This document shows positions 1 through 64,000 of a DNA stretch of 64,000 nt, in pieces. Source of the stretch: Sycon ciliatum. Taxonomy: Eukaryota > Porifera > Calcarea > Leucosolenida > Sycettidae. Under the pieces are notes generated by a model. It had not been told where the DNA came from. It did not search any database and worked only from the letters and a program-made list of their open reading frames with translations. Each line of letters starts with the position of its first letter. Position 1 is the stretch's first letter. The position numbers were made by a program, and so were the translations under genes. The DNA is taken from assembly GCF_964019385.1 (NCBI RefSeq), contig NC_088654.1, positions 19,089,333-19,153,332 of the forward strand, in the 5' to 3' direction.

Positions 1-117
1 TTTTACCTGCATGGAGATTTGGCGGCGACTCTTCCGACGAGCGGCTGCCAAATCACCCACCAGCCAGCCCGCATGTCTCGTAATACAACATGCACGAAAT
101 CAAAGTTTGGAATGAAG

Positions 118-2961
118 TCAAGAATTGTTCGGATCAGCTCGACTAAGTTCAGAACGACGGCGGAGCAGAGATGGGACAAGGGCCCTTTGAGCAGGGAGAG
201 TGGATAGCAGATGGCGCTGTACAGTAATCCTCAGTCGCTTCAGTGGTTCAGCGACACCACCATGCCGAATCATCAAGGTATTGAACTCTTTATGGATCGA
301 CTCGGCTCCATGCTCCCCAAGCAACCCAAGACCAACGTTAAACCTGGACATAAAATCTACAACATGCCTTTCTAATAAATGCAACTTGGGAGTGATATGG
401 CCCAGACCCCTTTCAACCACCTCACATCTGCAATGTATTAGAAATTCTGTTATTAGATCCTGCAACTCTTGACACTCCTGCTCAGTAACACTACTGCATG
501 TCGAGTAGCGTGCTCGGCATTGTGCAAATGATTCCAGCAGTGTGGTGTATCGTTTGGAAATACAGAGTGCATCAGCAGCCAGGGAGGGTCCCCGAGCCGC
601 AACTGTAGCAACCACTGCTGCCGTCAAGTCTGCAATCACCGACTCTGTCAGGGCTTTGTGCACGTGATTCCCCACAAAGGCACCACCATGGTATGCCTGG
701 CGGGTGATGTTGTGCCGTTGTAGAACAGGCTCCAGGCAAGAGGTGCAGGGACCATCTGCAATGGCTGCAGTGGACAGAGTCGCTTGGAGGCCCGTCAGCT
801 CCTGCTGCAAAACTGAGACTTTGGCGCTGGTCAATTGGCACTGCCGCTGTAGACCGCCGGCGAGAGTTTGCGGGCAAGCACCCTGTGCCTCGACAATGTG
901 GTGGTGGAGAGCAATCCACTCGAGGTGCACTCGCCAACTTGCAAGCTGTTGCTCATGTTCTGAGAGCTCTGCTTGCTTGGCTGCGACAAGTGCGTGAGTC
1001 TCAGTTAGCTTTGCGAACTCTGAAGAGTCATCTGCGTCGGCATGGGCAACGCGTGCCAGCTGAAGGTCAAGGTTGGAGCATTCCTTCTTCAGCGCCTCGA
1101 AGAGCCACACAAAGATCCCAAGATCAAGGTGCAGTGCTGGCAGTGATGCATGATCAATAGGGATGGGCAGGATTGCTGGTCGGATGGCGTTCCGGAACAA
1201 CTTCGCTCGTGGTGTTCTTGAGCCGTCCTGCACGAATGCTTGATGATCTGCTGCCAGTGTGGTGAGGGTGCGTGGTGGTGCGACAGAGATCTGAGCTTGC
1301 TTCATGCTAGCTTTAGTGGCAGTACAGTGCAAGCACGGGTGAACTCCGCTGGAGCCGGACAAACCATACAAAGTTGTCTGAAACTCGTAATCACCAAACA
1401 GTGTTACCTTTATTTTCTTGCCTTGCCACTCTGATGTGCGTAACAGGTTTATTTGTTGTGCAAATGGTGTCAGTGCAGTTGTGAGATTTGCAGGAGTGTC
1501 CTTTGCTGCAAAAACTAAGAACGGAATGGTGTTCTTCGTAGAATTTGGATTCAATAGGTTTGCTACTTGAAAACACATTTTGAAGGATTCCCCCCCATGG
1601 TCCCCCCCAACCTTCACAAGAACTTCATTTCCTGGCAAAGACTCATTGTGCCAAGTAAGTAACCCAGCTTTGTTGTACTCGTCCAAGTAGAAGTGAACGA
1701 GCTTCACAAGGTCTGCGCTTGCCACCATAGGTGCTTGAAGGACTTCACCATTTCTGGTGAGAAAGGGAACATTCTCCACAATGAAATCACTGGGTAGCTG
1801 CTCTACTACCTGCTCACGCATTTTGTGTTCTGACTCAATGCTGAGACCATAGGAATGCATCCACCTCCGAAGCTTGCGGAGTTGATTCCAAGGCATGTTC
1901 AAGTCTGTTTGCAATGACAAAGCAGCACTGGCAGAAAGAGATAAGCAGCCTACACCGGCATCTTTTAACAGCTGTTGTCGTTTCTCTTTGCTCAGCGAGC
2001 GTAGCTCCGCAGCATCCTGAGCATGCGAGGAACTAGCACTACCACACACTGTTGTTTTATGTTGTTGCAGTTCAGATGCTCTACGCTGTACTGTTCGTGT
2101 CGAGGCAGTGTCGCTTCCGATGCGTCCTTGCGTTGTGCGCGTAAAGGTCTGTGGAGGCCCCTTCGCAGATTGTCGAACCTGCAGAATGCCATCGTTAGCT
2201 TTTGCTGCGACTAAATGGCTGGTCAATCTCTCAGCAGCATCACCACACAGTTTTCTAGGTGACGCAGTCAAAACATCAGCCACTGTTGCTGACAATGGGA
2301 CATAAGGTGCAGTGCTAAATTTCCCAAAGGTACAATCAGCAACATGATCTTTTAGACTACCCAAAGGGAGTGTCTTCTGGCAGCCCTCAAACACGCTTGC
2401 ATGAAAGTCACATTTCACAGCAAGCTCAGAAATGCATTCATAAACAAACACTGGAACCTCCCGCAACGACGACGCCATAAGGGGAACTCGGCACATTGGG
2501 CAGGTGGCAGACTGTTCCAGCCAATGCCACACACAAGGAAAGCAAGTGACCTTCGAACAGCAAGGCACCTGTATAGCTTCATTTGCAACATGCAAACAGA
2601 CACCACAAATTACAGATGAAAAAGTCATAGAAAATCTTTCAGGAGCCAATACTTCACTGGCTTTCAAGGAAGGCATTGCCCGGCACTTGATTTCCTGCTT
2701 GTCATCCACATCTATGCCTGTGTCGACCCCGACCCCCACCCCGCTACGCCTGCTACCTATCTCACTGCATGCAGCATTCCCGTCATCGCGGAGAGTGAGT
2801 GTGCATGCGGAGCGTTCTGTGCTAACAGATGGTGGCTTTACCTTTTTCTCTTTTCCACCGATGCGTGTTCCCTTTTTCTTGCTGGGCCTACCTCTAGCTT
2901 TAGCACGGTACAGCCCCAGAAACCGCAGCACATTTTGCGGAAAGTGCGCCAAACTGTGCAC
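118..2961 (-). CDS. RAG1-like protein: RING/zinc finger plus DDE recombinase core, single open frame
   Basis: The frame has 947 codons. In order: an AT-hook-like basic stretch (about residues 22-30); a RING finger (first Cys pair C119/C122, CPMC at about 154-157); a second zinc-finger-like segment (about 184-210); a basic linker; and a core. In the core I see D454 in GGDHGG, D524 in LFGDYEF, C543/C546 (CLHC) exactly 19 residues after D524, H861/H866 (HLLERH), and E887 in GEHGAES, 21 residues after H866. As I know the family, vertebrate RAG1 has D708 followed 19 residues later by CxxC, then H937/H942, then E962 20 residues on, with a RING/ZnF N-terminus. The match in order and spacing is close. 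The region HLDLG (611-615) also resembles a conserved RAG1 segment. The frame's first codon is GTG. The first in-frame ATG is M96 (position 2676), just before the RING, so an upstream exon or a shorter 852-aa product is likely. It may be transposon-encoded (N-RAG-TP, Transib or ProtoRAG type) or a domesticated gene. No RAG2-like Kelch gene is visible. Confidence 0.75.
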   Translation of the reverse strand: MHSLAHFPQNVLRFLGLYRAKARGRPSKKKGTRIGGKEKKVKPPSVSTERSACTLTLRDDGNAACSEIGSRRSGVGVGVDTGIDVDDKQEIKCRAMPSLKASEVLAPERFSMTFSSVICGVCLHVANEAIQVPCCSKVTCFPCVWHWLEQSATCPMCRVPLMASSLREVPVFVYECISELAVKCDFHASVFEGCQKTLPLGSLKDHVADCTFGKFSTAPYVPLSATVADVLTASPRKLCGDAAERLTSHLVAAKANDGILQVRQSAKGPPQTFTRTTQGRIGSDTASTRTVQRRASELQQHKTTVCGSASSSHAQDAAELRSLSKEKRQQLLKDAGVGCLSLSASAALSLQTDLNMPWNQLRKLRRWMHSYGLSIESEHKMREQVVEQLPSDFIVENVPFLTRNGEVLQAPMVASADLVKLVHFYLDEYNKAGLLTWHNESLPGNEVLVKVGGDHGGESFKMCFQVANLLNPNSTKNTIPFLVFAAKDTPANLTTALTPFAQQINLLRTSEWQGKKIKVTLFGDYEFQTTLYGLSGSSGVHPCLHCTATKASMKQAQISVAPPRTLTTLAADHQAFVQDGSRTPRAKLFRNAIRPAILPIPIDHASLPALHLDLGIFVWLFEALKKECSNLDLQLARVAHADADDSSEFAKLTETHALVAAKQAELSEHEQQLASWRVHLEWIALHHHIVEAQGACPQTLAGGLQRQCQLTSAKVSVLQQELTGLQATLSTAAIADGPCTSCLEPVLQRHNITRQAYHGGAFVGNHVHKALTESVIADLTAAVVATVAARGPSLAADALCISKRYTTLLESFAQCRARYSTCSSVTEQECQELQDLITEFLIHCRCEVVERGLGHITPKLHLLERHVVDFMSRFNVGLGLLGEHGAESIHKEFNTLMIRHGGVAEPLKRLRITVQRHLLSTLPAQRALVPSLLRRRSELSRADPNNS

Positions 2962-3234
2962 AGGACATTTTCGTATACGATGGAAAGCAGGGAGTACATG
3001 TACTAAATTAAAATCAGGGAGGAGTATTGTACGACAGTACTAGTGCTCCCTAAAGTAGCAGTTTTGTTTTTAAGGAGTAGAGCGTATTTGACCCAGTAAG
3101 TAAGAGTGGGGCCCCCGGCCCCGGGGAGGCTTCCTGCAGTTTCATAACACAGCAATAATTCTCTACTCTGTATTTGACCAACAACAACCCAGCACATGTA
3201 TCTGTAGAATACTCGAGTACTCCCCCTCTCACCA
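2962..3234. other. Upstream flank of the RAG1-like frame, no recognised gene
   Basis: On the minus strand the frame stays open upstream of the GTG to a TAG near 3040, with no ATG. A pyrimidine-rich tract ending in AG near 3005 could be a splice acceptor. There is a GC-rich palindromic run around 3110-3127. I looked for RSS-like CACAGTG heptamers or a clear terminal inverted repeat and found none. Confidence 0.35.
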
Positions 3235-3470
3235 AGTGATCCGCGTGACCATCAACCTCATCCTTGACGGCACCGTGTCTGCCTGGTTCACCGTGCTTCC
3301 TGATCCTCTGAGGCAGGAAGAATAATGTCGGCGGTGCAGTTAAAGTTCCACGATCAGTTGGCGATTCGGTATTGCCAAGAGCCGAATGCTCTCCCGCAGG
3401 ATTGCGATCATGGCTGTTGAGCTGCTTTTTCCCTGCAGGCTGGCCTTTGTATCGCGTCCAAGATCATTCG
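3235..3470 (+). pseudogene. Decayed LINE ORF C-terminal fragment
   Basis: Two adjacent frames give pieces such as VSAWFTVLP and then LKFHDQLAIRY followed by a Pro-Gln-Asp-Cys run. They line up with the C-terminal zinc-like domain of the better preserved LINE fragment at 52557-53846 (VSNWLSSMP, then SDFRDAVCIRY). A frameshift and stops break the reading. This is a motif match by eye over a short stretch, so the call is tentative. Confidence 0.4.
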
Positions 3471-4979
3471 AGCGAACCTCCCCAGACTAACGTAAACCAG
3501 GACAAGAGTCAGTGGAGAACGATCTACGACAGTCGCGCGTATCAGTCCTGCCGCTAGTATAGAGTTCCCGGAAGGGTTTCTGACCATCTTGGCTGGGAAG
3601 TTGTTTTGTGGAGCGTGTCTATTGTGGTAGTGCCAATCTTTAAAAGCATAATAAAAGGCCATATCGCTTCAGTCTGTCAGAGCGCTCCAAGCAGCATAGC
3701 AGAGCCCTTGACAGGCAGTCGCCTCTGGGAAATCTAATTATAAGCTAAGGTCAACCTTTTCTAATTTTCCGCGAACTCCAACCCAGCCACTTGCACATTT
3801 TAGGAAACCTCACTTCTCAACACCAAAAAACGGTCTCTTTACTGCGATTAAAAATTAAAATTAAGATTTACATTACACAATGTACACATTACGTCATACA
3901 TTATTTACACTAAGGTCAACCTACAGACTCATATCGTTATCCGTCTAAAGGAAGCAGTACCAGAAGAGGAATAGTGAGCTGCTAGAAGGCACAGAACTGA
4001 CCAAGGCCATGGGTGACACCGCTATCCTGCGTCGTGCCAATGCTATGGAGTCAATGCTAAAACCTGGACTCGCGCTAAGTTGCATGACCATAACCGACCA
4101 TTGTTGGGGGCAAGCAATGCCAGACGGACACATACAGTAACCACCTAGCACAAAGGAATCCATTCATTTTCATCCCAATTGCAGGTAATGGCCCAATGAA
4201 CTTCGACACGTATGAGCAACTGCAATAGGTCACCACAGCTACTGCACAAAATGGTGTCTCAGTGACCCCAACATCGATGGTGATGTGAATCAATCTCTTT
4301 TTCGGTACAGTAGATCCAAACAAAATCATAATGTCAACCGTCTCATCAATAGGTATGTTTTGTGAACGGAACAACACCGTGGAATGACTCTATATGAGCA
4401 CAGGTGAGCAGGGCACGGGATGGGCTTGTCACGGAGCTTCTCCACAAAACCAAAACTATCTCTAACGGTTCTTTTGCAATAGCGATCTTCAAGACTTGTA
4501 CAGGTTGAAAGTAGGCACAGAGACATTTCATAGGGTATTGGGGTGAGGCAGTTATCGATACAATAGAACGAACAGGGCATGTCGGTTTGTGTATTTTGGC
4601 TACTCGTAGAGTCTCGGACGAAGGCAACCTGAGGGTTTAGTACGATCAAATCCCTACTTGGAAATTTGTTCTTCGGCTTTAGCTACACCAGGCCATGGAC
4701 ATGGCCTTCAATATTGAAGATATTAAAAAGCCACGCGGACGTCTACTATCCAGACGGACAGACATTATAAAGCAAGACGTGAAGAAACCTAACATCACTG
4801 TCCCTGAAATCTTTGTCCTGGCCGAAAACAGACATGAACCCTTTTCGCTTACAGATGCGTAGAGTTCAATCCTGAGTAATATGCGAGCTAAATTTCACGG
4901 TTCGCGTGAGACTCGGCCAAAGGCCCAGTTTTCCGCATCCGCAGGAACGCCACCACCCTCTTGGATCAAGGCGCAGATG
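3471..4979. other. Intergenic, no supported gene
   Basis: Only short open frames occur. Positions 3771-3840 are a diverged, inverted copy of sequence at about 54102-54236 (shared CTCACTTCTCAAC-type core). A short plus frame at about 4694-4861 contains KPRGRLLSRRTDIIKQDVKK, which resembles the basic tail of some LINE reverse transcriptases, but it is too short to assign. Confidence 0.3.
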
Positions 4980-5215
4980 CAGCTCCTAAGCAGTGGGAGG
5001 TGAGTAGATCAGACCCACCACAAAATGGTCAAAGACCGAAATCCCATTCACTGCATCCATGTTTCCCTCGTGCCAGGCCACGAGTTCCCAATTAACTGTG
5101 GGTCGCAGCACGGCTGGAAAAAAATCCTTCCGCTTCCAAGCAGGACTTGAACCTGGTACCCTCTGTTTCTCGATCATGGTCTTAGACCATCCCACTATGC
5201 CTGCCTGCTAAAATA
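4980..5215 (-). repeat. tRNA-derived SINE
   Basis: On the minus strand a pol III-like A box (TAGTGGGATGG, 5188-5198) is followed 34 nt later by a perfect B box GGTTCAAGTCC (5143-5153). The flanking tract AGAGGGTACCAGGTTCAAGT is what a tRNA extra-arm/T-arm looks like. The 5' acceptor stem does not pair with a 3' partner and about 160 nt of unrelated body follows, so this is a tRNA-headed SINE and not a tRNA gene. Its 3' boundary is a guess. Confidence 0.55.
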
Positions 5216-5223
5216 GCTAGAGA

Positions 5224-5271
5224 AAAATTCATTTCTAGACTCCTTTTTAAAGGAGTCTAGAAATGAATTTT
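5224..5271. repeat. Near-perfect 48-bp palindrome
   Basis: Two 23-nt arms beginning AAAATTCATTTCTAGACTCC are exact reverse complements around a 2-nt TT spacer. It lies 8 bp beyond the 5' end of the SINE. It could be a miniature foldback remnant or a cruciform-forming site; function is unknown. Confidence 0.8.
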
Positions 5272-6116
5272 GACATTAAAATGTCCATCTCCATGGAAAT
5301 CTTTAGTAAAAGGCGAAAGATTTATTCGTCGTTGAAGGTAAACCAGAGTGCTCCAAAGAGGGGAAGGTAAGCGCCATCGAGCCGAGCGCAAGCTCGAGCA
5401 GTATGGCGAAACGACCGTCGTGTCATACTATACATATTATTGCAATTGTGAAAGGTTATTGCAATTACTAGTAGTTAGTTCATCATTGTCATCAACTAAG
5501 TACAATACTGTAGGATACCGGTGACCGGCGTTCGTCCTCGCGAAGCTTCCACTTCATATTTTCATCTCTGATAATATTATTATTATTATTAATTCAACAT
5601 CTCCTGGCTCGTCAGAAGACTGCCAAAAAAAAAGAGAAGTCGGGTGGTAGCCAACCACGGCGAACTGAATAATAAGGAGAGAAACAAAGAGAGTACTGCA
5701 AGGGGAGGCATGACGAAAATGGTGAGATTATTTAGGACGAAGAAGCTGAAGCTTGAACTCCTTAATGTCTGTGCATGAGCTTCCCAAGTAACAGTTGGGT
5801 GGTTGTTGCTTTGCGTTGTTGAATTGTGGTTTGACCGTCCTGTCTGGCCTTGCCGTCCCGTCATCATACCAGGGCAGCATTCCATGAAGCCTTGGAATAT
5901 AGCTTGTGCTCGGCTCGATGGCACTTACGTTCCCCTCTTCGAAATTATCACTATTATCCATGAACCTTCAAAGTTGGAAGGCCGTTGGTTAGCGCTATGG
6001 AGTGGTGCTAACCAATTGCCATTAGCATTATCCGCTCAGGCCTACACACAGCTACTAGGATGTGGTACGACAATGGTGACAGGAGTGTACTAGTAACATG
6101 TACCGGTATACATAAT
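5272..6116. repeat. Intergenic with an (ATT)n-tailed dispersed repeat at about 5576-5665
   Basis: Read on the minus strand, 5576-5665 carries GCCGTGGTTGGCTACCACCC, then a GAGATGTTGAAT block, then (AAT)n. Copies with the same order lie at about 23464-23560 and 34862-34972. This looks like the 3' tail of a SINE or LINE family with an (AAT)n tail. The rest of the interval shows no gene. Confidence 0.45.
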
Positions 6117-6549
6117 ATTATCCATATAAAACCGCTCTGTGAGCGGTTCTGAAAAACCTTTACTGGTACTGCCCCGTCGTAAAAGTAAGAAATTAGAACT
6201 GGCCCATTGTCCCCCCAAATGCGAACTGATCCACCTAAATCGCGAATGACGGGACCCGAACGCACCAGTAGCACGAGGTCGGGAGGGCACAGGACAGCAA
6301 TTATCATAGGGTAACACCACCTACCGCTAGTACAGTACATGGCCTATAGTCCGGACCAACGTCCCCATCTGCATTCACAGGTAGGAACCTCGTGCTACTG
6401 GTGCGTTCGGGTCCCGTCATTCGCGATTTAGGTGGATCAGTTCGCATTTGGGGGGACAATGGGCCAGTTCTAATTTCTTACTTTTACGACGGGGCAGTAC
6501 CAGTAAAGGTTTTTCAGAACCGCTCACAGAGCGGTTTTATATGGATAAT
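6117..6549. mobile_element. Foldback MITE, 163-bp arms, family with terminal hairpin
   Basis: Arms 6117-6279 and 6387-6549 are the same length (163 bp) and read as exact reverse complements, with a 107-bp unique centre. Each arm starts ATTATCCATATAAAACCGCT and contains a short subterminal hairpin (AACCGCTctgtgAGCGGTT). A shared block CCCCGTC..AAAAGTAAGAAATTA links it to the foldback at 45764-46174. It has no coding capacity. I could not fix a target-site duplication. Confidence 0.8.
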
Positions 6550-7375
6550 TTCAGTTCTTTTTCCGTTCCCTCCCCACCCCAACCCCGAAGGTAAACATGA
6601 TGACCACTCGCGCGATGTACTGCATGTAGCCATGAGATTGCAATAACACACTGATACATACCAGCCCTCCCCGCCTCGCTACCCCGCACACAGATACACA
6701 AACATGCGTATGCACACGGCACACACACGTGGCCACGCACATGCACACGACACAAACAGGAAATTCTTCATATATAATGCCATGCAAAGCAGTGGCCACC
6801 GTACTTGAGGAAGTCAGTTGTGAAACAAAAATAATTCAACTACAGCGTGTAGACAAGCTGACGGCCAAAGCACAACATAGCAAACATGACATTTGCCCAA
6901 GGATTGCAGTTTGCAGACCACGCCATGGAAGCAGCGAATACAGAATGCAATATCATACAAAGTGACAAGCAAGGAAGTGGCCATCATACACCAGAAACTT
7001 GCAGAAAGTCACACATCCAACAGATAGAGAAGTGAACAGCAATCTGATACAGCCCACACAGGACAAAGCTGACCTGATACTCGTCCCAAGATCGCAAGTG
7101 GCAAATCCTTTTCAATGCATAACATGCAGGTGTACGTTAGACGCATGGACAACATCTGACCGTGTCGTCAGCATACAATGCCATCACATGTTTACCCCAC
7201 AAGTTACACACATGCACAGTAGAAGCACAATGAAAGCAATGGAAAAGTACGATGTAGTTGCTGAAGCATCTTCACACTTCAAATTCAGACTTCAATGTGG
7301 TCGTCACGGGATGATATACCTGCAAGATACAAGTGATAAAGAAAGAAAGCAGAAGGTCGTGAGGTAGGCTATGAG
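6550..7375. other. Intergenic, no supported gene
   Basis: A plus frame of 122 codons at 6999-7367 has no recognisable domain and ordinary composition for chance. CA-rich sequence lies around 6680-6760. Confidence 0.3.
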
Positions 7376-7971
7376 TAGCCCTTTCCCAAAGATGCCATAG
7401 TTTTTCGCAACTTATGCTTTTCGCAACCGTGCCAAAACAAGTGCTAGTTGCTGAAATCGCATCCATATTTTTCAGAAAAAGCTCAAAAGTTGCCAATATC
7501 GCAACTCAAAATTGGAGAGTTCTTGTGCAAAACCTACAAAACAGGGAGCAGAAATAGCAGAAATGCAGCGATACTGCGACAGCAAACTCGTACACCCCTT
7601 CCTGCTGTGAACCACCACTTTACACATTGCCAGTAGCCTGTTGCATGTATCCTACATGTACATGTGCATCATTACAGTGCACGGAAAAGGGAATGCACAT
7701 AATTATCATAACTACCGTTGATCTACTGTTTCTCAGAAATGAGCCTGAAGGCAGGCGAGAAATGAGCGAGCGTGAGTATGTATTTGTCCAACAATGCAAC
7801 ATGTAGTCGGTGACTTGACCTTTTGACCCCATGCCATGGGCCAATTGCGCCAAGGTTGCGGAGAAGTTGCGATATAGTTCCGGAAAATGAAGAAAGTTGC
7901 GAAAGGTGCGATTTCTTCCTAAACAACGAAAAGTTCCGAAAAAAGTGGCCAGCATCTTTGGGAAAGGGCTA
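7376..7971. mobile_element. hAT-type MITE with exact 8-bp TSD
   Basis: The terminal inverted repeat TAGCCCTTTCCCAAAGATGC opens the element, and its reverse complement closes it. It is flanked by the identical 8-bp direct repeat GCTATGAG (7368-7375 and 7972-7979). An 8-bp TSD with TA-G ends is the hAT signature. The interior is rich in degenerate TTGCGA-type motifs and non-coding. A second, one-ended copy lies at 60429-60705. Confidence 0.85.
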
Positions 7972-7979
7972 GCTATGAG

Positions 7980-8346
7980 ACACCACAAACGGGTCACCTA
8001 CATGTATGTTCAGGGCTAGTGCACTCACACGCAGAATTGTCATAATCGAGCATTTCCCAAACTGAGAAGTGCAATGAAATCCACTTGCTTGCACAGGAGC
8101 AATTTTGCAATATTATGATGCGCAATTCGACACGATCTGCGATGCTGTGTGCGATGTGCCCTGCTGTCATGATGGTGACAGTCACCGTGGTATGTTTTGT
8201 AAACGTCGCCCATGCACTCTTCTGTCAAGTCCAAAGTGCTCACATACTTGGCAATGTCTTTGCAGTGATTAACTTTTATCCTAGTTATGTCACGGGTAAC
8301 TTTAATGAAGTACCCGCAGGCCGTGTCGATCCGCACATCGTCCACT
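7980..8346. other. Intergenic, no supported gene
   Basis: Only short overlapping frames on both strands, with no domain or splice support. Confidence 0.3.
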
Positions 8347-8578
8347 CTCTCATGTACCTGGCCTGCTTTGTCTGTGTATCCATTTCATGTGCGATCCACA
8401 AAATCGACTAGACAGTGGGTGCAATACGCTCTCTATCTGAAGACGTTCTTCTGGCGACATCTCGCCATGTACTTGGCCTGCTTTGTCTGTGTATCCATTT
8501 TCATGTGCGATCAACAAAATCTCAATGCACTACAGACTAGACAGTGGGTGCAATACGCTCTCTATCTGAAGACGTGAA
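8347..8578. repeat. Tandem duplication, about 115-bp unit, two copies
   Basis: The block beginning TGTACCTGGCCTGCTTTGTC and ending at TATCTGAAGACGT is repeated once (about 8351-8444 and 8467-8576), with a 15-bp insertion in copy two. No coding function is evident. Confidence 0.7.
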
Positions 8579-8639
8579 CCATAATTTTTTTTGGAAAAGT
8601 TATACGTACACCTGAAATGTAATGAAGTACAGGAACAGA

Positions 8640-9570
8640 GAGAGTGACTACAATACGCTCTCGACCTGATATAGTGATAACGTGTTAGAAGGTAACAGGT
8701 CTACAGTCCCACCGTACCCTTCCGACACGACTGTAGACCATTAAATTTTTTGACCTGATAACGTGAGTACAAGACACTCTCCACCTGATAACGTGTTAGT
8801 AGAAGGTAACTGGCAACATATCAATGGGTTGCCTTACCGTGGTCTAGAGGAGACGTCTTCGCAGCAATATTTTCCCACCTGCGCATTCAGTCGCCGACGC
8901 GACAGCGTTTACTGGGCCGTTCCAGTTGCGGAAGACATTCGATTCATCGGGCCAATTTAGCAACAGGGCCGTGGACACACAGGGGGCAGAGGAGAGACAT
9001 TGTTAGTGGACAAGAAATATGCAGTGGCAAGTGGCGAGTGCCGCATGGATGTCAAGTTGTCATGCACAATTCAGCTATTACTTACGGTCCAGCTAGTCCT
9101 GCCATTGCTCGCTCGTCCTGGTTCCTCCTCGTTCGTCTTCCTGCACGTCTGCACTTCTCCTTCCCCACAGTTGGCTTTGCGGTACGGGGGTGCCGGAAGG
9201 AATTCCCACCATGTATCCATGTACATGAAGTCTCTCCATGTACATGTCCACGGCCACGTCAGCAGTTTGTATAGTACCGGAAGGAGTTCCCACGATGTCT
9301 CCAAAGGCCTAGAGCGGACGTCTTTGCAGCAATTCTTTTCGCCCTGCGCATTCAGTCCGCCGACGATGTCTCCAAAGGCCTAGAGGGTACGTCTTTGCAG
9401 CAATTCTTTTCACCCTGCACATTCAATCCGCTGACACGACAGCGTTTACGGGGCCGCTCCAGGTGCAAAAGGTCCACGTCAGCAGTTCTCAACTATTTCG
9501 CGTACGGGATAGTCGCCGCGACAGCGTTTAAGGGGTCGTTCCAGGTGCAAAAGGCATCCATCAATGGCAC
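8640..9570. repeat. Degenerate tandem repeat field
   Basis: A module containing GTCTTTGCAGCAATTCTTTT, then a CGCATTCAGTCCGCCGAC-like block, then ACAGCGTTTACGGGGCCG recurs at about 8845-8945, 9315-9370 and 9382-9470, with further partial copies to about 9570. A separate short module (CTGATAACGTGTTAG) recurs at about 8668-8800. The copies have diverged and carry no convincing frame. Confidence 0.55.
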
Positions 9571-9952
9571 TTTGCAGTACGGGGTACGGAAAGGGGCCTC
9601 CTCGTTCGACTTCTAGATTCTGCAGTTCTCCTTCCCGTCAGGAGTACCGAAAGGGGCCTCCTCGCAGTTGTCCTTGCCGTCAGGTCCACGTCATGCAGTT
9701 CTCAACTATTTCGCGTACGGGATAGTCGTCTTTGTCGTACGCGACATCGGCGTTTACCGAGTGTCATTGGCACAAAGCAGACCGTTGACGGGGTCACGTG
9801 TCAAGAAAGTATCAACAACGTGTCGACTACGTGTCGACCACGTGTATAGCGGTACACTCAGCGGTACACTAATTCTCGTGCCATTCTCGTGTCACAAAAC
9901 TGGAACATCGAGTACCAGTATGGAAAGGCTTCAGACAGGAAGCCTTTCCAAT

Positions 9953-10730
9953 CAAGAGTAGATAAACAAGAGTGTGCAACTCGCGGATGGGTTGGCCCAC
10001 GGCGGAATTTTTTGTTGACGTAATCTTTTCGACGACGCACGCGCTGCGAGCCTTTTGGAGAGTTTTCCCTCGTGCACTTGGCTGGGCTTTACACTACAAG
10101 TACAAGCTACAAGGTCGGTGCCCAGCACGTGCTCTCACACTGCTCTGCGGCAGAATCCGCGTTTCTCTGAAAAAAAGGTGACGTCAACAAAAAATTCCGC
10201 CGTGGGCTGCATACTGGCCAACCCTCCCGTTTTTCCCAGGAAAATCCCGGAAAATCAAAACTCCTCCCGGGGTCCAGGGGATTTCAAGCAAACTCCCGGA
10301 AAAACCAAAGTTTTGTGTGATACAGGATTTTCCTGAAAACTCCATGGTTTCTCCCCGAATGTCCCGGTTTTTTGAACTTTTTTCAAAGGTATGTACGGTG
10401 CTCATTCGCACTTCGAACTGTGCACAGCACTTTGAAGACCTGACAATGCAAGATCTGCACTGACAAAGTGACAGGCGGGCGCCGACTGATCACTGCACTA
10501 CAGCCTAGTACAGGGTCGATCTGTGCTGTACGCACAGCTGCAGAGTCGAACGTTTTTTGGCGGGAAAAGCTCTTTTTCACTTGTTTTGTGCCATCCAGGG
10601 ATTTTGAGAGAAATCCAGGGATTCTGCATGTCTTGTCAAGGGATTGAGATTGTGGTGGTTGGTCAGTATGGGGCTGCAGATTGTGCAGGAGAGATCCAGA
10701 GTTGCACACTCTTGTTTATCTACTCTTGAT
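9953..10730. mobile_element. TIR element (778 bp) with second internal inverted repeat
   Basis: Outer inverted repeats share TCAAGAGTAGATAAACAAGA and continue to GTGTGCAACTC (9953-9984 and 10697-10730). Inside, GCCCACGGCGGAATTTTTTG at 9995 is inverted at 10207. The same outer and inner pair, diverged, forms the 256-bp element at 35943-36198, so this is one family. TA follows the right end and the left flank is mutated. The element between has no coding frame. Confidence 0.6.
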
Positions 10731-10737
10731 AATATTA

Positions 10738-11134
10738 GGCCAAGTAAAAAAAAAAGCTAGATGATCGTCCCCGTCCGCCCCAGTTTTTGTCAGCGCCCCA
10801 AGAAATATTTTATTTTTTAAATCGTGAGTTTTTGCCGAAATCGTTGGTTTTTTACCGATCGCGGATGCAGGAAACATGTGCACGCTTTGTTTTATACTTT
10901 CTTTACTATATGGACCACATACTACTAGTATATCACAACGTCAGTATCGATCTGCTGAAGAAAGAAAAAGAAAAAAAGAAAAAAAAAGAAAAAAAGAGAA
11001 AAAAACCTTGATGTTGTTGTGTACACTGTGTGCATGAGAGGGTAAAAAGTAAAAAAATAAAAATAAAATCCTCCCGCCCTCCCCGATTTTTCCAAAAAAA
11101 AGGACGATCATCTAGTAATTTTTTTTACTCGGCC
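10738..11134. mobile_element. PIF/Harbinger-type MITE, TTA target-site duplication
   Basis: Inverted ends GGCC(A/G)AGTAAAAAAA...CTAGATGATCGTCC face each other (10738-10780 and 11100-11134) and are flanked by TTA at 10735-10737 and 11135-11137. A 3-bp TTA/TAA duplication is typical of PIF/Harbinger. The interior is A-rich and non-coding. Confidence 0.7.
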
Positions 11135-11137
11135 TTA

Positions 11138-12128
11138 TGTGGAGCCTTTTGGCCTTGGCAGAGATTATTTGTGCAAGAGCGTTTTTTTTTTTTTTTTTTT
11201 TTTTTGGTGCCATGCATACCGAATTTATCCTTACACCGAAAGGTCAGGGGTTGGCTTTTACCGAAATTTTACAACACCGAAAATAAGGTGATATACAGTA
11301 TAGGCAAGCAACCAAATGAAGCACCATCAGGTAAAGGCAAGCGCGTTATTGTTGTGCATACTGGTGGACGGGACGGATTCGTGAAAAACTGCGCCGATGT
11401 GTTCGTGAGTCACCACCACTTTCCGCATTCATTCGGGAGCATATTGGACTTAGAGTAAACAAATAAAATAATAATAATAATAATTTTCACTCACAAAGCA
11501 ACTGTTCAGTACATGGGGTAGTGGTCTACCAGAGCAATCACACTCACCACCGTGGTGGTTTTCCAGAAATGAGTAGAAGCAAAAACCACACTCGCAGCCA
11601 CATATTTAAAAAAAAGCCGAAAACATCTAAATCAATCAAAGAACCGCCAGCAAGCGGGAGAAAGGATCGCAAAATCAAGTGAAAACAACGGCATGGCCAG
11701 TGCCAGTGGTGAGCATGGGTGACTGGGCAGCAGGGGAGCGCCTGAAAAACAATGACTCCCTACATTCCTAGCCGCGACCGCTCAACCGGGCTAGAGGAAA
11801 AACACGCCTTTCGGCCAAAAAACCTTTCTAATTCATTAATTCCTGCCCCGCTGCCGGTCAAACCCAACAATAGAGACGACAAGAAATTGTATGCAATAAT
11901 CATAACCATAAGCCACACACATCGGCATAGAATATCAAGAAGAACAGCGGAAGACCCCCATGACACCAGGGTGGGTGGGCAACTTCAACTACCACGAGGA
12001 AAAAAACCACGATGGCAGGTTCAACGGAGTTGCGCAGAACAAGAGCAAATGCATGAAAATATTTTGTGAGTGAAGAATACGTTTTTTGCACTCTTTCGCT
12101 CCGCTCAGCCGTGAAAAAAATAAATAAA
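11138..12128. other. Intergenic, no supported gene
   Basis: A poly-T run lies at about 11181-11205 and (AAT)n at 11465-11482. A short inverted pair (TTTTCACTCACAAA near 11485 and its complement near 12062) could be the ends of another small element. The frames on either strand lack any recognisable domain. Confidence 0.3.
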
Positions 12129-12341
12129 TAAAGGAGTTCAGTGAAGCGGAATATACTGTTCTTGGTCAGCAGAGGTTGGATGGCTGTGTGGGGTGGGTTG
12201 ACATGGGACTCAAGGCAGAGATGAGCTGTTCAGAACACCTCCACCATTGTGCTCCGTAAGCAGACGGACTTCAGATGAGACTCTTCCCTGCAGCGTCGGG
12301 CGGGCAAAGGTCCATTCCACTTCAGCGGTTGATATGGGACT
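12129..12341 (-). pseudogene. Decayed tail of the fourth 543-bp repeat unit
   Basis: It continues the repeat frame past the stop: SPISTAEVEW, then a variant of the HGRVRSED block, then a second stop. The Trp codon found in the intact units (ISAWSPIST) is TGA here. The unit is therefore truncated by a nonsense change and then diverges. Confidence 0.6.
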
Positions 12342-14531
12342 TCAGGCAGAGATGATCTGTTCGGCATCACAGCGCTGGGCTTCATGGAGAAGTTCAGACA
12401 GCTGACCGGCTTCCCACATGTCCATCCGCCAAGTCAGAAGGCGATGGATGTCCTTCTCCTTGCGGATCATTGTGTTGCGCTGCAAGACCAAAGCTGCGAA
12501 GATGAATTCTCTCTCGGATGATTGGCGCTTGGAATTGCTTCGTTCGATTTCGTCGGCCAGGATGTTACAGAATCTTAAGCCAACATTTCCATCAGGAATC
12601 TCATACTGCTCGCCCCTGAGAGCTCCTGTCTTCCACCACAACGAGCGAATGTCTGAGTTTGGCCCAACTTCGCTTTTGACCAAGGGAGCCCTGTGCGCCT
12701 CTTGGAATTGGGCAGGGGGATAAGCAGACTTCCACAAGGATCCTGTCTTTCCTTGTGCCCCATCAGCAGGGTCCAACACACCTCCACCATTGCTTTCCGT
12801 AAGCGGACAATCTTCAGATCGGACTCTTCCATGCAGCGTCGGGAGGGCAAAGATCTGTTCAAATTCAGCGGTTGATATGGGACTCCAGGCAGAGATAATC
12901 TGTTCGGCATCACAACGCTGGGCTTCATGGAGAAGTTCAGACAGCTGACCGGCTTCCCACATGTCCATCCGCCGAGTCAGAAGGCGATGGATGTCCTTCT
13001 CCTTGCGGATCATTGTGTTGCGCTGCAAGACCAAAGCTGCGAAGATGAATTCTCTCTCGGATGATTGGCGCTTGGAATTGCTTCGTTCGATTTCGTCGGC
13101 CAGGATGTTACAGAATCTTAAGCCAACATTTCCATCAGGAATCTCATACTGCTCGCCCCTGAGAGCTCCTGTCTTCCACCACAACGAGCGAATGTCTGAG
13201 TTTGGCCCAACTTCGCTTTTGACCAAGGGAGCCCTGTGCGCCTCTTGGAATTGGGCAGGGGGATAAGCAGACTTCCACAAGGATCCTGTCTTTCCTTGTG
13301 CCCCATCAGCAGGGTCCAACACACCTCCACCATTGCTTTCCGTAAGCGGACAATCTTCAGATCGGACTCTTCCATGCAGCGTCGGGAGGGCAAAGATCTG
13401 TTCAAATTCAGCGGTTGATATGGGACTCCAGGCAGAGATAATCTGTTCGGCATCACAACGCTGGGCTTCATGGAGAAGTTCAGACAGCTGACCGGCTTCC
13501 CACATGTCCATCCGCCGAGTCAGAAGGCGATGGATGTCCTTCTCCTTGCGGATCATTGTGTTGCGCTGCAAGACCAAAGCTGCGAAGATGAATTCTCTCT
13601 CGGATGATTGGCGCTTGGAATTGCTTCGTTCGATTTCGTCGGCCAGGATGTTACAGAATCTTAAGCCAACATTTCCATCAGGAATCTCATACTGCTCGCC
13701 CCTGAGAGCTCCTGTCTTCCACCACAACGAGCGAATGTCTGAGTTTGGCCCACCTTCACTTTTGACCAAGGGAGCCCTGTGCGCCTCTTGGAATTGGGCA
13801 GGGGGATAAGCAGACTTCCACAAGGGTCCTGTCTTTCCTTGTGCCCCATCAGCAGGGTCAAACACACCTCCACCATTGCTTTCCGTAAGCGGACAATCTT
13901 CAGATCGGACTCTTCCATGCAGCGTCGGGAGGGCAAAGATCTGTTCAAATTCAGCGGTTGATATGGGACTCCAGGCAGAGATAATCTGTTCGGCATCACA
14001 GCGCTGGGCTTCATGGAGAAGTTCAGACAGCTGACCGGCTTCCCACATGTCCATCCGCCGAGTCAGAAGGCGACGGATGTCCTTCGCCTTGTGGATCATT
14101 TTGTTGCGCTGAAGGACCAAAGCTGCGAAGATGAATTCTCTCTCTCTCTCGGATGATTGGCGCTTGGAATTGCATCGTTCGATTTCGTCGGCCAGGATGT
14201 TACTGAATCTTAAGCCAACATTTCCATCAGGAATCTCATACTGCTCGCCCCTGAGAGCTCCTGTCTTCCACCACAACGAGCGAATGTCTGAGTTTGGTCC
14301 ACCTTCGTTGGATAAAGTGGTGGTCAACGAGGAGGACACGGCTTGAGAGGAGCTTTCAGTGCGACTCTGCTGGTTGCTGCACCGGCCGTTAGCACTGAGC
14401 ACACGTCCCTGACAACTGCGTCCGAGGCTAACACAGGAACATTTCGTACACGTTCCGTGTTTGTTGCAGGCACAGCCCTTCACTTGATCTCGCTTTCTCA
14501 TTCTCCGTCTGGCGTAGGTTCGATCAGCCAT
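12342..14531 (-). CDS. Cys-rich protein with four in-frame 181-residue tandem modules
   Basis: The 729-codon frame starts at an ATG. Residues 1-75 hold a basic N-terminus and a Cys cluster (GCACNKHGTCTKCSC, then C..C) that looks like a small zinc-binding domain. From about residue 76 a module repeats four times with a genomic period of exactly 543 bp (first unit 6 bp longer). Each module contains SLWWKTGALRGEQYEIPDGN, SEREFIFAALVLQRN, DIRRLLTRRMDMWEAG and EAQRCD. I associate this WW..L.G..Y..P.G / LQR..M..K..DIRRLL..RM..W signature with the N-terminal region of reverse-transcriptase ORFs in early animals, from memory and not checked. Units 2 and 3 are almost identical in nucleotide sequence, so the amplification is recent. 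No RT follows. It is either a LINE-derived fragment with internal amplification or an expressed repeat protein. Confidence 0.5.
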   Translation of the reverse strand: MADRTYARRRMRKRDQVKGCACNKHGTCTKCSCVSLGRSCQGRVLSANGRCSNQQSRTESSSQAVSSSLTTTLSNEGGPNSDIRSLWWKTGALRGEQYEIPDGNVGLRFSNILADEIERCNSKRQSSEREREFIFAALVLQRNKMIHKAKDIRRLLTRRMDMWEAGQLSELLHEAQRCDAEQIISAWSPISTAEFEQIFALPTLHGRVRSEDCPLTESNGGGVFDPADGAQGKTGPLWKSAYPPAQFQEAHRAPLVKSEGGPNSDIRSLWWKTGALRGEQYEIPDGNVGLRFCNILADEIERSNSKRQSSEREFIFAALVLQRNTMIRKEKDIHRLLTRRMDMWEAGQLSELLHEAQRCDAEQIISAWSPISTAEFEQIFALPTLHGRVRSEDCPLTESNGGGVLDPADGAQGKTGSLWKSAYPPAQFQEAHRAPLVKSEVGPNSDIRSLWWKTGALRGEQYEIPDGNVGLRFCNILADEIERSNSKRQSSEREFIFAALVLQRNTMIRKEKDIHRLLTRRMDMWEAGQLSELLHEAQRCDAEQIISAWSPISTAEFEQIFALPTLHGRVRSEDCPLTESNGGGVLDPADGAQGKTGSLWKSAYPPAQFQEAHRAPLVKSEVGPNSDIRSLWWKTGALRGEQYEIPDGNVGLRFCNILADEIERSNSKRQSSEREFIFAALVLQRNTMIRKEKDIHRLLTWRMDMWEAGQLSELLHEAQRCDAEQIISA

Positions 14532-15238
14532 CTTACTATACTATACTGTTACCAGTGTTGCAGCTTATACTTAGTATAGCAACAACCTAACTTCTATGTT
14601 ACTTGCTCGCTTGAGATTCGAAAACCCCACTATACGACTAGTCACTGGAAGACTCTATCACCATGATCACGGGAGAAGTAAAATTTGCTTCCGCTCTCTG
14701 CAGAATCTGAGCAGTCTGGCCACGATAGATCAGTTGGCCTTTGCCTTAGGCTTAGGCTTAGCTGTTTTACTTCTACACCCAGGAGCTGAGCAGTGAGTGA
14801 CTAGGCGCTAGGCTCCCACCCTGGTCTACACGTAGGTACTGGGTCTACCGTACGTAAGCCTACGCATGTAACGTAACCAGTGCAGTAAAATGGCCGACAA
14901 GTACAAGTGCTGGTTATTATTGGCCAGCGTGGCCGCGTGGGCCACACGTAAACCCATTACACATGATTGTAGGTAGACGATGACTTAATAATACTAATAA
15001 TACTCAATACAATAGTTAGGATACTAGATAGGCTAGTTATTGAGAGACTAGTAGTAGTAGTAGTATAGTACTCAGTAATCCCAAGTGGTCTGAACATGTC
15101 CACGCAAGATAAGGACGCTACGTGTGCTAGCTCTGCACTTGACAAGCGATGAGTCACGCACAGCCCACGTAACCATGGTAAACACGTCACGTACGTAGGT
15201 ACTAGTAGTAGTAGGTGAGGTGATGAGTCTGAGCATAC
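14532..15238. other. Intergenic, no supported gene
   Basis: The sequence is rich in CTAG and GTAC tetranucleotides. A TTAGGC triplet repeat at about 14749-14765 is too short to mean anything. No gene is seen. Confidence 0.35.
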
Positions 15239-15832
15239 TGTTACTTTTCCTCAGCGCCCAGGTCAACACACTTTCGTCAACACCGGGTTTCCGCACACAA
15301 TCGAATCACAGTTCAGTTTTACTCCACTCCGGAGAACACAATTATTCAGACCAATGGAACATAGGAAAATCACAACAGCTACAAACTAACTACTTGTAGA
15401 ATCTAGAGCTCAGGTCCAACACAACAAGAACCAAAACATTACCACGCGGCCAGCAACATGTGCATGCGAACAACTCACAGAACAAAAGGCACATGCTTCC
15501 AAAACCAATACACACTCCGGCCCGGCCGGCCCGTGTCGCATATGCCAGCGATACATGCATAAAAGGAAGTACAGTGAGAAGGAAGTAACGCAGGTCACAT
15601 GAAAGCGCGTAGCATTCCCACGTGTAAGCTAACACGCACCACAAATCACATATCACAGACACAGGGCCTAGGGCACAACTGCAACTGTGCACTACGCACA
15701 CATTCAAATACAGCTGTAGACACGCACTGCATAAATCTACAAGTACTCGTACAAACTGTGCAGGTCAGCGACACCTGCAGCATCTGCTGGAACAATGGCA
15801 CAAGGGAGTACTAAGAGTGAGAAAACGTAACA
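15239..15832 (-). repeat. 3' LTR of the BEL/Pao element (594 bp)
   Basis: Starts TGTTAC and ends GTAACA in plus orientation. It is identical to 22624-23220 apart from a 3-bp deletion at about 15421. Confidence 0.92.
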
Positions 15833-15843
15833 TTCCCTCCCTC
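15833..15843 (-). promoter_or_regulatory. Polypurine tract next to the 3' LTR
   Basis: Read on the minus strand this is GAGGGAGGGAA directly before TGTTAC, the expected site of plus-strand priming. Confidence 0.7.
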
Positions 15844-15957
15844 ATGAGCGAACGTGGGAAAACTGAGCGAATCTAATGCCTATACGCTATTGGGCAAAAC
15901 CGTAACTTGATACACAGCATTAACAACGGCGAGCATGCCAGTTAATGTCACTCATTA

Positions 15958-16296
15958 GACACCCTTAGCAAACAACGGTAACGCTATTTTTTACGGTACT
16001 CGTACCTTGATCACCCAAATAGCGTTGAAGCTGCAGCGTATAAACGTTATGTGGGCTGATTTATCGTTGTGACCAACGGTACGTGTTTTGGCCAAATACT
16101 GCATAGTCCGTACGCATTTCACCTTGTATCGCGTATATGGTGACAACAATGGTTGTACCGCGCGAAATCAAAGCTATTCTCGTGGCAACAGCGTACTAAA
16201 AATAGCGTGCATCTTGCTAAAGGTCGAACCCAAATCACGGTATTTTCCCCCTTACGGTAATACCGTTGCAACATAACGTTGTTTGCTAAGGGTGTC
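15958..16296. mobile_element. Mariner-like MITE (TA TSD) inserted at the 3' end of the BEL ORF
   Basis: Inverted ends GACACCCTTAGCAAACAACG lie at 15958 and, inverted, end at 16296, with TA on each side (15956-15957 and 16297-16298). The 339-bp interior is non-coding. The Gag-Pol stop codon (TAG, 16286-16288) lies inside this MITE's terminal repeat. Removing the MITE would give a stop within two codons, so the protein end is barely changed. Confidence 0.8.
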
Positions 16297-19200
16297 TATT
16301 GAGATCACTTAGCCGGACTTCGGCAGAGGCTGGGAGAGTCACCTTGACTGCCGACGGTTCCACATCTAGGGGCACCAAGCGGTGGACGCTGCGCTTGTAC
16401 ACCTTCCCTTTGACCTTCACGTCCACTACGCGCACCTTCCCGTCCTTTCCAGGATACGTAGCGACCACTCGACCAAGCGGCCACTGAGTCCTTGGGAGCG
16501 ATTCGTCCAGCATCATCAGGATTTTGCCGACTGTAACCGATGCACTATCACGGTGCCACTTCGTCTCCAAATTGGCTCGAGCAACAATCTCGCGGAGCCA
16601 CCTCTTCCAAATGCGCTTCATCAGATCCTGAAGCAACTGCCAGCGACGATGCAGACCCCCCTCCGGGGTTGCTTCCAACGCTGTTGCAACTCTCGAATGG
16701 CCAACCAAGAAATGCAAAGGCGTTAGCGGCTCCAGGTCTTCACTTTCCTCCGAAAGCGTTGTCAATGGCCGCGAGTTGATGAGAGCCTCGGCCTGCACCA
16801 ATACTGTCTGGAGCTCTTCTTCAGTTAAATCAGCCTTGTACAGCACAGTCTGGAGAACTTGCTTCATGGAGCGCACGATCCGTTCGAACACGCCGCCGAA
16901 ATGAGGAGAACGAGGCGGATTGAATTTCCACTCAATCCCTTGGCCTGCATACTCCGATGTGAGGTCGGCATGGTCAAGCTGGGCGACTGCCTCCCTCAGC
17001 TCTCGCTCTGTCGCAACAAAATTGCTTCCATTATCAGTAAGCAACATCTCGGGTGTGCCGCGACGCTTGCAGAATCGCGTCAGGGCCATCTTGAAGCCAG
17101 TCGTGTCGAGAGAGGTAACCAGCTCCAAGTGACACGCTCGAGATTGCAAACACGTGAACACTGCCACATACCTCTTCTCTTGTGTACGTCCTCGACCTCT
17201 CTTCACTAGAAATGGTCCGGCGAAGTCCACAGCGGTGCGGGCGAATGCCAGAAGTGGTCCTTGCGTGCGGAGGTCTGGGAGAGGACCCATCCTGGGAGTG
17301 GCTGGTTTGCGCCACACCTTCTGACATCCCACGCAGTGGTGCCGATGTGACTTCACCATTTGCTTGCCCTTCACAAGCCAGTAGTGATCGGCGAGATTGG
17401 ACAGGATGTGATTCGTGCCAATGCTGTGTCGGCATCGCTCATCCTCTCTCCGAATGATCAGCTCTGTCACTCGGTGTCGAGGTGGTAGAATAATTGGCGA
17501 TCGAAACTCAGATGCCAAGTGGTAAGCCGTACGCAGTCTCCCACTAACTCTTAATACGGGGTATCCACTCTGTTCGTCGATGCGCGGTTGCAACTTGAGA
17601 AGAGGGGCGCTGCTTGGCAACTCCTTCCCTTTTCTCAGCGTGCTCGTCACTTCACCATAGCTCTCATCTTGCGCACGCATGATCCAATAGTGCTCCGCTC
17701 TTTCAAACTCAGCTGGTGAGAGCTCGGGCACGGCAACCTCCTTGCTGTTCTTGATTGCAATCTTCACACGGGCGTCGCTGAGCGTTAGCTGTGGCAGTCG
17801 GCTCTTGCGGCGATTGTGTATGGCACGCATGCACCAAGCCGTGACCCGCACAAGACGGCTCCACGAGGAATAGTTGTTTGGACTTAGCCGCAACGGTGGT
17901 GACATCATTGCCGTCATCGTGATTTCAGGAGTCTTGAGCATTTGTGGTAGCTCCTTCGGCACAGCTATCCTGCGATCTGGCCATTCGCTCTGTTGCTGTG
18001 CCAGAAACGATGGTCCATGCCACCACCTGCTCTCCTCTGCCAGCTGTGTGACTGTCATCCCACGGGTGGGAAGATCAGCTGGATTTCTGACTCCGGGAAC
18101 ATGACGCCAGTTCCGTGCCATAGACTGCTGTTGGATCTCCGATATCCGGTTGCCGACTTCCAGCTTGAACTTTCGGCTGGGTGATCGAATCCAATACTGG
18201 ACATTCATGGAATCGCTCCAGTAGTGGCTGTCGGCTGCTCTCACACCAAGAGCTTCGCTAACGTACGTCCCAAGACGCACACCCAGGACCGCTCCCTGCA
18301 GCTCTAGCATCGGAATGGATCGACGCTTGATCGGTGCTGGTCTTGCCTTGGCCATCACCAGGGTAACCTTCGCTGTACCATCTGGTCGCTCTGCTCGGAC
18401 GTATGACGCAGCGGCGTAGGCCCGTTCTGATGCGTCGGTGAACGTGTGCACACTCAGACCCATCGACGTTGTGCTATCTTGAAAACAGCGATCAATGCGT
18501 AGCTGTGTAAGCTTAGGCATCTCAGCAAACCATTCTTGCCAAGCTACCGCCGTCTCTTCAGGCAGTGGGTCGTCCCAGCCGAGCCCCGCAAGACATAGTT
18601 CCTGGAACAACAACTTGCTCCTGATGGTGAATGGTGCTAGTTGCCCTCTGGGGTCAAACAGTGATGCCATGCGACTGAGGACGGTGCGCTTCGTGCACGC
18701 AGCGGATGTGGGTTCCTGATAGTGAAACGTGAAATAATCTTCGCTGACCATCCACGTTACGCCCAGTGCCTTTTGTGAGGGCTGTCCAGACGACTCTTGT
18801 GCCGTTATGGACTTAGACGTGGCCGGCGCGCGGTGCTCCGGTGGAATTGATTCCATCACTGCTTCACTGTTGCTCAACCACTTCCGGAGATGGAAGCCGC
18901 CTTTCTTCAGGAGGTCTTGTAGCTGAGACCGAAGACGCATTGCTTTCTGGTCGTCAGGCAAGGACTTCAACATGTCGTCGACGTAGAATGCCTTGCGAAC
19001 TGTGTCACTGACTGCTGGGTCGTAGTTCGCTCCGAAACGCTCGGCCGTCTCCAGCAAAGCTCTGCCTGCTAGGTATGGCGATGCACGGATGCCAAACGCC
19101 AACCTGGTGAACTCATAGGCCTTGACTCCGTCCCCGGTCTTCCAAAGAAATCGGTGATATCTGCGATCCTCAGGCTGTAGTGATACCTGAAGGAACATCT

Positions 19201-22200
19201 CCGACACATCAGCAATCAGTGCCACAGGGTGCATGCAGAACCGGATCAGTACTGTGACGAGGTCATTCTGCAGTCGTGGCCCCGCGTACATGTGTTCATT
19301 GATGGACGTGCCGTTGAAGCGAGCTGCAGCATCAAACACAACACGGACCTTAGTTGTAGCCTTGTCTTCGCGGACTACTGCGAAGTGCGGCAGAAACCAT
19401 TGCTCACGGCCACATTGCTGGACTTGATCAGATGTCAGCTCCTGAATGTACGCCTTCTGTAGGTACTCCTCTAGCACCTTTGCATAGCGAATCTGAACGG
19501 TTGGTCTTCTCTCTAGAGACCTCAGTAGCGAACGCAGCCGATCCTCGGCCTGCACTCGGTTGCTCGTGATCTGAGGACGCGCTCCATTCTGCCAGGGAAT
19601 ACCGACAACGAATCGACCATCTGCGTACCCTAGCTGCTGTCGAGTCATTTCCTCAGCATGGCGTTCGTCAGGTGACAGGTAGCTCTCAGCAGACGGTTGC
19701 ATGCCGACCGCTTCCAAGTCCCAGAAGTTACGGACAAGCGAGTCGAGACCTGTCTGTGTTAGTTCCAGGGCATGATGGGTGTGCTGGACAGAGCTGTCTT
19801 GTATGGCTGAACCGAAACAGACCCATCCCAAGGGTGTGCGCCTTGCAATGGGCTCACCTGCCTTGCCAATCCGTTCTTCCTGTGCACTGTGCAGTGCTGC
19901 TGAATTTAGCCCGATTAGGATGTCGATGGCGCGTTGATTGCTTGCAGCAGGGAAATCAATGTCTGCTAGATGTGGCCACTGGTGACGCAGACGGCTCCAA
20001 TCAGCAACGTGCACGTCGCTTGTGATCTTTGGCAGCACATATGCCTCAACTTCTGATATCTCCTGGCTGTCATATTGATGAAGGGACAGAGACACCACCT
20101 CTCGCTCGCCTGAGAGAACTTGACCGCCTAGCACACCAACATGCACTGGCTTGCGCTCTCCTCGCAGCCGTAGTCGGTGTGCAAGCCTCTCTGTGACAAA
20201 GCTGCATGTTGATCCAGAGTCAAGAAGGACGTTGGCTGTGGCAGTCACTGTTCCATTTGCGACCCTCACCGGTATCGTCATGAATGAGGTCAAGCCGGCC
20301 TCGTCGTCATTGGCTGGCTGGGATTCGCTGTTCACATGGTGGCTAGCCTCTTTTCGCGTTGGTGGTGATGGTGTAAAACTGCCTTGTCGTTCACGGTGCA
20401 GTAAATGATGATGCTTGCCTTGACACTCTCGGCACACCGCTGCCATGCAGTCTCGTGCCCAGTGCCCATTTCCCAGGCAGTTGACGCATAGCCGTAGGTT
20501 CCGGATCGTGTCATTTCTCTTTTGCACGGGCAGACTCTTGAATTCGCCACAATCTGCAATATGGTGTGCACCCTCGCACTTACCACAGGCATGGCTGTTG
20601 TCTGCATGCTGTCTTTGCTCTGAGGCAGCTTGCTCTTTTCTGGAGTTGCTGCGGCTGCTAGAAGCGACCAAGTTACGTTTCGGCCCAGGCTGTGATGAGT
20701 CGCTTGATCGTGGAGTCCCAGGACTGGAGATAAACGTGCGCTCCCTGACTCCATATTGCCTGCTGGGCAACGGCCGATTACTCTTGTTTTGGTGCTCCTT
20801 GGGCTGCAGTGATACTGGTGGGCGGTCTCCCAGGCCAATTCGTTCCTCAACACGCATCTGCTTCTGGACGTGTGTTATTAGGAATTGCGAGAATGCCTGT
20901 ATATCACAGCTGGAATCATCATAACGATCGAAGTAGCGTGCCAGGAGCCGTCGAGGAATCTTCCGGGTTAGCGCCAGGTATAACTCTCTGCCTGGCTGCA
21001 CCTGGACTGCTTCCATGTTAAGCAGGGTATTGCGGAGCCGAATGGCGAACTTTTTCAGCTGGCTGACGTCACGCTCATTGGTCAAGACTGGCCACTCCAT
21101 GAGCTCTCTTTCCTGGTTGTTCAGCTCTCGGTCTTGGCCACCGTACCAGCGTTCCAACTCGGCCATGATTGCTTTATATGCGCCAGGTCCATCCAAGACA
21201 TCAGCAATCAGCTCCTCTGCAGAACCATCAGCAAGGGCCTCCCTCAGATGCGCAAGCTTGTGGTTCTCCGACATCGCGTAACTGTCGTCAATCAGCCGAA
21301 GGAAACGCTGCCGCCACTTCAGGTAGCTTTTCACCTTCCCATCAAACTTGGGCAGCTCTAACGCCTTCAGGTGACTGGTAACAGCATAAGGCGAGTTCCA
21401 TGGCATGAATCCAGGCGATGCCATCTGGTGTCCAGGCAGTGCCAGCTGAGGTCCAGGCAACAGTGTTTGCTTCGCTGGTTGGAATGGCACTGCTCCAGGG
21501 TTGAGTGAGAGTGTCTCAGTCATGGCACTGCACAGTGAAGCTGCTTGCTCGGCTTTGTCCTTGTTTTTCTGTCGTTTTTCTGATTTTTTCTTCTTCGGAG
21601 TCATCAGTCTTCTCGGTGCAGCGGGGCTTGGCTGGGCCTGTCCACTTGCTTCCAGCAGCATTGGACGCACGGCGCTACCAAGCACATGGACTTGCTGCAG
21701 CTGCTGCTGCCGTGACGGCTGTGACGGCGGCTGCTGTTGCTGCTGTGACGGCGGCTGCTGCTGCTGCATATGTACTGGCTGGGTAGTGCAGGCAGCTCCG
21801 CCTCTGGACGCAACTCCTGCGTTGGCCAGAGCACATGTACCAACACGCCTGGAAGCAGGCCCATAGTGACTAACAGTACTACTATCAGTGTGGCTGTTAT
21901 CACTTTCACCACTACTGGCGTTAGTTGTAGTTCCAGTAGTTGTAGAGTCACCAGCAGTGTCACTACTTGAGGCGCTACTGGATGACACATAGTGGTCTGA
22001 CTCTTCAGACACACCGTCAACGACGTCCGGGACATTCTGCGATAGCTGAGCAGCTGCTGTTCCTGCTACCAGTGTATTCACATTTTCAACACTGGTGCGC
22101 GCGAGTGGTAACGGGGGATCAGTCGTAAACCTACTACCGGTAACTGCACTGTCCGACTCCGCTCGTGGTGGCATACAAGATCGCAGAGTCGCACTTGCGC

Positions 22201-22564
22201 CGTCACGACTTCGTTGGAAGACCACGTCCCCGTCCGAAGCGATTTCTCTACGAGGCGACGGGCTAGCTCCTGCCGCCGACTCGTGCGCAGATTCTTCTTC
22301 GGAACGAGCTTGCTCCAAGGCTTGCCGTTTCTGCAGGACAGCTAACTTACTCTGCAGAACTTGTTCCTGCAGAGCAGCAATCTCTTCTGCCACTCGCACT
22401 TCGGCCTCTGCCCTTTTTCTGGCCACTCGAGCTCTCTCCAATTCTACGAGTTCAGTGCTCCCAGGACTGGCACGAGTACTCGAGCGCTCACTTCCAGAAA
22501 ATCCATATCGCTTGGGTTCCTTTCCTTTCGTCGATCTGTGGCTGATACGCCGCTCCTCACTCAT
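16286..22564 (-). CDS. gag-pol: BEL/Pao Gag-Pol polyprotein
   Basis: The likely start is the ATG at 22564 (MSEERR), downstream of LTR and PBS; the frame is open into the LTR but that part is not expected to be coding. The product is about 2092 aa. From the N-terminus: a Glu/Arg coiled region and Ser/Gln-rich stretch (Gag); zinc knuckles (CGKCEGAHH...C, CVNCLGNGHWARDC, then CRECQGKHH) at about 658-722; aspartic protease with LLDSGS at about 781; reverse transcriptase with the active site YVDD at about 1194; RNase H (FTDASERAYAA, about 1380); integrase with an HHCC-type zinc finger (HHCVGCQK, about 1745) and a DDE triad in AVDFAGP, LLTDNGSN and GGVFERIV (about 1779, 1844, 1894). It ends with a BEL-type C-terminal domain (WPLGRVV). 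There is no stop or frameshift, and all catalytic motifs are present, so the element may be autonomous. No env frame is seen. Confidence 0.93.
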   Translation of the reverse strand: MSEERRISHRSTKGKEPKRYGFSGSERSSTRASPGSTELVELERARVARKRAEAEVRVAEEIAALQEQVLQSKLAVLQKRQALEQARSEEESAHESAAGASPSPRREIASDGDVVFQRSRDGASATLRSCMPPRAESDSAVTGSRFTTDPPLPLARTSVENVNTLVAGTAAAQLSQNVPDVVDGVSEESDHYVSSSSASSSDTAGDSTTTGTTTNASSGESDNSHTDSSTVSHYGPASRRVGTCALANAGVASRGGAACTTQPVHMQQQQPPSQQQQQPPSQPSRQQQLQQVHVLGSAVRPMLLEASGQAQPSPAAPRRLMTPKKKKSEKRQKNKDKAEQAASLCSAMTETLSLNPGAVPFQPAKQTLLPGPQLALPGHQMASPGFMPWNSPYAVTSHLKALELPKFDGKVKSYLKWRQRFLRLIDDSYAMSENHKLAHLREALADGSAEELIADVLDGPGAYKAIMAELERWYGGQDRELNNQERELMEWPVLTNERDVSQLKKFAIRLRNTLLNMEAVQVQPGRELYLALTRKIPRRLLARYFDRYDDSSCDIQAFSQFLITHVQKQMRVEERIGLGDRPPVSLQPKEHQNKSNRPLPSRQYGVRERTFISSPGTPRSSDSSQPGPKRNLVASSSRSNSRKEQAASEQRQHADNSHACGKCEGAHHIADCGEFKSLPVQKRNDTIRNLRLCVNCLGNGHWARDCMAAVCRECQGKHHHLLHRERQGSFTPSPPTRKEASHHVNSESQPANDDEAGLTSFMTIPVRVANGTVTATANVLLDSGSTCSFVTERLAHRLRLRGERKPVHVGVLGGQVLSGEREVVSLSLHQYDSQEISEVEAYVLPKITSDVHVADWSRLRHQWPHLADIDFPAASNQRAIDILIGLNSAALHSAQEERIGKAGEPIARRTPLGWVCFGSAIQDSSVQHTHHALELTQTGLDSLVRNFWDLEAVGMQPSAESYLSPDERHAEEMTRQQLGYADGRFVVGIPWQNGARPQITSNRVQAEDRLRSLLRSLERRPTVQIRYAKVLEEYLQKAYIQELTSDQVQQCGREQWFLPHFAVVREDKATTKVRVVFDAAARFNGTSINEHMYAGPRLQNDLVTVLIRFCMHPVALIADVSEMFLQVSLQPEDRRYHRFLWKTGDGVKAYEFTRLAFGIRASPYLAGRALLETAERFGANYDPAVSDTVRKAFYVDDMLKSLPDDQKAMRLRSQLQDLLKKGGFHLRKWLSNSEAVMESIPPEHRAPATSKSITAQESSGQPSQKALGVTWMVSEDYFTFHYQEPTSAACTKRTVLSRMASLFDPRGQLAPFTIRSKLLFQELCLAGLGWDDPLPEETAVAWQEWFAEMPKLTQLRIDRCFQDSTTSMGLSVHTFTDASERAYAAASYVRAERPDGTAKVTLVMAKARPAPIKRRSIPMLELQGAVLGVRLGTYVSEALGVRAADSHYWSDSMNVQYWIRSPSRKFKLEVGNRISEIQQQSMARNWRHVPGVRNPADLPTRGMTVTQLAEESRWWHGPSFLAQQQSEWPDRRIAVPKELPQMLKTPEITMTAMMSPPLRLSPNNYSSWSRLVRVTAWCMRAIHNRRKSRLPQLTLSDARVKIAIKNSKEVAVPELSPAEFERAEHYWIMRAQDESYGEVTSTLRKGKELPSSAPLLKLQPRIDEQSGYPVLRVSGRLRTAYHLASEFRSPIILPPRHRVTELIIRREDERCRHSIGTNHILSNLADHYWLVKGKQMVKSHRHHCVGCQKVWRKPATPRMGPLPDLRTQGPLLAFARTAVDFAGPFLVKRGRGRTQEKRYVAVFTCLQSRACHLELVTSLDTTGFKMALTRFCKRRGTPEMLLTDNGSNFVATERELREAVAQLDHADLTSEYAGQGIEWKFNPPRSPHFGGVFERIVRSMKQVLQTVLYKADLTEEELQTVLVQAEALINSRPLTTLSEESEDLEPLTPLHFLVGHSRVATALEATPEGGLHRRWQLLQDLMKRIWKRWLREIVARANLETKWHRDSASVTVGKILMMLDESLPRTQWPLGRVVATYPGKDGKVRVVDVKVKGKVYKRSVHRLVPLDVEPSAVKVTLPASAEVRLSDLNRHP

Positions 22565-22600
22565 GGCGACGACTCTCAGCAACCACGGAAAGGCAAAAGG

Positions 22601-22618
22601 ATCCCGTCGGAGGTGCCA
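22601..22618 (-). promoter_or_regulatory. Primer binding site of the BEL/Pao element
   Basis: On the minus strand TGGCACCTCCGACGGGAT begins 5 nt inside the 5' LTR end. TGG at that place complements the CCA end of a tRNA. I did not identify which tRNA. Confidence 0.7.
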
Positions 22619-22623
22619 GTTTA

Positions 22624-23220
22624 TGTTACTTTTCCTCAGCGCCCAGGTCAACACACTTTCGTCAACACCGGGTTTCCGCACACAATCGAATCACAGTTCA
22701 GTTTTACTCCACTCCGGAGAACACAATTATTCAGACCAATGGAACATAGGAAAATCACAACAGCTACAAACTAACTACTTGTAGAATCTAGAGCTCAGGT
22801 CCAACACAATAACAAGAACCAAAACATTACCACGCGGCCAGCAACATGTGCATGCGAACAACTCACAGAACAAAAGGCACATGCTTCCAAAACCAATACA
22901 CACTCCGGCCCGGCCGGCCCGTGTCGCATATGCCAGCGATACATGCATAAAAGGAAGTACAGTGAGAAGGAAGTAACGCAGGTCACATGAAAGCGCGTAG
23001 CATTCCCACGTGTAAGCTAACACGCACCACAAATCACATATCACAGACACAGGGCCTAGGGCACAACTGCAACTGTGCACTACGCACACATTCAAATACA
23101 GCTGTAGACACGCACTGCATAAATCTACAAGTACTCGTACAAACTGTGCAGGTCAGCGACACCTGCAGCATCTGCTGGAACAATGGCACAAGGGAGTACT
23201 AAGAGTGAGAAAACGTAACA
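22624..23220 (-). repeat. 5' LTR of the BEL/Pao element (597 bp)
   Basis: TGTTAC...GTAACA ends; matches 15239-15832. It should hold the promoter for the minus-strand transcript, though I could not place a TATA box with confidence. Confidence 0.92.
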
Positions 23221-23225
23221 CATAC

Positions 23226-25561
23226 TACTACTAGTACTACTATTGTCTTGAGGACCCACGCTCGCACTGGCTTGTTATGTCGAACCCAGAGCATTGCCAT
23301 TGGTCTATTTTTTAAAGAGCAGTCCACCGCGGCACCTACACGTACACTTGCGGGTATACCTGAGCCAGTGCTAGAAACCGACGCCGGCCAACAAATGCTA
23401 CTGTAGTGTAGACTAGTGTCGTATTCTTTAGTTGAGCTAAAAACACATAACACTAATAATAAGTCGTATTTATTATTTATTTATTTATTATTTATTACAG
23501 CATCTCATAGCACAGTGAGAACACCGGCCAAAACAAAGAGAGAGGGTGTTAGCCAACCACGGCAAGGAAGTATTACTACAGTGCAGTGCAGAACATGACA
23601 TTCTACTGAAGTAGCATTCTAGTACAGTGTGACTCTAGACTATAGTACTGAGGATAGTATGCGCGCGGATAGTTAGTACTACACTGCATTAGTAATAGTA
23701 ATACTATTACTATGTAGTAGTACATTTACTGCGAACTAGTGCTAGTGGTGGCGATAGTGCTATACACAGTTACTGTCATACAGTTATACTACTACTAGTA
23801 GTACTAGTAGTAGTATGAACTGAGAACATTGCAAAGCAATTGTATGTGTGGCTGTCAATGACATGTGTGTGTGTGTGTGTGTGTGTGTTGTGTGTGTGTG
23901 TGTGTGTGCACGCGCGTGTGTGTGTGTGTGGGGGGGGGGGGGGTATGTGTCTAAGTATGTGTGTATTGGTGCGTAGGTGTGGGTATGTACATGTAGATGT
24001 ATGTATGTGTGTTTGTGGGTGTAGGTGTGGGTGTGTGGATGTGTGGGTGTGTGGATGTGTGGGCGTACATGTAGATGTGCAATGCTTCGATTTCTCTATC
24101 TTCTCTTCTCTTCTCTCTTCCTTTCGGGGTCTCCCTCTTCTGGGCCGGCATGGCCCATGCTTCATGCGTGCTTGTTCCTGGTGTTGTTTTGTCTACTGTG
24201 TCCTGCCGCTACTCCGGCTTTGGCCGTGACCACGATGTGTCTCCCCATTTTCTCCTTCATCCTTTCCTTTGTCTTTTTGCTAAAAGCTTTCTTCTCGCCG
24301 TGACCACGATTTTTCTTCTTCTTCTTCTTCTTCTTCTCCATTATTCTTTTTCGTTCCTTCCTTTCTCTTCTTCCTTTGCCGAGAACCTTCTGTTCCCATT
24401 ATTTTCTTTTCATCTCTGTCCCCATTCCTGGGTTATTTGGACCTCATTCGCTTCCTTGTCATTGGACATGTTCAGTCCGTTCGGTTTGCGAATTTAAATA
24501 AACACAACCAACCAACTAGTATAACTGTATGACCAGGGAGCCCTACACATACCATGGTACCATGGCATGATACTGTCACTAGTCTAAGGCAGGGAGTCCT
24601 GGTCTAAGGTCTGTCTTACACAAGTACAGTAACAATTACATGGCTGACAAGTACTGACGTCAGAGTAGGGGCTAACAACTAGTACTCAGTAGTACTAGTT
24701 GTAGCAGTCATTGTACTACACAATGCAATGCCTATCTTAGTATCTAACTGACGTGTGCAAGTCTCGTTCTGTGTACATGTACATGACATAAGCAGCTAGC
24801 CAAAGCACAGTCAGTATATTTTCACGATGTGCGCTGGCAATGACTAATTGTATTGTATTTATTATTTAAAGGATTTCCCAAAGGCATAACCTATCGGGGG
24901 GGGGGGGGGATCTCCTAATAGTAATACAGTGTCATGTAGATAAGCAGCTAGCTAGCCAAAGCACGGTCATTTAGTATTTTCACAATGCGCGCTGGCAAAG
25001 TCTGTTGGCTGGCGGCAGAGAGTTTAGGAAAGAGTACTTCCCGTTTAGTTCTACCATAGCTTTGTGTATAGATGATAGATGCAGAGCCATGACTGAGGTT
25101 CCGTTTCTTTTGAAGATGTAAACACGTGTGATACATGGTCCGCTTTAGTTCGAGTCATTGATGACGTGGACTATGTACATGTATCACAATTGTTTACATT
25201 CCTTTAAAGTTTCTTGGTGCTGGCCATCGGTTGTACCAGCCAACTAGCTGGTTGACAGATGGATGAGACGGGGAGAGGAAAGGGGCTATGGGAGAGACGA
25301 TGCGATAGTTTGCATCACATGCATATTGCCAAATCACATGCATATTGCCAAATGGACTTCAAGTACATGTACCGGTAACCATGGTAACTGCCAGGGCGGG
25401 CTTGATTCTTGTGCTGCACACGTGACACGGCGTCTCAATCGACAGTGTGAGTGTGGTGTATCAGGTAAAGGAGAGCACGGTCCATGGAAATTCCGGAGAG
25501 AAAACTCCGTCAAGAAACGTCACTTGCAGGGGATGACTCCAACCGTTCTGATCAAGGAGTA
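23226..25561. repeat. Intergenic: (TG)n/(G)n microsatellite, dispersed tail repeat, LINE 3'-end-like segment
   Basis: About 23464-23560 is a minus-orientation copy of the (AAT)n-tailed repeat. 23864-23943 is (TG)n running into (G)n. About 24070-24520 is a pyrimidine-rich segment with (TTC)n ending in AATAAACACAACCAACCAAC, which looks like a LINE 3' UTR with an (ACCA)n tail. There are many CTAG/GTAC-rich palindromic stretches. The frames here have no recognisable domains. Confidence 0.4.
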
Positions 25562-25655
25562 ACAATAGTCCTTATGCACATTGTACAGATGTACGAAGTT
25601 CTGTACTAGGGCCGTAGGTGTGTACATACCCGGTTGGGTGTTCATTGTGTGCTAT
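25562..25655. repeat. Left arm of an inverted repeat surrounding the CR1-like LINE
   Basis: ACAATAGTCCTTATGCACAT, then TTGTACAGATG and, further in, CCCGGTTGGGTGTT, match the reverse complement of 28812-28893 continued at 29594-29603. The arms are imperfect (roughly three quarters identical by eye). Confidence 0.65.
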
Positions 25656-25786
25656 ACATGCGCGTTTGACCCATTTAGCCTCACAATTCATGGCAAACGA
25701 TCACTTTTCAAGCCTTCTTCACTTTGGGATTGAACTAACGACTAGCTAGATCTCTGCCGGAAAAAGATTTCGTATGAAATGCCTTC

Positions 25787-28431
25787 ATGGCCCATTTCAT
25801 AGTGGAAATAGCAGTAAACACAATAGATTGCCGTGATCACGAGCTCTTATGGATTTCCCTGGCAATGCACTCCGGAACAAAGACTGTTCTGGGTGCGCTC
25901 TACCGGCCTGGCTCTTGTGCAGAGACAGACACCAGCCTGATGGACTACCTAGACAACACTTTGGATGATGTCCGCCGTCTTGGCAGCAATGTGATAATTG
26001 CAGGGGACTTCAACGTGCATAATTCAGCCTGGCTACAGAGTAGCAAGACTACCCGAGCCGGTGAATGCCTGGAGGAAGTCTGCGCAGCACATCATCTTGT
26101 CCAGCATGTCACCCAGCCAACCCGCGGCAACAATACTCTCGATCTTATCATCTCCGATTTCCCACACCCCGTATGCACCACAGCCTATGCACCACTTGGA
26201 CGATCTGATCATGCCGTTATCATTGCCGAGTTTCTCCAACAGCATCCACGACGCGAAGATCCTGCTGTTCGACAGGTTTGGAAATACGCCCTTGCTGACT
26301 GGCACCGCCTGAGAGCCTACCTCCGCAACATAGACTGGCCCGCCAAGATCCATGGGTGTGCGGAGCAGTCCTGTCAGCGCGTAACTGATGTCATCATGCA
26401 TGGAATGAAACAGTTCATACCATCCAAAGAGCTTGTGGTGCACCAATCCAACCCTGTATGGTGGACACCGGACTGTTCTAACGCCAATCATGCCAAGGAG
26501 CGGGCATGGAAGCTGTGGCGACGCAATCCCCGCAACGATAACCACAAGGTCCAGTACATCACAACTGTTAACCACGAAGTGGAAGCGTGTCATGCAGCGC
26601 GATTAGCACATCAATGTAGAATTCGCAACAAGCTTACTGCAGGTTCCCTCCGGGACAAAGAGTGGTGGTCAACCATCAAGAGCGCAGCAGGCGAGGGACG
26701 TTGCTCTGACATCCCCCTGCTGACCAACCCTGCAGGACAAGAGTTCCACTCTTCTCGTGAGAAAGCCGAGTGCTTTGCAGCGCATTTTGCGAACAAGTGT
26801 AGCCTTGGCAATAACGACCTCTGTGCTGCTGACCTGCCTGACCTGCAACGACCTGCCTATGCCACGCTAAAGCACATTCACTTCCGCGCAGCAACGGTCA
26901 AACGGCACTTGGCGAACTTGGCTGTATCAAAAGCAACTGGACCGGATGGCATCTCTGCTCGTGTGCTCAAGATGTGCTCATCTGAACTTGCAGACCCACT
27001 GGCAAAGCTCTTCGCCATCTGCTTCTTAGCCGGTGTGCAACCTGGGGCATGGAAACTTGCCCATGTAGTCCCAGTTCACAAACGGTCCTCCAGATCTTTG
27101 GCATCTAACTACCGACCAATATCACTGCTAACGATCATGTCGAAAGTCATGGAGGGCATTGTAAACACGCAACTGGTTAACTACCTAGAGAAGCATGAGG
27201 TGTTGCCAAACAGCCAGTTTGGATTCCGACGTGGTAGAGGAACCGCAGATATCTTAACGGCTCTCCAACATGAATGGGTCCACACCATAAGTACTGGCGG
27301 TTGTGTCCAGGTCCTCGCCGTGGATATTGCCGGTGCGTTTGACCAGGTATCGCACACAGGAGTGCTGTACAAAGCAAAGCAGGCCGGCGTCGACGGACGC
27401 CTGCTTGTATGGCTACAGGACTACCTCACCAACCGAAACATCCGCGTTGTGGTTGGAGGCCAGACGTCAGATGCTCAACCCATCCAGGCTGGTGTCCCCC
27501 AAGGCAGCATCCTAGGACCCAGCCTCTTCCTTCTATACACCTGTGACATTGAACAATGTTTAACTCCAGGAACGCAGCTGAGCAGCTTTGCAGACGACAC
27601 CATACTCTACAGCTTAGTACAGCCAACTGACGATCTCCAACAGTCCACCGCCTCCCTCCAAGGGTCCCTCAACAGTCTTGAGGAGTGGGGCCGCAAGTGG
27701 CGTATCTGTTTTGAGCCAGCCAAGACACAGCGCATGACTCTACATCGCAAGCACGTTCCCCCCTGCACTCCACCAGTCACCTTTGGAGGTGAAGCACTCC
27801 AGGAGACAGATACCCTGAAGCTGCTGGGAGTCATGCTCGACCCTACTCTCTCCTACAGAGCGCACACTCGCAGTGTTGCACTGCGCGCCTCCCAAAGGCA
27901 GCACCCATCCTGGACGACCATGGTCGAGTGACGGTCTACAAGGGATTCGTGCGACCCCTACTTGAATATGCCCCACTGGCCTGGTCGAGCGCAGCCGCAA
28001 CTAACATGGCCCAGCTGGACAAGGTTCAGCAACGTGCCCTGCATTTCCTGGGACCTGGAACCATCCTCCAAAGTCTTCAGCTTCGTCGGATGGTGGCAGC
28101 CCTGTCATACTTGTTCAAGCTGCACTACATTCCAGGGCCTCCCCAGGTAAAGGCCATGCTGCCACCAACCAAGCCCCCTGCCGTAGCGAGCATGTGCACA
28201 CGGCAAAAACGTCAGACGCACCATGCCTTTCAGCTGAAGTGGACATCCCCTCGCACAGCCCCTGACTACCTCCTGCGATCCTTCCCCTTCTTCGCCATCA
28301 CACCCTGGAACAACCTGCCTGCGGACCTCCTGCTTCACGAGCCTCATTCAAGACGCCTCCAAACCTTCAAGGTCAACGTATGTAAGGATCTAATCCGAAA
28401 GAGATGGCTGTGGTCCACACAGTACCTGTGA
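25787..28431 (+). pseudogene. CR1/Jockey-like LINE ORF2, 5'-truncated and frameshifted
   Basis: The first frame (25787-27931) opens in the middle of the APE-type endonuclease: GDFNVHNSAW (about residues 73-82), NTLDLIIS (116-123) and SDHAVI (140-145) are present, but the N-terminal half is missing. The reverse transcriptase follows: KATGPDGISA (about 380), YRPISLL, DIAGAFDQVSH, AGVPQGSILGP and the active site FADD (about 600). At about 27893 the frame breaks within CCCAAAGGC. The second frame (27928-28431) continues with VTVYKGFVRPLLEYAPLAWS and the usual C-terminal tail (WNNLPADLL) to the stop. The comparison suggests a small deletion at the break. It is dead as a mobile element. Confidence 0.88.
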
Positions 28432-28811
28432 CGATGATATTGAGATTTGAGACCCATTTAGTATTTACCTCTCTACTACTACTTGCTTGTTATGATTATT
28501 GTTCTCTTTCTTCATTTTCCCTTCTGGTTTAGTCATTACACGTATTTATATTATTTGGTGCAATACTAGCGCCCCTTTCTCGCACCAAATTATTATTTTT
28601 GCTACCTGACCATGCAACCCCCCCCCCTTTTTTTCGATGCCAGGTTGCAACGCTAACGCCGAGACCCCTGGTCGGTCGAGTTGCTCCCTGTACATCGGCA
28701 CGTCGTCCCTACATCCCCTGTGTCTTGTCTTGTGTTTGTCTCCACATGTCTCTTTGTAGGGCTGTGTTCCCAATAAAAAATAAATAAAATAAAATAAAAA
28801 ATAAAAAAGGG
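28432..28811 (+). repeat. LINE 3' UTR and A-rich tail
   Basis: Non-coding sequence after the LINE stop, ending at 28772-28808 in an AATAAAATAAAATAAAAAAT-type tail, directly before the right inverted-repeat arm. Confidence 0.65.
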
Positions 28812-28893
28812 TCCTGCACATTCAACACCCAACCGGGTCTACGGGATTATACAAGATTATACGGGATTTCGTGCATCTGTACAATGTGCATAA
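28812..28893. repeat. Right arm of the inverted repeat around the LINE
   Basis: Reverse complement of 25562-25655. It is interrupted by the PIF-type MITE: the arm's last bases, GCATAA then GGCCTATTGT, resume at 29594. Confidence 0.65.
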
Positions 28894-29590
28894 GGGGCCG
28901 TCCGTAAATATCGATGTTTTTTTAGAGACGATATTGGTGCGTCTGGGGGGGAGGGGGTTTGAGCCATGTGCGTCTTTTCGAGCATCAGAAAAATATCGAT
29001 GTAAATATCTGAAGTTTCGCCGATCCCTGCACGCGGACGTCTAAATGGCTATACAAGAAATGTGAAACCAGCTTCCGTTCGCGGAGCTAAAACTCGCGAC
29101 ACAAGAACAAAATCAAAAATTGGAAGCTGTACGCCCACGGCGAATTTCAAGAGCAAAAGAATGAGCTATTGATTGTGGAAATCGGCCGAACGATGCCTGC
29201 AGGAGACCTTTTTCAAGACGTAGAGGCAGTGCGAACAAACACGGACGAACTCCACAAGAGTTTCCAGTCTTCACTGTCTGAACAAGGATTTGAAAAAATT
29301 CAAGCCCGAGCGTAGCCGCTTTGGCTACACCAGTACACGATGGCTGTGAGCACTGCAGCGCCAACCCGGTTCGCTCCCCCCAGGCGATGCAGCTATTGCG
29401 TGAGTGCGGCGGGATTTTCACGCCTACACCGGACCCTCAACATCCTGGGCACTTCATGAGCATCCAAAAAATTAATATTGATTCCATGATCTAGATGTAC
29501 ATGTGCGTCTTCTGGGGGGAGGGAGGGGGGTCAAGGGAGAGAAGCACCAATATCGTCTCTAAAAAAACATCGATATTTACGGACGGCCCC
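28894..29590. mobile_element. PIF/Harbinger-type MITE, 697 bp, perfect 47-bp TIRs
   Basis: Left (28894-28940) and right (29544-29590) ends starting GGGGCCGTCCGTAAATATCG are perfect 47-bp inverted repeats. TAA is duplicated at 28891-28893 and 29591-29593. The interior has no complete transposase; it contains short frames only. The perfect TIRs suggest a recent insertion. Confidence 0.88.
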
Positions 29591-29603
29591 TAAGGCCTAT
29601 TGT

Positions 29604-31227
29604 GGCAGAGTTTTTCAACAGTAGTCTGTTGTCTGTCCCTGCGGCAATTTGCGGAATAAAACTCTCGAAAACTTGCGCAAGAAATTGCGGCAGAAAACAA
29701 CAAAAAATGCGACGAAAAGTGCAGAATGCAGAACTTTCCAGGAATTCGCGGAATCATTTGCAGAAAATTGCGGATTTGGGCCAAATCACGAAATTTGTTG
29801 CATCGCTTATCTACTTGGAAGTAGTACGAGTCGTGCTGTGCAAATAACCTACAGGATCATGGAAAGCACTGCGTGAAAAGTGCACAAAAATATGAGATAC
29901 ATGTATAGTGCATAAAACAACAAAAACGCGGGAAATCGCGGGTTTGGGCCAAAATCGCGAAATCTGTTGCATCCGTGGGATCGCGATTTCCTGGAGGGAC
30001 AGAGCAGTAAATAACAGGGTGATAAAGCACATGACACAATGAATTTTTCAAGCAGCTTCCCCTGGGCCCCCGTGAACTGCTTTTTTTCCCTTCCACCTTC
30101 TTTCTAGCTCTACAGACCGTCATGCAACGTGCCACAAGATGGGAACAGAAAGTGAAGATTTGTGCAATGATTATGTCCCCGTGTATGTGGGATCTCACGA
30201 GCTTTGCCCGCCATGCGCCAGTGCCACTTGTCTTTTTTTCTTCTTCTTTTTTTACGAGAAACCACGAACCTCGAGAACAGAATACTGCATGATAGAGGTG
30301 GTTGCAGACCCAACTGTGGTGATGAAACTGGAGCATCTCCGCCGACCTGAGGTCTCGGCTTCAGTGACACTTCAGTGCACCAAAAACTGGGGAGGAGAAG
30401 GCACAGGGGGAGGGGAGGGGGTACATTTATAAATTATAATTATAGAGGAAGGAAAACGGAAAGATGATACATGTGATAGAGTAAGAAAAAATTAATAAAA
30501 AAAAAAAGGGGGAGCCAGGGTGCAAGCGGAGAGGGTGTTCAGGGAGTGTTCAGAGGGCATTTGTGGCTGAGCGCCAGTCTCGGCTGCGGAGAGACTTGTA
30601 GGCGCCTTCCTTGAACGCCTGCACTCCCTTCTGCGTGGGAAGGTTGCGTTTTTGCCTGGGAACTAAGAAACTGAACATGCACGTTTTCTGATTCATGGGG
30701 AATCATACTATGATGCAAACCCGTAGTCATACTGAATGATCTGCCCTCTGTATACATGATTGTAGAGATCACGTGATAATGCCATCATATGACATCACCG
30801 TGTCACGACTCACGTGCGTGTGTGGTGTAGTACGGAGCAGCATCACAAGCATGCAAGCACTTGATTGACACTCCATAAAACTCCTATCCAATGACGTCAT
30901 CTGCATAACCTTTGTGGCCCACAAAAAAGGTCCATCGAACTAGCAAGAAGGGACTATTCAGTCTACAATACACTGCATTGTCAGCTCTAGCGTAGGATTT
31001 CAAACCAACCGGGTACACGTGTCCCTGGCACAACTCTTCCAACCGGGTCAAAGCCGGGTCAGAGCCGGGTTCGATCAAGTGCGGCTACTGCATGTGCATC
31101 AGTCTATCATCAGGGAGTTGTAAGTACTTTTACGTTTACGTCTCCCTGATGTACATTGGATTCCCAACCGGGCCACCTGACCCGGTGTTCGTTTTCCTAA
31201 CGAGTCCAAGCACTCCCCAGCCGGGTC
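29604..31227. other. Intergenic, degenerate repeats, no supported gene
   Basis: A motif GGATTTGGGCCAAATCACGA with AATTTGTTGCATC occurs at about 29772-29810 and again, diverged, at about 29938-29975. (AACCGGGT) motifs recur at about 31002-31065. I see no gene. Confidence 0.35.
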
Positions 31228-31335
31228 GCTGACCCGTGGCTGACCCGTGGCTGACCCGTGGCTGACCCGTGGCTGACCCGTGGCTGACCCGTGGCTGACC
31301 CGTGGCTGACCCGTGGCTGACCCGTGGCTGACCCG
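31228..31335. repeat. 12-bp minisatellite, nine copies
   Basis: Unit GCTGACCCGTGG repeated head to tail almost without change, with a degenerate last unit. Confidence 0.9.
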
Positions 31336-31374
31336 GCTCTGGAGCAGACACTGCGTGACTGTACACAATGTCAT

Positions 31375-31542
31375 GTTTTGGGGTGGGTTTGGGGTGAGTT
31401 TTGGGGTGGGTTTTGGAGTGAGTTTTGGGGTGGGTTTTGGGGTGGGTTTGGGGTGAGTTTTGGGGTGGGTTTTGGAGTGAGTTTTGGGGTGGGTTTTGGG
31501 GTGGGTTTGGGGTGAGTTTTGGGGTGGGTTTTGGGGTGAGTT
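31375..31542. repeat. G-rich minisatellite with quadruplex potential
   Basis: The plus strand is an array of TTTTGGGGTGGG / TTTGGGGTGAG units with no C for about 165 bp. Many closely spaced GGG and GGGG runs would allow G-quadruplex formation. Confidence 0.85.
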
Positions 31543-32752
31543 CCCCATGCACATCCTCAGCACAATACATGTAGCTAGGTCAAATAGCATGCCTCAGTGG
31601 GCTGGGATGTTTGCGCTTGGAGATGATCGCAATCTTATCGTTCTCTCCAGCCTCAAACATCACCAGGCATGCGATGATCGAAGAGATGATCCGCTTCCAG
31701 GAGAGGTACATATGGCACTGGAAACACAAACATGAAGGAACTCCGTGATGAGGGCTCCACATAAATTAATTTGCACAACACAATAATTATAACATTCTTT
31801 CACTTGAATAATAACGAGTGCACGCAGTCCGGTAAACTCCGAATCCACTTTCAAGACAAGCAATTAGTTGGACAACGGACAGGCACATCGGGAGTAAGCA
31901 GGCAAGACCCAGACATCCCAGGCCAGTCATACAAATGTACTATCAAGTCTAAATGACCACTGTTCGGTAGATTTGTGACGACGTACATGTATGTGCCCGT
32001 CTTCAAGCTCTGTTTGTGTGCCACTACATGTAGATGCTTTAAAACGCATATCAACTGCATAGTTATCAAGGATGTACAACATATACTCGTAGAAAACTCT
32101 TCCGGTGAAATTAAGTTAGTGAATAAGAGACCGGGCTAGAAGAGATTCAACTTTGGTCTTCTCAGAGAACCAGGATGGTGTGTTCCTAGGGCAGATTTGG
32201 GAAGCGGAAGCATTCGGTCATCTCTTTGACTTTGACTTCTTCTTCGTAGCGTCCCACGCTGGAGAGGGGAGGTAATACCACAGAACATCGCGAACATAGT
32301 ACCCTGCCCTATCATACAATCTCTCTTTTTGCTGTTTCTCTCCATTCTCGCTCTTCTACCAGCAGTGTTGTGCCCTGAACACCGCTAGAAATGTTGGAAT
32401 ATTACATCAAGCCCGGCGGAACTGGTCCGGTTGGTCAGGCCATGGCCGGAACAATGTTTTGGTCACCAATGTGTGTTTAGTGCTGCGGCGGCATGGCCAG
32501 ACCAAGCAAACACTGCTTCCGCCGGTCATGTACAGTCATGCAGATCACATCTTCCCTGAATCTGTGAGGCAGGAGGGCAGGGTTGACACATCTGTCAATG
32601 ATGTCAGACTAAGTTTAGTCTGCCTCCTGCAGCTTTGAGAGAGCTCTCCACGGAGATATCCGCTGCCAAAGAATACCAAAGAATCACAATGAATGCTAGA
32701 TATATGGAGAGCTGGAATGCAAACCCACATAACTGCATCTTATCTGTTTTCG
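31543..32752. other. Intergenic, no supported gene
   Basis: Short frames only; no motif or splice support. Confidence 0.3.
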
Positions 32753-32837
32753 GATTATGGCCAAACAAGGATTATGGCCAAACAAGGATTATGGCCAAAC
32801 AAGGATTATGGCCAAACAAGGATTATGGCCAAACAAG
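32753..32837. repeat. 17-bp tandem repeat, five exact copies
   Basis: GATTATGGCCAAACAAG repeated five times (85 bp). The copies look identical. Confidence 0.92.
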
Positions 32838-32954
32838 ATTCATCTTATGTGTGGTTTGTATCTGAATCTATATCTGGTCAGTGGATGCCAGTTCTGGAAT
32901 GGTTCTTGTCAGTTTATTAACATGAGATTTAGCCTGGTGGTGCCCTTTAGAGTA

Positions 32955-33139
32955 CAGTAAGACCTCGCTTAACCACACACATCCGTTTCCACAAAATAAC
33001 CAGATAGGCGAGGGAATCGGATAATCGAACACCGGTTATGTTAGATGCATCACGTATGCTCTAAATCTGTAACCAGCTCTTTTCTTCCGGATGGCAAGGG
33101 ATCCGGATAAAAGAGGATCGGATAAGCGAGGTCTGACTG
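32955..33139. mobile_element. pogo/Tigger-type MITE, TA TSD
   Basis: Ends CAGTAAGACCTCGCTTA...GAGGTCTGACTG are inverted and flanked by TA (32953-32954 and 33140-33141). It is related to the element at 49257-49447, which shares GACCTCGCTTA and ATCCGGAT motifs. It is 185 bp and non-coding. Confidence 0.8.
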
Positions 33140-33141
33140 TA

Positions 33142-34119
33142 CACGGAGCTGAAAATCTGATTTTCTCATATTCGGCACGTACAAGGCTTTGCATCTCAGC
33201 TCTTCATACCACAAATAGCACAGGGATTTTACCTTTTATGGAATTGTAGAGTGGAAAGTTGCCAGAGGAGATGATTTCCGATGTACTACTTGAGCTTAAC
33301 CGCTGAGCCTGAAGTGAGCAACAGCCATACATAGATGGTCAGCAGAACTCTGCACAGCACCTACTGTGACAAACGAAGAAAACCCGGCCTACACCATACC
33401 AAAGGCATCAGGAACTCTATTGGCCAGCCTGGGACCTTTGTGTAACCCTCAGGAATATCAAATTTATGAACAAACCTGCGAGCATGCTGAACAGTCCCCT
33501 CCCAGCTCCTCCCCCCCCCCCCCCACCCCAACCCTCCCGACACATATCACACATGTAGCGACAAAGTCACATACAGTGCCATACCGATACAGTGACGTAC
33601 CATCAACTGCATCTGACCGCCGGCAAGGACTCGACTGTCCAACGGTGGTAGTGTGATCGTACTGATACTGGTCATGGAGGACGAAGCAGAGGCTGCCACA
33701 GTTGCTGCAAGACCAGATGCCGCATCTACTCTCCTGGACAATAGCAACAGAACAAACACAATGCAAAAAATACAGCAAAAGTTATAATATTATGACGGGC
33801 AGGCCTCAAGTGTGATGACGTCAGAAGTCAATAGATGATGACTCCTGAGCCAAATTAGATCCAATGTGACCATAGAAAAGTACAGTGTTGGGTTGGGAGG
33901 CCACTCAGCTCAGGCCACAGGGTGTTTCTTGTTTCGTGTTTTTTACAAGATAGCCACAAACCATCATGGTGCAAACGCCGGCAAAAACGCACAGAGATGC
34001 ACATAGCGATGGCAGCCGAAGCAGTGGAGGCCTGGCAAGAGCAGCTAAACCGACGTGTTAAGCAGTTCTCGGTTCCAGCAGCGGGCCCCCGGGCAGTCCC
34101 CACCAGTGTGTGCGTCACC
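33142..34119. other. Region downstream of the LRRIQ1-like gene, no supported gene
   Basis: There is a poly-C run at about 33514-33525. Several short frames occur on both strands, with no domain. Confidence 0.3.
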
Positions 34120-51335
<17,216 letters not shown>

Positions 51336-52514
51336 CTCACAATGATGCTGCTGATATTATTATGTCGCGAGTCCCAATCCGTCTGTCTCATCAATCAGCT
51401 GCTTCCATTCACCCTCGGCTTGAAGTCAGCCCGAACCTCGACTGGCACACCATTGCTACACAAGGCGAGAATGAGACTGCCCCATTCGAGATCAAGGGCA
51501 ACACGAACAACAATGTGTCGACTTCATTCTTTTTGCCAAAGAGGAACAACAAAATTTTAGTCAACAACCACAAAGACTAGTACATGTACTGCAATGACGA
51601 ATAGTGACTCGTGACGTCTCAGACAGTCCAGTCCTTTTGAATCCACGACTTTTTGGCGGTGATTCGAGAGCAGTGCACTAGACTACACAGAATAATACTA
51701 GATCCGTGTAGTGCACTAGTACTAGTACTACTGTACTAGTGCCGTAGTGGTAGATCTACGAAAGTACGAGTATCGACCTACTCGATCGCCTGGAACTGTG
51801 GAAGTGGAACCTCTCGATCTCTGTTTACTCGATCGTAGAAATGGTACATCTGGTACATCTGGTAGACTGACATACTACTACCGGTAGTATTACTACTATA
51901 CTAGTAACTAGGTCTAGGTAACCGTGGGTAACAGTGACAACATGCAGTGTCACCATGGTCACTGTAGACTGTATGTAGTGTATGACACTACATAAATCAT
52001 TGTACTTTTTTTTAATTTGTAGTGTTGACTGTTGCCGTGTTGGCAGTCACCAGGGAGTCGTCAAATATAGACATGAACACGAAACTCACAAAAATACTCA
52101 CGAAAATAACCTACAAGTAAGTGCTAAAGCCCGATTTGTGTAAGCAAAAAGAACATGTTTTAGCACTTAGGTTATTTTCGTGAGTTTGCACCCCGTGTTC
52201 ATGAGTTGTTTCTGCCCTGTTCATGCCCATTTGTCACACTTACTCTTTATCTTAGTTCTCACTTTTTGTAATACTTACCACAAGTTACCCGTCATGTGTC
52301 ACACTTCTTTGGATTTTTAACCTTTGTTTTTCCCTTGATCACTTTAGTTCCGTATTTCCACTGATGATCGGAGCTTGAAAATCGATTTTGGAAACACACA
52401 AAACCAAACCTTGAACAAATTGTCATGTTGCGTGGTGATGTCTGCGGCATTCATACTTTTCATAGCTACATTGTATTATTAAATTTTTTATTTTAGTATT
52501 TTTTTCGGCAACGC
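51336..52514. other. Region upstream of the LRRIQ1-like gene, with a small foldback
   Basis: CTAG/GTAC-rich sequence lies at 51670-51910. A small inverted element at about 52073-52202 pairs CTCACGAAAATAACCTA.../AAGTGCTAAA with its complement. No gene is seen. Confidence 0.45.
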
Positions 52515-52515
52515 A

Positions 52516-52552
<37 letters not shown>
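52515..52552. repeat. (GAT)n microsatellite at the LINE 5' break
   Basis: Twelve GAT/ATG triplets end exactly where the LINE frame starts to be readable. Confidence 0.9.
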
Positions 52553-52556
52553 TTGT

Positions 52557-53846
52557 AGCCATGAGTTCGACCCCAATAGCTCACAGCGGGAGCTTCTGTC
52601 TCTGCCAACGAGATGTGGTGGTCTTGCTGTACCGATTCTGCCTTCCCTGGCGCCTGTGGAGTATGCGGCCTCAACAAAGATCACTGAGCCGTTCGTGCGC
52701 CTGATTGTACCGCCAGATACATTAACGCCTCCAGAAGAGGCACCTGCTGCTCCATACCAGTCCTCCACACAGCCTCTGACCGTTGCGGGCGCGGAACAGC
52801 CTCACAACGTTCGGGGCCATTCTCCCGGGTTGATTTTATCGTCATCTCTACCCGATGATTTCCGCCTACATCCTGTACCACGGCCGGGGATCACTACTAG
52901 CCTGGATGGCGCAGCCGGAGGCTCGGGCGCAGATGTTACCCTTGATGCCATCGGGGATGTTCGGCAGCGGGCACGTCAGTCACGTCAGCAGCGGCAAAAG
53001 AAACAGGATGAAAGAGTGGCACAGTTGCGCCCCATGCTACCGCCGGCGCAACAGCTTTTGTTGGAAACGGCTGGTGAGAAGGGTGTTTCAAATTGGTTAT
53101 CCTCCATGCCGTCTTTCATAACGCCCAGTTCAATCCTGAACAAATCGGATTTTCGTGATGCTGTTTGTATTCGATATGGTTTGTCATTGGAGGGAGTGTC
53201 CAGTTCCTGTATTTGTGGGCAAGACATGACAATAGATCATGCCATGAGTTGCCCGGCGGGTGGTTACCCAATTGCAAGACATAACGAGATCCGGGACATT
53301 CTGTCAGAAGCTATTCGGGAAATACTACCAGATGTGGAGAAGGAGCCTCTTCTCAAGCCGTTCGAAGGAGAAACACTACCACATCGAACTGCGAACCGGT
53401 CTTTGGAGGCGCGTCTGGATATCAGGGCGCGGGGCTTCTGGACCCGGCAGCAGGATGCCTTTTTTGATGTACGGGTAACACACCCGAAGGCAAGCCTGCT
53501 GTCGCGTACAGACGTCCTGCGTCAGCTGAAGACCCATGAACAGGCCAAAAAGAGAGAATATTGTGCCCGTGTAAATATTGTAGAGAGAGCATCATTTACA
53601 CCGTTAGTTTTTTCAACTTCAGGCATGTGTGGGCCAGAGGGGTCTCGTTTTTTGAAAAATTTGGTATCGCTTGTTGTTGAGAAAAATCCTGAGTTACATT
53701 ATTCTGTAGTCATGGGACAACTTCGATCTGTATTGTCGCTGTGTTTGCTCCGCTGGTGTATTACCTGCATACGTGGTTCGCGGGCATCATACAAGCGCCA
53801 GCGCCACAGCTTTTTAACAAGCTGCCATACCCTTAGAGCACGTTGA
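52557..53846 (+). pseudogene. 5'-truncated LINE ORF, C-terminal part
   Basis: The frame reads from CSHEFDPNSSQRELLSLPTR, CGGLAVPILPSLAPVEYAAS through VSNWLSSMP, DFRDAVCIRYGL, a CxC...H...C...H zinc-like cluster (CICGQDMTIDHAMSC, ARHNEIRD), FFDVRVTHP and SFTPLVFSTSGM to a stop at 53846. I recognise this as the region after the reverse transcriptase in a LINE type common in sponge and cnidarian genomes (from memory). The RT itself is missing: a (GAT)n tract marks the 5' truncation. The codon previously opening this frame is GTG, so it is not an independent gene. Apart from truncation the frame is intact. Confidence 0.8.
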
Positions 53847-56004
53847 TGTGTACGGGTGTCTTATGTTTGTTCTTTTATTTTCCATTATGAGCCGGTCTTC
53901 TCCGATTGGTGGCCCCATGCCCCATGGGGACACTGGACAGTAGAACGGAAAGCGCGTTCGTGGGGATACTGGATAGTGCAGCAAACTTTCCAGAAGTTGA
54001 CCTATGAAGGTGCCAAATTCACAGTCTGTGTACAATACGCCCCTCAACATACCTGTAGTCCTGGGTTTCGCACCGGGTATGCCTATGCTCCATTTTTCTC
54101 ATTTAGGAAACTTCACTTCTCCGGCAATTCCAAACTCCAAAAAAGGTCTCTTCAGTCTTCACTGCCTTTTTGGAGTTTGGAGTTGAGAAGTGAAGTCTCC
54201 CAAATGTGTAAGTGGCTGCGTTGGAGTTTGCGGACAATTAGAATAGTTCCATTCTCTCAATGCAATTTTTTGGAAATAACAGCCATAATGACATCGTGTG
54301 GTTTGAAGAAGTGGAAAGCTGAGCGATTGCGATGTTCCGCACCATCTTTGCCGGGCCAAGTTTTGGTAATAAAAAGACGGTCAGAACCGAATCCGAAGAA
54401 CGCAAGGCAACAATACGGAGGTTTAGCATCACGAATTTCGCGTTCGAGTTCGCGAACATTTTTCAGTTCGCGAACTGGATTGCGAACCTTCGGATTTTTC
54501 GTTCGGAAAAGTAGTCGAAACACGAATCGCGGTTTCTTGTCAGGACAGTCATAAAATTAATAAATAATTACTACGCTGTACTGTCAACGTCACGCATGTG
54601 TGTTTGCTAATCCTTCTCATAACGCGAATTCCGTCACTGAGTTCGACGTTCCTTGGAGTGCGAACACAAACCCGAATTTCGTCTTACTAAACCCTCGTTA
54701 TACCAGTACTAATGCCTATTGCCAGTATTGGTACTAGTACTAGTCAGTAGAGCCCATAATTATGTATCTAATATTGACTGAGTACGAGGTCAATATAGGA
54801 AATAAAAGCCGAGTAAAAGACCGAGGCGAAAGACCGAGGCGAAGCCGAGGTCTTTTACGAGGTCTTTTATTTTCTATACTGACCAAGTACGAAGTCAATA
54901 TTAGATTTATCACGACTAGCCAAAGCCTGTGTTCAATCGCTAAAAAGGAGTCAAATATAAGCGGTATTTTAGGGTGGTATGGTCAGTAATCTGAAGTACA
55001 ATGGGGGGGGGGGGCACCCTGCAGAAGTACTTCGAAATTTAGAGCCCAAATCAGACACACTGAGCCTCTCTTACGGGCAAAATTAACACAATGGAGCCAA
55101 GATCAGTGCATTTTCTTATTTTACGGTTGCCTGGGGACAAAATACACATGGTTTGCATTATACCGTTTACGCTAAATCCAACAGTACTCGTACCTAGCAC
55201 CCAAAATACCGTCGGTTTAGCATCGTTTCGACGATGGAAAGCTTTGTTTAGCGGGAGAATGAAACAGTAAGATTTCAACTAGGGTGGCGTGACAAGACGA
55301 TCGTTGGCTCAGAAGTCAGAAACCGAAATGCTAATCATGTCTTGAAACTCACAACAAACGGTACAGGCGGACGGTCTAAGTTAGCATAAATGGTAAAATG
55401 CTAACCTTGTCTAATATTGGGACGGTCGAAAACTTAGTTACCGAAGCATGTCCGACACCCCTGCAGCGCACGTTCGCATGCAGATTGCTGAGTACTGCCG
55501 TACATAGATCGCCAAACAACAAGATAAAATTCTTCAATCAAAGCATGCTCAGGCAGGGTTCTAGCCGGGTCAAAGTAGTAAGGGAGGTGGGGGGCAGGGA
55601 AAATAGTGACCCCCTAATCCATCTTTAAAAATAACTGTCCTGCAATGCGAAATGCAACGTACGGGGCGAACACCTGACTTCACCCCAGACAAATGTGCCT
55701 TTAAGAACCCTCTAGTACTGACTGGTTTTCGTTGAATGGCATGAAAAAGCACAAAAATCAGAAAACGAGTAGGGGGCAGCAATTTTTCATAGGGGAGGGC
55801 GCTGCGCCCCATCCCTCTCGCTAGAACCCTGCACTGTGCAATGAATTTTGTAGCCTTCGAGTGTCCTAAAGTTCGCGTCCATCTCATCAGAAGAACCAGG
55901 GACTAGTCACATTTTGTTTATACACACCGGTATGTTACTATTCTGTATTCCTGCATGGACATAGTTACTTTCCAGAGCACACACAGACTTTTCCACACGA
56001 ATAG
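53847..56004. repeat. Intergenic with two small foldback elements
   Basis: 54102-54236: ACTTCTC...AATTCCAAACTCCAAAAA inverted around a 25-bp centre; a diverged partner lies at 3771-3840. 54765-54906: ATCTAATATTGACT...GGTCAATATA inverted, a 142-bp foldback. 54380-54512 contains GAACCGAATCCGAAGAAC with an imperfect inverse. A poly-G run lies at about 55003-55013. No gene is supported. Confidence 0.5.
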
Positions 56005-56428
56005 CTGCACCGTACTGATGGAAACAGACTTCGTTTGCTATAACTGAGATATTGGAAATATGATAAAGGATAGTGATAAATCAGCTGCAATCGTATACGC
56101 TCACAGGAAACACCAGGTTAGTCACCACGCACTAATACCACGCACTAATACCGCGCTTTGACCACCATGTTGAGCCACTTCCCAAATATATTTCCTTGGA
56201 AAAACTCGACTAAAATTCAAGTAGATAAATAGGAGAGCAAGAGGTTGCAATGAGGCAGTATTGTATAGTCCAGGCAAGGGGAGATATGATTTCTGTAAAA
56301 TAAAACTATATGGAAAAAGGCTTGGGGAAGTCTATGAGAAATAGGTCAAGATCGGATAGGCATGAGGTGCTGTACCTGGTCTCATCGAAGTAAACTAAGC
56401 ACGCACTTGAACATGCATAAGCATGCAT

Positions 56429-56441
56429 GAGCACACACACA

Positions 56442-56479
<38 letters not shown>
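56429..56479. repeat. (CA)n microsatellite
   Basis: Short (CA)n, the homologue of the much longer tract at 61534-61620 in copy B. Confidence 0.9.
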
Positions 56480-56598
56480 ATATATCATACCATATACGCT
56501 CGTCGTAAGAGAAGCACGCAAATCAGAAAAATGCACTGGACACACACATACACACGCACAAATCCTGTCAGCAAAACACTGCAGCATCAACACATTTT

Positions 56599-57141
56599 CT
56601 AGTGCAGCATCGCCAAGCTCTCCATATCAATGCCGTCTCGCTCAAAGCGCGACACCTTGGCCAACACCTCAGCCAGGGCTAGGTCATCCATGTCGTTAGC
56701 TTGATACATGGACACTCCGTCAATGGACGCCTGCTTACGCATGCCTCCTGCCAGCTGCACTCCGTTGAACTTGACGCGTACGGACTCGCGCATGGTCCTA
56801 CGTGTCAGAGTGTCCGGAACCCACGTAGCAAAGATGACCTTGTTGCGCTTTCCGCCGTTAGTTGTCGTGTACGGTAGGTTGACGATAGCCCAGCGGATGT
56901 CCTGATTCAGCCCGACAAAGTGAGCCAGCAGCTTTGCCCACAGTCCACCATCACCATTGTTCTCCTCCCAGTCGATGCTGGTCTCCGGCACGATCTCCGA
57001 CTCGTCCTCCGTCAGGCGGAACACGGTGGCAAAGTGTTTGGCGTTCGTCACCGCCTTCATGCTCGTCCACACGTCATCGTGCACCACTGGGTCCTTCTGC
57101 AACTCCACGGCTGTGACACGTGCACCGTTCTTGTTCTCCAT
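56599..57141 (-). CDS. ADF/cofilin-like protein, copy A (180 aa)
   Basis: ATG at 57141, TAG at 56599, one uninterrupted exon. An N-terminal segment (VHDDVWTSMKAVTNAKHFAT) is followed by an acidic loop and then RWAIVNLPYTT..GGKRNKV and IFATWVPDTLTRRTMRESVR, which resemble the central strand and actin-binding helix of ADF-H domains (as in cofilin: ..VFI.W.PD.A.I..KM..). At 180 aa it is longer than cofilin (about 140-165) because of a C-terminal helix rich in D, L and A (about 147-180). There is no signal peptide. The 5' flank is conserved in copy B for about 650 bp and may contain a shared promoter. The expected role is actin-filament binding, by family. An alternative is a coactosin-like or lineage-specific ADF-H variant. 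Confidence 0.6.
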   Translation of the reverse strand: MENKNGARVTAVELQKDPVVHDDVWTSMKAVTNAKHFATVFRLTEDESEIVPETSIDWEENNGDGGLWAKLLAHFVGLNQDIRWAIVNLPYTTTNGGKRNKVIFATWVPDTLTRRTMRESVRVKFNGVQLAGGMRKQASIDGVSMYQANDMDDLALAEVLAKVSRFERDGIDMESLAMLH

Positions 57142-57829
57142 ACTGACCGAGATATTATAGTTTTATTTTTTGTTGGAACTAGGAAGCAGGATTTTTCTAC
57201 CAAATCAACACTATTTCAATGATGCTGTGAAAACTAGTGAAATACAGGCTCTCGGTAGTATACCACTGAATGAATTGAAATTGAAGATTAATTGGGCGGT
57301 AGTCCAAGCGATTAGTTTACAAGTTAGTTCTTGCTTGGCTATCTGACTTGAATCTTCTCTTCTTTCTTTTCTGCTGCGTCTCTGACTGGAAGCATTGCTC
57401 TGTGCGAGCTTATATCGTGCCGGTGCGTTCGCTGACGCGATACATCGTGTCGTAATCCAGGTCGTTTTAATTACGCGCTTCTGCCCACGCGCGCGCTGCC
57501 ACAATTCTAACACGACCATATTGGGCCAGGTCGATGGCCCACAACGTATCAGTTTTGCTGCTCTGGCAAAGCTCACATCAATAAGAGAGAACAGAACAAT
57601 AGCGCGTCCGCATCACCTTCCGAGAACTATCGTCAGTATTGGCAAATGTCGAAACTGTGAGTGTGAAATGAACCCACGTAGAGTCTACGTCTCTGTGTGA
57701 AAAAAGTAATCATCGACGATTCCAATTTCTTACGTCATGATGATGTAATGGGGTCGGCGAGTGTGACGTCTGAGGTGTGATTTTTCGAGTAAATCACGGA
57801 AATCCAACAAATCATTCATATCAAACTCC

Positions 57830-58157
57830 TGGTGCGAGTGAGACTCGCGTCCAGTACAACGGCCATATGGACTGGATTCGTTCTGCTAGACACCATCGGG
57901 AAGCTTGGATCATGCGGGTCAGATTCTGAATCAGTACGACAGTAGTATTGACCAAAAAGTGTAACACTAACAGTTACTACTTAGTACTAACGTGTTACTT
58001 GGTGCGAGTATGATCACAATTATAGAAAGGAATGTCTGCACTATCGAACCATCCAATAGGCCACGTTGATTTCCAGTCAAAAAGACCAATTGCGTGGAGT
58101 ACATGTACATGTATATCTACATCGAAACCTCAACAAAGTTAATTTAACGGTCAATTG
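57830..58157. other. Intergenic, no supported gene
   Basis: ACATGTACATGT-type runs; no frame of note. Confidence 0.35.
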
Positions 58158-58682
58158 TAGGCCTCGACCAAATATGCTTGCGCATATTTCCGCATATTTT
58201 GAGAGACAGTTCATATACATGTACATGTACATGTATGGCATATTGAGCGACAAAGGGAATATTGGAATGAAGCCAGCATATAATTCGAATATTCTGAAGA
58301 AAATGAGGACAAAACATTCATATTATGGACCAAATGCATTCAGAAATGCCTTTTATGGATGAATTTGGAATGGTTGAGGCGTTTGCTACATTTCCCCATG
58401 GATGAACACTATCGCTACGGTTGCTGGGGACACACCCCAGCCATACTATTCCGCATGTGTTTGAAGCATGATAGCCGTGAAGCCAATGAATATTCCAAGG
58501 TTGCAATTTTACTGAAATGATCTACACTTTCTGCTCATGTCAAGCATAATTTGGCATATTTTGGCATATCTTTTTTGCATATCTTGCTAGGCCTTTGGCA
58601 TATTATGGCCGTTTTCCCTGATATGCGACGAGCATAATAATAATTATTATGCTCTTTTTTCTAGCATTTTGGTCGAGGCCTA
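58158..58682. mobile_element. hAT-type MITE, 525 bp
   Basis: Ends TAGGCCTCGACCAAA.../...TTTGGTCGAGGCCTA are inverted and flanked by an 8-bp duplication with one mismatch (GTCAATTG 58150-58157, GTAAATTG 58683-58690). The interior is rich in GCATAT motifs. Confidence 0.85.
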
Positions 58683-58849
58683 GTAAATTGGCAAGAATGC
58701 GTAAAAATAGGACAAGGTGTTCAGAAGGTATTCGAGGGCAAGTGGTATGCAGCTTTTACAGACGTCGATTTCGATTGTAAAACTGTCCCAACTGCACAAC
58801 TTTGGTAATGGATGTGCGTAATCTACCAAACTTCCTATTCCGAAAAAGA

Positions 58850-59562
58850 CAACGAGGCATAGATTCCGCTGCAGGAAACTAAATTCCAAAGAACGTTTCT
58901 TGTGAGGACAGCGAAAATTGGATTTAATACGAAATCCATTCCATTGATACTTCTCGACCTCAGTCTTTAGCTGAGAACCTTCTAGCGTGTAATGCACGTA
59001 TGTGTATGTTTCTAAATTTGCATGTCGCCGGCAATACAGGATGGATGTTTGGTACAGCTGACTGAGTGTGACGTTCTTCATTGACCCCCCGCGAACATTA
59101 AGACGATAGGACGTAGAGAGTTTCTCACAACCATCATCATTCGGACGGAAAGTCTTCTTCAAGTATCTCCAAGGTAACCGTTGCCATGCATTATGAAGGA
59201 CAATTTTTCATTGCTAACGTTACCATCGGTTTTGGACGGGGTGCCTGATCAAGCTTAAATGCACGTAGTACACTCCCGAACGTCTCATTAAACGGAACAT
59301 CTATCTGGAAAGCTCTACGCTTGAACGTCACTTCAACGAGGAGATCAGGTGGTGGACAAGGCTTCCCTAATAGTTCACACCAGGGGAAACAAATTTCCCA
59401 ATCTACAGTTTGGCGTGTTTTCTGGTAATGGTTACTAACCTGACAAGGTGTTGTCGCGCTACATGTCACGCTTATTGAGTTTTCTCGCACTTGCACCTTT
59501 GTGTCATTATTGCAATTTTCGCTGTTTACTTTAGCTATCTTCTTTTTGCGCTGTTTTACCAC
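58850..59562 (-). other. Coding-like region, unrecognised
   Basis: Two minus frames abut: 59562-59191 (123 codons; VKQRKKKIAKV near the start, VDWEICFPWCELLGKPCPPP in the middle) and one readable from about 59187 down (WRYLKKTFRP, CRRHANLETYTYVHYTLEGS). The residue composition looks protein-like and the frames are offset, as for exons or a frameshifted pseudogene. I do not recognise the family. The 3' side is cut by the hAT MITE. Confidence 0.25.
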
Positions 59563-60428
59563 CTTCTTACTGTATTTAATCTACTGTTCCTGTTCCTTTT
59601 CCCTTGCCTGTATTTCACCTGACGAGAAGGCTTGAAAGTATACTTGTGAAGACAAAAACTTTCAAGATGTTTGTAATGAGCCTGAAGTGTGTCCTTTTTA
59701 TGAGTATTATAACCTGACACGGACTGTAAATTACCATCAGCTGCCTCTTCATGTTTAACATTGACGGAATGGAACAGATGGGCTGGACGTTAGAAGGTAC
59801 TGACACTGGATTGCTGTTGTTGATTCTAAACCTCAGTCTTCGTTCTGGCTCGGGAATGGCAGCCAACGAGCGTGTTCTAACTGCACGCCTTTGTAGAGCA
59901 TGCAGATTCTTCAACCTTGTACCTGTTGCATTGTAGTCTAGTGCCTGTGTCACTGTAGCTTGGTGTGTTAAAACCTGTACAGTAATAAGACTAGTATCCT
60001 TTGCATGTGAAGTTCGAACCTACCTTTTTCAGAAGCTTTCCTTTTTTTCTTTACTTTCTTCCAATACATGTCTTCTGATTGGCCGAATCTGTGCCATCTC
60101 TCTATCTCCTGATTGGTCTAAACCGTTGCTCGTTGTTATGTGAAACCTGAACTCTCTTAGTCTTGGCACATATAAAAAGCTCTGTCTCTGAAGAAAGATC
60201 ATCCTTCATTTCTTCAACCACTTCTCCTTGCTCTGGTGAGACTTGTTGGTTGTTGTGTGCCCAACCACTTGGGCCACGCTACACCTTCACTTGATCCTGG
60301 TGAACACTGACCGCATTGAGTTCTGTCCTCCAAGACACACAGGCACATGTATTTCTATGTGTCAGAAATCTGTCAGTTTACCGGGCCCTGGTTTTGTCCA
60401 CAGCGCTAATTAACTCTGCCTTTGGCGA
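59563..60428. other. Intergenic, no supported gene
   Basis: Short frames only; T-rich. Confidence 0.3.
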
Positions 60429-60705
60429 TAGCCCTTTCCCAAAGATGCTCGCCATTTTTTCGCAACTTTACGATGTTTAGGAAGAAATCGCAACTTTTGC
60501 AACCTTCTTCATTTTCGCGAATTATTTCGCAACTTTTCCTTTCCCCACCTTGGCCCCATGGTACGGGGTCAAAAGGTCAAGTCAAGAGCTACATGTCGGA
60601 TAAATGCATACTCGCTCATTTCTCGCCTGCCTTCAGACTCATTTCAGAGAAACAGTAGATCAACGGTAGTTACGATTAAGTGTGCATTCCCTTTTCCGGG
60701 CACTG
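60429..60705. mobile_element. hAT-type MITE fragment, same family as 7376-7971
   Basis: Starts TAGCCCTTTCCCAAAGATGC and follows the reverse of the 7.4-kb copy (AGGAAGAAATCGCAAC, CTCGCTCATTTCTCGCCTGC, CAGTAGATCAACGGTAGTTA) but stops without a second terminus. Confidence 0.75.
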
Positions 60706-61533
60706 GATAGCTTACCAACCCAACTTACTTCTAAAGCAGTATACCAATTTGAGTGTCGACAATGTGGTAGGACCCTTTTCATTTTTGTTACTGCACACTG
60801 TTTTCCATACTATTGATAGCGATTAAATAAATTAGCCAAGTGTCCGTTCAACTCTTGATTGTGATTCTAAGATTGTTGTCTCCACGCCACTTGTTTAATT
60901 ATGCAAACAACATTAAAAAGCTGTTTGTAGCCCCCAAAGCACTGACACTCGGACGGAGTAACTGCACCGTACTGATATATGATGGAAACAGACTTTATTG
61001 GATATAACTGAGAGACTCGCAATACGATGATAAAGGATAGTGATAAAACAGCTGGGGAAAAGATACGCTCAGAGAAAACACCAGGTCTGTCATAGTGCGC
61101 TAGCACCACGCTCTTACCACCATGTTGAACCACTTCGCAAAATAATATTATTATTATTATGTGCTTGTTCGCGTAGACATCAGCATGGCCTGCAGCTGCA
61201 TTAATGGGCATGCAAATCATGCAAACCAGCCAAAAATGTTCGCATAAGCCACTTCAAAATAATATAGCAGTATATTTCCTTGGAAACACTTAAATAAGAT
61301 AGATAAATAGGAAAGCAAGATGATACAAGGAGGCAATACTTTATAGTCCAGGCAAGCGGGGAGATAAATAAGATGTCTGGAAAATATAGTTATATGGCAA
61401 TATTCAAAAAGAAAGAGACTTGGGGAGGTCCATGAGAAAAAAAGGTCGAGATAGGATAGGCATGACGTACTCGAACTGATCTCATCCAAGTAAGCTAAGC
61501 CCACATTTGAACATGCATAAGCATGCATGTGCA

Positions 61534-61548
61534 CACACACACACATAT

Positions 61549-61620
<72 letters not shown>
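61534..61620. repeat. (CA)n microsatellite, expanded
   Basis: Uninterrupted (CA)n from about 61551 to 61620, just 3' of copy B's gene. Confidence 0.93.
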
Positions 61621-61625
<5 letters not shown>

Positions 61626-61663
61626 TGATCCTGTCAGCCACGAAAACACCTAAGACCAACTCA

Positions 61664-61764
61664 CTTTCTAGTGCAGCATCGCCAAGCTCTCTCTAGTGCA
61701 GCATCGCCAAGCTCTTTCTAGTGCAGCATCGCCAAGCTCTTTCTAGTGCAGCATCGCCAAGCTC
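61664..61764. repeat. Tandem repeat of the copy B gene's last codons and stop
   Basis: TAGTGCAGCATCGCCAAGCT and neighbouring bases (unit about 25-27 bp, holding the final SLAMLH codons and the stop on the minus strand) occur four times in a row. The first on the coding strand is the real end; three extra copies follow the stop. Confidence 0.9.
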
Positions 61765-62285
61765 TCCATATCAATGCCGTCTCGCTCAAAGCGCGACACC
61801 TTGGCCAACACCTCAGCCAGGGCTAGGTCATCCATGTCGTTAGCTTGATACATGGACACTCCGTCAATGGACGCCTGCTTACGCATGCCTCCTGCCAGCT
61901 GCACTCCGTTGAACTTGACGCGTACGGACTCGCGCATGGTCCTACGTGTCAGAGTGTCCGGAACCCACGTAGCAAAGATGACCTTGTTGCGCTTTCCGCC
62001 GCTAGTTGTCGTGTACGGTAGGTTGACGATAGCCCAGCGGATGTCCTGATCCAGCCCGACAAAGTGAGCCAGCAGCTTTGCCCACAGTCCACCATCACCA
62101 TTGTTCTCCTCCCAGTCGATGCTGGTCTCCGGCACGATCTCCGACTCGTCCTCCGTCAGGCGGAACACGGTGGCAAAGTGTTTGGCGTTCGTCACCGCCT
62201 TCATGCTCGTCCACACGTCGTCGTGCACCACTGGGTCCTTCTGCAATTCCACGGCTGTGAAACGTGCACCGTTCTTGTTCTCCAT
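61743..62285 (-). CDS. ADF/cofilin-like protein, copy B (180 aa)
   Basis: Same length and frame as 56599-57141. By eye the proteins differ at only three positions: Val to Phe near residue 9, Asn to Asp in the GL(N/D)QDIRWA segment, and Asn to Ser in TT(N/S)GGKRNK. All ADF-H-like motifs are kept. An intact frame with flanks that have gained indels suggests that both copies are under selection or that gene conversion has acted. No intron lies inside the CDS. Confidence 0.6.
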   Translation of the reverse strand: MENKNGARFTAVELQKDPVVHDDVWTSMKAVTNAKHFATVFRLTEDESEIVPETSIDWEENNGDGGLWAKLLAHFVGLDQDIRWAIVNLPYTTTSGGKRNKVIFATWVPDTLTRRTMRESVRVKFNGVQLAGGMRKQASIDGVSMYQANDMDDLALAEVLAKVSRFERDGIDMESLAMLH

Positions 62286-62974
62286 ACTGATCGAGTAATT
62301 ATAGTTTTATTTTTTTGTTGGAACTAGGAAGCAGGATTTTTCTACCAAATCAACACTGTTGCAATGATACAGTGAAAACTAGTGAAATACACGCTCTCGG
62401 TAGTATACCACTGAATGAATTGAAATTGAAGATTAATTGGGCGGTAGTCCAAGCGATTAGTTTACAAGTTAGTTCTTGCTTGGCTATCTGACTTGAATCT
62501 TCTCTTCTTTCTTTTCTGCTGCGTCTCTGACTGGAAACATTGCTCTGTGCGAGCTTATATCGTGCCGGTGCGTTCGCTGACGCGATACATCGTGTCGTAA
62601 TCCAGGTCGTTTGAATTACGCGCTTCTGCCCACGCGCGCGCTACGACAATTCTAACACGACCATATTGGGTCAGGTCGATCGCCACCAACGTATCAGTTT
62701 TGCTGCTCTGGCAAAGCTCACATCAATAAGAGAGAACAGAACAATAGCGCGTCCGCATCACCTTCGGAAGTTCCGAGAACTAAAGTCAGTATTGGCAAAT
62801 GTCGAAATTGTGAAATGAACCCACGCCACGGCCCGGTCTCTGTCACAGTCTGTGTCTGAGTGAAAAAAGTAATCATCGTCCAATTCCAACTCTTACGTCA
62901 TCATGATGTAATGGTGTCACGTGTGTTTTTCGAAGAAATCACGGAAATCCAGCATTTCAAGTCATTCAAACTCC

Positions 62975-63276
62975 AGCGGCAAAAGACTTTCGCATGGCGT
63001 TCGCTAGCTGTCGACTGCCCCACATGCTATAATCGTGTTCGCTCTTGACGTTATCCTCTCTCTACCGCTCTATGTAGCTCGACGACTGCCTTGGCTTTAG
63101 CCTAGTTGGTGCTCCCTCCTTGACCCTGGAACTCGTTTAGGTCAATAACTATGTGAGTGCAGTTCCAAGGGAGACATTCATCCGTGACGTTCAACCAGCC
63201 ACATGCACAATGCTCCACACTGCCCCATAAGTTATAGCTGTCCTATTCTTCAAGACTTGTAGCGGGTGTTTCAGCC
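62975..63276. other. 5' flank of the GH38-like gene
   Basis: About 300 bp between the duplication end and the ATG. No TATA box or clear element is recognised. The segment probably contains the promoter. Confidence 0.3.
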
Positions 63277-63479
63277 ATGATCTCTCGTCGACTCCTTTCC
63301 AGTAATAACGTGCTGTTGCTGTTGCTACTAGTGTTCGTGGAGCTGGTATGTAGCTTGCCCGAGCCTGTGCCGGCGCTTGCATCGCCGCAGCAGACGAGCA
63401 CGCCATCGAAATTGCACTTCGTACAGTCATGCCATTTTGACGTGGGTTATGCCGACACGGCAGCCAATATCGTGAACAG
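63277..63479 (+). CDS. First exon of a secreted GH38/DUF5054-like protein (partial)
   Basis: ATG at 63277 opens MISRRLLSSNNVLLLLLLVF, a strong signal peptide with a Leu-rich core. After a Pro-rich spacer comes KLHFVQSCHFDVGYADTAAN. The HFDVGY motif resembles the HxDxG metal-binding motif at the start of GH38-type alpha-mannosidase catalytic domains; the FTD/YAD..ANIV context suggests the DUF5054 branch. The exon ends AACAG before GTGGGT (63480), and further exons lie beyond the window. The predicted role is a secreted or lysosomal glycosidase. The family call rests on about 25 residues. Confidence 0.5.
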
Positions 63480-63790
63480 GTGGGTGCCTGTTCGGTGTTT
63501 CTGTAGCCAAACCAGTTACCTTGCCAGGCTTGCAGTTGTCAAGTATTAGCAATGTTCATTCTATACCTCTATACACCCACCATGGCTTGTCACATGCGGT
63601 AATCGCCGGCAACGCTATGTGAAACATTACTATTAAATTTTTGATTCGTGTAAGCCATGGTGATTGCGAAATGCGTAGCTCTTATTAGTCATGTGTGCAT
63701 TTGGGTGATACTTGGACATAGTGCATTGCTTTGTCACCGTTCACTTGTAGACGTTACCATCGTGCTGATGAGCTAGGAGACATACAAACA
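63480..63790 (+). other. Start of intron 1 of the GH38-like gene
   Basis: Begins GTGGGT; AT-rich, with no second exon seen before the (CA)n tract. Confidence 0.45.

Positions 63791-64000
<210 letters not shown>

Follow-up and report, generated by a model that had tools for sequence, protein, structure and literature searches.

The Chapa-RING-Chapaev architecture, in which a Chapa domain, a RING and a Chapaev-type DDE core follow one another in a single protein, is already known, also from outside Bilateria: the accessible text of PMC4411706 described two subgroups in 2015 from the lancelet and the starlet sea anemone. The Pfam family DUF1280 corresponds to putative Chapaev transposases and shares a clade with RAG1 (PMC3985635, available portion), and the part of PMC12730594 that is open gives as a definition C(2)C and H(3-4)H motifs between the second D and the last E. 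Both DUF1280 and RAG1 domains have been counted in Hydra genomes (PMC7642931, in its accessible part).

We analysed the window, a stretch of 64,000 nucleotides from the calcareous sponge Sycon ciliatum, in which a sequence-only reading had proposed a RAG1-like recombinase with both halves of RAG1, in a host that might be non-bilaterian. The host is indeed non-bilaterian. The element is very probably a Chapaev DNA transposon copy that inserted recently and lacks its 5' part; intact members of its family encode Chapa, RING, a further finger and a DDE core. Compared with the lancelet and sea anemone elements, as far as the open text of PMC4411706 describes them, the order of Chapa, RING and Chapaev core in one protein is the same; the differences are the sponge host, presence at more than 100 places, recent movement and, in the window copy, the loss of Chapa. 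With the published sea anemone elements, a non-bilaterian case was already known. What is new here is the sponge host, the high copy number, the recent movement and the internal-deletion copies; a literature search, to which subscription journals and Repbase Reports were largely closed, found no report of this family in sponges.

Results

The minus-strand frame at 118-2961 is open for 973 codons from stop to stop and encodes 947 amino acids counted from a GTG, a Chapaev-type transposase whose first domain is absent. The transposon copy itself occupies 1..2903 (minus) within the window, where it matches its sister copy L002 at 99%; its 5' end is missing. The match to the sister begins at residue 21, and codons 1-20 (2902..2961, minus) are probably flanking sequence and not transposase, because they are absent from the sister copy.

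From its start the predicted protein carries a RING-like zinc finger, C119-C157 (2491..2607, minus; ligands read from the translation), with Pfam RING matches at residues 117-160 that stay below the cut-off (zf-RING_2, E 1.9e-4). The usual RING histidine is replaced by K137, so that the C3HC4 pattern is incomplete, and the alignment shows this ligand kept in 5 of 19 full-length relatives. A second zinc-finger-like segment (2332..2412, minus), with C184, C194, H206 and C210 picked by eye from the translation, matches the finger that follows the RING in RAG1 in a profile alignment to RAG1 101-381. The RING and second finger that had been noted thus stand, the RING without its canonical histidine. 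DUF1280 matches residues 340-508 (1438..1944, minus) with 60.7 bits and E 2e-16 (Pfam). To judge conservation in the core we used an alignment, A1, of 46 rows, comprising the window core and 45 of the 60 proteins found, the other 15 being left out. The putative first and second catalytic aspartates, D454 (1600..1602, minus) and D524 (1390..1392, minus), and both members of the zinc pair C543/C546 (1324..1335, minus) are conserved in 46/46 rows each. Among rows with a letter, H861 is conserved in 44/44, and H866 of the same HxxxxH motif (364..381, minus), E883 and the putative final catalytic glutamate E887 (301..303, minus) in 43/43 each (gaps in 2, 3, 3 and 3 rows). This invariance of triad and zinc residues is therefore not due to chance. 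The frame and all seven residues lie where the sequence-only reading had placed them, and its spacings are correct: D524 lies 19 residues before C543, as in RAG1, H861 and H866 are five apart, and E887 stands 21 past H866. The protein has the C(2)C and H(3-4)H motifs of the published definition (translation and A1).

The family is abundant. In the genome searched (538 Mb, 313 contigs), the window protein has at least 50 matches (48 of 1,004 candidates scored), DUF1280 at least 150 places (150 of 231 scored; 74 of the 150 listed sit in open frames 1,000 codons long or longer) and RAG1_imp_bd (PF12560) at least 122 (137 of 255 scored). Matches to DUF1280 and RAG1_imp_bd also lie within frames of 2,445 and 1,979 codons at G000:C10:9815196 and G000:C5:21708332, which could be fusions. 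Three subfamilies have sharp shared ends and near-identical copies: A (about 4.09 kb), B (3.84 kb) and C (mostly 3.75 kb). Their 5' end is CACGGCTGTT or CACTGCTGTT and their 3' end its complement, giving CAC...GTG ends with the CA..TG inverted repeat; the window copy keeps the 3' end alone, outside the window. Two copies at different genomic places, L004 and L005, show no difference over 4,094 bp, so their subfamily moved recently. Short frames with Chapa alone were considered as a separate gene family and rejected: the two inspected, L045 and L046, which share 97.5% identity over 2,060 bp, are internal-deletion copies in which Chapa is retained while RING, finger and some of the core are gone.

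Target duplications were read on these three related subfamilies, the window's own having no two-ended copy in the genome listing. Among 24 copies of A, B and C, one end was not found in L009 and L011, and the remaining 22 gave 20 distinct flank pairs; L014 (related to B) and L028 (related to A) were kept outside the count. The 20 independent insertions comprised 16 with exact 4-bp duplications, one with 5 bp and three with none, against a chance expectation for exact 4-bp matches of 20/256 = 0.08. Chapaev transposons duplicate 4 bp of their target. Transib duplicates 5 bp (PMC8355894, accessible text), the length typical of Transib and RAG1 and found here in 1/20 insertions.

DUF1280 was found in all 46 rows of A1 and RAG1_imp_bd in 23 of 46 at E up to 0.1, some rows, including the window's, having no N-terminus. 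The core had been read as that of a RAG1 relative; with its DUF1280 match and the mostly 4-bp duplications it belongs to Chapaev, and not to RAG1, Transib or ProtoRAG. CACTA had been named as an example of an unrelated transposase family that would speak against the original reading; Chapaev is grouped with CACTA and Mirage, and these in turn with Transib and RAG1 (PMC12730594, open portion), which goes halfway towards refuting it.

We next compared the core with RAG1 itself. Profile-profile alignment (hhalign) to 24 vertebrate RAG1s, taken from 120 proteins listed, gave E 9.8e-4 over 462 columns, with a probability of only 21.8%. The two cores align colinearly: D454 falls on platypus D606, which we take to be mouse D600, CxxC on CxxC, LHLDLG on LHCDIG, and HxxxxH and E887 on their RAG1 counterparts. 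D524 lies four columns from the second aspartate of RAG1, and two columns from it when the 46-row core is used. Of the triad proposed to coincide with D600, D708 and E962, the outer two residues are thus aligned and the middle one is displaced; the CxxC, HxxxxH and final E held to be shared with RAG1 do fall in register, in a weak alignment. The raw score of 39.5 compares with a mean of 18.4 (sd 3.2, max 33.1) for 60 column shuffles, 21.8 (sd 3.7, max 34.9) for 60 block shuffles and 16.1 for the reversed profile. The 46-row core scored 35.3 with a probability of 13.2%, against 40 shuffles with mean 19.1, sd 3.3 and max 27.6. We read the homology of the core to RAG1 as real but remote, because the scores exceed all 160 shuffled controls, yet the probability is low. 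When A1 was searched against the Protein Data Bank (PDB), a second, weak stretch of 8.7 bits placed HxxxxH on that of RAG1 and aligned E887 with the second E of SEGNES; entry 6oem shows Q at this position, presumably the inactive E962Q form of RAG1.

Could the element nevertheless be a true member of the RAG1/Transib/ProtoRAG family in a sponge? The RAG1-type N-terminus of its relatives (below) and the colinear core alignment speak for such membership, and L031, a C-terminal fragment of the family elsewhere in the genome, exceeds the Pfam RAG1 cut-off (27.6 bits against 25, E 1e-6) as the sole match of a RAG1-core search of the genome (7 of 7 candidates scored). The duplications, however, are of 4 and not 5 bp, and the window protein has DUF1280 and no match to the Pfam RAG1 core (PF12940) at E up to 10. 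A core-only profile (A3, 16 rows), searched against the PDB to an E of 10, did not recover RAG1; its 13 matches were mostly coiled coils by name and position. No match to RAG2 (PF03089) was found in the genome, in a search whose controls likewise gave none. Direct identity with the RAG1 core is ruled out by duplication length, DUF1280 and the core-only PDB search, and we consider membership of this family very improbable.

The Chapaev copy in the window is damaged. L002, the best sister among the matches listed, is 99% identical over 3,078 bp. Similarity ends at window position 2903, where L002 continues with a methionine and a Chapa domain, to a 5' end that is CGGCTGTT-like with outermost bases unlike those of the other subfamilies. 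Chapa has no significant match in the rest of the window (the best hits reach E 0.52 with blastn and 2.0 with tblastn), and the PF12560 places among the matches listed include L002 and not the window copy; Chapa precedes the RING in L002 and is gone here. The 3' end of the window copy, ATCAGCCGTG, is located 276 bases ahead of the first base of the window. The frame is thus an incomplete gene that has lost its Chapa part and 5' end, and a RAG1 N-terminal zinc region joined to a core, as originally claimed for this frame, is found in full-length relatives and only in part in the window copy. By itself this copy should not move, because only the 3' end is present. L002 has its own defects, a 670-bp repeat and a frame broken near the C-terminus; a third relative is 88% identical.

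A frame that stays open for 947 codons despite the loss of the element's 5' part might suggest a domesticated host gene, and not a transposon copy. The 3' terminal repeat, however, remains attached, and with 99% identity to another copy, youth alone accounts for the open frame. The differences from L002, four silent changes and 15 replacements of which 8 fall at the L002 frame break (residues 843-851), are too few to show selection. We therefore find domestication hardly credible for what appears to be a young, truncated Chapaev copy.

The N-terminus of the family is of RAG1 type, as had been proposed. Searched against PDB sequences, the A1 profile ranked RAG1 (9jpu_A) first, with a single stretch of 100.8 bits (i-Evalue 5.2e-28) over RAG1 101-381, which spans Chapa, RING and finger; outside RAG1 the top score was 47.5 bits, for a RING2/BMI1 chimera. 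RAG1_imp_bd matches in relatives reach E 2e-14. Twelve Chapa columns invariant in the 19 full-length relatives, which include two starfish, fall on eleven invariant residues and one nearly invariant residue of the 24 vertebrate RAG1s. Profile-to-profile comparison of full-length relatives with RAG1 gave 99.65% and E 3.9e-25, and most of this similarity is carried by the N-terminus, because the core alone scores far more weakly. The window protein alone matched TRIM37 best (E 2.7e-6), with RAG1 (1rmd, E 0.0043) one of many RING matches, a weak rank that is expected because Chapa is lost. That ranking would fit an unrelated RING and finger, acquired independently by Chapaev and like RAG1 by chance, an explanation that the continuous match in the relatives, far above other RINGs, and the coincident invariant columns make extremely improbable.

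We also observed a sub-threshold match of the insect zf-AD domain to Chapa (P0004, residues 32-69, E 2.2e-3; 2 of 46 A1 rows at E up to 0.1). The RAG1 N-terminal (Chapa) domain may possibly be kin to zf-AD/ZAD; a literature search found no paper on such kinship.

The window holds several other features. A short stretch at 3247-3396 recurs at several genomic places with 71-89% identity. A 732-codon frame at 12342-14540 (minus) consists of repeated, nearly identical stretches, with a weak AAA_3 match over 20 residues only. At 16286-22690 (minus), a 2,134-codon frame of a BEL/Pao-type retroelement matches Pao peptidase A17, DUF5641, DUF1759, integrase, aspartyl protease and reverse transcriptase, and at 25778-28431 (plus) there is a non-LTR retrotransposon with reverse transcriptase and endonuclease in a 717-codon frame followed by a 212-codon frame. 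A duplicate about 5.1 kb apart, at 56336-57460 and 61436-62605, has three blocks 87-100% identical and a 187-codon frame in each part; the frame in 56336-57460 matches cofilin/ADF (E 3.8e-11), and the pair appears to represent tandem actin-binding protein genes or exons.

Discussion

Intact members of this family make one protein, in which a Chapa zinc domain, a RING and a further zinc finger precede a DDE core that includes a C2C/H4H zinc site. The transposase would most likely bind the CAC(G/T)GCTGTT inverted repeats, and D454, D524 and E887, given their invariance, may hold the metal ions that cut the element out. The excised element would then be joined at a new site with a 4-bp stagger, as the duplications indicate, in cut-and-paste transposition by a DDE transposase. 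By analogy with RAG1, the zinc module at the N-terminus probably has a part in assembly, nuclear entry, ubiquitin transfer or turnover.

Vertebrate RAG1 has the same Chapa-RING-finger N-terminus and the same colinear series of D, D, CxxC, HxxxxH and E in the core. It differs in that the sponge core is only remotely alike and belongs to a transposon with 4-bp duplications, and in that the window copy has no Pfam RAG1 match and a replaced RING histidine. Transib, TransibSU and ProtoRAG resemble the sponge elements in their CAC..GTG-like ends and C2C/H4H motifs (PMC12730594, accessible part); Transib duplicates 5 bp (PMC8355894, likewise in part) where the sponge elements mostly duplicate 4, and the RAG2 that would recall ProtoRAG was not found in the sponge genome by a search that lacked a working control. 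N-RAG-TP of Aplysia carries RAG1 N-terminal-like sequence on a transposon, as do the Chapa-keeping sponge copies L045 and L046; the open text of PMC8355894 describes it as N-terminal sequence only, whereas the DDE core is complete in intact sponge members.

When 28 cores were placed in a maximum-likelihood tree, the window row grouped with 8 Sycon-named rows and 10 others in one clade of 19 (100/100 support), and starfish, sea urchin, lancelet and snail rows, with two others, fell outside it. This topology, with thin sampling, speaks against a recent acquisition from starfish, sea urchin, lancelet or snail hosts. A second protein search (A2) gave 4 rows from the matches listed among 7,996 candidates and has no bearing on distribution.

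Two views of the origin of the RAG1 N-terminus have been put forward, each as given in the accessible text: in one, Transib fused with N-RAG-TP (PMC8355894); in the other, the fusion is ancestral and belongs to the Chapaev/Transib lineage (PMC4411706). Our comparisons support, without proving it, the view that a Chapaev-type transposase already carried the RAG1 N-terminus before bilaterians arose. It is possible, and we put it forward tentatively, that a complete Chapa-RING-finger was fused to a Chapaev-type DDE transposase before the sponge split and retained along the sponge lineage; both halves of RAG1 would then come from one ancient transposase lineage, or Transib would have taken its N-terminus from Chapaev, and RAG1 would not be a late deuterostome fusion.

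The sponge family is a useful outgroup for the origin of the RAG1 N-terminus. It presents the zinc module of the RAG1 N-terminus on a recently mobile transposon with many copies, in many diverged natural variants. L045 and L046 illustrate how full Chapaev elements can give rise to Chapa-only ones, and may serve as a model for an N-RAG-TP-like origin.
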